A stretch of 64,000 nt of DNA from Owenia fusiformis (taxonomy: Eukaryota > Annelida > Polychaeta > Sabellida > Oweniidae), in contig CAIIXF020000002.1 in NCBI GenBank assembly GCA_903813345.2, positions 26,176,455 through 26,240,454 of the forward strand, given 5' to 3'. Under the pieces are notes generated by a model. That model saw only the letters and a program-made list of their open reading frames with translations, did not search any database and was not told the DNA's origin. Both the position numbers and the translations under genes were made by a program. This document shows positions 1 through 64,000 of this stretch, in pieces. Every line of letters begins with the position of its first letter. Positions within the stretch are counted from its first letter, which is position 1.

Positions 1-465
1 TGTTATTTCCCCCGAATCAGCCACCTAATTGTAATGTTGTCAAAGGCTTGGTGGTTTCCATATTACACCTAGGGGTGGTGTAATTAGGAAGTTCATGATG
101 GATATTGGGCTTGGGGATATTTTGGCAAATGTAAACATTGTGAAATGAAGAACAGCCAACAAGATGATTTTGGAAAGGATTACAAAATGGTAAGCTGTCT
201 TTGGTTTGTGAAGCAATGTTACCGTATCTCTAAAATTGGATGAATTTCACTTATTGCAGAGCTGCTATTGAACTTTGCAAAACTGATAGTTGCAACTTAT
301 CTATCAAATACTGATCATGAAGAAGTTGACACTCTCCTTATGGCCGATGTCTATTACAGTGCTGCAGACAAGACAAAGGAGTTCAATGTTGAGAGAATTT
401 GTATTCAGTCTGATGATACAGAATGTTGCTTGCAAAGAAGGATGAGAGTTAAAAAGAGCTCTTAA
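1..465 (+). pseudogene. Degenerate transposon-like fragment
   Basis: The stretch from about 250 to 430 can be read as a short peptide with a pattern like D-H-E-E-V-D-T followed about 35 residues later by S-D-D-T-E. This resembles the HEEADT...DTDVLV blocks common in transposon-derived proteins of marine invertebrates. The reading frame is short, no start or stop context is convincing, and the flanks are AT-rich without further coding signal. A possible intron (donor near 189, acceptor near 260) precedes it. I cannot assign a family, and chance similarity is possible. Confidence 0.2.
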
Positions 466-1129
466 AGTTTCTTATGTCCTTCAAGGTTAGCATTCTAAAT
501 TACTATATGAATCTCAAAGTGCAATACCTATTTGAAGATATATCAAAGATGGGTGTCTTGAACCAGTACTCACAAACAAACCTTCATAGCAACATAAGAA
601 ACATATTATGTCCTTGGCAATTAGGAAATGTAAAATGGCAAAATGCACCGAATATTGCAAATACAAAGTTTCTAGTCAAGGGTGTATTGCTTCCTGTCCA
701 TATGGCAATAAACAACACAAGTGCACATCGTTGGACAATATTTAAGGATGAGTTTCTTAGAACTATAAAAATTATAACTTTAAAAATTATTTAGATATCT
801 TACATATCTGAATATATAGCTTGTGGTGTCATGAGCAACTTAGACCTTTAAAATGACTTGAATGCAGCTCTAACATAGAACCAGGGAGATTTGAAAAATC
901 AGGCTGTTGCTGGAACACATAATTGAATATATATGATCTAAAATATGTCAACTAATCACCATTCAACTAAAAATATAAACAACTATTGCTGAAAGTGAAA
1001 AAGTGGTCATTTTGCTCATTTATGTGTCATTTTTTGATTTTAGTGTGCTAATAAATGTGCTAAACTTTTGAAAAGTTTTAAGAATATTAACATGCAATAA
1101 TAACATTTGTGTTGTTTTTCTCATTTAAT

Positions 1130-2870
1130 GGTGGAGGGCAGATCTTAGACCTCTGATAAAAACATTCGTTGTCTTACATACATTTTCTTTAACTTAAATC
1201 AGAGAAGACAGATTTAATAAAAAGCACATATAAATCTATCATCAAAGAATTATAATTGTGGAAATATGCTACTGCTAAATGCAGAATGCTAAAAATGCCA
1301 AATTTTAGACACATGTAATCAAATGAAGGTTACATTAAATAATACATAGTATTGATAGAGAATAGCTACAATTTTGTTAAAGTTTATGTTATGAAATTAC
1401 TTTTTCATTTATATTATAAATGGGGCAGGGGAGACATGAAAGCCATAATATCAACATTGGTTGTCCAATATTCATTTTCTATATCCTAAATGGAAGAAGA
1501 CATGTACAAGAACAGATCTGACCAAGAATGCACCAACCAGTCAGCATAAAACTCAAGTCATAGGGACATATGTGTTATTGCTGAAAGTGAAAATGAAAAA
1601 AAGCCAAGTTTTGTCCTTAAATATCTCATTTCTAGGCATTATAATACTAATGAGGGTCCTGAAACATCAGAAAAAGATTAAATAATACATAGTAATACAT
1701 AGGTAATACATAGTATCGACATAGAATAGGTGCAACTTTGTAAAAGTTCATAATTTGAAGTTATTTTACTTTTTATTAATATTTCCGGTCATTTTTCCTA
1801 ATAAATGGGGTAGGGGAGATCTGAAAGCTCTACTATGAACATTGGTCATCCACTATACATTTTTTATATCTTAAATGAAAGATGACATCTACAAGAACAA
1901 CTTTGACTAAGAATGCAACAACCAGTCAGCATTAAACTCAAGATATAAGGACCTATATGTTATTGCTGAAAGCGAAAATGGTGAAAAAAGCCATGTTTTG
2001 TCCTTAAATGTCTCATTTCTAGGCTCTAGTTTATCAATAAAGATTCTGAAATATCTTAAAAACATTAAATAACACATAATATTGATATAGAATAGCTACA
2101 ACTTTATTAAACTTTATAGTTTCAAGTTATTTTATATTTTCATATTTTTCTTTAATTTTTCATGATAAATGGGGTAGGGGAGATCTGAAAGCTCTAATAT
2201 GACCATTGGTGGTCCACTATACATTTCCTATACCTTAAATGGAAGAAGACATCTACAAGAACAGATTTGATTAAAATTGCAACAACCAGTAAGCATAAAC
2301 TCAATGTATGAGGAACTATATGTTACTGCTGAAAGCTAAAATGACTTTAAAAAATGCCAAGTTTTGTCCTTAAATGTCTCATTTCTAGGCACTAATATAC
2401 CAATAAAGATTCTGAAATATCTGAAAAACATTAAATAATAAATAATATTGATATAGAATAGTTACAACATTGTTAAAGTTTATAAATTCAAGTTATTTTA
2501 TATTTTCATATGTTTCAGTAGTTTTTCATAATAAATGGGGTAGGGGAGATCTGAAAGCTCTAATATGACCATTGGTGGTCCAATATACATTTTTTGTATC
2601 TTAAATGGAAGAAGACATGTACAAGCACAGATTTAATCAAAATTGCAACAACCAGTCAACATTAAACTCAAGATATAAGGAACTATATGTTACTGCTGAA
2701 AGCGAAAATGATCAAAAATGCCAAATTTTGTCCTTAATTATCTTATTTCTAGACACTAGTACGCTAATGAAGGTCCTTAAACATCTGAAAAACATTAAAT
2801 AATACATAGTGTTAATATTAGTTAGCTAGAGTTTTGTTTGAGTTGAACATTTTGACTTTTTGTAGTTTCC
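1130..2870. repeat. Tandem satellite, ~365 bp unit, about 4-5 copies
   Basis: A landmark beginning TGGGG(C/T)AGGGGAGA occurs at about 1421, 1806, 2170 and 2536, giving spacings of 385, 364 and 366 bp. Each is followed by the same series of blocks (CATTGGTGGTCCA, ACATTTTC/TTATATCTTAAATGGAAGA, CAACCAGTCAGCAT, GTTATTGCTGAAAG, TTTTGTCCTTAAAT). A fifth, more diverged copy starts near 1130. Short ORFs here (for example at 1461 and 2605) are the same repeat read in one frame and are not genes. It lies upstream of the first visible SLC5 exon, so it may be intronic. Confidence 0.85.
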
Positions 2871-3358
2871 ATTTTTAGCCAATTTTTTTCTAAAAAATTC
2901 AAGGTATGTCTTCTTGGGACCAATATTTAGATATGTTCGCAAGAGTTCTATGCTTCGCAGGCGAAATCCCTTATGCAGGAAACCCTAATAGAATGAAAAA
3001 TACAGAGAAACTCCATCCAGCTCACAAAGTCATTTTCTGTACAATTCTCACACCTTCCACCCTGAGTAATTAGAACGGACCGTTTCAGTAAGAATCGTAC
3101 CAATGTCCTAATGGAATGGTGATTGTGCTAGCTTTACAGCAAGTTAACTGGGGCGTTTTAGAAGTTGTTCTTTATTTTAAAATCAAACCATTTACAGTAG
3201 AAAATTACCCCTTAAATAAACACACCTGTGTTCTATAGTCAATTGCGCAATACGCTGCCTAAGTACACTGTTGGCGTCTCTTTAAAGCATTCAAAATATG
3301 ATGTATACATGAAAGAAACATATGGGTTTAATATCATGTTCCTATTTATATTTTGTAG

Positions 3359-6300
3359 ATGCTAGGATATTTTGTGATGGATTTGTTCGGCTCCATGAAG
3401 GGAATGCCCGGGTTGTTTATTGTTACTGTGACGGCAGCTGCAATGAGGTAACTCTAATTCTATACTTTTTGGAAGTGTAAAAGTGTCCAGATTGATGTTT
3501 ACAGTGAATAAATAAAAGAAAAACGAACAAGGGAGGGGGGGGTGGTCAATAACTTTTGGTAATGCAAAGAAAATGCAGTGTGGGCATTAAGAGTCCATAC
3601 TGTAAGTCCTGGGCTCTGTGCATTGTTTGCTGAATCATACCATGAAGGTGTTGTTTCCAAATCTTTGCATGATCGCGCAGCGGGAATGCAAGCTTAAGGA
3701 AACAACGCCCGGGTGGAATGAAGCAGCTACAATGCATTGAGTCTTGGGCTTAAACTCTTTTCTCAGATTGCAAAATATTTTTTACAAAATCAACGTAAAG
3801 ATGAAAAATCACTAAAAACATATTTTCAATGAAACCTTTTGCAAGGGTCAAGTATTGGGAAAGCATCCATTGCAATCTCATCACCTTAACAAGCATTCAC
3901 AACAGATGCGTTATTGATTATTTCATGCACTGCTGTCATGTAAAAATACTGTGTTCGGATTGGCTGGAATCGGACACACCTTGCCTAGCCATGTGTGAAT
4001 TTTAAATAATGCATGCATATATTTTTAAAGTGATAGAGATTCGGGAGACATTATGCAATTAGTCATAAGATGGGTCAAAATGAATCTCCAGGCGTTTCTA
4101 AATAAAAGCGGTTAAGTACGACGAAGTTGCTTTTTAACACGCATACTACGTTAAGTAACATAACGCATCTATAGTTTTCCAGCAACTTATCTAACATAGC
4201 AATAATTATTTTATCTTCAAGCACGATGTCATCTGGACAGAACGCACTCGCTGCTGTGTATTTGGAAGATGTATCAAAACCTATTTATAAAGCTGTACAC
4301 AAGAAGTCAATGACAGAGAGATTTGCTACTAACATTACCAAATGTTTTGGTAAGAATTCCTGTTTAGCAAAGGAGAGTAACGTCTGTAAGGGATTTCGCT
4401 TACAAACTCGCTTTCCAAAAGTCTTTATAATCATAAGCTCTGTTCATGGAACATTTATTGAACTAAAGGGATAAGAAGGAATAAAGAGAGTAAAATAGTT
4501 TTTTTCAATCCTAAAATGTTGAAATAAATAATTAAAACTGGAGTACCGAATCAAATATGTGTCGAAGTTATCAGAGATTTTAGATATGTCCAATTCAAGA
4601 GAATCGAAAAGATTACTCCCCCCTATTAATTAATTATGAAACCTCGAAACTGGACGATTATTCGGATGTAAAGTCAACCCCATTCACCTTATGTTTTCTT
4701 CGCATCTCAAATTTTTGTCACAAGTTTAAGATGGCGAAACATTTTAATTAATATTCGAATTGCTAGGTAATCTTGAAAATCAGACTTATTCTAAAATAAT
4801 GTCAGCGCTATTGTCGAAAGCAACATTTATGGTAAATTGTGATAAGTTTTCGAAACTCGTCTCTATAGTCTTTAAAACACATTTGATATCAGGGACTTGA
4901 AATGACAGGATCTGTTAAATATCTGCAAACAGAGAGAATGAAAATGTTTGCTAATTTTAGGTGCATTCTTTGGAATCGCAACAATAGCAGTTACCTTCAT
5001 ACTAGCAGAGGCAAAGGACACAATTATAGTTATATATTATAAACTATCTGGTATTCTTGGGGGACCTATTTTCGGAATGTTTACGATTGGTATACTATTT
5101 CCTTGTGCTAATACGTGGGTAGGTATATATCTAGCAACTGATATATAAAAATTTCCCTTAAATATATATTTAATTATTCATCAATAAAAATTCCACATCC
5201 AAACAGTATTCCAATTGCTAGTTTGTTGTGAAATGGTTCATGAGACACATAGTGTGTAGGCAATTCTGATACTTTAGAATAAGACTGTCAGACACACAGC
5301 GATAAACAATTAGCACTTTTAATTTAAAACTTCTGTTAATAATTGGCAATTTATCACAAAATGTCACGCTCCTCGATTTGACCTTTGTTACAACAATACC
5401 AACAATTTTGAAATCAAAAATGTAGTAAACAAATAAGGGGATTCAAATGACCCCCCACCCCAAGTGCGACTTAGTATTATAACAAAAGGTTGCAAGCCAA
5501 TCATCTTGAAACTTAATACATTCCCCGAACACTAATATTATTGATGTAATATCGCAAGAATTAAGCTTCCGCTTGATTGGCTGATTTCATTGTTACTATG
5601 GTACCCCGACGTGACATCACCAAGGACTTTAATTTTGCAAGATAAATAAAACTCTTCTCGAATTAAATAAAACTATTAAATATTAAGTTACATGTATTAT
5701 CAATTATTTGTTTTCTTAGAAAGTGTTCAATCAAGCATTACGAATAAACGAACACACAGATAACAGCTGTCTTCGTTCCATTTTATAATCTAAAGACAAT
5801 TGACCTAAAACACATCCCAAAAATTGAAATATTGAACAATTCTAATAATTTTCCGCCTAAATCGAATCAATCAATCCATTTTAGGGGGTTGCAAGTGGTC
5901 TCTTTTCAAGTCTTGGAATCCTAATTTGGATTAATACGGGCGTTCTGATGTTTAAGATTGGTCCAAAAAACTTGCCAACTGATATTTCGGGCTGTACAAA
6001 TACAACAAAGTACTCTAACACAACAACAACAACAACAACATCAGAGTATGCCAAAATAGCTTCATTGGGAAATAATGGAACGACACCAGCTTATCTTTTC
6101 AACACTTCGCACTTAGATGTCACAAATGTGACGTCTGAGTTAGGATGGAAGGATGAGTATGGGAGTATTTATAAGAGGCGATGAGGACATACTGTCAAAT
6201 TGTTAATATAAATGCATTTGCTCTGATACATGAACCACTAGATTTAAAATGATATTAGAGGCTGTAAAATTAGCCATTAAGGTACCGGAGTGATAAATAC

Positions 6301-7803
6301 AGAATACCATATTACAATACCAATATAAGTATTCAAAAATAAATCATGGTCTAGGATTACAATTATAGTGGTTGTCTGGTGATAAGGAGAGACGTTATAT
6401 ATTCATGGTTTATACATTTCATATCAAAGTATTTTTTGTATATAGATGACATTGTTTCTATCGTGTGGTTTATTTCTTTATACTGACATACGACTGGTCA
6501 TGGTTTATGATTTATTAGAAAAACTAGTTTTACTGACTTGTAGGTCTGGTATATTCTACTTGTATAATGTATCGTATGTTTGGTATACGCTGATTGCGTT
6601 GATTGTCACGTTTGCTGTTGGTCTTCCTGTAAGCCTAGTTGCTTCCTCTATAACAGGTAAGAGAAGGGCTTATTTTTATAAATGCTTCGTGCACAAGCGC
6701 CCTTTCAAACATCTATAAATGCTTCGTGCACAATGTAATGTCATTGTGTTTAACTACCTTAACTTTGATATACTATTTGTGTCGTGTCATGGCCCGATGA
6801 GCCAATCAGGTTATAGAAATAAATTCACTTCGTAAATCCCGCATGGTTTGGTCTTGTCTACTAAATGTTATACACAAGCGCCCTTTCAAACATCTATAAA
6901 TGCTTCGTGCACAAGCGCCTTATCAAACATCTATAGATGCTTCGTGCACAAGCGCCCTTTCAAACATCTATAAATGCTTCGTGCACAAGCGCCCTTTCAA
7001 ACATCTATAAATGTTTCGTGCACAAGCGCCTTATCAAGCAATAAGACAGATAACGCACGCCGATTTGGTTTGTGAATGACAAACGTATCTTTTACAGGGA
7101 AATATAAGAGAGAGGACGTGGACAAGAGACTTTATTGGCCAGTATATGAAACAATCCGTCGTTGTCTTCCTGAATGTTGTCAAAGAAAGAAATCGGTGGT
7201 AATGTTTTCGCTATTAATGCTCCTGCGACTTTCTATTCTGTGATTTGCAGATGCAATTTTACATGAAGACTTCAAATATGATTTCCCTTAAACTAAATCT
7301 TGAATACTTAATGAAGTAAATCAAGGTTATCTCCACTCGCATCTTGTACATTGGCATATATGCATGTGTGCTTTCCCCCTTTGAGAATAATCAGTGCTGG
7401 TATGGTATGCTGGTGTGTGCTGGTACTGAGTCGCATGTACGCGAGTCGAGTGGAATAAATCATCTTTAAATATCAGCTTATTTTAATTTTAATACTTTTC
7501 GGTGAAAATGTTATATGGCTTCCGAACCATGTTGATGGATTTATCTCACTGAACATCATCACAATACGTTTCGGTCCAATGAGATAAACTACAGTATACA
7601 TTGTATATATAAATAAATTCTCACATGGTGATCTCTTTGAAGGCTAAATTCTACAGTTATATTTTTAGGGAAAAGTCGAATCAGTTTCTACAACTGTTAT
7701 AATTGGTTATAATGGAAGTCATCGAAATAATGGAAGTTGTCCAGAGGCACAATGTACAGATGGAACAAACAATACAGGGATAACTGATTTCACTCAACTG
7801 TGA
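3359..7803 (+). CDS. Sodium-coupled monocarboxylate transporter-like protein (SLC5 family), C-terminal 331 residues
   Basis: Seven in-frame exons at 3359-3447, 4222-4349, 4961-5118, 5885-6156, 6544-6656, 7098-7198 and 7669-7803 (stop TGA), all with GT-AG introns and matching phases. The product reads like the second half of SLC5A8/SLC5A12: YFVMD..GSMKGMPGLF, then MSSGQNALAAV.LED (family: the STVSS.INALAAVT.ED region), a GPIFGMF.IGILFP helix, an extracellular Thr/Asn-rich loop with several N-glycosylation sequons, a last membrane helix (residues encoded at 6575-6656) and a cytosolic tail. The family imports lactate, pyruvate and short-chain fatty acids with sodium across the plasma membrane. 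The tail ends F-T-Q-L, a class I PDZ-type ending. About 280 N-terminal residues are missing, their exons lying upstream of the window or hidden before 3359. Other SLC5 members are possible. Confidence 0.9.
6693..7038 (+). repeat. 37 bp minisatellite in an SLC5 intron
   Basis: The unit ACAAGCGCCCTTTCAAACAT...CTTCGTGC is 37 bp. One copy starts at 6693. A perfectly phased array of copies starts at 6874, 6911, 6948, 6985 and 7022 (the last truncated). Alternate copies differ by CCCTTTC versus CCTTATC. It lies in the intron between the exons at 6544-6656 and 7098-7198, ending about 60 bp before the next exon. Confidence 0.9.
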
Positions 7804-8264
7804 AAACGAAAAGGGATAAATGTGCCACGAAATGTAGCTTTTAAGTTACACAGAAGGCTACAATTAGCATAGCTTCCATTTAGACAATTCTCCGTGTGTC
7901 CAATTTGTATTCAGGCCAAATTATACTACCGAATAATTTGAAGAGAATGGTATACAGCTTCCAAAATCTAGATTTGAGCATTTTTCAAAATTTGAGGAAA
8001 GTTCTTCTTGCGCACATAACATATTCGAGAATAGAATTATGACATATTTTCTTACCGCTCACGTTTTCACATTCAAACTTGTATCGTGCCTTAAATAGAT
8101 TCTAAATTGAGTTTTTATCAGGTTAATACTATAAACTAACATGCTTCATCAATCCAGTATTTGTTAAAAATACGAAATATATATATCATCAAAAGTGGTG
8201 TGTAACATTGCTCATTTTGAGTAAAAAGCCCTGCCTTTGAATGTATAATGTATGCATATAGAGC

Positions 8265-8270
8265 AATAAA
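8265..8270 (+). promoter_or_regulatory. Possible polyadenylation signal of the SLC5-like gene
   Basis: AATAAA occurs 465 bp after the transporter stop codon and 50 bp before the convergent stop codon of the MAM/C-type lectin gene. It is the only good signal seen just before the converging gene. Position is the only support. Confidence 0.35.
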
Positions 8271-8320
8271 TGAGACGCACCGAGGGTCCAATTGTATCTA
8301 TTTTACTTAATTTTGACTCT

Positions 8321-11300
8321 CTACACAGAAATTTCGCATATAAATGGATGTTTTGAAAAGCACTCGACGTCTCCCCAAGCCCAATTGTTAGCTGGATATT
8401 CCATCAACATACAGTGTTGCTCATTAGCAACGTTGTTAGGCTGTCCAGGATGCCAGTTTGTGTAAGAGAATCGATTCAAAGTGGGTGTATTGAGCCACTT
8501 CCATACGCCCCATTTGTCATCGTCATTGCCACTTGTCCACCAACCTTCTCTCGAGGCAAACTCTAATGCTAAAAAGACAATTCAAAATGAACATTTAGTT
8601 AGCTGATTCCAAATATTTGTGGACGTTAGATTGATATTGAAATGCCAAATCAATAAGAAACTGCATGTATAACGGCGAGATATATTTATTTCATTCATAC
8701 AGTCGTATTGGTCTGAGCAGGACGAGCATAGTGAATTTTAAAAAGAGAAAAGTGCATATCTATACCTTTATTATTTTTTGTCACATTCACTAAGAAATCG
8801 TGTCTCTCTTTAGAGTTCACTTCCACGAGGTGAGATTTGGCGCCATATTTCTTACAATGCAACACACTCTCGGGCCACGTCATTGCAGTGGGCACGAACA
8901 CAAAACAGGACGAACTTCCGTCTGTAGCAGGAATACTGCCAGCGGGACATCTTTTAATTCCTAATTGAAGAGATTGATCTTCATTTTCATATTCAACAAT
9001 GCATTTTCAAACTTAACTCGGTAATTGTTCTAGGTTCGAGAATTCACCTTGAAGAAATCAGAAAGAGATGAAAATAGCAAATAACTCTATTTTAACAGAA
9101 AAATACAATTCATGTATCATTTACCTTGACATGGTCTATTAGTGATGTAAATATCATCAATCGCTATCTGCGAATTTGTTTGTCGGCTATACCTATAATT
9201 GCCGGATATATACTGATATGATATTGCTTGCCCTTCAAACACAATCTGAAAGGAATTAAAGTATTTATTCACATCATGTACATAACTAAGAAACACGGGC
9301 GTATCCAGGAACAAGCAAGGGGGACTCAAATTTGAACTGTGAAAATAATTCCGCAAAATTCCCCCAAAAGTTTGGGGCCCTAAAATCAAGAGGTTTGCCC
9401 AAATTTTGAAACTTTAAGACCCACTTTTTGATAATTTAGCCTAAAATTAAAGAATAAGACCTCAAAGGGTCCATTATGCCCAAAAACGTTCATTAATCGA
9501 GCCCCTTTTGTGGGCCAATTTCTTTTTTCTGTGCCTACCCAGGGGAGGAGGGCGCCACCCCATTGATTCCCAAGTGCACTCTATACATCAGCGATACTCT
9601 TTCGTTTTCAAGTAGCATGATAGTTACGTACAAATGTTATCCAATTAATACACATTGACACATCGCCCATCTAAAAATTATTCTCAAAAGGACGACATTG
9701 TATAACTGAGTGTTTAACTGTTACAATATTCCAAAATGTGAATTAGGTACTATAAAAATTGAATAAAATCATTTTTACCCCGTTGAATGTGAACATGTTA
9801 ACCATTGCATTACCATTATTTTAAGTTGCATGCTTCAATCCTCTATAATTATTAACGACAGTGCATATGTCCTGTTTTTCAAAATTACCTCAAAAGGTCT
9901 TCTACTATACTCCGAAGTTATAGTGACCTCGCCAAGTCTCCATGTATCACCCTGGTCTCCTTTCTTGCTATATATTGGGTACCCCAATCCATTCTTAACC
10001 TAAAAAAACAATAAACGGAATATTTTATGTACAACTAGTATATTCCCGAACCTATATTCGAAGACGCGTCACTGTCGGAAAGTTAATGCATCAAAAGAAT
10101 AATAGTGTCACTTTGAAATATGTTACCTTTGCGTAAACGTTGAATGTCTGCTGCTCGGAACCATACATGTGATACCAAAATTGAATGCAGTACCTATAAT
10201 AATAACGCATCTGTCGAGTCACGTATTGGTTAATAGCCTCACGTTATGACGCTCTTTACGATGCCTAAAACCCAAGAACTGACGACCGCGTGAGTCGAAG
10301 TCTAGGAGTACTGAAACTACTTAAATTGTTCTTATATCGATATGTGATACTTGTAACTTGTGAATAGCGATTACTGATATATTTAGTGCTTTGGCGTATT
10401 TGTATTACGTCAGAGTGCGTCATGTGTACAACTATAGCTGCACCAACTGGCGGTTTGTCAATTTTCAAATCATTATTTATTTGATTATACATTTAAAAAA
10501 ATGCAGGAAAATGAAACGATATTTACGAGTACTATACATACCCTGTTTTGGACGTGGGTATCGTAGGAGTCTGCAGCATTGCCGCTCTTAATCTAGAAGA
10601 TCTATATTTAAGAGCTTCAGCCTCAGTGTCGATGAACATATACGTACCTAAATGTATTTTATAACGATCATTTAAACTAAATTATAACGTGAGCTTCAAC
10701 ACAGAAAAACCGGTCCTATCACAAATATTAAAATGTGCTATAGAGCCAAAAATGTGCCCAAGATTAAGGGGATCACTGTGATAAATTCAATTCCGTCTTT
10801 TTGGACTAATCTTCAAGGAAAGATTGAACAAAAATCAAAATATTGCAAACAAATCTGTGATGATACCCCTTTTCCCGTGCCTTGACTCAAATAAGAGAGT
10901 CAAGTTATATGAATAAGATTCTATAAGATAATAGAAAATGCATGTCATGTTTTGGCCTTACAACATTACAAATGAAAGATCTTAACACGTAAAAGCAAAT
11001 GTCTAGACTATGCGTTTCGAAGCTGTATTCTTATTATTGAAACTGCGGTCTCTTTGTTCTAGACTGTGGTTTAAGCATTCTAAAATCTATAGTAATGTTA
11101 GATAAACCATGCAAGCTGAACTACTTTTTAAGGTCTGAACTTTGTCATCGTATATAAATTTCATATTTCACCTTTTTTGTTACCCATCGTATGGTCGGCA
11201 TCGGGTCCTGAATTTGCCGTGGTGCTTTTCCCTTTCCTTCGGACAAAGTTGGCTTGTCCTCCACCATACTTTGTCATGTTACCGTCGGCATCATCATCGA

Positions 11301-12735
11301 AATTGAACGTATACGTTTTAGTCGGGCCATTGTCTGTAAATATGGATATGTGTCATTGGAACAAAATACAAAGTCTCCTTTATAGTAAACGCATATGCCA
11401 CTTAAAAGTCAAATTAATAAGCTGAAAGATTGATGTCAACAGTCAGATTGTGGTAAGAAATGTTTCCAAACAGAAATGGGCTTATTTTAGAAAATATATT
11501 TTAATTTTACTTGTACTCAAAGCTACCTACTACTTATTTCATTGGGGATGCAGCCTATGCATTCTAGTCTCTCATAATGAATAAATATGACGAAGTTTAT
11601 TTGAAAGGTCTATTACATAAATAAACATATTACAAAATCCAAATTACAAAATTAGTACATGTAAAACTCTGGACTTATGCTCATCGCAAACCAAAATTAT
11701 TCTTGTTTACAGGCCTTTATTACTCTTTACTTAGTTTACCTTTTACTTTAAAACTATACAGTAATTCATCTTGTACGATATTCAGAAGATTCACAAGATA
11801 AAGTTTCATATTTACTTTTAATCTCCCGTAATTTGAATACAATTTGGCCGATTTTTTTGAACACATAGTACATGGCATTGAATCCAGCTGGCTATTATCC
11901 TTTTAATATGAAAGAGTTTGATGAAAAGCCTTATTCAATCGGTCCACTCCCAGACGGTGACCTGGTATTTTGCAAATTGTTTTAAAAGTATGCTAGGTTA
12001 TACTGTACCTCCATCTATGATTTCATCCACGGGTTTCGTAATGTTTATCGTCTGATAGCATTGCTGTAAATCTTGCGCTGTGTTAGTTAGCTGGTCTGAT
12101 GTTTTCTCTAAGTTTTCTGTCAATGCTTTAATAGTATCTTCAAATGATTTCTTCTCAGAATTCCATCCATTCTCCCTTTCGCCACCCTCTCTCTCTAAAT
12201 TCTCTTTTTCTCGAGTAATTCGACGAATTTCTTCTTGCTTCTCTTCAATTTCTTGTTGAGATATTCTCAATCTTTGTTCAACTGTCTGTATTCTTGATGT
12301 AAGGACTCTATTGACATCGACCACAGTGTTCACCCTCTCTTCTGTTCTCGCTATTCTTGAATTCGCTTCTTTGATGGCATTGTCCAATCCGCCGATTGAC
12401 CCAGCTGTAGAGGACAAAGCGGAATCAATCTGATCCAAACGACCATCGGTAGTGTTTCTATGTCGACTTGCATCAATAACCTGGTCCTTCATCTCAATTA
12501 GGCGTTCCATTACGACCACCTTTGTATCAGCAAGATCCTTCTCGATAGAATCACATTTTCTGCATTTTCCAAGGGCTTGTTCACTGTCTCCATTACCCGT
12601 ACCTCTCTTGTCACATTGACCTTTATGACCAAGTTCGATGAAATAACTACATCTTCCATCTGTAAAAGCGCATCCAGTTGGAATCGATTGAGAAAAGACT
12701 GATCCCAAAAGTCCGAAAAAGATGAGAGCTCTCAT
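8321..12735 (-). CDS. Secreted coiled-coil, MAM and C-type lectin domain protein (574 aa)
   Basis: Eight exons, all phases agreeing: 12735-12009, 11333-11184, 10647-10542, 10193-10127, 9999-9889, 9245-9125, 8960-8766, 8568-8321 (stop TAG). The ATG at 12735 is preferred over one at 12834 because it opens directly on a signal peptide (MRALIFFGLLGSVFSQ) and sits about 60 bp after a TATA box. A short six-cysteine region follows, then a heptad-rich coiled coil (about residues 60-230), a MAM domain (about 243-427) with YMFIDTEAEA, C-I-QFWYHMYG and IAIDDIYI, and a C-type lectin domain (about 428-574) with six cysteines, W-H-P-G-Q-P-N and W-G-D-V-E-C. The first MAM cysteine pair is missing. The ligand motif is QPN, neither EPN nor QPD. 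Likely an oligomeric extracellular lectin; sugar specificity cannot be told. Confidence 0.9.
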
Positions 12736-12789
12736 CTCGTCTTTCAAATCGGTAAATAATAGGAATAGTTTGTCTATTGTTATGTTCCA

Positions 12790-12797
12790 TTTATATA
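12790..12797 (-). promoter_or_regulatory. TATA box of the MAM/C-type lectin gene
   Basis: On the minus strand TATATAAA lies about 55-60 bp before the ATG at 12735, so a start site near 12765 with a ~30 nt leader is expected. No splice site separates it from the ATG. Placement relative to the chosen ATG is the support. Confidence 0.5.
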
Positions 12798-12909
12798 TGC
12801 AAATTGTACAGTTTATCGCATTCGATCTGTCCAATCAACGTGCGATAAACCTTCCTGTTTGGCATCACGTGACTATTTTGATTCAATTCGATGAAAAGTT
12901 CGTATAATC

Positions 12910-15660
12910 TGAGAACTAAGACTCATGAGCATTCATGTCACATGTTGTGTGGCTGTGATATCAAAGGCGCTCTTCCCAAACGAGATAAATTATACTAGAT
13001 AAAACTTTTAGATAATACAACGATAAGATAAGTTTACGAAATGTGTATAATGTGCATACATATGAAACTTTTGAATGAGTAGGCTACAACTTTAACTAAG
13101 GAAAGACAGAAAAGACATAATTTTAAAATAATTTTATAAAAATGTTTTCCAGTGTTTATTCTAATTTTACAATGTCTTGCATATCAACAATATTGCATTT
13201 TGAAGACTATAATTATGTTTAATTGTTCAGTTATACCGTGGAGATCGGCAATGATAATTGAATTTATTAGTATTCTATGCATATTGCGCGTATGATTTAC
13301 ACCGGGCGCATAAAAACGCAAATCGTAAAACCGCAAAACCAATGATGACTGCATCTACATGTATTTCATCCAATGTACCATTAAAGACAGAATCTGATCT
13401 ATAGGGTGTGACAAAATTACAAGCAACATGTATAATTGACCTCCCAATCTGTTCCTTACAATATCAAATACAATATCTCCCAAAAGGTTCACAATATGTT
13501 ATAAATTTGAGATTGAAGTTATTAATGATCCAAAGTGCAAAAATGGGTGAAAAATCTTTAAATTCTCCCAAATAATAAAAATGGTAACCATTCTTATAGA
13601 AAAAATAATACATTATTGTAAAAATCTTTTGTTTTCCTGGAATAAAGTATGCACTTTTGTGATTTTTAGAAAATAGACATGACAAGGAATGACATGAGCC
13701 AAAAATATTCTAAAATTGAAACAATCTTTTGTTTAGCCTGCTCGCAAAATCTGATTCTCTCTTTAAGCCAGATTTCTCTCATTTTAAACAAATTGTTATT
13801 AATTTACATGGAGTTGTCGTTGGTCGAATAATTATTGTTTTTGCACAGTGGTCCAAAATCAGTTTGGGGGCACAGGTTTTATGATAGACATTAGGAAAAG
13901 TCAGCGCATGGGCCTGGTGCTGAATATGGCAAAGAAACACAACAGTTATGACTGCATTGATTTCATTCAATGTACCACGAAGCTACATATATGTATCTCT
14001 CTTTTCAATGGAATATAATTTTATAGCATTGGGTCATGGTTGGTTGAATAATCATTATATTTGCAAAATGGGCCAAAATCAGCCAGTGACAAAGTTTTGG
14101 ACATTGCGAAAAACCAGTGTATGACCCCAGGTCCTATTTGTAGAAGGTGTTGCAGTTGTGGCACAATTAGGTGTTCATACTCATAACCATGCTTGATTAC
14201 ACCTCATACCCTTTCACATGGTCACCTCATCTCTCCATGTCATACAGAGATCTTTGAGTCTTCCGTTGATTTCGGGCGCGGAGAACAACAGCCCTTGATG
14301 ATTCTTTCTGAATGTGTAGCAATGTTGTTTTTTTTTGGGGGGGGGAAGTAATAACTCTGCTCTTGAGATATAAAAAATACAAAATACCCCTAGATATGCT
14401 TGATAGAGCAGTGGAAAACTTCAAAATTCGCGTTGCAGCGGTCATCCAGAACTAGGAGCGCCATGTATTTTGCACATCATTAATGAATCAGGCATGTCTT
14501 TTGATAATCATGTAACTTCTGCAGGTGGCCTTTATGGTACCCGCAAAAACTTTAGACCTTCCTCTAAAACATGTAAAATTGATAGCTCATTAAAAATGCC
14601 GCTAATAACTGAAATACTGCTTGTTGCAAGGGTTCACTTTTTGAAGCACCCTGTATTAAATCGTTTCAAATATGTCCGAAGTAATCACTAAATATGCAAC
14701 ATGCTTAATATTATAGATTAATATATGATTTTAATATATTTGTTATCATTTATAAAACAGGGTCCTTACTATTGATTTCGTTAAATGATAAGATAAACTT
14801 CACACCTTATCATAGAACATTGTAAAGTACACTCTCCTTCAAACATTTGGACATTTTCCCGTCACTTCTCACTTTGCATGTCAGTTTCGTTCGTAAACGT
14901 CCACTTAGAGACATTATTCAATAAAAGAGGTAGTACCATCCTTCATTGGATCCGCAAACTAAAAAAGTGAAAATCTTAAGATGACAACGCATTTTAGTCA
15001 AATCTGGCCACCCCTTATTCATAACAGTAACAGATAAGAGAAAACTCATTTACCATTGGAAAGCTACAAATAGAATACTCGTTAAAATGCCTTGATGGTT
15101 GTATCAACATATGTCAGAAGAAAGTCAAATAATGTGAAAGGGATTTTTTTGGCCATTTTCATCGCAGAATTTTAAGATATTGGACGATATATTAGCGTCT
15201 ACTATACTAGGGTTTAAACGCAATTCATATATACCAGCATTTTTCAAACTGTTATTTGTGTATCTTCCCTTGATCTGCTCAATTGCTAATTGAAGAGAAC
15301 ATAACAATTCGTGTTGGTGTATATCTATAGAAAAAGAAGCATATAATGATAATATAAATTATATGTTTTCAATAATTTTGATTTTGGAGTAAATGAAGGT
15401 TAGTCACCGACCCCCTTCAAATAGGAAATACTACTTTGTGTCGTGACCAAAATACTGGTTTGGAACAATACTTCATACCAAATAATACGAGGTTTTCAGG
15501 AAAACAAACATTCACGTTCTTATTTTGAAAAGTTAATCCAACTGTAAACACTGGAGGGGAATAACTAATATTAACTGTTAGTCGGATTAGTTTCTCGTGA
15601 CATCAATGTCGTGATAGTTAATTCAAAGCAGCGAGTTTGAAGTGAAATAAACTCCTGGGA
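12910..15660. other. Intergenic stretch without a gene
   Basis: AT-rich DNA with stops in all frames. ORFs at 13464, 13779, 14227, 14470 and 15125 have no recognisable motif or splice partners. A diverged tandem duplication of about 225 bp is visible: 13810-13965 and 14034-14160 share the order GGTTGAATAATNATTAT, TGGNCCAAAATCAG, TTTTGGACATT-like and GCAGTTGTGG-like blocks. Nothing else is supported. Confidence 0.5.
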
Positions 15661-15662
15661 AT

Positions 15663-16287
15663 CACTGGTCAATATTTAGCAAAGTAATGGCCATAACCTT
15701 CGCATCTAAGATGGCGGACGGTAATTGTCGATTTCGATATTTTTAGTTTTCCTTAGATTAAACTAGCCTACTTTATAGTTGACGTTATGCTCTGATATTT
15801 GGACAAAACTAGGCTTATATTACATGGGAACTCTGGAGTATTATTATTTGTTCATATATCGTGTGTGGGTGCCACAGGTCAAAGATATCTTCAATCGCTA
15901 AAGTGAAGGTAACTTGAAATGTATGATACGGTAACGGTCATGTTGATTTTCAATACGCGGTAACTGGCCATCTTAGTTCTCCATATACGTTACTGCATCA
16001 CCGCATATGAACTATCTTATCATCTGTAAAACTAATATCCCAGTTACATTCCCTTAAGCTGTGGAAGATATCGTTGAACTGTGGTGCCTACGCATGGTTT
16101 ATGAACAAATGATAATACTTCATGGTTTCAATGTCATATAAACTGAATATAGTTCAAATATCAAAGCATTTCATTATCTACCGAGTGCTTTAATTCGATA
16201 AAAACGAAATATCGAAATCGAAACTTACCGTCCGCCATCTTAGATGTAAAGGTTACGACCGTTACCTTCGTTTGATACTGACCAGTG
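15663..16287. mobile_element. Foldback (inverted-repeat) element, ~625 bp
   Basis: The left and right halves are imperfect reverse complements over most of their length. CACTGGTCA starts at 15663 and TGACCAGTG ends at 16287. Inside, CATCTAAGATGGCGGACGGT (15706-15725 area) pairs with ACCGTCCGCCATCTTAGATG (16228-16247 area), and the central blocks GCCACAGGTCAAAGATATCTTC and GAAGATATCGTTGAACTGTGG pair near 15873 and 16062. No transposase ORF is seen, so it is non-autonomous. It lies in the gap between the lectin gene and the Gly/Met-rich gene. Confidence 0.85.
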
Positions 16288-17121
16288 AGAATACATACTC
16301 CATTGTGTATGTTTTCTTCCACGACATGCTTAAGTACATTGTACTTAGAAACACGCAAAATAATGTCACGATCGCTTTATACACAATTATAATAAATTCG
16401 TTTTATTTTTATCCTAATCCTTATCATCTCATATTAAATTGTTGTCCGTCTGACATTGAGGGGCGGTTATGAAAATCAAGGGGGGGGGGGTCTTTGCGCC
16501 TGCCCTAAAATGTAAAAAATAATACCCAGTGAAGTCAGTTTGTTACCTAAATTGCCAAATTTATATGAGAAGCAGATTTTAGTCCCTTACATATCTGGGC
16601 CTCAATTTTGGGGTTTTTGAGTCCAAAAATACCAGACACAGACACTATATCCAGGGTTTCTTCCAAATTATCATCGGTTTACTAGATTAAATTGGTGTTT
16701 GCTTTGTTTAATTATGGTTTGTTTTTCTTTGCTTCAGTATTGGTGATCTGAAATTTTGTTATTTTTAATCGGAAACTTTATTCCAGATCTTACTTATAAA
16801 CAGGCTGCAAATACTTCAGACGTATTTGCCTGTATGGTCAGTTTTACCTCAGTTTTGAATCCCATAAAATATTACATTTATAATTGATAATTTTAAAACA
16901 TTAACTTTCGCGAGGGGTTTAAATAATCGAAAACTATTACAATCTGTTTTGGCTAAATTTGAAACTCGGAATACTACAACAGTGGGCTGAACATAGATGT
17001 GAAATTGAACACGACTAACTATGAGCGCACACGTGTTTTAAAATTGGTTGTTCAACAATATGTCTAATAGTATGATATCGTTGACACTGGCCACCAAAGT
17101 ACAACGGCAAACAATGGAATA

Positions 17122-17188
17122 TATAAATCCTCCCTGGATTACTTTAACATTTGTAGAAACGTGGACGTCACAGAAGAACTCAGTTCAG
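17122..17188 (+). promoter_or_regulatory. Putative TATA box and 5' UTR exon of the Gly/Met-rich gene
   Basis: TATAAA at 17122-17127 is followed 62 bp later by a donor (CAG|GTAAAT, exon end 17188). The ATG-bearing exon begins at 17866 right after TTTTCAG, with one base before the ATG, so the leader must come from an upstream exon. This stretch fits that role. The paralogous gene downstream has the same arrangement (TATAAA at 26087, donor at 26138). Prediction from sequence only. Confidence 0.45.
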
Positions 17189-17866
17189 GTAAATCATTTT
17201 TCACTTATATCTCCACACTTATCATTTTAATAATATTTTTATACTAGTAATTTAAAGCAGTCACGTGGGGTAATATTAGACCTGAAACAAATGTGATACA
17301 AACTTTGCTATTGTTATATAATTTTATTAATAATTTGCAAAATGTATTTTGAAAAATCGAGAAACTCCCAGTATGCTTATTCAATAATGAATCTCGAATA
17401 TGTGAAATTATTATAATTAACCTCTCGTTTTATTTTCAAAACGAAATAATGTAAACATTTCTGTTGCAAACACAAAATAAGTTGATATTCTACATGACCA
17501 CGTGGGTTGTTTTTTTAATCACATAGTCGTGTGACTCATATATGTTTTCATCCATTTTAGGATTAACGCTTTCTGACATTTCAAAATACTCAATAACCTA
17601 TTTATTCAATTTTTTTTTCTGAAACATAAAAATCAAGAGAAATCCCTGGGAATGGTTCTGATATTGATCTGGAATGGATCTGCCTGTACTCTTTCAACTC
17701 TTTTCATGTATCGATATAGGAATGGGAATGGCCCTTTCATTCTCCATACGAGAGAACGACAATGATATGCGCTTCTCTTTTATACTAGACATAATTGTCA
17801 AAAATAGATTAAGTATTTTTTCAGAATTTCAGTTATATATTATAAGATTATAATTTTATTTTCAGG

Positions 17867-20800
17867 ATGATTCAAAAAGTCGTTGTCGTTGTCCTTGTCG
17901 CTCTTGCAGCTGTCGAAGCTGGATCAATATTCGGCGGATTGGGTGGGGGTAGCAGTAGTGATGACTCCAGTGCGGGGATAATGGAAGGACGCTTAAAGGA
18001 GATGGCTAAACTCACTGAATTGGTGAAAGTAGCAAAAGTTGTAGAGCTGTGTGACAAGTACGTATATTAGTTAAGGACTAGCGAGAGTGTTGGATGTTCG
18101 TTACCCGTCAAACCTTCTGAACCATATTTCTGAGATACTTGATGAAATAAAGATGTTCTTGCAGAGTTAGCCCTTACAATCAACGAATCATCCTGAAATT
18201 AATCAGAAAGGACTATTTAAACTGTTCAACTCGTTCTGAAGTTTTGAAAATATCAATAATTTTAAGCTATTTTCAAGGTCATAAGATAATTGCTTTATCA
18301 AGAAGATATTCAGTTCTCGGGTCACATCTTTTTTGTATCACTTTAATTCATCATAGCATACTAAAAAATCGTACTAATCGATGTTCCCTCTGTAAAGAAA
18401 AAGGTGCATAGTTCTTTACCAATCATAATTTTTTATTCTTCGTTATTATCATACCAAACATTCAGAGGTTTAATGTATGTATATTTTGACCAAATGGAGA
18501 AAAACAAAGAATTTCGTAAATATGGTAAAAAGTTAAAAATGATTGAATAGAACGATTGCCAAATCGTGAGTGTGACTTTTTACCATAAATTGACGCCATA
18601 AATATGAGAAATCCCATACCAAGCAATGTGCTCAAGTACGCGATCTTCGGAGACATGAAGTTAAATCGTTAGTTACGTTTAGAGGAGTACAACATTTTAA
18701 AAGGTTTCAATCCCAAAAAAACTTTGTGGAAAATGTCAGTTATATAATGAAAGTCCGATTAATTACAATTTTTGTGATAAAATTTGAGGTAATATCCTTC
18801 AGATTCAGAAGTCTCTTTTCAGTTCAAAATTAGGGGTGAAATCGTAAGATACTTATAACCCTCAATCTTTCTCAATGACCTATAAATATTATATAATACA
18901 TCATATACCTAGCTTAGGCATACCCAAATATATGTCAGACGTGATGTATAAACGTGTTTATTGAGCAAAATGGTTACATTCTATACCTAATTTCACTGCT
19001 ATGAGGCGTAAAATCGTCTAAAAATCGTGTTTTAGGCTGGTTTTGGCACTTCCATGATTTTTGTCAGTGTGTCAATGTTTATCTTCGGCTTTGAGGAGTT
19101 TGTGAGACAATGTATTTAACCATTAAAAACTTTAAAATAAGCTTCCAATGAATAGTTAAATGTATCATATTCATGTGTTATTTTAATGAATTCTTTCTGC
19201 ATATTCCTTTAATTGCAACAATTATAATACAAATGCACGTCAAGACTTTTAGTTCTAATTTTTTATTGTTGTTTCTCACACACCTCAATGTTCGTAAGTT
19301 ATTTTTCATAATTGCTTATATAGCCCTACATCTGTAGTCGATGTAAAGAAGCGTGCAGATGGAGCTCTTCTTGACGTATTCTGCCAGGCCCTAGCGTCCC
19401 TTGAAACCTCGGAAAATGGTAGGTTTAATTTGCATTTTAGGATATAATTGGAGTGACGGGAACCGTGTGCCTTACATACAAGAAGGGTAATCGCGGATTG
19501 GCCTGGTCAAAATAAATTTATTGATCACTTATCTAACAGAAAAATGGCGGCTAAAATTTTATGACACGTTTTGACGAAAATAATGTTAGTTTTAAGAATA
19601 AAGAATATTAAATCAAAATTGATAAAAATATTCCTGGAATATAAATTGAAATATAAAATAAATTCCCCCCTTTGACTGGTGAATTGTATCGATATTGCTT
19701 TTATAAATATGATCAAGATAGCTAGAAAGTTAGACTGTTTTGGTATTTAGTTGTTTATTTTCAGGTTATAAAATTGCACTACATATTCACATGATTATAT
19801 CATTTTTATTAACTTTTCGATTAAATGTGCTTAATCAAAAATACAATAATTTTATCTGATGAACCTTTAATATTAAAAGGCAATAAAAGCGATGACGACA
19901 GTGAGGGGAGTGCCACTGGGAGCTCAGGATCTGATGAAGTAAAAGTGGGAAGAGCCATTGAAATGGGAGAAAAGAGTGGTGAAAAAAGTGGCATTAGTTC
20001 AGAAGGAAGCAACGAGATCTCAGAAGAAAACACGAGCGATGTAGTCGATGACGATGAAAAGGTGGAGGGTTTGGTTGCACGAATGTTAAAAGGCCGTGGA
20101 AGGAGTGGCATGCAAGGAGGCATGAGAGGTGGAATGGGTGGAGGCATGAGAGGAGGAAGGGGTGGTATGGGAGGTGGAATGGGAGGCGGTAAAGGAGGCA
20201 TGGGAGGTGGAATGAGAGGTGGAATGGGTGGAGGCATGAGAGGAGGAAGGGGTGGTATGGGAGGTGGAATGAGAGGTGGCATGGGAGGAGGAATGGGAGG
20301 CGGTAAAGGAGGCATGGGAGGTGGAATGCGAGGTGGTAAAGGTGGCATGGGTGGAGGCATGCGAGGCGGTAAAGGTGGCATGGGAGGAGGAATGAGAGGT
20401 GGACAGAGTAGCAAAGGTGGTATGCGCCCAGAAGGACCATTGTCTGACGAAGATAAGAAGAAAATGGGAATGGAGATAGTACGTTTCATTTGTTTGTTTA
20501 TTTATCAGTTAGTATATATATCTGATAAATCTGATTACTTTGTAATTAAGTTCACTGTTTGCTGATCTATTAAAGTTTGTCAGAGTGTATTTTAATCGGT
20601 TTATGTATATATGAATTATTGTCAATTATTATGATAAGTATACCTTATTTCACTAAGTTGATGCAACTGGGGAAGATGTGCATGAGACTTAAGTCACTAG
20701 GGCCCGAGGAACACAGTCTTGACGAAATGGACGCTGCTTTAGACGGGAGTGGGGCCACGGGAATTGAGAACTCCTTTATGAAGGTATATTAAAGCTTTGT

Positions 20801-23800
20801 TTCAGCCATTGAATTTTGAAAACTTTGTGTAAAAGTTACCGCTTGTGTTTGAATAGGATAGCTTCTAAATAGCAGAAAAATCAATGAAATCTCGTGCTGC
20901 CATCTTTTATTCAGCTTTTAACTCGGGCTAGAGCTCCATTCATTTACATGCTAAAATCTTGGAAAAGTGGCTTAATTTCATGATTTATCAAAGTGTGTTT
21001 GTTGAATCTGTATAAAACTTGAATGATATACCACATGATGACCCTGTTTATGTACATGATGTGATTAAACATGCAAATGTTGATTGACATACAAATAATC
21101 CACAGATTTAAAGAATTTTAGCATTGCATCTATGGACATTTGGCCCAAGTTTTTTTAAATTGTTATAGAAAATTATTCAAATTACATAACTGTGTAAATC
21201 AAAGCTATTAAAGGAGAAAACATTTCACTGAATTCAAATATGCCATTTAAAAGAAGGTAATGTAAGTCATTAGAGGTCTAATATGCAAGTCTCTTAAAAT
21301 CTCACGAAAAACGAGATTTAGCGAGATTTCAAAAGCTATATGGAAACTATACTATTGTTGCTTCTTCCCATAAAGTCCTGTGATAGAAATAAGAATACTA
21401 ATACATACAGTTTAATGCAAAAAAGTTTAAAGCCAGGGACAATTGAGTTGTATGTATTGCAGTGTAGTCTTAGGGCGTCCCTTTTCTAATCTGGGTCCAA
21501 GTCATATAAAATCAGTACCTTAAAGGGACCCAACACCTTACAAAACTTCTTAACGGAGAGGAATAAGGGAAAATGCTTGCCGGATTCTGAATCTGTGTAT
21601 TTTTAATGATTTTTCACCGTCTTAGAATTTCAATTTTTTTCTTTTGAAAAAATGAGATTTGCATTGTTTTCCAATTAGAAAAATGAGTAAACATGAATAG
21701 CTCGAAATCTAACGGTGAGATTTTGTTTTAAAAAATCATGGATATCAAGGCTAAATATAGCTATACAATCAACATAAAAAAGCAATGCTTGGACTCTTCA
21801 TATTCACACAAAAATTAATTAGTAAATGAGGTTTGATATTTGTGAGAATAAGTTGTACGAGTCGCAATGCTCTACAAACACCAGACTACAGGGTGGATTA
21901 GGATCAATGACACACATAAAAATTAATTAAAAAATATTTCATGATAATTATCTCAAACAAAAGCAGTTAGCGAAGGATACTTTTCATTACACTCAATAAA
22001 TAGTTATCACTTTTGACTATATATACATATCTCATGGGAATGTATTTCCATCTGCTCAAGATATCATATTTTAGCTTCGAAAATCACAATCGTTGGATAA
22101 TACATTTGTCTCAGAATGATAGGCCACCCTGTAGCAATGTAGCTTTCACTTGAAGTGTACCCTTGAGAATAATGAACTTACTTTCAAATTGGTCTTGCTT
22201 TTGTGGTGTATGTGGCTTTTTAGCAAATCTGCCACGCTCATTTCTTTCCAGAACCATCTTGTTCACATGTAACACTAGGCTATACGCGCATGTATAGACA
22301 GATGACATAGATATACATATAAATAATATATTGCACCTGTATTTACTTACATGGGAATATTCCCTTTGGAAAAATGCAAATGCATGAACATATATTTTCA
22401 TCTTATATATCACTTCAAGCTAACATATTATTTCATATTTATATTTTCATAGTTAGTCTAACATAAATAATAGATCCATGAGAACAATATTCTTTGTTTT
22501 CTTAAAAATTGATGGGTTTACTGTGAATTCAATAAATTACAATTTGCAAGGGGTAAGTATACTGTATGACCTTAGTTGCAAAGTACTGTTTATGTATGCA
22601 GCTCAATAGCATAAAATATGTTGAATGAAGCATATGGTATGGATTAGTCGTGTGACACACAAACTGACCAATACATGAGGGTATTAGCTACTTTTCACAG
22701 AAACCAAAGGAGGACAGTGCTTTTATTTCAACTGGAAGCTTACCTCCACACGACTATCATGTGACCATGGTGGTGGGTCCCTTTAAATGAAACTCTTAAA
22801 CAAGAGATGCACATTCCCTTATTTTGAATATAAATAAAAAACACTATAATGTAATTCTGATAGTTTAACATAAATTGCATAAAACATACTGTAGGTATAC
22901 AGGGTGTCCGGAAAGTAAAGATACAAATGCTCTCATTTCAAGAGATTTACCTGTTATGAGATGAAATTGCTACAGATTGTAGAATGACATTATAAGAATA
23001 TATCCTACAACTGTCATGACTTTCAGTTTCATAATGAAAAAGTTATGGTTGTTATGGTAACGGGAGTCGGGGGTAAGTGGAGCAACGTCACGACTGTGTT
23101 CTACAAATCTCTTTCGTTCTCATATGATCTTGGCACTCGACCATCTATTCCTATATTATATCAAATTATGTACCACAACAGCATAAGGATTAGTATAGTA
23201 ACATTATTTGATCATTTCATATTACTACTATCGTTGAATATTAAGTATTTTCCCCATTATCTATACATTCTTGGTGAATCTTGACCGGCGATTCAAAGGC
23301 CTGGCAAAACCGCTGCTGTCCATCTCTCAGATTGCTGATAACATTGGCTTCCAGCTGAGTCTCATTTGTATGTTGAACTTTTTACAAATATTGCTTTCAA
23401 ATGGTCATTAAGTCTAAAGAGGCTTCATCTGGTGAATATGGGGCATTGTATAGAAAGGTTTAATGTCAAGACACTCCATTGTAAGATTTGTTTTTTGCTT
23501 TGTGAACTGGTGCATTGTGGAGATGCAATATTGACTTTCTTACGAATGGCCAGGGACCATTCTTCCAGGCACTTGTATAATATTTCTTTCATTATACTGG
23601 TAAGTGACATAACATAGTTCTGGTATGTAGCAATGACATCATTATATAAAAGAAAACACTATGGCAGCAATAATACAATGATGAACAAAACAAAAACATG
23701 GATAGAAAATACCAATGTTTCAAATGGTTGTCTTTTAGCAATTTTTCAATTTTTAGCGTTGTTCTGGAACTGCTCCACATACCCCTCACATCCGTAACCA

Positions 23801-24716
23801 TAACAACCGTAACTTAAACACATTTAGACTATATGTGATGAAAGTTGGTAGATATATTGTAATATTGTTTCTCTACAATCTGTAGCAATTTCATTTCAAA
23901 AAAACCAAATTTCTTAAAATAAGAGTATTTATATCTTTACTTTCCGGACACCCTGTATTTACATCTGTAGAAAATAAAATAGATGTAAATAACGTATTAG
24001 AATTCTACTTGTTAAAGGTCTGTCAACTTTTCCATTACAGGTATTCCATTCTCTCGTGACAACGTGTTATGCATTAAAAGATTTGGCGGAACATGCCGAA
24101 GCAATGAAACCTGAGAGGTATGCAATGTAATTGTAAAATACTAAAGTGAAGAAAAGTCACTGTTGTTAGCAATATTCAACACCAGAACAAAATGTTTTCC
24201 AAAACAGATATTTGATTGGAATGAGTGCTACTTACAACCGACAGCTGGGAACTGTGATACTCAATACATCCAGCAAAATATTTTTCAATTGGTTTCTTAA
24301 CTGGGCAAAAATGGTCATTTTACTTTATTATACAAATGAATATTATCGATATTTTAGGCATTAACTGTAGAAACGGCTTACAATCGTTAAACATTTTGAA
24401 AGGTATCTCGCAAATAGTGCAAGAACAAATGTTAGAAATATTGATTCATCTTTGCAGAATGGGCTTATTGGTATTGAGACTGGCTTCACAAAATGTTTCA
24501 ATTTCTATTGATGGCCTTTAAAAATCACGTTTCCTAATTTTTAGACATTTGAAAATCATACAGTCTGGAGAACTATTGCTGACGAATGTTTCGTTTTATT
24601 TTATTTTTCAGTTATTATTTAGAATTTGGCATACTCAATGTTTCGTTTTATGTTTTTCAGTTATTAATTAGAATTTGGCATACCCAATGTTTCGTTTTAT
24701 GTTTTTCAGTTATTAA
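17867..24716 (+). CDS. Secreted four-cysteine scaffold protein with Gly/Met-rich basic repeat (about 364 aa)
   Basis: Exons 17867-18057, 19324-19418, 19880-20478, 20658-20783, 24041-24117 and a terminal exon with three possible acceptors (24612, 24661 or 24710; the last two give ...KPESY). Residues 1-18 form a clear signal peptide. Four short amphipathic helices each carry one Cys (C62 in VVELCDN, C84 in LLDVFCQAL, C303 in LGKMCMRL, C346 in LVTTCYAL). Between the second and third lies exon 3: an acidic Ser/Glu-rich start, then about 100 residues of GGM, GGGMRGG and GGKGG repeats (20101-20410). Function not recognised. A secreted structural or matrix protein is the simplest guess. The downstream gene is a paralogue with the same phases. 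The exon 3 acceptor (19878-19879) has a weak pyrimidine tract. Confidence 0.75.
20101..20410 (+). repeat. Coding Gly/Met/Arg/Lys repeat
   Basis: Units of GGAGGHATGSGAGGNGG-like sequence encode GGM, GGGM, RGG and KGG blocks inside exon 3 of the secreted gene. The acidic part of the same exon lies before it. Long proline-rich frames on the opposite strand and a second minus-strand frame over the same stretch are shadows of this repeat. Confidence 0.85.
21520..22786. mobile_element. Non-autonomous inverted-repeat element, ~1.27 kb, in intron
   Basis: TTAAAGGGACCCAACACC starts at 21520 and GGTGGTGGGTCCCTTTAAA ends at 22786, giving ~18 bp terminal inverted repeats. No transposase is visible. Another possible small element with ends TACAGGGTGG (about 21890) and CCACCCTGTA (about 22125) is nested inside. 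Both lie in the 3.3 kb intron 20784-24040 of the Gly/Met-rich gene. Confidence 0.6.
22898..23957. mobile_element. Tc1/mariner-like MITE, ~1.06 kb
   Basis: TA-CAGGGTGTCCGGAAAGTAA at the left and the exact reverse complement ending ...GGACACCCTG-TA at 23957 form long terminal inverted repeats flanked by TA, the usual duplication of Tc1/mariner elements. Internal ORFs at 23045, 23366 and 23592 are short and overlap on both strands, so no transposase is claimed. The same terminus type recurs at 63073-63675. Confidence 0.75.
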
Positions 24717-24730
24717 TTAGAATTTGGGAT
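24563..24730 (+). repeat. 49 bp direct repeat triplicating a 3' splice site
   Basis: Three copies of an ATGTTTCGTTTTAT...TTTTTCAG|TTATTA.TTAGAATTTGG unit, with acceptors at 24610-24611, 24659-24660 and 24708-24709, spaced 49 bp. Each copy has its own pyrimidine tract and the start of the terminal exon. A poly(A) signal AATAAA follows at 24806-24811. Confidence 0.85.
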
Positions 24731-24899
24731 ACCCAATGCGAACAGTCTCCTGAAACTGATGACAACCAGAGGATATCAAGCGTGAACACAATGTTACCAG
24801 TTTGAAATAAATGTGCAGTCTGGACTCATCATCAACTTTAGTGAAATGTTTTTAAACGATTTTCGTATTGCACAGTTTCTATTGAGAATAAAAAGTAAA

Positions 24900-26080
24900 A
24901 CCATCACATATATTATTTGATTTAGTTGATTAATGTCGTATCATTATGCACGTGAATATAGATAATGATTACTTAAGATAAGATTAAATCTTTTTACCTA
25001 TTACATGGGACAAATAAAGACTCGAGTAAACAGTACATCCCCTATAATTCCAATTAGAACTATTTTGTTTCCTTCCTTTATTCTCGGTCTGGCGCGGTAA
25101 ATGACCTGAAGGGACAAATCTTTTGGCAACAAACCTTAATACACTAGCGTTCTTCAAACAAGAACTATCTTAACATAACTGTTATATATAAATATAGCGC
25201 TAGGTATCTACTTCCACCTCCAAACCCAAAAAGCCTTGCTCTCCAGCAATGTATAATTCTTTGACAGGTTTTGTTATCATTGTGATTAAGAATTCGTGAT
25301 TCTTGACACGATCCAAGATTTATTCAATTTAAGTTATCCCAGTCCAATTAGTAAAGTCAAAAAGTATTCCATTTATTTGCTTAGATATTTAATCATATTT
25401 GACAAAGGATGACCACCAAATCCTGGTGATTCAATGTCGATTATACGAATACACCAATCTTTAAAGAGACTATGTAAAGTTTCAATTTTGATAAGGTTCA
25501 AATGTGACTATTTAGTGTATAAATATCAAATACAGTTCGAAAAAACGTACGCCGTGACATCATAGAGAAGAATGATGGCGTCAACGTTTTTTGCAATAAA
25601 ATCGGATGTACACATGCATGTATTGATTACTGAATTACTGAATTGATTCAACTTGCTTGTATAATCAGTGTGGGCCCAAAAATTAGAACATTTTTTCCCA
25701 TCCGTTGTAACTCTTGTTTGACATGTATTGTCTTCAATACTTTAGGAAATTGAATCCATGGTTAACAGCTTGTGTAAATATGAATATACATTTAACAATT
25801 CAACGCAAGGGAATCCTGAAAATGTCCTCGATTCACCTGAACAATCAGTCTGAGCTGTATATGACTGTCATACGTGGCTTAAATGATAGGTTTTGGCCAT
25901 TTCTGCTAATTGAACACTGCAATTGAATGAATAGAAAAAATGTACAATTTTCATTGACCCACCCTGTATATAGGAACAATGAAAATACTGGTTTAAGCAT
26001 GTAATTAGGATAACAGAACTTTAAACAAGGATCAACACATTACTTTATTCAAACAAAAATCTGACTGGGAAATTCATGCT
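24900..26080. other. Intergenic gap between the two scaffold genes
   Basis: AT-rich, no supported gene. A short ORF at 25714 lacks splice partners or motifs. CCACCCTGTA at about 25960 resembles one end of a TACAGGGTGG element, but its partner was not found nearby. Confidence 0.4.
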
Positions 26081-26086
26081 ACATCA

Positions 26087-26137
26087 TATAAACGTTGGAA
26101 GAGGATTGATGTTTATCAGTTATTTTTGAATCGAAAG
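26087..26137 (+). promoter_or_regulatory. Putative TATA box and 5' UTR exon of the acidic CEGDDC-repeat gene
   Basis: TATAAA at 26087-26092 is followed by a short leader ending AAAG|GTGAGT (exon end 26137). The acceptor TGATTTAG at 26307-26308 leads into 21 bases of leader and the ATG at 26330. The layout mirrors the paralogue upstream. Confidence 0.45.
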
Positions 26138-26329
26138 GTGAGTAGATGTATTTTCAAGCAGTCGGGATATATATTCATTTTGCTCAGCATTTTAAATATC
26201 TGCAACATAGTTCGAGTGTCTTTTAATTGTTCTCATTAATTAGTCGCACATTATTATCTTTTCATGATGTGATTTTTGATATATCAAATTGGCAATATTT
26301 TGATTTAGTTTTAAGCTCTGTAGCTCACA

Positions 26330-28559
26330 ATGTGGAAGCAACTACTAGTGGCTGCGTGCGCATGCGCATTGATTTGCGCAGAGGCCCGCCCAAAGAGACA
26401 CGGTGATGGAAGCAGCAATGGTAGTGGCGAGAGCAAAGCTAATAAATCACACAACCTGGAGCGACTTTGCAAAATGTTGGTAGCCTTAGATCAAATTATA
26501 TGTTACGTTATTATTTATACCAAAAATATGCCTATTGTTTAAATAAAAAACAATTGAACGTTAATTAACATACTTATCGATGCAATGTCATGATTTCTAA
26601 TTGGTTTCAGTTTGTTGCCATGCCCATATAATGTAGTTAATTATCATTTAGGTTGAAAAGGGAAACAGATGCCGGGTCCACTATGCAGAAGGATAAACTC
26701 ATTTTGCTCTTTGCTGCTTGCGAATCGCTAAAGGCTCTTGAGCATGTCGACATTGATGATATTCTAGAGCAATTTGATGTGCTTGGTAAGGGTTTTAATT
26801 GTACATGTATACAGTATATTACTTTGTCACAAACGCTAGTTTGTTTGTTTTAAAGATAAGTAATGGTTTACTATTTAGAACAAGATCTGGATCACTTGGG
26901 ATCAAACTCACATTCAGGGAGTGAGAGAGAAGATGAAAACAAAGCAAATGAAGACCCTGCTCCTGGAAGTGATGGTTATGACCCACCTAAAGAGGAATTA
27001 ACTGCAGTAGAATCTGACAGTCTGCCTCAAGGAGATGACGATGATGCTCCGTCAAAAGAAGATATTGCAAAAGAAAACGACGGCATTGTGGATGATGGTA
27101 ATACTCCGTCGAAAGAAGAAACTGTGGAGGAAAAAAACGGTCAAGCTTTAGGAGATGAAAGTGATGTTCCGTCAAATGAGGAAACTGATGTAAATGGAGA
27201 TGTAAGTGACGCTCTGCCCAAAGAAACAACTGAAGAAGATGATGGGGCAGTTTCAGGAGATGATAGTGTTGCTCTACTCAAAGAGGAACCTGCAACAGAA
27301 TTTGGCAGTGAGGCTTTGGTTGATAATGATGCTCCACCAAAAGAAGAAATTGCAGACGATGGCAAAGAAGACAGTGCAGAAGACGACGTCGCAGTTCAAG
27401 ACTCGCGACCACCATGCGAAGGAGATGACTGCCCACCACAACTATGTGAGGGAGATGACTGCAAGCCACCACCATGCGAGGGAGATGACTGCCCACCAGT
27501 AACATGTGACGGAGATGATTGCCAACCACTACCATGCGAGGGAGATGACTGCTCACCACCAGCATGTGAAGGAGATGACTGCCGACCAGAATTATGTGAA
27601 GGAGATGACTGCCAATCGCCCGATCTTTCTAAGAAGCAGGAAATAGAGCCTTATTCAATGGACGAAAGTGGCGACGGCAATGCATCCGAAAAAAGTTCTG
27701 AAGAAGAGATGGAGCCTTATTCAATGAACGAAAGTGGCGACTTAAATGCACCCGAGAAAAGTTCTGAAGAAGTAGAACCTTATTCAATGAATGAAAGTGA
27801 CAACCTGAATGCACCCGAGGAAAGTTTTGAAAATAATGATGGCAAGGAACCGCTCACCAAAATGGTAAGTCCTAAAGAGTTAATGTATCAGATACGAAAA
27901 ACGACTTATGAACAAGAGAGTAAGCTAGACCGTTAAATGAAAAATGGAATGGGTTTCATGTCATGTAAAAATTAAAAACTAGATATAGCCATAATATAAT
28001 TTCCCACGTTACCGATCATGAAAATAATCCAATATATATTCTGAGTTCTTTAAATTATTACAATTAAATATGATTTTCACAGTTAAAACATTTATTTGGG
28101 ATATGTCATGAGCTGAAGTTGCTGCCTCTCGACACTACAAAGAGACAAGATGATGGTATTCTGACACAGGTATATAAATTCATCATATAGTCTTGACGTT
28201 GTAATAGTGTTTTGTCAAATTCGATAGCTCAGCATTGGCCCACAAATAAAATAACGAAAGCTGGTCGAATCCAACAACTGTCAACATTAACTGAATCCCA
28301 ATTCTGTAGAAACTCGAGGATACATTCCAAAAAACAATAACCCACCCATGTGAGCAAAACTACCAATTGATGGAGCCTTGTTAATGTTTTGTGTAGAATC
28401 ACATAATATAACGTATATATATAATCAGGTTAATCAACTATCAGTCGATGTAATCCTTATTCATGACAACGCGAGTGTTTTTAGATTACTACTGAGCTCG
28501 AGGGAGCATGTACTCTCCTGCAAACTCTCATAGGAAACATCGAAGCTACCACTATTTAG
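26330..28559 (+). CDS. Secreted four-cysteine scaffold protein with acidic CEGDDC repeats (475 aa)
   Basis: Exons 26330-26475, 26652-26785, 26879-27864, 28083-28169 and 28485-28559 (stop TAG). Signal peptide at residues 1-19 (WKQLLVAACACALICAEA). Single-Cys helical segments: C47 (LERLCKM), C72 (LLFAACESLK), C430 (LFGICHELK), C460 (LEGACTLLQ). Exon 3 encodes about 329 residues: Glu/Asp-rich tandem blocks with a PKEE core, then seven C-(E/D)-G-D-D-C units every 10 residues (27415-27618), then three copies of an EPYSM.ESGD.NAPEKSSEE unit. Intron phases 2, 1, 0, 0 equal those of the upstream Gly/Met gene, so the two are paralogues despite unlike central exons. Intron 1 uses a poor donor (GTTGGT). 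It is chosen because the better-looking donor four bases later breaks the frame. Function unknown; calcium binding by the acidic repeat is inference. Confidence 0.8.
27415..27618 (+). repeat. Coding CEGDDC repeat, seven units
   Basis: Thirty-base units encode C-E-G-D-D-C plus four Pro-rich residues (CPPQ, KPPP, CPPV, QPLP, SPPA, RPEL variants). One unit has Asp instead of Glu. The 14 cysteines lie in an otherwise cysteine-free acidic exon. Minus-strand frames across this segment are shadows. Confidence 0.9.
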
Positions 28560-28754
28560 AGGTATGAACTATTAAATTCACGTTCATTTTTGCCCAAAAG
28601 TAGAAGGAAAAGTAGTGGGAAAATAGGACTTATTTCTTAAGAGGATTCGTTCTGAAATGAATCATAGTATATATGTACACAAGGGGTATTATCTGAGTTA
28701 TATAAATGCAGGTTCAAAAAAGAAACATCTTACTGTAGGTAGTCCAACAACATT

Positions 28755-28815
28755 AGACCTAGCCTGGGCCTCGTTTCTTATCTGACATGTCTTATGGCCC
28801 CGGCTAGGTCTAACT
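28755..28815. repeat. Short inverted repeat
   Basis: TTAGACCTAGCC...GGG at about 28755 pairs with CCC..GGCTAGGTCTAA ending near 28812. A ~60 bp hairpin, perhaps the end product of a small MITE, lying between the acidic-repeat gene and gene A. Confidence 0.5.
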
Positions 28816-29303
28816 TCCATGATGATTTTGCCCTTGTTGCGATCATTTAATCGTTCAGCAGGTTTCGACATGCGGAACTAATTAAACTCCGAAAACATGG
28901 TAATATTACATAAAGAATGTGATTCAAGCATGCATACATACCTTATAAATACATACACACCATCCTGTACCCCCCTTAGACCATATTGATGCATAATTAC
29001 GAAAATATTGGAGACAGGTTTGGAATTTTACGAAAATATCGGTCAGCTCCGGTAACATCGAAATTGCAAATCGTATCAGGAATTAACCGTCATTGCGACA
29101 CTGCATCAACGAACAGTAGGTTTGCAATTAATAACGATTTTGTGTGTATACAAGCGCTATATAATCAATCAAAGATACCTGCTATCCTCAAAAATGGCTA
29201 TTTTATCCCGAGTAATCGCGTGATAATTATCAATCTATTTGACAACAATTTCGTTTCAATAGTTTAAATTTTAACCCGAGACGAACAGACACAATGAAGG
29301 ACA

Positions 29304-29872
29304 TGCGGAAATGTCATTTTAGAGATTGGTAAGTTTAACCTCATTTTACTTGTATAAATGACCATTTAATACAATAATATTGTGTTGAATCGCTTGATGT
29401 TATGTGTTTTTATATTGTTGTCAAGTATCAGTTACATGTTATCGCGGAAAAATGGTTTCGGTGGATCCAAAACTTGCATCAATGGAAAGAATAGTAAAGA
29501 GGTTAAACTCAATAATGGCCCCAAAAAAATTCTTAATAATAAATAACGCCGTTATTGAGTTTAACGACGTTGAACTAACTGTAGGTAGAGTTATAAATAT
29601 CTTAATTTGCAATAAATCCTAATAGGCAAAGCTTAGAAATAAAACAAAAGGAACACCTACCCCAACTAGGATTTTGTAACATAACGTTGTCGTTTTTCTT
29701 ATGTATGATCGTTGGCAGGATATCATTTATGAATTGTATCTCATTTTATTCCAGATATGCTAAGAACATCGCACATATATATGATGACTTCAAAAACATA
29801 TAAACTTTTCGAAAAAGCATGCAATACAGATATACAAATGATATATCGTATACTATCGATGAACGAGGCTTA
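29304..29872 (+). CDS. Possible small multi-exon peptide gene, unrecognised
   Basis: A speculative chain: ATG at 29304 (MKDMRKCHFRD) running into a good donor (GATTG|GTAAGT, about 29332), then an exon from about 29427 to 29494 ending A|GTAAAG, then an exon opening after TTCCAG at about 29757 that stays open for ~39 codons to a TAG near 29872. The phases can be made to agree, giving a peptide of about 70 residues with four or so cysteines and no signal peptide. An AATAAA follows near 30026. No family resemblance. Could be chance. Confidence 0.15.
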
Positions 29873-30186
29873 GAATCTTTCCTTACAAATAACCACTGTG
29901 ATCAGAAATGTAAAATCACAATTGGATGTAGAGCAGAGCAAAATGGTCGGATTTATATGATACGTATCATTCATTTTGCCATAGAATGATAAAAATGCAG
30001 TCACTGAATTGTACCCTTGCTAGAAAATAAAGTTATAGTAATTAACAAAAAATGTTTTCATACGAGTGCTGTGTAAATTACTCATACAACGATTTAAGCT
30101 GCTTACATAAAAGTTTATATTTCTTCATCACACAATGTGACGACCGGTGTTGTTTACATGGAACATAAGAAAGGGAGAAAACACAA

Positions 30187-31099
30187 CTATTTGTCATGTC
30201 TTGTTTTCAAACATTGGTCAACTGAATTCCAATAATCTGTCGTCCAAAAATTCGTATCGTGACACCCCCAAGCTGGGCCAGCAAACCAAAGCCTCGCATC
30301 TTCTTCACACGTAATGGCTGCTGGATTTCCCTTACGTGTACAAGCACCTCGATATCGGTTGAGATATTTCACAACACAGTGTCTTGAACATGCCATTGAA
30401 TCCCTTGCACACGCCTTCCAGGCTGAAACAAGATTTCTAAATAGGCTTCTCTTTGCGTGATGCTTGATTACTAATTCGATTTTTTAAAAGCATTTAGTGT
30501 ATCTAAACTGTAAGATCGCACACAAGCAATTCTCCTTCATGCGGATCCACGTGGAAAGTATACCAATGTGGTCTTCTCAATTATGTGGGTAAAACCCACG
30601 TGTTCCTAATTGCTTCCGCGTGGATTCGGGTGTAAATGTATTATACAAACCATTATAAAGAGTCTGCTATACAATATATACGCATACTTTGAATGTACAT
30701 GTCATGTCTTCTTTGGCTTTACAATTTTTTCTAATAATGAAACGAGGAATAAAAACGAGGAATAGCTATTGCTATAAGTATATTTATATATTACTTACAC
30801 CCCCCTGGCCTACCGCACTCGCTCCATGCAACGTAGCCAATGTTCATCGGTCCACACCGTTCAGTGCCTTCATCATCAACACATTTACCTAAGTTGGCCT
30901 CACACCCGTGTGCCTACCAAATATGAATAATCTGTCAGACACGTATACTAAACAGTGAACATAACGCTAGTTCTTAGTATAGGAGGGCGGTGTTTTTAAT
31001 CGTACGATTTTATGTCAAGAAACTCAATCTTGAAGCAATATAGAAACATACATAATACAAGCAGGCGTACCTCGCAAAGGCAATCCAAACACGGCGTTC
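30187..31099 (-). CDS. Gene A exons 16-18: second i-type lysozyme/destabilase domain and C-terminus
   Basis: Exons 31099-31071, 30913-30799, 30422-30187 (stop TAG), about residues 1209-1334. Motifs: [68 protein letters not shown]. The Asp is conserved (KCVDD). The Cys-to-Cys loop that normally holds the catalytic Glu is short (C-E-A-H-G-C), and no Glu sits at the usual place. This domain is close to the matching domain of gene B (for example both have [16 protein letters not shown]). Confidence 0.88.
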
Positions 31100-34000
31100 C
31101 TGAAGCAAAACCAGCATAGATTAATATTTTTCATAAATGTCAAATATACACTATTATCCCATACTTGGACGTGTTACAGGTACATAAAGCCGGTTTGTAA
31201 AAACTTTTATCGTATGATCTGTAAAATGAAGCCTTCTGATTGGTCAGTTCTTGTGCTGTACCAATCTGTATTGGTACTGAGATTGTCCCCATTGATAATC
31301 TCCGTCGCAATACAGAAAATATTGGTACGGAGGGAACAATCACAGTAGCAATACAGAGGATCATACGATAAAAACGTTATTGAATGATTTGAAGTGCAAT
31401 ACAGGATATATTCTGTCTCGATATTCTGTATTGGCACTCGACTTCGTCTCGTTCCAATACGGAATTTCTCGAACAGAATATATCCTGTATTGCACTTCAA
31501 ATCATTCAATAACTTATAATATTTTCATCAGCGGGCAGATATAGCTTTACGTCCCGCTCCGAGCGGGCAGATATAGTATATCTGCCCGCTACGTCACAAT
31601 CGCTACTCGCATATTTGTTCATAATTTGTAACGTTCGCGTAATGACTGTAAACGACAATGGAGAAAACACAGACAATCGGGATCTGTTTGATGGTTTAAA
31701 AAAGAGAAGGAGCATCAACTTAATCAATCAGAAATTTGGGAAAATAAATGTGGGAATATTTGAGAGAACAGGAAAATCCGCCCACGGGCCAAGAAAACAA
31801 AACTTGACATGAATATTCTAAAATATTTCCACGATTGAACAATGTTAACCAGATGACCAATATTGGTATGGGATAAACATATTATCCTATAGTCGGTTCA
31901 GGATATTGGGATTATCCCTTGGCCAATATAATATATTTTCCCTCGGGACCTGCGGCCCTCGGGCAAATATATTATATTAGCCTCGGGATAATCCCAATAT
32001 CCTGAACCTCATATAGGATAATCTCTATTTATTCAATATTGTAAAGGTAATTGTTCGATAATCGAAAATAAAATACTTATTTCAGGAAAGTGTAATTTCG
32101 ATGAAGACAAATCTTTAAATATATTCACATGTACGAGGAATAGGATTGATTTACCTCCGAAACAACTTCCAGATTCAATTTTTCTCCAATAGCTATCCAC
32201 ACCCGGAGCATGAAATCCACACGAACCAGGTGACTTAAAGAACCACATTCTAGATAATGAAGATACATTTTGCATGTTTTTTTCACTGTGCAAGTTCAAA
32301 TACTACCCTACATATATTGTAAATATTTAGCTACATGGAGGAACGAGACCATCCATATTTTTTTCGATTTGAAAAGCCATTATTTTTTATTGTTCTGATC
32401 AATATTGCGTTCATATCTCTAGGTCTCATTAGACCGATATACTGTATAAGTGGTATTTAATCCGAGTGGTTAATTTTCCGAATGGTCAAATTTCATCATT
32501 TTCCTAATTTTAATTTTCCTAATGACAAGAACCTCCCATTGGATAACATTATAAAAACAATATTTCCTACATTTAATTTTCCGAACCTGGCAAAAATTAG
32601 GAAATAGGCAAATTAAATGATTAGGCAAAATTACCACTTATACAGTATGGGTACTAACAATTCGCCAGGGTTGCCCATTTCATCTGGCAAACCAATTTGA
32701 CAGAACAAATACAGCTCTCGGCATCGGGCGGGATAAAAAATGAAAAATCATATTTATTGTATCTGTTGTCTTGGTGATAAGCCAGCTACGTCTATCAGCT
32801 TGTATTCGACGAATGTGCATTTAACATTTAAACCAACGTCTGTAATATTTGATTGCTAATGTCTACCTTGCAAGGTCTTCACAAACTTCATTCAGGGGAC
32901 AGTTTCCTTTTTGAGCATTCAAATAGTCTCGAATACAATGTCGGGAACATGAAGCATGTGTAGCACATGTTTTCCAATCTGCAATATGATAACAAATATA
33001 CAACTGTAGAGTATTACCAGTAATACAATAAATCATAAATGGCTTTCGAAATGTAACATGACTGGTTCTGGTGATTTGCATCCTCCGATCACAGGGCTTC
33101 AAAATCCAGAATATCTTCTTTCTTTTTACCCCCTGCTATAACCAAGTTGGACGCGCCCGATTAAACTGAATCACGTGATCTTATTATGCGCCGATGACGT
33201 ATACATGATTTCTGTCGCAGTGTTGCGACAGCCAATCAAATTGCGAGTTCTTAATCGGGGAAATGCTAACTGCTTATAGCAGGGGGAAGAAGGAGGTACG
33301 GATTCTGGACACCTGCTTAGGAGGCAGGGAGGATGGGTGATTTGTGGATCGCTGTGTGATTTATGGATCCTTTGGAAACGAAATACATGTGATTATATTG
33401 ACTTACTAAAACCAATCGATTCCCCATGTCTTTTACAGGCAATCCAGTCAGCCATTGATATGTCAAAGGGTCCACATCTTTCGAAACCGTTACTGTCTTT
33501 AAAACATTTACTCAAGCTACTAATTTGACATCCATTCACACTTGCCTTCAAAGGGTACATGCAAACTTGAATACAAGCAAGAGGACATAGATGTATAGGG
33601 TGTCAAATGAATATGTTCTCTCCCTTAGCTTTAACATCCACATAATGCAGAGGCGTAACCAGGTTTCAGTCAGGTGGGTGGGGGGGGGGGGGGTTATGCG
33701 ATCGCCCGGTTTTCAGCCAGGGGTGCAATTGTGGCATAAACAAGCCAAAAAATAAGTCTTATTTGTAATTTTATAAAAATTGATGCAGCTTCCTTCGAAA
33801 TTGAGCTAGCAGCTTCAAATAAAAAACATTTTAAAGCTCTTTTCTTCTTCTTTCTCATGCTCATATTTTATGGGGGGGAAGAGGAGGTGGGGGATCGCAC
33901 TTATCGCACCCCCCTGGCTACGCCTATGTAATGTTGCTTATTGTTTTGTCTGCATGATATCTGAATTGTCCCTTAGGACATTAGAACAAGTCTCCATGGA

Positions 34001-37000
34001 GCAACTCTACTATACGTATCAAATGAATACCTGAACTAAATGCACTTTTAAGAGGGAATGTATATTTATTTGACACCTTGTATATCGTGTTAAGTCACCT
34101 TAATAAATGCAAAATATGTAGTTTTCAAATGATATATCCTATATTGCAAAAAGCATGTTGCTCAACTTCAGTAAATTAAATATTGTGTTGTTTGTGTTTC
34201 TATACTTAAAGAACATTTTTATATATAAACCATGTTACGTAACCTAAATGAATGCAAAACATGTTTTTGGAGATGTTTGTTTCTTATCTTTACTAAAGTA
34301 ATATCACTTTCACTCAAATAATGCAAGACGCGATGTTTGCGTGTTATAATAAATGTTACTTCATCCGAACGTAAACATGTAAACCGAGTTGTTGTTTATT
34401 GTTGGATCATTTAACTTCAGGCATGCCAAGTCGCAATAATAAAAAAATTATACCTGACAAATACAATCCAAACACTCGTCAAAAGTTGTCCAGTCTGAAA
34501 TGCATGTGTCACATATCATTGATTACAGGAAGGGGCAAAGCGAGGGGAAGATCCAACATTTTGAGAACATATTCAAATCAAACAGCACGATAAATCAATC
34601 GGCATATTACTATAATTTAAAACATCATCTCCAATATTTTGCGATTCGTGCACATTTTGACTATTTTGTCATTCAAATAAAAATTATATAATTCTCAATC
34701 ACAGGAAATCTGGTTTTGGGAATATTGTCAAGATACTTACGTATTCCCCGTAATGTGTTAGGTCGAACAGTTCCAGGAAGTGTTGCTTTTGTCGTAGTGG
34801 GAGTCGTAGTAGGAGGGGTGGTGGTAGAGGTAGTGGTAGGGGTGGTGGTAGTAGTAGAGGTAGTGGTAGGCGTAGTGGAGACTGTAGTAATACGCCTAGT
34901 AGTAGTAGTAGTAGTAGTAGAAGTACTTTCAGTTGTTGTTGTATAACTTACAGTAGTGGCAATAGTGGCTTTGATCCACTTGATATAGATAAATACATGC
35001 GTGTAGACTCCGGCTTTATTTGGCACCCCGCATACAGACCCTTCCCCCCAACTTACTATACCCACTAACTTGTAGGCAGGATCCCTCCCGAACTGACACA
35101 TCAAAGGTCCGCCAGAGTCACCCTATATACGTATATTATTAAATAAAAATAGGTAAACGGGGATTAATCATGAATTTAATTTGATAAAAAATAAATGATT
35201 AAATAAGATACGTTGGAAAAAATCAATGTCCTTCTGCCTTATAATATTGGACTTTTACAAGTATCTAACAGGTTTCGCATTTTGAATGCTTTTTGTGCAA
35301 GGACCTTTTAGATTGAATTGGAGGTTTTGAATTAATTCTTATATTTTTATAATAAACGTTATTGAAACATTTTGTCAAAGTATCTCTGAAAATTGATATT
35401 GTTCTTGTAGTAGGTCATTTCATTAATCACATAACGTACACATTATTAGTAAGCACTGTACGTATATTAAGAATAGGCATACACCTAGCTAACGCAAACG
35501 CGGACTTACTGAGCAGGTGTCAATGTCTCCTTCCCAATAACCCCCACATAACATATTTTTTGAAATTGGAGTTTCCATCTTATTATTGCACACTCCTCTG
35601 TTTAACACAGGGATTTTCGCCTGTCGAAGTATGTCAGCTGATTCGTTTACATCTAAATGTAACCATGCATGTGTATTTTATTAAAGGTAGCACCAGAGAA
35701 CATTTGGGGTTCAGAGAGCTATTTGGGGTGATAAAATAGCAAATTAAGCAACATATAAACTTGACCTACCAACGTATTCTTTACGATCTTAAATGTAGAC
35801 ATTTCATATTCATTGTGCACAAATTGAGAAACATTTGGAAATTCACCATATTTGAAAAATGAAAACGTAAGTTTTCCTCAAAAGTTTGTACTATGGGTAT
35901 AAGTATAAGGTAGAAAGGTCCTATGGTGGCCGTGTGTTGGGCGCACGGTCGACTTGCGACTGCTCGCGGCAAAGGCCTCTCATGCGGCCGCCTTGCGTGC
36001 GTCTACCTTGGAATTGCTTTCTATAGGAAAACTACGTTCGCTTTAGGGAAGTCCTACACTGGTAGTTATCATTAAAGGTCGTACGGCTGACATAGCTTTC
36101 TGGTCTCCTCAGAATCGTACGAACGCCTTTGTAACTTTGAATGCTAAGGTATTCGGCCGTAGGAATGTTACTGGCCGCAGAAATGACATTTGGCCGAGGC
36201 TAAATGCTGCTTGGTTTATTTGATAATATCAACTTTTGAATTATGCTGCTTTTCACGGAAAAGAGCCGGGGTATTAGGCGAAAGTGAATAATTAACGTCT
36301 AAAGATAACATGATGTATGTTGAAACTGTATTTTAGGATATGAACTAAAATCAAAAATACTTACTTTGTGTAAAACCCCACCCCGTTGCCACACATACAT
36401 AATTGTCCCTTACATTTTGATCAGTCAGACAACAAGGCTGGACTTCATCTCCATATGTCATATCATCTAAGTGTATGAGGCAATTCTTTAAGCAATTACA
36501 TTCAGTATTAGGCATATAGTTCTCTATGCATGTTTCAGAGTGTTAGTTCACAATTGCGAATATGGAATGATAGATTGTTTACACTTCAAAATGCATTTCA
36601 AGCAGTCCTAAAACAGTTTTGGTTGCTTCAAAATCAACAATCTTTAATAGGATACAGCTCTTGCTTGTGGTATGTTAGCATTGCCATTGAACAAAAATAC
36701 AAAATTTAAATTTATCTTTTTATCTAGAATGTGGTTCTTTCTGTAGCTCGAGTAGCATCTTCCGACCAGGACTACATGACTTAGGCCTACACAAGGTCGA
36801 AAATAACAATAATACCAAATATATATATATTTACGCTACTGTTATACGAACTCGATAAATACTCACCTACTAAGTAAACAAGGGCTATGTCATTATCATA
36901 TGTTGCTGGATTATATTTGGGGTGTTGGATTATGCGTGCAACTTTAAAAACTTGCTCCGATGGTGCAGGGTCAGATCTTGAATGTGAACCAATATAAACC

Positions 37001-40000
37001 TTCAATTCTGATATGTCCTTCCTGAAAGTGAAAAATCATCGAAGATAACCATTAAAAAGAACATTTACTCAAATAACTTCCTGGGGTTTTCTCGTCGCAT
37101 TAACATATGATGACACAAAAAGGCGTTGTTACATTCAGATAACATTTTATCTGTCATATCACAAGTACAACAACACGCTGGGCACCATTGTGCAAATCGG
37201 ACCTTAAACGTCTGACGCGTGGATGATGTTATTGGTTACTTTCTAACTTTTGATTATAGTGCTAACAATGTAAACCACGTTTCCTTGCAAGCCCATTTTT
37301 ATTGATATAGTAGCTGTTTCAATTTCTATACCATTCATATAGCAAAGCATATGAAATTGTTTTGATATGGCCAGAGTTAATGCAGTGCTCATTTCTAGTG
37401 GGCTATCATATTAGTTTTTTAGATATCATTTAGGAAGTGATGCACCAACTCTTAGGTTTACATATGGCATGAGGAAAGAAGTTATGTAAGAAACACAAAA
37501 CCTGATTTTCTTTTCCAAATAGTTCTATGATTTAATTCTACAAAGTCTTTTATCTCATTCTAAGTTGACAAGAACTAAAACATTGTTTGCATTGAACGTA
37601 AAGATCAATTGAAAATGATGGTAGCCAATAAGAAATGAACACTGTATTTTGTAGTTTGATATGGTTAAGTATAATTACTTGACTTTTATGTTAGAAAAAA
37701 ACTTTCAGGGGCATCTGAAAGATTTTTGTAGCATTTAGGAAACGTTCTTGACTTGCTCCTCACTCTTCCCAGCCATTTTATCTTTTGGAAAATATATAAG
37801 TTTGAAAATGTTAAAAATAGTGATGGAAACAAATGCTCTTTATTGTGGGTACAAATATCTGATGTTTCGAGTATTGGTTCTCAATTTTTAATTTATTCTT
37901 CAAAATGTATTGTTTTGATTTCAGTATGAATGAAATTTCCATTTCATTCCACACTCTACTATACCTAGCCCCAAGAAATGCATAAGATACACTATTTGTC
38001 TAATTGTATTGCTTACATTTAACAGTCATCCGATAAATCATGAATAAGGAAAAGGAAAATAAAAACAAATAACATAATCATTACTAACAAGCCAAATGGG
38101 TTGCTCATGAACACCAAATGCAAGGTACAGTAGAGTGCATTATTGTCTTGGATTGTAATATAGGTACTTGGAATTGCTATGTTGATGATACACTGATTCT
38201 TTTCAAGTTGCATTATGATTCGGGCCGGGATAGTTTGAGTTTTTTTTTCTTATGACTGATGTACTCTTAGATGTTTTATTTTCCATGCTGTGTTCTGATT
38301 TAAAGAAAGGATATTTTAAGTTCATTAATCAAAAACACATTGTATAGGAGGTAATGTATAATAGTACAATTAAATAATATATAAGCACTAGGGCCAAAGG
38401 GAAAGGTGTTTTGGGATACAAGCTATTTTATCCATCAGTATTATACTGGCATAGTTCTTAATTTAAAATTAATATTGTAAAGCAAATACAAATATATAGT
38501 CATTATCTACCATTAGTTAAAGATAACATTAGTCTGTAGGACAATTAATAGTCACTGGGGTATAAATGCAAAGTATCATTTTATGGAATCCTCAGTACCT
38601 TCTCCATTTCTATAGATTCCATATGACAGTGCAATAATAGTTTACATTCTTGCAGGGAATTTAAATTAGATTTAAAAGTTGGCCTTACCTGGGCCAAAAG
38701 CAATGTGCCGCTGAGATGATAATTCGTTTTTTGAATATGCTTCCACCGCAAATATGCAATTCCCTGTATGTTATCCGGGCCATCCATGGCCAACTATGCG
38801 GAAATGCAGGCTGCCCTCCTACTATCCTACCAAACGCCGGTTTATTAATTTGTAATCCACAGTTAGCGTTCTCGGCCGTGGCTCTCACTTCTGAAATTAA
38901 AAGTCCATGGCGTTCAGTTAATGTAATTCTTTATCACAAACGCGCATCAGTATCGTAATGTTTAAGAAAATGTACATATTTGCAAACAAATAGTTCAGAA
39001 GACAACAGAATCGTCGATTTAATTCCTCACTTAAGTAACGTAAACGGAACTCAAAAACAGTTAAGATCTGCACGTTGATCCCTTTACATTTACGTATAAC
39101 AATAGTGAGGAATTCAATCGACGATTGTCGTCCGTCTTATTTGTTGGCAAACATGTAAATTTTCTAAAACATATGATACTGATTCACGGTTGTGATAAAT
39201 TCTGCCTAAAACGCGTGAAATAAGAAAAAAAGAAAAATCGTATTTTCGACGTTCTGACATGTTGTTCGTTTCGGTAATCAGCGTGATCGAGTGGATCACC
39301 AGTGAGGATGTTCTTAGAGATAATAGAGTCAGTTATGTTGATCATGCTGTGAAAGCAAGAGAACAGAAGTTGTAGCAAAATTAGTTATACTGATTAAATC
39401 CCCGGGTATTTGTATAGCATGGTGTTTAGTCAGATGTACAATAAACGATTAACGTTTTTATTGATAATAAGTCGTCGCTGTATGTGTTAACGATAATTAT
39501 AGCAATTTATCTTCTTACGTACTTTGGCACTTTTTCATTACTTCATTTATCTCCGCCTGGTTCAAACTTTCTTCAAAAAACTGAATGCACGTGAATCTTC
39601 CGTCAAAGAATGCATTATTCTGCAGTGTTTTACCAAGAAACCCTGTGCCAGATATAAGTCCTTTGACAGTCAATAAACTCTGCATTGTAACCTGTTCACC
39701 ATCAACGTACAACGATGCTTCACCCGTGTGTCCATTGTATGTGAATGCGATGTGATACCAAATATGCTCTTTAAAAACAGATTTCCCTTGGAATTTCTCT
39801 ATCTTGATTGAGTCCATCTTTCTGGTCTGGTCAAATTCACCGAACCTCACAAAAATAACACCACCTTTTAGAATCCATATATGAAAACCAACCGTGTCAA
39901 CAGTAGAGAAGTCAACTACGGGACTATCATCTACCAAAGCCTCGATATATATGCAACCGGCGAAAGTCAAACGTTGATCAATCCGTAGAGATGGAATCAT

Positions 40001-43000
40001 TATGTATGTAGTTATTTCTTTGCCACTTGGAAAACGAATCTTGCCAGTTTTCATTGAACCCTTCTTCTCGTTGGTGATTCCATCGGCAAATTTTGCGAAA
40101 TATGATGTGGCGTGATTCCCATTGCCACTCATATCCATTTGGCCATTTTGTTTGTCGAAGAGCCAGGACGCAATAAGATTAGCTATAATAAAAGATTTAA
40201 AAAATGTGCGCAGTTGTCCAATTCAATTTATATTAAGCATCCTCCTAAGCAGGTGTCCAGAATCCGTACCTCCTTCTTTCCCCCTGCTATAAGCAGTTAG
40301 CATTTCCCCGATTCATGTATACATCATCGGTGCATACTTAGATCACGTGATTCGGTTTAATCGGGCGCGTCCAACTTGGTTATAGCAGGGGGTAAAAAGA
40401 AAGAAGATATTCTGGATTTTGAAGCCCTGTGAGCGGAGGATGATATTATATTAAGGGAATATCTATTGTTTCAAATGTAAGACATAAAAGGAGATACAAG
40501 TACTACTGGAATTCAATGAGCTGCTTAGTAAGCAGAAGAGATGTAAAAAGTACAGTACTTCAAACAGTAAAACACACCTTGAATACACCGTCCCATCGCT
40601 GTCAAGATGCCAGTCTCGTTAAGAGCTACTGTGTATGCACTGACGCAAGCAAATAGCATACGTGTTACATCGCCTCCCGTTACTGCTTTACCCAATAAAA
40701 TTTGTTTTGAATCTGTCAAAACATTTCCTTTCAGCTGTATAACTTTCTCTTGAAGGAGTTCACCATTGATGAATTGCTTCATACTTTTTGTTTTCGCATC
40801 AAAGGAGAAACTAATGTAAAGCCATTGCTTGTGGACAAATATGCTATCTTTTGACCTTAACTCGTATGTATCGCCCGTAGATGTCGTTATGGTAGTTATT
40901 AGCTTTGCACTTATCATCTTTATTGATACCATCTCCTTGTTGGTTGTAGATGCATCCAATATATAACCATTCAATTGCTTCCTTCTAGGGCTCACGTACA
41001 GCAACCATGTGAAACTACCATCAAAACTCAATAATCTATTTTGATTTTGAATCCTGAAATAAAACACCATCATGCTAAGTATGGGATGGCTAACGGGAAT
41101 GCTATACCCCGTTTATGTATTTGGCTACCAAAAAGCCCCTTTAGGACCACGCGTTTACCGATTTATGTTTGGAGATCTAAAGCAATTGATCAAGTATAAT
41201 ATGCAAACATGAACAGGCTTTTTAATGGCCTGTGATCATCCTCATCCGATCACAGAGCTTCAAGATCCAGGATATCGTCTTTCTCTTTCCCACATGGGGG
41301 GAGGGGCTATGGATTCATGTGATCTCAGGTTGTTCCGTGTACGGATGAGGAGTGTATGCATTGCCATTGAAAAGTCTATAGTTAACGTATCAGTATCTAG
41401 GAAATGAATCTAAAACAACAATCAGGTAACAATCTACAATCACATGATTGTATTATTTTAAACGAAGACAAATATATTTGAAATATTATAACACGATTTT
41501 TTCATTGTAGGTTCAGTAATATTGTAATTGTCAATTTTACTTCAGTAATGTAATTGTCAATTTTACTTCAGTAATGTAATTGTCAATTTTACTTCAGTAA
41601 AGTAATTGCCAATTTTACTTCTGATCAGTAATGTAATTTTCATTTTTACTTCAGTAATGTAATTGTCAATTTTACTTCAGTAATGTAATTTTCATTTTTA
41701 CTTCAGTAATGTAATTTTCATTTTTACTTCAGTGATGTAAATGTCAATTTTACTTCAGTAATGTAATTTTCATTTTTACTTCAGTAAAGCATTTGTTAAT
41801 TTTACTTCAGTTATGTAATTGTCAATTTTACTTCAGTAAAGTAATTGTCAATTTTACTACAGTAATGTAATTGCCAATTTTACTTCAGTAATATAATTGT
41901 CAATTTTACTTTACTAAAGTAATTATCAATTTTACTTCAGTTATGTAATTGCCAATTTTACTTCAGTAATGTAATTGTCAATTTTACTTCAGTAAAGTAA
42001 TTGCCAATTTTACTTCTGATCAGTAATGTAATTTTCATTTTTACTTCAGTAATGTAATTGTCAATTTTACTTCAGTAATGTAATTTTCATTTTTACTTCA
42101 GTAATGTAATTTTCATTTTTACTTCAGTGATGTAAATGTCAATTTTACTTCAGTAATGTAATTTTCATTTTTACTTCAGTAAAGCATTTGTTAATTTTAC
42201 TTCAGTTATGTAATTGTCAATTTTACTTCAGTAAAGTAATTGTCAATTTTACTACAGTAATGTAATTGCCAATTTTACTTCAGTAATATAATTGTCAATT
42301 TTACTTTACTAAAGTAATTATCAATTTTACTTCAGTTATGTAATTGCCAATTTTACTTCAGTAAAGTAACTGTCAATTTTACTCTGAACAAGCTACATAT
42401 TCTCCTTACGCAATTGATGAATCACTCGCCGTCGATACCTGGATCGCATCCTGCATCCCTCCTTGAACCCCGTCGCCGTATTTGATTGAGTTCAGAACAG
42501 CATCTTCAACTTTAACTGTGCTACCCGTTGAAGGGTTGTGAAAATGTTCTGCAAAGTTCTTTCCTTGGTCTTGTCTATTTAGCGGCCAATATCCAACATG
42601 AGATGCTATAAAGCAAAATGTTCTAATTAGTTCCAGGGTCATCATAGATTTTGATTTGTACATATGAAGCAACAGATCGAGAGATATTCATAACATACAA
42701 GACATGCTTACATTTAAATCATGCCTTTTATTTATTGATTATAGGTATTCTTTAGAACAGTTAACACTATAATTGAATTGAATTAAATGCATCTGTAATT
42801 CCCGATGCCTCAGTCATATTTGCTCTACGGCGACCATGTGTCGACCATAATTTCCAGAAATCAGTAAATTCTACTGAAACCGTAAAAATGAATGGTCTAA
42901 ATACGGCATTTTCAGTCTTTATATGCTGTAGAGTCGCCATAGAAGTTTTAACTTGTATAGATTACTTGTTCTTTATTACAGTCACCAGAGGAGTTAGATA

Positions 43001-46000
43001 AACCGTAGCCAAACATAGGAAAGATTCCACTGTAGCTTTCTGTCTTCACGAAATCAAAATACGCCGTACAGCTACCGTAGCAAATGGAACTGCTAAAATA
43101 TCTGGCCCTAGAGTTTCCACGGCAACCGTAGAATGGCGGGCGTAAAACTAAAACATCGTACGGACGTACGATTTTGGTTTTAGCTGTCGCATGCTACGGT
43201 TGCTATGAGACGTATTTTAAATTTGTCGTGACAGAACATCTGCAGTCAACGTACGACCTTAAGAGAGATGAGCTACGGTTTTCTGAGCTTGCCCCTACGG
43301 CGGGAGTGAATTTGACAAATACCAAGGCAGACAAACTGAAGAATTTTACATGACATTTACTTACAAAAGGGAAGACTTATTCAAAAATAGTACTCGGTAT
43401 ATAGTATCAAGTAGAACATCAACCCCTTACGTAAACATTTCGTCTCTGCTTCATCGCCTATATCTGCAGGTGCTGTTATGTCAAAGCGGGAACGCCCAAC
43501 CAGTTTGAATCCGGGTTTGCACCATACAACAAAAGTACAAGGAGTATCACCTTCACCGACAAATCCATTTTCGGGCGCCTTTGGTTTTTCAGCAGGAGAC
43601 GTGGCGTCTTCTACGAAACAGGATGAGTTCATTTGTAAAATATCTGCATTTTCCATAAGATTTGTGTTTTATTTTATTTTATTTTTCTAGGATTTAATAG
43701 TGTTTTTATATGTTCCACCAAATAATCAGAATCATATAAGGCAGCAATGAATGTAAATAAAACTATGAGCATTTTACTCGATTGTTAAAAGTTATTACAC
43801 AAACTTTTTGCTCATTTGGCAAGGACACAATTTTGAGATGAAACACTTTTTTCAAACTTACCAACACAAGACCTAATACCAGGTAATCCAGGGATTCCTT
43901 GTACAGTGTTCTTTATCAATATAATGTTCGATTTCCATTCCTTTGCGATAGATTTCAGATTTTTGACACACTTGGTCCATGACTTCAAGTTCCTCTTTTC
44001 TTTTCGAGGGATCTTCTTCTTCCACTTTTTAAGAACGCCGTTAAAAATGTCAGATTTTGACAATATACTCTCGGTATTTTCCAAGTTTTTATTTTGTTTA
44101 TAAAAATTATGATTTTGAACTATAGATTCCAAGGGATTTAATAAATTGTATGCATCAGATTCCATATCAGAGTCGCTAGAATCGGAAGCTATAAATCGTT
44201 GCAAGGATGTTTTACACTTTTGAAACTGTTTTTTGAATGATTCGAACAGGTCTTCATTGGCTTGAATTTTTCCTATGATAATATTAATATCAATCTTTAT
44301 GGTGTTGAATGTTCTTTTATAGGTTTTCATCATTGGCACCTTATATATACTATCAACTCTGGATTTCATAGATTCCAAAAATATTTTGAGTTGGCTATCG
44401 GTATGCATATTGAAAATATCGTCATCGTCCTTGACTTCATCTATATCGACTTTGAGCTGTGTAAACACGCCGAATGCCTGCTCCATGGACATTGGTTGTG
44501 TCCGTGCCACATTGGTACATATGCAAAGTAGCAATAACAAAGCAACTGTGATCCCACCTCCTAAATAAAAAGCATTTAATTTATCATAGTACTACAACTG
44601 TAGTATTAGAACACAGTTTGCCTTTACGTTAAGTTTAAATAGCACATCGATAGAAATATCAACATATCTCCAAAATGGCAATACAGTCAGGTTCAGTAAC
44701 CAAGTTCACATTCGAAATTCGTATGTTCATCAATATTTACTAAGAATGGTGCCACGATTGAAGTAAACCTCTTGGATATTATTTTCAATATACCAATCAG
44801 CAAACGTGTCAATGATAATTTTGATGTTCTGTTACATATTGGTGAAGTAATTTTGAAGGTATGGCCTAAATTTCCCATATGTCCCTGTATATATACCCCC
44901 TACTTCAAAAGATGTATGTTATTTGTCATTTTTTATCATGAACCAACCATATTATGTATTTTTTCTTGTTTACATATAGAATGAACTTTCTGTTTTTGAA
45001 TATAGACAGATGGTACTGTATTTATTTTTCATGATATGGAGCAAACGAAGGCGTGTCAATTAACCCTGTTATATCCTACATACTTATATTTCAAGGGTAG
45101 TTTTGAAGAATAATCAAGAAAATCAATGTTTTCAAATAGATTTATCCTTGTCAAGGAAGGAAAATGAGGATATGCGGTTTGAAAAACTAACACCATGTTT
45201 CAAGTTCTTACAATTTTTGGTTGAAGCAATTATTTTGAAAGTTGTAATTTTGAATGTAATCTCCTACTCAATGAAAATAGTTGATATTTGTGAAGTTTTT
45301 CTTTCGGAATACATTGCTCGATTACAGAACCTTGCCTTGTTCTAGATGCACGAAAGGTGTATTGTTAATACTTGACGTCGTTCGGATATTTGGATGTGAT
45401 TGACGTTTTCCTTAATCTCCTACCACTGTAACTTCCAACTTAATTTTTGAAAGCCAAATATGATAGTCACGAATTGAGATTTAAGTCACACGTTGATGCA
45501 TACATCATATGTGTACATTAACTGTCGAATACACGCCGACTTACATTTATATAAATATCCAAAGTTTATCTCAAATCATCAATGCTCGAAACGGTTTATC
45601 ATTTAACCTGGCGAGTCTAATGTTTCATTTTTAATTTATGATTATGGTATCGGATTTGAGTATGATTTTAGATGAGGCTCAAACAAATCAATGAAGTTGC
45701 ATGAAACCTTTTGTGAAAATTCGAACGATTTTTCAAGAACCCTCCTTCAAAAGTGTTACCAAAGTGCTCCCCTGGAATGGAAATGTCGTCTTGTGCAATC
45801 AAAATAAATGGCGGGTGGTTTAAATTTGTTCTTGAGTTTATAGCTTACATCTCTAAATTTCAAAACATATCGCCTCATTGAAAGGCACATGCAGTTTTTG
45901 GCGATCTATAATTGTCGACTCATGTTTAAAAGCCATGAAAACAAGGTTGATCGTTAAACATTGACCCAGTTACTGTCTATTTATAATGGGATCACTGAGA

Positions 46001-46866
46001 AAAATATTATTAATAACTTAAATCGTTAACATTTATGTTGTATTCCAAGAAACTTATCAATTTAGAAATGCAAAATGTTCAATTATAAAAATGGTACATG
46101 TAGAGAACAATGTTTACAAAATTATCTAAAACAGAGATATTTAACATTCGTTGGCATATGTGTCAGTGAGTAAATAAGAAGAATATGCTTTTGATTCTAT
46201 ATCTTGTCCCCAAAGGAATTTGTTTATGAGCGGTATACCTTAACGTACTTTTATCATCCCGAACTCAAACATTTCGAATACTTATTTCGCGAACGCTTCG
46301 TTGAGAATGGATTCCAGATGTACTCAAAATTAATACGTTATAATGTGCATCATCTTAGTATCCACCGCACTAATTATTTTGGAAATCAAAGATGTACGAT
46401 TTTTGAGTCAACGTGTGATATGAGAATGGATTGTTTCTTTATACTTAGAACTGTAGAATCATATTTTGGGATATTTCGGGTTGGTTTTCATTATGACAGG
46501 ATGTTCAGATTTCCTGTTTGGGGCATACTCAATATTTCAAATATCTAATAGCAGACAAAGGCATCTTATGTCAAACAACAAAGAGATTTGCCCCAAGTCT
46601 CATACTCGCCTCTTGGGGAATAGGGTAGAAAACAATACATTCTATGTAAATAAATATTATTCATATATACATTTGCAACGAAAACCGTCCATTTTTGAAG
46701 TGGCATAATCTTGTTAAAAATATACATCTTTCCAAATCGGTTTACTATACTGTTTTAGATATTATATCTTGTGATACAATTATCGGTGATAATCGAATAA
46801 GAAATGCGTTAATTTGTTAATTAAAATGATATTAGGCTATATTGAGTTTTACTTACTCTTCTTCAT
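30187..46866 (-). CDS. Gene A: secreted LamG-LamG-trypsin-(Thr linker)-lysozyme-lysozyme protein, 1334 aa, 18 exons
   Basis: Exons: 46866-46857, 44560-43862, 43643-43431, 42605-42410, 41053-40578, 40182-39523, 38890-38689, 37021-36867, 36466-36365, 35652-35510, 35122-34741, 34494-34454, 33545-33407, 32978-32867, 32249-32155, 31099-31071, 30913-30799, 30422-30187. They total 4005 nt, every junction GT-AG with matching phase and no stop, which is strong evidence for one chain. Domain order: signal peptide ([19 protein letters not shown]), helical N-domain, sushi-like module, two LamG domains, trypsin-like protease with activation site, Thr-rich linker, two i-type lysozyme (destabilase) domains. 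The protein should be secreted as a zymogen. An immune or digestive effector is inference. Gene B has the same protease-to-lysozyme exon plan. Only RNA data can exclude alternative shorter transcripts. Confidence 0.85.
31200..32030. repeat. Cluster of long palindromes in a gene A intron
   Basis: At least four inverted repeats lie in the intron 31100-32154. (1) TTATCGTATGATC near 31208 with GATCATACGATAA near 31350. (2) A perfect ~41 bp arm starting GTTATTGAATGATTTGAAGT at 31377 and ending with its complement near 31513, loop ~55 bp. (3) AGCGGGCAGATATA/TATATCTGCCCGCT at 31563-31592. (4) TTCAGGATATTGGGATTATC at about 31898 with GATAATCCCAATATCCTGAA ending near 32007. No transposase is seen. Several short MITE copies are the likely source. 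Confidence 0.8.
32155..34494 (-). CDS. Gene A exons 12-15: first i-type lysozyme/destabilase domain
   Basis: Exons 34494-34454, 33545-33407, 32978-32867, 32249-32155, about residues 1080-1208. Motifs in order: [49 protein letters not shown]. These match invertebrate-type lysozymes, which cleave peptidoglycan and, in leech destabilase, also isopeptide bonds. The Asp three residues after the conserved Cys is kept (KCFKD), but the position of the catalytic Glu is Val (C-Q-A-S-V-N-G-C). Muramidase activity is therefore doubtful; binding may remain. Confidence 0.85.
32439..32648. mobile_element. MITE, ~210 bp
   Basis: ATACTGTATAAGTGGTA at 32439 and its complement TACCACTTATACAGTAT ending at 32648 are terminal inverted repeats. 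The interior is AT-rich, with CCTAATTTTAATTTTCC and GGAAAATTAAAT-like subterminal blocks. It lies in the gene A intron between exons 14 and 15. Confidence 0.8.
33080..33335. mobile_element. MITE family X, copy 1
   Basis: Ends CATCCTCCGATCACAGGGCTTC and GGAGGCAGGGAGGATG. Subterminal CCCCCTGCTATAACCAAG and CTTATAGCAGGGGG pair as inverted repeats. About 80% of it recurs in opposite orientation at 40238-40442, and a shorter relative lies at 41238-41352. In the gene A intron between exons 13 and 14. Confidence 0.8.
33594..34084. mobile_element. MITE with a second MITE nested inside
   Basis: Outer ends TATAGGGTGTCAAATGAATAT (33594) and ATTTATTTGACACCTTGTATA (to 34084), with AGAGGGA-type continuation on both arms. 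Within it, 33651-33925 has its own ends AGGCGTAACCAGG and CCTGGCTACGCCT plus G-rich subterminal tracts, so the inner element inserted into the outer one. Both are in the gene A intron between exons 12 and 13. Confidence 0.75.
34741..38890 (-). CDS. Gene A exons 7-11: trypsin-like serine protease domain plus Thr-rich linker
   Basis: Exons 38890-38689, 37021-36867, 36466-36365, 35652-35510, 35122-34741. Activation site A-F-G-R|I-V-G-G (R773-I774), with Cys762 before it able to tether the propeptide. Triad: His814 in SAAHC, Asp863 in DNDIALV, Ser955 in GDSGGP. Asp949 in IDTCSGDSGG corresponds to residue 189, so cleavage after Arg/Lys is expected. VSWGEG is present. After K-W-I-K the chain becomes a ~70-residue Thr/Pro/Ser run (codons at 34954-34760), likely O-glycosylated, then T-L-R-G-I leads into the first lysozyme exon. 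The family cuts extracellular substrates; the target is unknown. Confidence 0.9.
34760..34954 (-). repeat. Coding (ACN)n repeat: Thr-rich linker of gene A
   Basis: ACT/ACC trinucleotide runs encode a Thr/Pro/Ser linker between protease and lysozyme domains. Purine-pyrimidine strand bias makes the complementary Val-rich frame (34716-34946, +) open by chance. Gene B has a linker about half as long (60852-60765). Confidence 0.9.
37952..38137. mobile_element. MITE family Y, copy 1 (gene A intron)
   Basis: Terminal inverted repeats CACTCTACTATACCT and AGGTACAGTAGAGTG. The interior contains ATAAAAACAAATAACATAAT and GCCAAATGGGTTGCTCATGA. A second copy with the same interior occurs at 57323-57539 in gene B. 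It lies in the intron between gene A exons 7 and 8. Confidence 0.85.
38946..39184. mobile_element. Foldback MITE, ~240 bp
   Basis: ATCAGTATCGTAATGTTTAAG...ATCGTCGATTTAATTCCTCAC on the left pairs with GTGAGGAATTCAATCGACGAT...TTCTAAAACATATGATACTGAT on the right. It lies in the intron separating the second LamG exon from the first protease exon of gene A. Confidence 0.8.
39523..40182 (-). CDS. Gene A exon 6: second LamG (concanavalin-like) domain
   Basis: One exon, about residues 532-751. It has [50 protein letters not shown] (shown in parts: W-Y-H-I-A-F-T-Y-N and L-Y-V-D-G) and a closing F-T-C-I-Q-F. These are the standard strands of a Laminin_G_3 fold. The exon ends KKCQ-A|GTACGT in phase 1 and joins the protease exon at 38890. 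Confidence 0.8.
40238..40442. mobile_element. MITE family X, copy 2 (inverted relative to copy 1)
   Basis: Starts CATCCTCCTAAGCAGGTGTCC and ends GAAGCCCTGTGAGCGGAGGATG. The body matches 33080-33335 in reverse complement, including CCCCCTGCTATAAGCAGTTAGC and AATCGGGCGCGTCCAACTTGG. In the gene A intron between exons 5 and 6. Confidence 0.85.
40578..42605 (-). CDS. Gene A exons 4-5: first LamG (concanavalin-like) domain
   Basis: Exons 42605-42410 and 41053-40578 encode about residues 308-531. They open with H-V-G-Y-W-P-L-N, the usual start of LamG/pentraxin-like jelly rolls. [31 protein letters not shown] and K-Q-I-L-L-G follow at the expected spacing. The intron between the exons is filled by a tandem repeat array. 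Role: probable carbohydrate or protein recognition. Confidence 0.75.
41238..41352. mobile_element. MITE family X, short related copy
   Basis: CATCCTCATCCGATCACAGAGCTTC with AAGATCCAGGATATCGTCTT follows the order of copy 1, then is truncated and closes with CGGATGAGGAGTG. In the gene A intron between exons 4 and 5. Confidence 0.6.
41515..42385. repeat. 26 bp minisatellite with ~395 bp higher-order repeat
   Basis: About 33 tandem copies of CAGTAATGTAATTGTCAATTTTACTT with variants (TTTTCATTTT, GCCAATTTT, AAAGTAATT). A marked variant, ACTTCTGATCAGTAATG, occurs at about 41616 and 42012. The same order of variants follows both, so a ~395 bp block was duplicated as a unit. The array stops about 25 bp from the donor of gene A exon 4. 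Confidence 0.9.
43431..43643 (-). CDS. Gene A exon 3: sushi (CCP)-like module
   Basis: Encodes about residues 237-307 with four cysteines: [24 protein letters not shown] and ETKCL. The C.PGF.L.G block, the preceding P-E-N-G-F and four-cysteine spacing fit a short complement-control (sushi) module, but it is atypical. Both boundary introns are phase 1, as is usual for this module type. Sushi modules in secreted proteases commonly mediate binding. Confidence 0.6.
43862..44560 (-). CDS. Gene A exon 2: signal peptide core and helical N-terminal domain
   Basis: Encodes residues 4-236. After the hydrophobic core and likely cleavage near ART-QP come about 215 residues that are Lys/Asp/Glu-rich, predicted mostly helical, with four cysteines (F-Q-K-C-K-T, S-W-T-K-C-V-K, R-S-C-V and the leader) and an acidic Ser-Asp patch ([12 protein letters not shown]). 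It ends with a short G-I-P-G-L-P-G-I stretch. I do not recognise the domain. Being in frame with the rest, it may serve oligomerisation or anchoring. Confidence 0.75.
44561..46856 (-). other. Gene A intron 1 (2.3 kb), no other gene seen
   Basis: Bounded by A|GTAAGT at 46856-46855 and TTATTTAG at 44562-44561. ORFs at 44772, 45103, 46204 and 46466 have no motif, splice partners or consistent codon use. An enhancer role is possible but nothing in the sequence shows it. Confidence 0.5.
46857..46866 (-). CDS. Gene A exon 1: start codon exon
   Basis: ATG AAG AAG A|GTAAGT. Only ten coding bases, chosen because joining them to the exon at 44560 yields [16 protein letters not shown], a textbook signal peptide, whereas that exon alone has no ATG before its hydrophobic core. 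A two-codon upstream ORF (ATG CCA TAA) overlaps this start: its stop TAA shares bases with the ATG. Confidence 0.65.
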
Positions 46867-47754
46867 TATGGCATCTTGCTTTTCCTTGAAAATGTTTGAT
46901 GTTCATCTGATATCTATCCGTGTGGATTAAAAAAAAGTATACACGTTTCCGAACGTGGCAAAAATTAAACAATTAATATGACGTGCCGTTAAAATACAAT
47001 AGAACAAAGACAAGTAAATATTATAAAATGCCATATACATGCGTAAATGCAGTTAGAGTATTCGTTTCTGTTTCTGCTTCACAGGCTATTATTATGAGAA
47101 AATATATGTGGCATTTAGACGGATACAAAGTGACTGAAACAATAGAAATAAATTAATATGTAATTGATATGAATATCTACAAGCTATGGTTTTAAGGCTT
47201 ACATTACTTGTAATGTTGACTGATCAGTTAGGGAGGGGATATTATGTTTCTATTTATTTCCTAATTTTTCCTAATGACACTTCGATCATATTCTTTTCGA
47301 GTGTTGTTGCACATTCTTAATTCTGCAACTAGATTTTGGCACTTACTTTGTTAACACACACATTTGTCCATGCGTTTCAGAGGAGCTTTGTATGTGTAAA
47401 GGAGCTGCCTTGACTAAAAAGACAATCACTAACAATTGCGTCCTACTGACGATTTGTAATTAAGCAATTATTTCAATCAAATAGTTGACGTTCATACTGA
47501 AAGTGTGTGCATGATTAGCACCGTATGTTGTAAGACCAGCACTTTTATTATAAAATTAGAGTAACACACGTTTGACCCATTTTATTTTATTTTATTAGCA
47601 TATAGTTGTCCTTGGCATAAATCGCACATCGCTATGTTAAATCATTAAAATTCAATTAGCAACACTTATTGATGTTTATATGTATATTCTAATGTGTACT
47701 TCTTTAGAAACAATGCATGTCTCAATCAGCGGATATTGGGAATCGTAGTTGAAG

Positions 47755-50700
47755 TGGAGACTGGGGTAATACGACTAGTGATAGCGGTAGTTTTTTCAGT
47801 TGATGTTGTCTAAATTATAACAGCACTAGCAGTGACTTTGATCCATTTTACATACCAGTCAAGCCACGAATCTCTTTCACATTTGATCAATATAAAAGTT
47901 GAAAAAATGAAATTTTAGATTGAGATATAAATGCATATACCATTAGCCATGGGGTTTAAGAAGCGTTTCTCAAAATATTTTTATTACCCTTTAAACAATT
48001 ACTTGATTGTGCATCAAAACGTAAATATACTCTTAAATTGCTGGTGTCGATGATGGTGCATACATAGGCTTACATTGATTCATGTTTCAAAATTAATTTT
48101 GAGTTTAAAGATAAACTAATGTATTAAGTTTGAATTATTTAATCACATGAACAAAAATAAATTGCAATAGTTGTTGTTTATCTTAACAAGATAATTTTAT
48201 TAATATAATCATTGAAATACATTGTTTTGAGTTTCCCTAAAGATAATTGATTTCAAGATTTTGTTTTCTAAGCTAAATAATATGCCAAGTCAATTCGTAG
48301 ATCGACAAAATGAATGTACAAATTAGACGCACATGTCTTCTAACATCAAAATACAACATTGTTACGAATAGGTCAATCACTCCTCCTTGTGATATTAAGT
48401 GTTATTTAACTGTGTCGCTGATGGTCGCTTGGGTTTTTAAACAATAACGTTTACATAATTTACACATTTAAGGTCGTCTTTTATTGCAATTAAAGCATGT
48501 AAATTATTTCTCCAATGAGTATCCCCTTTACACGAGAACATTTCCCGGAATCATGAAACCAATCGTGGCATTTAGAGCACTTGATCCATTCGAACTGCGA
48601 TTGTAAATACGAATAATAGTTGACACCGCATGCCTTGCAAATATTACAGTGTCTGTTCTTTTTATCGGGCCTCTCCTTTTCTTCGCGGAAACAATTGTGT
48701 CTGAAGACTTTGAACTTGTAGATGGGGTACTAAAGGCCGACACTTCAATGTGGTTGAAAGAGTGGAAACGTCGAAGGGCGTCGATGCTTTACGTACTTGA
48801 CGTACTGGGTGTCGGGTGTGCTCGTCGTGTGGTCCGTTTTGGTTTTAAAGATGGTAGCTCGGTGACCACCTTAGCTGCCTGCTGGGTCTTCCTAACGGTA
48901 ATAAGGTTGTTCCTTTGCCAACCACAGGGTGAGAATGACGTATCTGTTCTGCATGCGTCACAATAGCATGATAATTCTCGCGTTTCAACAATATTATTGG
49001 AAACCCCTCTCACAGCATTGATTCGAAAGGTACCTGGTACTGGTTTAAGTCCAGTCGCCTTATCTTCAATGTTTTAATAATGCGTTCTGGGATTTCTTGG
49101 ATTTTCATTTGTGTCCTGGCAGTTTCACTTTTAGACTCTGAGCGTTCCCTTCAGGCTGGCGTGTTTTGATTGTTTCTCTATACACTTGGCGTATGCGTGC
49201 CCTGTATTCCCGGGATGCCTTGTTGTTCTTTTCTCTGATCTGTTGAACAGCTTCAATAGACAGGTTATTTCTCGGTGTATACGATGCTCGCTGTCGCAAT
49301 CGTTCTTGCTCTAAGTAGCCTTTGGTATCATTCTTTTTTCTTTCTCTCCCTGTACTGTAGTCTGTAGAGAACGACGGCACTTCTCGGCGTTGGTAAGTGC
49401 CATATTCTTATATCATCAGAAAGGTCTGATAAGTAAGACAGATATACTAATGAGAGTGTGGGAAGTTATGCACATTAATAAAATGTCACAAAACTGATTA
49501 TCCCAATGAAATATTTATTGTTTTAAAATAATGGCAAGAAATACATTTCGTCTAGTGGTACACTGAACGAAACGTTTATAAATTAAGAAATATCGGGGAA
49601 TGTGATCTATATTTGTCAGTGATTTTATAAAACTATGAACTGCTCAATCATCCCAATTCTTGTGTCACATTACCTTAGCATTTCAAGACAAACAGAATAT
49701 GCATCATAAGTAAATAACATGATCTGCTTAATAGATTCAATTTTACTTATCACTATTCGTTGTAATCACTATGAACAATATGCTCTAAATCCTTAGCTCG
49801 GTATCACTGTAAAATGCTACACATACAACAAAATAGTCATTTAATGAATGTAGGTTCATTCGACAAATATATAGCGTTCGATTATGCATGTGACCTACTT
49901 AATATGTGGATAGTATTTTGGAGTCGTATGTGGTGGAGTCGTTGATGGTCGTAAATAACTCAATCTTCACGTGGTCAAAGAATAACATCAATAAAGCGTA
50001 TGTTTATATTATCAAAATACATTGAGACAAACCGTCAACACCATTACTTAACATTGAAACCTGATTTTGATTGAAAGCAGAGTGCAAAGACAACGTACTT
50101 GTAGAGTCGATGTTGATTTTGAAAAATAGTACTTTACGTCGAAAAAAACGTAACAAGCTAAATATGTTAAATTCAAATGTATTGTGAAAATGTTTTACAT
50201 CCGTTAATAAGGCAATTTATATTTCAAAGAAGTAAATGGGGCTTTATCATGAATAGTGCAGAGGCTTCTCGACACCGTTGATTTCAAGCATGGTGTCGAT
50301 GATGGTGCCTTCGAGGGCTACACATACTTAATGTCGATTTTCCAATAGTAAATTAGCAAATAAATTAATTCCAGCTAACGTACAATCGACACGATGCAGT
50401 CTTTGTGATGAAATAGTCAATTATGATAACAAAATACGTTTCAGAATATAAAAAAGTTACTGTCAATCAACATAAGGGTGATCGGTTACAAGGCAAAAAA
50501 TGATAGTTTGGAATGTTCGACGATTGATAATGCGTTCAGCTTTTGTAACCCTGAGATAAAAACTAAATGACATTTTGCAGGATTAAGAGACGTTTAATTT
50601 GATACCAAATACTCATGGTAGAGCGTATATTAAATAGCGGAATAAAAACATATAGTCATGTAACATAAAATTCGTTATAATGAAAGGAATACGTGGCTTG

Positions 50701-51621
50701 AGTGATACATGCGTGAAGACTTCAGCTTTATTTTGCATCCAGCATTTAAGCCCTTCTCCCCAGCTTACTAATCCTACTAGCTTGTAGTTAGGGTCATTCC
50801 CAAACTGGCACATTAAAGGTCCACCACCTTCACCCTATATAAGTACATTAAGGAATAAAATGAAAAGGTATTGACATACACAAGTGTTTTATATAGACTA
50901 TATATCTATTGGATAGCCATGTCAAACCAAATTGAGCATACCACATGGTTACGTGTTTAGATTGAGTACTGAGGCATATGAGAAAATCAGCTTCGAATCT
51001 GAACATTCGCGGTATAACAAATGCGATAAATTGTAACTTTTGTTTTTTCATGGAGGAATCCTCATTTAATTCAACTTATCTGCGTCTCTTTTGAAATATA
51101 CCTGCTGTCACATTCATTCTGAGTGAACGTGAGATTTTGAGTTATTTCTTGTATATTTTATTGATAGCTGTCTCATCCACTTAGGATTCTGAATGCATTT
51201 ATTATCAAAATGAATTTAACATGATTACAACTGTTTTACATTTTAAACATCTACATGCATGCCACTGCTTTAAAGTTGTATTGCATTATTGGAACATTCT
51301 GTTTAATGACCCTTGCTCAAACAAAATAAAATCCTGTGCTTTGGTTTATGTAAAAAATCAGTCCACCACTTGGATGTACCCGTAAATGTAGCAGAAGTTT
51401 TTACTGTCTGTCCTTTTATCATTTTTTGTGAATATTCTCAGAATCGACCAACAACCAACATAAACGCGGATTTACTGGGCATGTGTCAATGATGTTTCCT
51501 TCCGAATAGCCCCCACATATCATATTTTGAGTAATCTGAGCCCTCATCCTGGATTTGCACAATCCTTTGTTCATCACAGGGATTTTCCACTGCCGAAGTA
51601 TGTCAGCTGATCCGTTAATAT
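47755..51621 (-). pseudogene. Decayed protease copy between genes A and B
   Basis: Exon 51621-51476 is still open and parallels gene A exon 10 (S-A-D-I-L-R-Q, M-I-C-G-G-Y, I-I-D-T-C; one extra codon). The next exon begins at 50834 with [12 protein letters not shown], so both Asp194 and the catalytic Ser195 of GDSGG are changed to Glu and Gly. It stays similar through LVGLVSWGEG and FTHV, then loses similarity near 50700. A remnant of the Thr-linker exon (with GTAGTTGAAGTGGAGACTGG and TTGATCCATTTTA blocks) is at 47755-47860. No His or Asp exons, LamG or lysozyme exons are found. A catalytically dead relic. Confidence 0.8.
48528..49380 (-). pseudogene. Frameshifted transposon-derived gene relic with zinc-finger-like end
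   Basis: Three adjoining minus-strand frames without introns. 49380-49105 is basic (R-E-K-N-N-K-A-S-R-E-Y-R-A-R). 49013-48789 contains R-E-L-S-C-Y-C-D-A-C...C. The stretch 48650-48520, in yet another frame, reads C-x2-C-K-A-C-G...W-I-K-C-S-K-C-H-D-W-F-H...C, a PHD/zinc-ribbon-like end. Similar cysteine clusters end many DNA-transposon proteins of invertebrates. Frame changes mean it is broken. Family unresolved. Confidence 0.4.
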
Positions 51622-51730
51622 CTAAATGTTTTCAGGTGTGTATTAAAGCCAGGATGAGAGCAATATGGGGTGGCAAAATTGCGAACAACACTGTACAATT
51701 GACCAATAGATGTATTCGTATGATTTTTAT

Positions 51731-52164
51731 ACACTCCCCTCCATAAGTTTGGCAACCTTTGCTCACCCATTGAACTACGTGTTAAAGCCTCTTTACTTTT
51801 GAATTTTTATTTACTTACCCTGCGATGAAATTACTTATATTAATGGAAACATAACTTGACTTTATTTTCCCAATTTTTCCCTCAAGTACAATAGGTCGAA
51901 AATTGATGATAAAGGAGTGGTATCGACATGGAAGACTTTTTGAACACACGTTTCTCTTAAACCAATCATAAAAGAATCTAAAAATTTAAACGACAAAAAA
52001 AATTGAGAACATTTGGAAGTATTGGAAATAAAATCAAGTTACGTTTCCATCAATATTATAAGTATTTTCATCGCAGGTTAAGTTAATAAAAATTCAAACG
52101 TAAAAAAGCTTGAACACGTAGTTCAATGGGGAGCTTAGGTTGCCAAACTTATGGAGGAGAGTGT
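51731..52164. mobile_element. Foldback MITE, ~434 bp
   Basis: ACACTCCCCTCCATAAGTTTGGCAACC begins at 51731 (motif given in part: CCATAAGTTTGGCAACC) and the complement GGTTGCCAAACTTATGG closes at about 52153, ending GAGAGTGT. TA lies on each side. Long internal arms also pair (TGCGATGAAATTACTTATAT with ATAAGTATTTTCATCGCA). Confidence 0.85.
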
Positions 52165-53079
52165 ATATCTCAAGCCACACTATGCGCACTAGTATTTTCA
52201 ACATTTTTTGGCAAAATAAAGACTTGCTTTTGAACTTCATAGTATTTCAAATGGATTGGCGAGTACTTTATCTTTCATTAGACATCAAAAACAACTTAAA
52301 CGGGCCACTTTATTAAAATATTTTTGATAGTTTTTTATATATCAAGTTTTTACAAATGTCACTTAAAGATGGCGAAGTTGTTTGTAGTACATGATTCCTT
52401 TTTTTATAGAAGTGTCGCCATCTTTTAAATCAAGAGTTATTTAAAAAAACATGCAGTTTGTCAAAAATGTGCACGCACTACTTAAGATCTCTGAACTTCA
52501 AATGCTATTTTCTATGCGAGTTATTTTTTTCTCTGTTCAATATATTAATGCATGTCAAGCTTTGTATCATATTTGATTGAGTGTGTAAATAACATGTTTC
52601 AAGGATTATTTTATCGTTTATGCTTCTAAATTAAGCATAGTGGATCTTTAACGCTACAAATGATCAATTAGTGATAATAATTAAGATTCATAGTGCAAGT
52701 GCAAATACTGGTAAAACATCTCCCAAATAATGAACAAGATCACACCGTCAAAAAACGTTCAAAATGTCCGCCAGAAAAATATGGTTGCGTAGAAGTTAAT
52801 CAGCTCTAGAACTTGATATCCTCTACTATATTTCGTTACAGTTTGTTCCCGCTAGCTATAATTTTTGCTTTTACAGTATTTCCCCCTTTTATTGTGTTAA
52901 AAGCTCAAATATTGCATTTGCCGGGGTCTTAGTACCTGTAGGGGCCTCTATTTTTGTTTCTTGAAATTGTTTTCTTTATAAATGTACGTTCCTTCCTTAC
53001 CGGCACCGTTGAGTAATCTAAATAATCCATTTATTGGTGCTAATCTCATAATAATGCTTCTGTATTTGACAATCACAAA

Positions 53080-53490
53080 GATCTTAGGCTATGTAAAGTT
53101 TAACTTTCTTTTACTCATCGCAGTTTCTAACTTTTCCTTGAAGATATTAGATGTTCTTCCGATGTCTGGCCGTTGAGTTTGAAAATGCATGTTTCAGAAC
53201 GTGACTAAAATCAAGTAAATATAACGTACAACTGAACAATGTCAAGTAAATGTTATTTTAAAATGACTTTTACGTGCGTTAATGTATTCAACATTTTATA
53301 TTTCTGTTTACACAGCCTTCTCATTCAGAAATAATACAAAATGGGTGACACAATTGAAAAAATAATGATATATTAATTTATGAATACAGTGTATCTATAA
53401 ATCATGTTTCTGAGGTTAACAGGTTAATATGTATATTTCTTATAGTTTTCATTATCAGTTAGGGAGGGGGTATCATGTTTCTATGGCATA
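53080..53490 (-). pseudogene. Decayed copy of the gene A 5' end and upstream region
   Basis: Runs parallel to 46845-47240: TTTTCCTTGAA.AT.TT.GATGTTC, then AACGTG.C.AAA.T.AA, AAGTAAATNTTAT, ACGTGCGT.AATG, and TCAGTTAGGGAGGGG.TAT.ATGTTTCTAT occur in the same order. The start-codon exon equivalent has lost AGAAGA (ATGA followed by GTAAAA), so it cannot code. It lies upstream of the decayed protease fragments, as expected for the 5' end of that pseudogene. Confidence 0.7.
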
Positions 53491-53535
53491 TTCTTGGATT
53501 CCTTTGTCTCTCCCTGAGGGGGCAATTTTTATAAT

Positions 53536-54201
53536 CACAGGCTGGTATCGAAAGATTTGTCTGCTGTGACGGAGCATGCTATTTTTCATAAAAACACTGA
53601 GAATGCTTCACGATTTATTTTTTAACTCATATGTTTTGTTATATCAAATAAAATTACTTACTCCATGCAATGAATATATCATTTGCGGGTAACTTTAACT
53701 TCTGTTTAAAGTCCAACAACGCTAAGAGTAAAAGCTATTGAAAACGGCGTCGGAGTATCATACTCATTTTCATAGTTCACATTTGCAACTGCTCTGTCAC
53801 AGCGGACAGAAAAATTAAAAATTATTTTTTATAAAAGAATAAAAGAATTAAAAAGACCAAATACATCAACATCTCATCTTTACCTTCTTAGTTATGCTGA
53901 AACCATGTGTAAATTTTATCGTGTCACTATATCGTGCCAATAGAAAGTTAAACAAGAAATGGTACATTTTGAAGTATGATACTCCGGCGCCATTTTCAAT
54001 AGCTTTTCTTCCCAGCGTAATTGAACTTCAAACAGAAGTGAAAGTTACCCGCAAATGATATATCCATTGCATGGAGTAAATAATTTTCTATGGTATAACG
54101 AAACATATGAGTTAAAAAATAAATCGTGAAGTATTCTTAGTGTTCTTATGAAAAATAGCATGCTCCGTCACAGCGGACAAATAATTCGATACCAGCCCGT
54201 G
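53536..54201. mobile_element. Large foldback element, ~665 bp
   Basis: TCACAGGCTGGTATCGAA at 53536 pairs with TTCGATACCAGCCCGTGA ending at 54202. The arms continue for about 260 bp (for example CATGCAATGAATATATCATT with AATGATATATCCATTGCATG, and CGGCGTCGGAGTATCATACT with AGTATGATACTCCGGCGCCA). No ORF is seen. It sits just upstream of the gene A promoter copy. Confidence 0.9.
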
Positions 54202-54906
54202 ATAATGGTATCACAAAATAATCGTTACATTAACAATTGTAACACACACACAGTTTTATTTCATTAGCATATATTTGGCCTTAGCATAACTTACATCTGT
54301 CAAATTGTTAGCATTCAGCGTACCAATGTCTTCGCTTCATATATTAACAATTATCATTCATGTAAGTATCATAGCATCGGCATAGTTTTATACAACATAA
54401 TGTCTTTCCATAAATAAATCTCCATGCGATTTATAGTATAATGCTTTTACAAGATTCAGGAGATGATTACATCTTGATTTAAAACTAACAGCGGTGTCGT
54501 GTTCAGCAGAGTAGCGTCATTCGACACGTACATAAGAATGAAAAGCCGTGACAAAAGTGTGACTTATATATATTATTCCATTTATACTTCAATGCTATTA
54601 CCATCATTATGTTTATTTTCATCCATGATGTTTCATCTTCTAATGTGTACGTTGCCTCTTTGAAACAACTCAAAGACGAGATGTTCCAATCAGCGATTTC
54701 GTATACTGCATATGGTTCATACTCTATTATGGAAGGTCATGAACATAGTCGACGATGTAGGTCGACATTCAATAAAAAGTGGATATCAACAAATTGTCAT
54801 TGTCGTTAGATGTGATGCACACACGACGATTCTAGTTCATTATCAATGTTGATGTTTACGACTAAGAGAAACAGAGCCACGTGCACAATATTTCACTGTG
54901 AATACA

Positions 54907-55891
54907 CTACTGTTTCCCTGATCTTGCCTCTAAACAATGTTCCACTCTCTCCCAATATTCCGTCGTCCATTTTTGCATATCTTTGCATCCATTAGTTGGC
55001 CCTGCAAACCAGAGTCTTGCGTCTTCCTCACAAGTAATGTCAGCTGGATTTGACTTCCTTGTACAGTCTCCACGATATCTGTTGAGATATTTCACGACAC
55101 AGTGCCTTGAACACGCCATCGAGCTCATTGTGCATTTCTTGAAATCTGAAAACAGTGAATCATGTATTAAAAACTTATAGCAGGCTAGTAAAATTTATCA
55201 TAACAAACCAATTTCAATTTTATATGCCTAGGAAAACTTACGATATTGGCCTAATTGGTGTAAAAATTTATATTCCCATATACATTCATATGATGCCATT
55301 TAAGTATAGGAAAGATATTTCAAATACTAAATAATTGTAACCATATTTACCACCCCCTGGTCGTCCGCATTCTTTCCATGCTTCGAAACTGATCTGCATT
55401 GGTCCGCAACGCTCCACTCCTTCATCGATAACACATTTTCCTAAATTAGTCTCACAGCCGCTTGCCTAAATATCAATTTCATACAAAAAATTTACTAAGC
55501 ATCGGCATTAAGACAAGCATCTCCGATGGAAAATATTGCACGATTTGCATCAGAGACGCTAAAGATTGACTCATGTAAGGGTATGTTGATTTATAATTTT
55601 CATGATTATTGAAAATTAATCATTAAAGATGAAATAGTAAACAATGTCGTTGTAATATTTTTATATCGAGATGTGCTCCCTCTGATTTACGCCAACATTT
55701 TCGAGTCATAAAAGGTCCACTCGTCTCTTAAACGATCGGGTTGAATGTTGCCACTGATACGTTGATACGCTGTTACCATAGCTACTTCATGTACATCTTG
55801 TTTCGTGTCGTGATATTTTTCTAATTACAATTTTGGAACACCTTATATAGAATAATACTTACGTGGCAAATGCAGTCTAAGCACAGCGTTC
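54907..55891 (-). CDS. Gene B second i-type lysozyme domain and C-terminus
   Basis: Exons 55891-55863, 55465-55351, 55145-54907. Motifs: [71 protein letters not shown]. The short loop C-H-A-S-G-C lacks the catalytic Glu, as in gene A domain 2, while Asp is kept. It ends about 22 residues after the last Cys-containing helix, without an anchor. Confidence 0.88.
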
Positions 55892-58800
55892 CTGAAAGAA
55901 CATGAGTAACTCTAACAGTATTGAATGAACAAGTTCGTTACAGTACAATTACTAAGATAGGCCAACAAGAATATATACAAAGTATCGCAACATTAACCAT
56001 TGCGAACATGCTCAAGTGTAGTCTCAAGTATTATTCCATCAAGTCCGAATGTACAATATCGATTGATAATATTATTACCATCATGGACATATGGGAAATT
56101 TAAACATGGTGTTATCATACCTACCACCGTAACACTTGCTAGTTTCTATTCTACTCCAGTAGAAGTCCACATTCATATCATGAAAAAAACACGAGGATGG
56201 TTGTTTAAAGTACCAAAGCCTATAAAACAATAATCATACATATTCATAAATATTCAAGACAAGTACTAGGATACATTCGGGGATAAATGCGAACACTTCC
56301 GTGTAGACAATTGATACATAATGCATAATCGAATACCATTCGGCGTGATAAGCTCCTGGGTCATTGTTTATTTACGACTGAAAAATAAACGATTAGCAAT
56401 AACTTGTTTCTCGATACAGAATGTACATAATTACGATTCAAATATATATTTACAATAACAAACCTTGCATAGTCCTCGCATACTTCTTCAAGGAAACACG
56501 TATTCCCTTCTTTCTTCAGGAAGTAACTCACACAATCACGTGAACAAACTTTATGAATTGCACACGTTTTCCAATCTGAAAAGGGAACAATTAACGTAAT
56601 AGTACAGAGAATACAGTAGGACATTAATTCTGAAATTTATATTTAAAAGTTTTTGTTCTAAAGATATAGCAGAAAGCTGTTACCAAGAGGATAAATTTTC
56701 AGAAATATCATTGAATTTACGAGTCAATAATATGCTTCACAAACCATGTTATCAGTCATAGCTTTATGCATCTTGGCCAAAGTGACATCGAAGAAAGACA
56801 AGAGATGTATGAACAAAATCGGTGAAACACTTGGTTCAAAATTGTTTTTGATCTGTAGTTCGGATTTTACCAGAAATAGTACATGTATATTTACATAGCA
56901 ATACACGCACTACGTTACATATTATAATTTTCATTTCTTTCATCTGCGTTCATATTTCCTGGCAACATTGTGCGTTCAATTATGATAGAAAGTGTAAGAA
57001 TATTGTTATACTTACTGAAACCATTGGTTACTCCGTGTTTATTGCAGGAAAACCAATCTGTCTCTGATAAGGCAAATGGACCGCATCTTTCGACACCCTT
57101 ATTGTCCTTAAAACACTTAGTAAGACCCTCCAAACATCCATTTTCACTTGCCTGAAATATAACGTATTCGTTCACGCATGTCATGGCTTTGGCTAAACGT
57201 ATATTGAAACGTATATTGATTCAGTTTTTTTCTAAATTGAAACTTGGGAAATGAAGTTTTATAATATAATCCCCTCTTTAGCTAAAATAAACCTCGTAAA
57301 TATAATTTTGCCTCGACTATTTACACTCTACTATACCTAACCCCTAGAAATGCATAAGGTACTCTGTCTAATTGCATCGTTTAGTATATTTTTGAAAGTA
57401 CCTTATTAACATCTAACTTTCAACCGATAAACCATTAATAAGGAACAAACAAATAAAAACAAATAACATAATTATATTATTATTACTAATAAGCCAAATG
57501 GGTTGCTCATGAACACCAAATGCAAGGTATAGTAGGGTGATTTAAGATCCTCGCCACGGCCCTGCATGATATAGATCATGATACAGGGCGGCACAAAAAT
57601 ACCACCCACTATATTTGGAATCATTTTCTCAATAATGAAGCAAACGTTATTATTTTTTGTGAAGATAGAGGGCTCAATGTAGGGACGTACTCTCGTTCTC
57701 CCAGACAGATTAACAATCGGAAGAAGTCCACTTTCTGGTCACTTGTTAGAACCTTTTTTGTTTATCGACGTTAATAAATTCATCAAACACATTATTTTCT
57801 GAACTGTTGTAATAAATGAACAAAGCAACGTAGACCAATCGAGACTTCTGGATACCAAACTGATGGCGACGGGAATGGCATTGACTTTACACTGTAGTGT
57901 TGTCCGTTTAATGAACAACAATACTGTATTACAATGAGCCCTTTGGTCGAACTCCATATTTTGGAGAAGATATACAGCATATTTATTTTTGATAATTTAT
58001 GTTTAGTGCCAATGCAATCATACCTCGCATATGCAATCCAAACACTGATCAAACGATGTCCAATCTACAAAAAAACGTATGGGAATAAATGACAGCTTAC
58101 AAGGTCAATTCATAACGTTATAATCTAATTGTTAAACATAAAGTGCAAATATGATTAATTTAAAAATGAATATATAAATATACTTTAACATAAATTCTGA
58201 ATAAAATGCACGTGATACTGTACGTCTAGTGTTTTTGGATGACCATATTGTTATCATCAACAGATACACTGGGGGGTATCGTGATGCAACAACACCGTGT
58301 TGTTGCATCAAGATGGCCAGACTTCCGGTGATAGCTTTTCGTACGATATTTTGTTTTCCCAATTTAAACCCATTTCTAGGACGAGTTGATCAATAATCAT
58401 ACACATGCAGTTAGCTCATGATCTATATTTAAAAAAACTCTCATTAGTATGCATGTACCATCATCAAGAAGCGAGAAATTCGCGGTTTTAATTCCTCACT
58501 ATTGATGCAACAACACCACTATGTTTATTATCGATGATGCAACAACACCAATGTGCTGATGCAAAAACGCCAATATAATGTATCATTGAATATCTAGAGA
58601 AACTGTTTTATGTTCTGTTTATAGGTGTTGGTCGGGAAATGAATAAAACGCGTGAGTGCGTGGTTCATGAATGAAACGTATTTTGTTTGGTTCCTTAATG
58701 TATTCGTCTTTATCAAAGTTAAAAGGATATACAAGGTAAACTAAATACATAGGCTAAGTATTGAATCCCCGGGAGCTAACCTCATTGATATTGTATCTGA

Positions 58801-61800
58801 AAAATAAAGATTATTCATTTTCTAAATTAAATCCCCTTGATTTACCGTATAGTATGGAAATTCTTTACAAAGTACTAATATAACTAGACTTTGGAAATTG
58901 AACAAGTTCAATTTCAGACTCCAGATCTAGACTTTTTTAAGCCGAGTCATCCAGAAAAAGATGGATGGATGAAATAGAAAAGGAGGGATAGGACAGAATA
59001 GGATGTAACGATAGGAGAGAATAGAGAAGAAAGATAGAATAGCACAGCAAGGAAGGATAGGAAGGAAAGGATGGGAAGGATAGATAGATAGGAAGGAAAG
59101 GATATGAAGGATAGATAGGAAGGAACGGATAGGGATAAAAGGGATGGGATAGGAAGGATAGGATAGAATAAGAAGGGACGATAGGATAGAATAGTATGAT
59201 AGGATAGGAAGGATGGATTGAAGGATGGATGGATTTTTCAACATTTTCTTCGCTACTCTTGACTATCAGGATACCATCAGATCGATTTTTATCGAAATTT
59301 CAAAACGCCATAACTTCCGAACTGGAAGTCGGATCGAAATTTGGTTTGCAGATTCTGATTCCTGAGAAAATTATATTCTTAAGTTATTCATAACTCAAAC
59401 GTTAAATTTGGAGAATTTTTTTATTTTGATCTACTTTTTGGACACCCATATCTCAAAAGTGGGTTAAAATACTTTCTGACGGCAAAAGGCTAACACTATT
59501 AGTACACTCTTGGCTACAAGTATACACAATATCGAAGAATATAATTGAAGTGTAGTGTCAGAATCACAAAAATAAGGAAAACTTTGAATTTGACCTAGAC
59601 ATTTTTGTGTCCAAATTTTGAAGCTAGATTGCTTTTGAGGAACCCTTCATTTAAAGGCTTTCATTAAATTAAGCTGTACTCGGTCGTATGTATGTCGTAT
59701 TTTACACTTCAAAAAAAAAATTTCCCATTGACTTTACATGGGGCACCTTTAGCGATTTTGAGTTTTCAAAACGCCATAACTTCCGATGAGTGTTGGTTTA
59801 ATGATATTGCAGTTATACAATGCTATTATATAGAGGTTATTTACTGAGAGGGATTCAATATTGGTTTTATTCCGGGAGACATTATGATATTTCCCGAGGG
59901 CCCAGGGGGAATCTGGGATTACTGTACCCCTATCAATTTACCTTTTCAGGACCTAAATCCTATTACCTACCTTTTTACTCAATCGGGGAGAACGAATCCA
60001 AAGAGAACAATACTTCTACATGTGCGCCGTGCAAAATTTCCAAAAGCTCGTCGTGTTTACCGAGAACAAAAGATGTTTGTCCACCATTTTGAATGATACT
60101 AACTGGTATCAGGGTCATCAAGCTATGGAACAGGGGTTTATGAAAATAGATTCTGGGTTACTATAGCTTCCAATGTTAAAGGTGATTGAACTATGTTATA
60201 AAACAACTTCCAGTTCATAAATATATGATATTTATAAGTATAAATTTTTGAAAATACATATAAAGAATCTTTGCCCACAGGACGTGTATTTTTGAATGCC
60301 TGAGAAGAACGCAAATGGGTACTGGCCCGGTGTTGCAATAGTAGCATTTAAAAATCTGTTCCTCCCGAGATTTATGGTCTTCTGAAATAATACTATTAAT
60401 TGGTGTTGTTGCATCATTGCTCAAATCTAGAGGAGTGTTGTTGCATCTTCGGTTTGGTGTTGTTGCATCAATAGTGGGGAACTAAAACCGTGAACTTCTT
60501 GCTTCTTGATGATGCTCCATGTATACTAATGAGAGTTTCTTTAAATATAGACCGTGCGCTAACTTCACGTGTATGGTTATTGAAAAGCTCGTCCTAGAAA
60601 TGGGTTTAAATTGGGGAAACAACATATCGTACGAAAATCTATCACCGGAAGTCTGGCCATCTTGATGCAACAACACGGTGTTGTTGCATCACGATACTCC
60701 CCAGTGAGATATATGTCCATTGTCGACTTAGATACACTATACTTACGAATTCCGCGGAATCCAAGTTGTGTAGGTACTGTTGTTTGAACACTGGTGGTAG
60801 GCATGGGTGTTGTTGTAGTGGTGGTAGTAGTGGTTGCTTTAGTAGTCGTTTCTGGTATCTTAACGTTGTTTGTAATCCATTTGATGTAAACCAGCACATT
60901 CGTGTATATTCCCGCTTTGTTTTCCGATCCACATAGAAACCCTTCTCCCCAGCTCACTATTCCCACGAGCCTATAGGTAGGGTCCTTTCCAAACTGACAC
61001 ATCAAAGGTCCACCCGAGTCACCCTAAAACAGCAAATTATTAAAATGAAATTATTCAAAATAGTAAACATTGTACGTTTATTAAGTGAAACATCTTAGTT
61101 TACAACTTAAATACGCTTAACTAATGCTGTAATATCGTTAACTATTGTTGCTCAATGAAGATGGGTTTGTTGTAATCCGAAATTAAAACCATCGTCATTG
61201 CGAAGATTGAACAAAGGGCACACTTTTTCATTATGTAATGTAATATCTAATGTACCACTTAGGGTGTGTCACTTAAGGTTCACTTTTTTATATGTCAATC
61301 TTTTCTAAATAGCCTAACATAACCAATGTTGATTGTCTATCTCGAGGCTAGAAGAATGTTTTACTAACTAAACTTTCAACATCCATTTTTTCTCTGAACC
61401 TGTCACGTACGGATGAGTTTATTTCTCGCTTATTTATCAACCAATGTTCTTAATTCTTCGACGAAATGCATGACTGTACACTTGAGGTTGAATGCTATGC
61501 ATCGGTGTGAATTATTTCGTATTAAAATTCATGTGTGAACTCTAAAATTTGTTTTTTTTAAATGAATTCACAATATTTCGAAAATAATAGTCCTTCGAGA
61601 ACCACTTTTGGATTTAAAAATGTTAATATATCACATTTTGATAACATTGGGTAACAACCCGGTCACATTTCTTACGGCCAACGTGAGGTCTATCATAAGT
61701 GCGGTCAGTTAAATATCTACGCTCGTCTGCGGTCGGATACTTTTGAAGTCACATTTCCTAAGGCAGACGCACAGCGAGTTTTAAATTTCTATTCACAAAC

Positions 61801-63909
61801 CTTAATGATTTATTTCATTTTATTTGCATCAGTTAAATTTATAAATCATATTTATAGTGATAGAATAAAATATCAAATAAAAAGTGTTTAGTGAAATATT
61901 GACCAATTGTCACTTAATATTTTGTAATATAGGTTGATGTGCTATCAGTGACCTTACATCAAACAGTATACCTATTGCGTTGTGTTCACATCAAAGATAT
62001 GACAGCAAATCTAACCTGAAAAATGTTTCCAAAAGTACATAACCCATTAAAACACAACGTTCGACGCAAGTCCACCTAACCCCGACGTGCGGACATCGTG
62101 GGACCGTTCTGCGATCTGGCAACGGCATGTTGATTTCTATGAGGACCGCAGAAATTAACAAATATTATCACTCCGAGTTATAATTTCTACGACTACCCAA
62201 AGGCATGTAAAAAAGTGGATACGCCGTACAGACAACGCAAGGCGACCATAGTTTTCCTACGCTCGCCGAAGAAATTCACCGGTTTAAATGATGTGCAGTT
62301 GACGTACGGTCGCCGTACGACAAATGTGACTGTTGTGTAAGGCTACAATATAAGCCAACGTGGTTTAAACTTTAAAGGGCCTTTAAATTTCAACTAGCAA
62401 GATTTTTATTTTACATGTAACTTCGTAAATGGATATTAATAGAAATCCAATTGCTCGACAAAACTTACGGTACATGTATCTATTCCACCTTCCCAATAAC
62501 CACCACAAATCATATTATTGCTGACATCATTTTGCATCCTCTGGTTACACACAGTACGGTTGCGAATTGGGATTTTAGCCTGCCGAAGAAGATTAGTCGT
62601 CTCATTTGCATCTAATAATAAAGTATACAAAATGGTATGTCAAAAATCATTAACAGTCACTCATTGATTGTTACGTTTCTTAATCATTACAAATAAGTTA
62701 ATGGCAACGTTTGACGTTTGAGTTTTAAATGTATTGTGTGAATGTATCCTTGTGTGAATGTATCAATTATATGACATTGAAGTAATACTCCTTTCTTCAA
62801 TGATCATCGTTCGATGTTTTGAATACTGCAACGAGCATACATAAGCAGAGATATGCCTTAAAATAGTTGCAAACTTTCTCTGATGAACGACAACAATTTA
62901 CTTTGTGTTCTCCCCCATCCAGTCGCAATACATTCATAATCGTCTTCGACTTCTCTGTCTGTCAGACAGGCAGGCTGGACTCCATCATTATACTTTACGG
63001 CTCCTTTAATAAAGTTAACGTTTTAGAAGCAAATGCGTATTAAGTTCAATAATGTTTTATAAAACAGGCATATACAGGGTGTCCCGAAAGTATGCCTCCC
63101 CCTAGGCAGACATATACCAGTGTTGTCATAGTATGTGCCATATATCATTTTAAAGCTTATCCAAAGTTACATTGATTGGCCAAGTATCATAGTTCAACTC
63201 TCAAATGTGAAAAAATTACAGGCATTTCAAAATTGAGTGTTTGGACAAAATTAAGTTCAATTTTACAGCAAATCACTAGTCAATGTGCCCTCCCGGGCCA
63301 TCTTAACAGCAGCAATATTTTCGCGTCGGAGGGATATTGAGTTGGAAAAATAAAATGGTGAGGGTAGAAAATCTAAGGAAACTCTTCTAAAGTCCCTTAA
63401 CAGGTTTTAAGAGTGTTATAAAATTCCATACCCCTATTTGAAGGGCTTTCAAGGTCATTTCTGAAAATATTTGCTGCTGTTAATATGGCCAAGGGGGGAC
63501 ACATTGACTAGTAATGTGGTGTAAAATTGAACTTTTTCCCATTTGGGAGTTAAACCATGCTACTTGGCAAGTAAATGTAACTTTGGATAAGCTTAAAAAT
63601 AATATATGACACATACTACGAGGACACTGGAATATATCTGCCTAGGGGGGGGGGCATACTTTCGGGACACCCTGTATTTATATTGTTAAAATTCATATAA
63701 CTTGTTTTATTTTTTCTAAAACGCTTTATTTGTTTATCGAAAACTCACGTTTCAAAAACACCATGGCAACGTCATTATCGAATGTTAAACTGTTGAAGTC
63801 TGGATGCATGATAATTGTCTCGACTTCAAACTCCTGTTCAGTTCGCGAAGGGTCGTCCGTCAGGTGTGACCCAATATAGACCTTTATATTTTCCCAAGGA
63901 TTCTCCCTT
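54907..63909 (-). CDS. Gene B: trypsin-(Thr linker)-lysozyme-lysozyme protein, C-terminal 482+ residues
   Basis: Exons 63909-63749, 63003-62902, 62611-62469, 61023-60747, 58064-58024, 57151-57016, 56575-56464, 56219-56125, 55891-55863, 55465-55351, 55145-54907 (stop TAG). They total 1450 nt in one frame. Exon lengths 102, 143, 41, 112, 95, 29 and 115 are identical to gene A, and all phases agree. The protease has Asp102 (DNDVAMV), GGIDTC with Asp189, and GDSGGP. The His57 exon and any LamG exons lie beyond 64000. Lysozyme 1 has CLDCICEASENGC and KCFKD; lysozyme 2 has CLDCICHASGC and KCVID. A recent-looking but diverged tandem duplicate of gene A in the same orientation. Confidence 0.88.
56125..58064 (-). 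CDS. Gene B first i-type lysozyme domain
   Basis: Exons 58064-58024, 57151-57016, 56575-56464, 56219-56125. Motifs: [56 protein letters not shown]. Of the four lysozyme domains in the window, this one alone has Glu in the E-(S/N)-G-C position used by active i-type lysozymes, along with the conserved Asp. The donor after EDYA-AG is GTTTGT, unusual but at the phase conserved in gene A. Confidence 0.87.
57323..57539. mobile_element. MITE family Y, copy 2 (gene B intron)
   Basis: Ends CACTCTACTATACCT and AGGTATAGTAGGGTG, with interior GCCAAATGGGTTGCTCATGA as in the copy at 37952-38137, same orientation. It is 30 bp longer through an AT-rich insertion. It lies between the first two lysozyme exons, not at the position of the gene A copy, so it inserted independently. 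Confidence 0.85.
58267..60706. mobile_element. 2.4 kb non-autonomous transposon with ~300 bp terminal inverted repeats
   Basis: Begins CACTGGGG.GTATCGTGATGC and ends GCATCACGATAC.CCCCAGTG. Both sides are flanked by AGATA, a likely 5 bp target-site duplication. Each end carries the 27 bp palindrome GATGCAACAACAC-C-GTGTTGTTGCATC. The 14-mer GATGCAACAACACC recurs near 58504, 58536 and 58558 (variant), and inverted near 60402, 60435 and 60456. The interior holds a GGATAGGAAGGATA-type microsatellite (58955-59235) and no transposase. It occupies the gene B intron between the linker exon and the first lysozyme exon. Confidence 0.85.
58955..59235. repeat. Degenerate (GGATAGGAA)n purine-rich microsatellite
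   Basis: About 280 bp of GGATAGGAAGGATAGAATAG-like sequence. It leaves a long Pro/Ser/Leu-rich frame on the minus strand that is an artefact. Inside the 2.4 kb element. Confidence 0.85.
60747..63909 (-). CDS. Gene B protease exons and Thr-rich linker
   Basis: Four exons spanning the Asp102 exon to the Ser195 exon. [57 protein letters not shown] and VSWGEG are in the expected order. Ser195 and residue-189 Asp are intact, so trypsin-like activity is expected if the unseen His exon is intact. The linker after K-W-I (codons 60852-60765) is a T-T-T run of about 30 residues ending G-F-R-G-I, half the length of that in gene A. Confidence 0.88.
63073..63675. mobile_element. Foldback Tc1/mariner-like MITE, ~600 bp
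   Basis: TA-CAGGGTGTCCCGAAAGTAT at the left and its complement ending GGGACACCCTG-TA at 63675, with arms of roughly 250 bp (AAGCTTATCCAAAGTTACAT pairs with ATGTAACTTTGGATAAGCTT; ACTAGTCAATGTG pairs with CACATTGACTAGT). It shares its outermost ~18 bp with the element at 22898-23957. It lies in a gene B intron between two protease exons. Confidence 0.9.
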
Positions 63910-64000
63910 CTAAAAGAGATGCATAGACATGATTCTTAAGATTTAAAAATATTCATTTTTTGTGTTATGCTTAACCATACCATCCCGTCTTTAGATTTAC

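Follow-up and report, generated by a model that had tools for sequence, protein, structure and literature searches.

The locus examined here, in the annelid Owenia fusiformis, raises the question whether a single secreted protein can join LamG domains, a trypsin zymogen and two i-type lysozyme domains, and what such a protein would do. All coordinates are positions in the window, i.e., the whole 64,000-nt stretch of DNA that was analysed.

Structure of gene 1

The model of gene 1, rebuilt from the sequence, consists of 18 exons on the minus strand (46866-30187), with a GT donor and an AG acceptor at all 17 introns. The coding sequence of 3972 nt, including the stop codon, starts with an ATG at 46866 and ends with the stop at 30187. 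It encodes 1323 residues, identical letter for letter to a deposited O. fusiformis protein (P0001) labelled 'Acrosin', which may be a product of the RNA-seq-guided annotation of this species. The exons are as follows.

46857..46866, minus strand: exon 1, start codon and first signal peptide residues
43862..44560, minus strand: exon 2, remaining signal peptide and N-terminal helical domain, aa 4-236; matches no Pfam family
43431..43610, minus strand: exon 3, putative sushi-like module, aa 237-296
42410..42605, minus strand: exon 4, LamG domain 1, beginning
40578..41053, minus strand: exon 5, remainder of LamG domain 1 (Pfam), up to aa 520
39523..40182, minus strand: exon 6, LamG domain 2 (Pfam) in a single exon, aa 521-740
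38689..38890, minus strand: exon 7, propeptide with C751, activation site R762|I763 (VGG following), His803
36867..37021, minus strand: exon 8, trypsin, catalytic Asp852
36365..36466, minus strand: exon 9, trypsin, C872 (likely disulphide partner of C751)
35510..35652, minus strand: exon 10, trypsin, Asp938 of the S1 pocket
34741..35122, minus strand: exon 11, catalytic Ser944, trypsin end, Thr-rich linker ending in RGI
34454..34494, minus strand: exon 12, start of lysozyme-like domain 1 (14 aa)
33407..33545, minus strand: exon 13, lysozyme-like domain 1, with Asp46 retained but lacking a Glu ahead of GC
32867..32978, minus strand: exon 14, lysozyme-like domain 1
32155..32249, minus strand: exon 15, final part of lysozyme-like domain 1
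31071..31099, minus strand: exon 16, start of lysozyme-like domain 2 (10 aa)
30799..30913, minus strand: exon 17, lysozyme-like domain 2, with Asp46 retained and a His in place of the catalytic Glu
30187..30422, minus strand: exon 18, final part of lysozyme-like domain 2, stop codon

Together these exons form a single continuous frame, in which a signal peptide, the helical domain, the sushi-like module, two LamG domains, the trypsin domain, the Thr-rich linker and two lysozyme-like domains follow one another. The introns at the domain boundaries are all in phase 1 (7/7). The published O. fusiformis annotation used RNA-seq hints, and RNA-seq data from nine adult tissues and from developmental stages are available under project PRJEB38497 (PMC9977687). 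The residue numbers of the preliminary description (R773, His814, Asp863, Ser955 and Asp949) need correction, each being 11 higher than in the deposited model (R762|I763, H803, D852, S944 and D938), which is consistent with a different upstream splice choice in the earlier model.

Domain assignment

Pfam searches with the whole protein identify two Laminin_G_3 stretches (E 1.5e-22, 80.8 bits against a cut-off of 27.6), a trypsin domain at aa 763-991 (PF00089, E 1.6e-62) and two Destabilase stretches (PF05497, E 2.1e-23, 83.2 bits against a cut-off of 26.2), all far beyond chance; on single open reading frames of gene 1 Laminin_G_3 scores 55.5 and 36.4 bits. Three of the module types described earlier are thus confirmed, while neither the helical nor the sushi-like module has a counterpart in Pfam. 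For the sushi-like module no Pfam match was obtained at E ≤ 1 in gene 1, nor was one found in its paralogue gene 2 or in the related gene 3 and C11 gene; against a set of PDB entries, the gene 2 module gives a weak match to a complement-control protein (E 0.036). NCBIfam returned no match. A profile of the helical domains of P0001 and the gene 2 protein P0002 scores 8.2 bits with the C11 gene, above all 100 shuffled sequences, at an hhalign probability of only 2.4% (E 0.019). With gene 3, 89 of 100 shuffled sequences equal or exceed the real score (hhalign 0.3%). Homology of the helical domain to that of the C11 gene is therefore weakly indicated, and its candidate counterpart in gene 3 is assigned solely from its position.

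The protease domain has the sequence features of an intact trypsin-type zymogen, as had been proposed. The S1A triad is formed by H803, D852 and S944 (in AAHC, DND and GDSGGP), a basic activation site, R762|I763, precedes IVGG, and the equivalent of Asp189 is D938; triad, activation site and Asp189 are intact in gene 2 as well. By analogy with zymogens of the chymotrypsinogen type, C751 and C872 are likely to form a disulphide that would tether the protease after cleavage.

A tandem paralogue and a remnant copy

Gene 2 (54910-73470), deposited as P0002 under the label 'lysozyme', is a tandem paralogue of gene 1 with 53% identity and the same domain plan. The window also contains pieces of a remnant third copy.

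54910..64000, minus strand: part of gene 2 in the window; the 5' part runs to 73470, beyond the window
63909-63749, 63003-62902, 62611-62469, 61023-60747, minus strand: gene 2 protease exons
58064-58024, 57151-57016, 56575-56464, 56219-56125, 55891-55863, 55465-55351, 55145-54910, minus strand: gene 2 lysozyme exons
51476..51616, minus strand: remnant third copy, protease piece resembling exon 10, 78% identical DNA
50705..50834, minus strand: remnant third copy, exon-11-like piece, GEGGGP for GDSGGP, catalytic Ser lost
53025..53214, minus strand: duplicate of exon 1 and its upstream region (46774-46968), 69.5% identical, possible 5' end of the remnant third copy

Intron phases of genes 1 and 2 are identical at all 16 mapped junctions, and the motif RGIHWT.FD is conserved across the protease/lysozyme junction. 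Over 1236 codons pS is 0.73, close to saturation of the silent sites, and pN is 0.28 and lower than pS in all nine segments. The protein level is conserved, with 71% identity in lysozyme-like domain 2. The LamG-trypsin-lysozyme fusion is old and maintained, and the proposal that one protein joins these domains is borne out by the 18-exon model, the Pfam matches and the paralogue.

The lysozyme-like domains

The active-site residues were compared with those of leech destabilase, for which the structure paper gives the residue roles in Glu34/Asp46 numbering and proposes isopeptidase activity via Ser51-His112-Glu34 or Ser49/Lys58 (PMC10126035). Asp46 is kept in all four lysozyme-like domains of genes 1 and 2. 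In gene 1 the Glu34/Asp46 pair is absent, the Glu being out of place in both domains: domain 1 (CICQASVNGC) has neither Glu nor Asp between CIC and GC, and domain 2 (CLCEAHGC) has a His at the catalytic Glu site and a Glu two places before. In domain 1 of gene 2 (CICEASENGC) a Glu lies one residue off the aligned place, which makes its assignment ambiguous. Neither set of isopeptidase residues is present in any of the four domains, in which Ser51 is replaced by Arg, His112 by Trp, Ser49 by Phe, Thr or Val, and Lys58 by Ser or Gly.

Elsewhere in the Owenia genome, L001 and L002 retain E34, D46, S49, S51, K58 and H112, and L003 retains E34, D46, S51, K58 and H112. Stand-alone relatives on C12 and C77 have ASGC, RCGP and a Tyr at position 112, so that the non-canonical form also occurs as separate genes in Owenia. 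The intron phases 0 and 1 common to the two lysozyme-like domains do not establish an internal duplication, since the phase-0 intron also occurs in stand-alone lysozymes.

Because the residue required for cutting in known lysozymes is missing, the lysozyme-like tail of gene 1 more likely binds than lyses. Of the earlier 'recognise-cleave-lyse (or -bind)' scheme the lytic version is not borne out, and 'recognise-cleave-bind' is the better fit to the replaced residues, which also leave an active destabilase unsupported. Some activity may persist even where the canonical Glu is lost; Asp46 is kept throughout.

Related LamG loci

In the Owenia genome, related LamG loci carry other tails, i.e., a protease with a pseudoprotease, an additional protease, or an array of sushi modules. 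In gene 3 and at three C11 loci, trypsin exons follow a LamG exon whose donor is in phase 1; gene 3 also has a pseudoprotease, and at one of the C11 loci there are two proteases. No lysozyme was found at these four loci within the DNA examined there. The family count of LamG loci comes from a search in which all 20 candidates were scored. In the whole-protein search of the genome 35 of 1009 candidates were scored, which besides the gene cluster were mostly trypsins, and further relatives are possible. A protein search with the front half gave only P0002 at E ≤ 0.001 among 7596 candidates, within a length range that excluded P0001 itself and that says little on longer fusions.

Comparison with known systems

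Complement (MASP/C1r), the horseshoe crab (Factor C) and insects (ModSP) offer examples of modular trypsin zymogens with recognition domains. These are likewise secreted, with recognition modules before an S1 protease that is activated at a basic residue. The likeness is one of plan only; gene 1 differs in its two LamG domains and the helical domain in front and in its two lysozyme-like domains after the protease. Leech destabilase (PDB entry 8bbu) resembles the Owenia tails as an i-type lysozyme by sequence (E 2.9e-23 for the P0002 tail), with Asp46 and the cysteine pattern in common, but it is a stand-alone enzyme with Glu34, Ser51, Lys58 and His112 (PMC10126035), and these residues are replaced in the Owenia genes, the ambiguous Glu in P0002 domain 1 excepted. 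Ealb-iLys, the SH3b-i-type lysozyme of enchytraeids and earthworms, is also an annelid multi-domain i-type lysozyme, but it has 230 residues, an SH3b and one destabilase domain and no protease, and keeps the muramidase Glu and Asp (PMC11083476). P0013-P0015 resemble gene 1 as long proteins with several destabilase-type repeats (three by eye, with long linkers), but neither LamG nor trypsin is in their Pfam list. Their Dockerin label, which would make them cellulosome proteins, is a probable false match, as the sequences read like multi-domain i-type lysozymes.

The combination of LamG, trypsin and lysozyme was not found described in the papers searched, among the matches listed. The claim that no such protein had been described holds to that extent, although the sequences themselves were already deposited, under labels ('Acrosin' and 'lysozyme') that hide the architecture of both genes and that the present analysis corrects.

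Proposed function

Gene 1 is tentatively proposed, at somewhat less than an even chance, to encode a surface-binding, tethered trypsin zymogen with a binding, lysozyme-derived tail. The front half, perhaps together with the tail, would dock on a glycan-bearing surface; glycan binding by the LamG domains is assumed from their family. R762|I763 would then be cut by a trypsin-like protease, possibly the gene 1 protein itself, and the cleaved protease would remain tethered by the C751-C872 disulphide and the C-terminal stalk, so that proteolysis would be confined to the bound surface. The lysozyme-like domains would serve as binding modules that no longer cut, and one such domain of gene 2 may retain some muramidase activity. 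Surface-triggered defence would be the most likely use; surface target, immune role and autoactivation are what we infer for this protein.

Owenia is a tube-dwelling worm, and a tube or mucus matrix protein is an unlikely alternative: secreted into the organic tube, it would bind polymer by its LamG and lysozyme-like domains while the protease processes or guards the matrix. The Thr-rich linker suits a mucus-like secretion, and in the tube proteome of the annelid Paraescarpia echinospica LamG-domain proteins are listed as chitin-binding and lysozyme makes up 9.45% of total abundance (PMC8476170). However, the Paraescarpia LamG and lysozyme proteins are separate and not fused, and an intact zymogen suits a regulated cascade at least equally.

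More speculative, and rather improbable, is an exchangeable recognition chassis of helical front, sushi-like module and LamG pair, with tails swapped via phase-1 introns (protease with pseudo-lysozyme pair, protease with pseudoprotease, two proteases, or long sushi array). The non-catalytic lysozyme pair of genes 1 and 2 would here act as a peptidoglycan sensor that brings the trypsin zymogen to bacteria, giving a recognition protease that depends on neither PGRP nor C-type lectins.

A gut-secreted protease with bacteria-digesting lysozyme domains is distinctly improbable, given that the catalytic Glu is out of place in both lysozyme-like domains of gene 1 and that zymogens of large, modular build with recognition domains usually serve in regulation and not in digestion. 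Its appeal lies in the i-type lysozymes of clitellate annelids, described as digestive (PMC11083476).

A true recognise-cleave-lyse effector, hydrolysing peptidoglycan or isopeptide bonds via a shifted active site, is very doubtful. Asp46 and the displaced Glu residues of P0002 domain 1 and gene 1 domain 2 would suit it, and insect i-type lysozymes can act as proteases (PMC12766996); however, that activity depends on the Glu/Asp pair missing in gene 1, where domain 1 lacks a Glu in the CIC-GC stretch and domain 2 has the His, and the Ser51 and His112 replacements extend to all four domains.

That a LamG-protease gene was merged with a neighbouring lysozyme gene is scarcely credible, because the paralogue repeats the whole plan and the intron phases, and also in view of the conserved junction peptide and of lysozyme exons 12 and 16, neither of which brings a start codon or a signal peptide, even though both genes are known from predicted models and misprediction of domain architecture is a known problem in animal proteins (PMC3927609).

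If the binding reading of gene 1 is true, a lysozyme would have taken on a new role in targeting the protease to which it is joined, and one animal would have a small family that combines a similar LamG front with different tails.

Gene 1 and the domain organization of its product

C2:26176455–26240454: genomic position of the window
46866–30187, minus strand: gene 1, encoding P0001
54910 (3′ end, in the window) to 73470 (residue 3, the first mapped, beyond the window), minus strand: gene 2, a tandem paralogue upstream of gene 1, encoding P0002
C2:26251941–26259926, upstream of gene 2: gene 3, a further LamG locus

The product of gene 1 belongs to the known kind of modular trypsin zymogens, its tail being the unusual part. 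The gene model was built from minus-strand open segments joined at splice sites and comprises 18 exons with GT–AG borders at 17/17 introns; re-reading of the sequence gives 3972 nt including the stop codon, and 1323 residues. Pfam identifies two Laminin_G_3 domains, one Trypsin domain and two Destabilase domains, both in single ORFs and in the whole protein, for which the scores exceed the curated cut-offs. An identical protein, P0001 from the annelid Owenia fusiformis, labelled 'Acrosin', is deposited (100% over its length, letter for letter). The single-frame fusion proposed in the preliminary description holds. Of the front modules named there, the two LamG domains are supported by Pfam, but the sushi membership of the third module is unproven, and no Pfam family matches the helical domain, either in single ORFs or in the whole protein. 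The protease residues are all present, but their numbering had been 11 too high: they are the R762/I763 junction of the IVGG motif, H803, D852, S944 and D938. Intron 4 contains a 26-bp tandem repeat (32.7 copies, window 41523–42383).

A search of ∼5.8 billion proteins returned 6955 candidates, 12 of them at E≤0.001. P0002 (53% identity to P0001, labelled 'lysozyme') is the sole paralogue in this search; the remaining 10 proteins cover 18–22% of the query, and a destabilase domain is absent from their Pfam lists. Among 67 candidate tail relatives of 689–2193 residues, from a search reaching only proteins that share exact five-residue words, five were found at E≤0.01: P0001, P0002 and P0013–P0015. 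In the latter three, all of them long proteins, three destabilase repeats occur together with long linkers, and the Dockerin label in their Pfam lists is probably a false match.

According to PMC9977687, the annotation of O. fusiformis combines RNA-seq splice junctions, Trinity assemblies, Augustus and PASA, with RNA-seq support for 31,678 of 31,903 transcripts; P0001 may derive from it. Word-based literature searches, with most subscription journals outside their range, revealed no publication joining destabilase, trypsin and laminin G, none with PF05497 and PF00089 together, and none on LamG with a trypsin domain in invertebrates. In a broader search the architecture was undescribed in titles and abstract openings among the matches listed. 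Within this range the earlier statement that no such protein had been described stands, the two sequences being already deposited under the labels mentioned. One annelid multi-domain i-type lysozyme, described in PMC11083476, differs in combining SH3b with one destabilase domain.

The tandem paralogue and a dead third copy

P0001 and P0002 align through every domain, including the peptide RGIHWT.FD.CLDCIC across the protease-to-lysozyme intron, and the intron phases of both genes agree at all 16 matching introns (exon 1 of P0002 is unmapped). The whole alignment, of 1236 codons, gives a pS of 0.73 and a pN of 0.28; only the direction of pN versus pS is used because dS is near or beyond saturation in several segments. 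The shared plan, phases and junction peptide, together with pN below pS, mean that the complete architecture arose before the gene was duplicated and that selection has maintained it.

Substitutions between gene 1 and gene 2 by segment (direction of pN versus pS only)
Lysozyme-like domain 1: pS 0.64, pN 0.26
Lysozyme-like domain 2: pS 0.67, pN 0.19
Trypsin: pS 0.75, pN 0.23
Helical domain: pN 0.47, the highest of all segments

Remnants of a dead third copy and a further duplicate lie between the two genes:

51616–51476: exon-10-like piece of the third copy
50834–50705: exon-11-like piece of the third copy, with GEGGGP replacing GDSGGP
53025–53214: duplicate of the exon 1 region, 69.5% identity

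Further intergenic matches are all weak: a stretch at 47854–47745 resembling the Thr-rich part of exon 11 (68%), which may be a simple repeat, short exon matches (E 0.03–0.08) and a linker-like stretch (E 0.40). Non-matching introns of genes 1 and 2 contain a 73% identical stretch (37951–38137 and 57323–57539, E 8e-39), probably a dispersed repeat.

Active-site residues of the lysozyme-like domains

The four fused domains of genes 1 and 2 were aligned with leech destabilase, whose numbering and residue roles (PMC10126035) are used here, and with Tapes lysozyme. Asp46 is retained in all four, while in each of them Ser51 is replaced by Arg, His112 by Trp and Lys58 by Ser or Gly. The catalytic Glu (Glu34) is not in place in domain 1 of gene 1 (CICQASVNGC) or domain 2 of gene 2 (CICHASGC); domain 2 of gene 1 (CLCEAHGC) has His at this site and a Glu two residues earlier. 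Domain 1 of gene 2 (CICEASENGC) is ambiguous: the alignment sets Ser at the catalytic site, and a Glu lies one residue away. The lytic activity initially proposed for gene 1, as one of two options, is not supported, given these replacements in both of its domains. Because the catalytic Glu is gone, the lysozyme-derived tail of gene 1 is more likely a binding module.

As a control, a search of the 498 Mb assembly (525 contigs; published size 505.8 Mb, PMC9977687) listed 15 destabilase exon matches, two of them being genes 1 and 2, and eight further loci (L001–L008) were read. L001 and L002 retain every named active-site residue, and L003 retains E34, D46, S51, K58 and H112. L004 and L005 retain Glu, Asp and His, with Arg at 51, whereas L006 and three copies in L007 have ASGC, RCGP and Tyr at 112. 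L008, which has stops, was left out of this classification. The closely similar genes of L007 (three tandem copies, C77:13217–16982) and L006 (contig C12) are of i-type, with the catalytic Glu not in place.

In an unrooted tree of 15 domain rows, drawn at its midpoint, the order is the fused domain 1 pair, the fused domain 2 rows, the L006/L007 group, L004/L005 and the canonical enzymes. The separating branches have support of 90/93 and 92/94, under the program's mark of 95/80, which 2/12 inner branches reach; the placement of three long rows, P0002 domain 1, L003 and Tapes, is uncertain. On our reading, O. fusiformis possesses i-type lysozymes of a non-canonical kind, and a domain of this kind has been joined to the protease.

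Modular assembly and related LamG loci

Intronic recombination of class 1-1 modules is a generally accepted route to such proteins (PMC3927616). In gene 1, phase 1 is found at 7/7 domain-boundary introns (signal/helical, helical/sushi-like, sushi-like/LamG1, LamG1/LamG2, LamG2/protease, linker/lysozyme 1 and lysozyme 1/lysozyme 2) and at 4/10 within-domain introns (P=0.017 for the boundaries given 11/17 phase-1 introns, the boundary assignment being our own).

With the sushi-LamG-LamG part as query, the genome yielded 16 exon matches, which we grouped into nine loci; downstream DNA was read at seven, leaving out the two weakest, on C4 and C5. Trypsin follows LamG at 6/7 of these loci and lysozyme domains at 2/7. 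By our codon reading the LamG exon can be followed by a phase-1 donor at the five loci examined, as in genes 1 and 2.

In gene 3, helical-type and sushi-like ORFs are followed by two LamG units, the first a LamG-like ORF (tblastn E 1e-7, without Pfam hit) and the second a Pfam-supported LamG (3.5e-21). Its trypsin has an intact triad (AAHC, DNDIA and GDSGGP), with no basic residue ahead of VSGG, and is accompanied by a second trypsin-like domain that is a pseudoprotease (AASC, GDGGVP); no lysozyme was found in the DNA read. At C11:28.34 Mb (C11:28332000–28351999) a helical ORF, a sushi-like ORF and two LamG domains precede an array of sushi exons, assigned to Sushi by Pfam in 9/9 ORFs tested (one under cut-off, E 0.034), with no protease in ∼10 kb past LamG. 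Three other C11 loci, searched from LamG downstream with home-made profiles, have trypsin exons after LamG, one adding second-trypsin exons, and no lysozyme within 10 kb. The genome-wide destabilase search listed no matches on C4, C5 or C11.

Other open reading frames in the window

A minus-strand ORF (8698–9006) weakly matches C-type lectins (E 2.2e-4, slightly under cut-off), and upstream of it lies a coiled-coil-type ORF (12001–12834, minus strand) with a signal-like start by eye; together they possibly represent a single gene for a coiled-coil lectin, close to the cluster. On the plus strand, a Gly/Met/Arg-rich ORF (19825–20562, GGMRGGMGGG) has nested tandem repeats and no Pfam match, and an acidic ORF with PPCEGDDC repeats (26860–27933) matches no family over its cut-off.

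Proposed function

The gene 1 product is a secreted-type protein, conserved as a unit, in which recognition-type domains precede an intact trypsin zymogen and a lysozyme-derived tail follows it. Cleavage at R762 would activate the zymogen; from Asp938 the enzyme is predicted to cut after Arg or Lys, so that self-activation may occur. C751 and C872 (C712 and C837 in P0002) probably tether the protease to the front half after activation, and the Thr-rich stalk is probably O-glycosylated. The target could be a bacterial glycan, in which case the role would be defensive, or tube or mucus material of the worm itself. LamG proteins and abundant lysozyme are reported from the tube of another annelid (PMC8476170), in keeping with a possible role in the tube.
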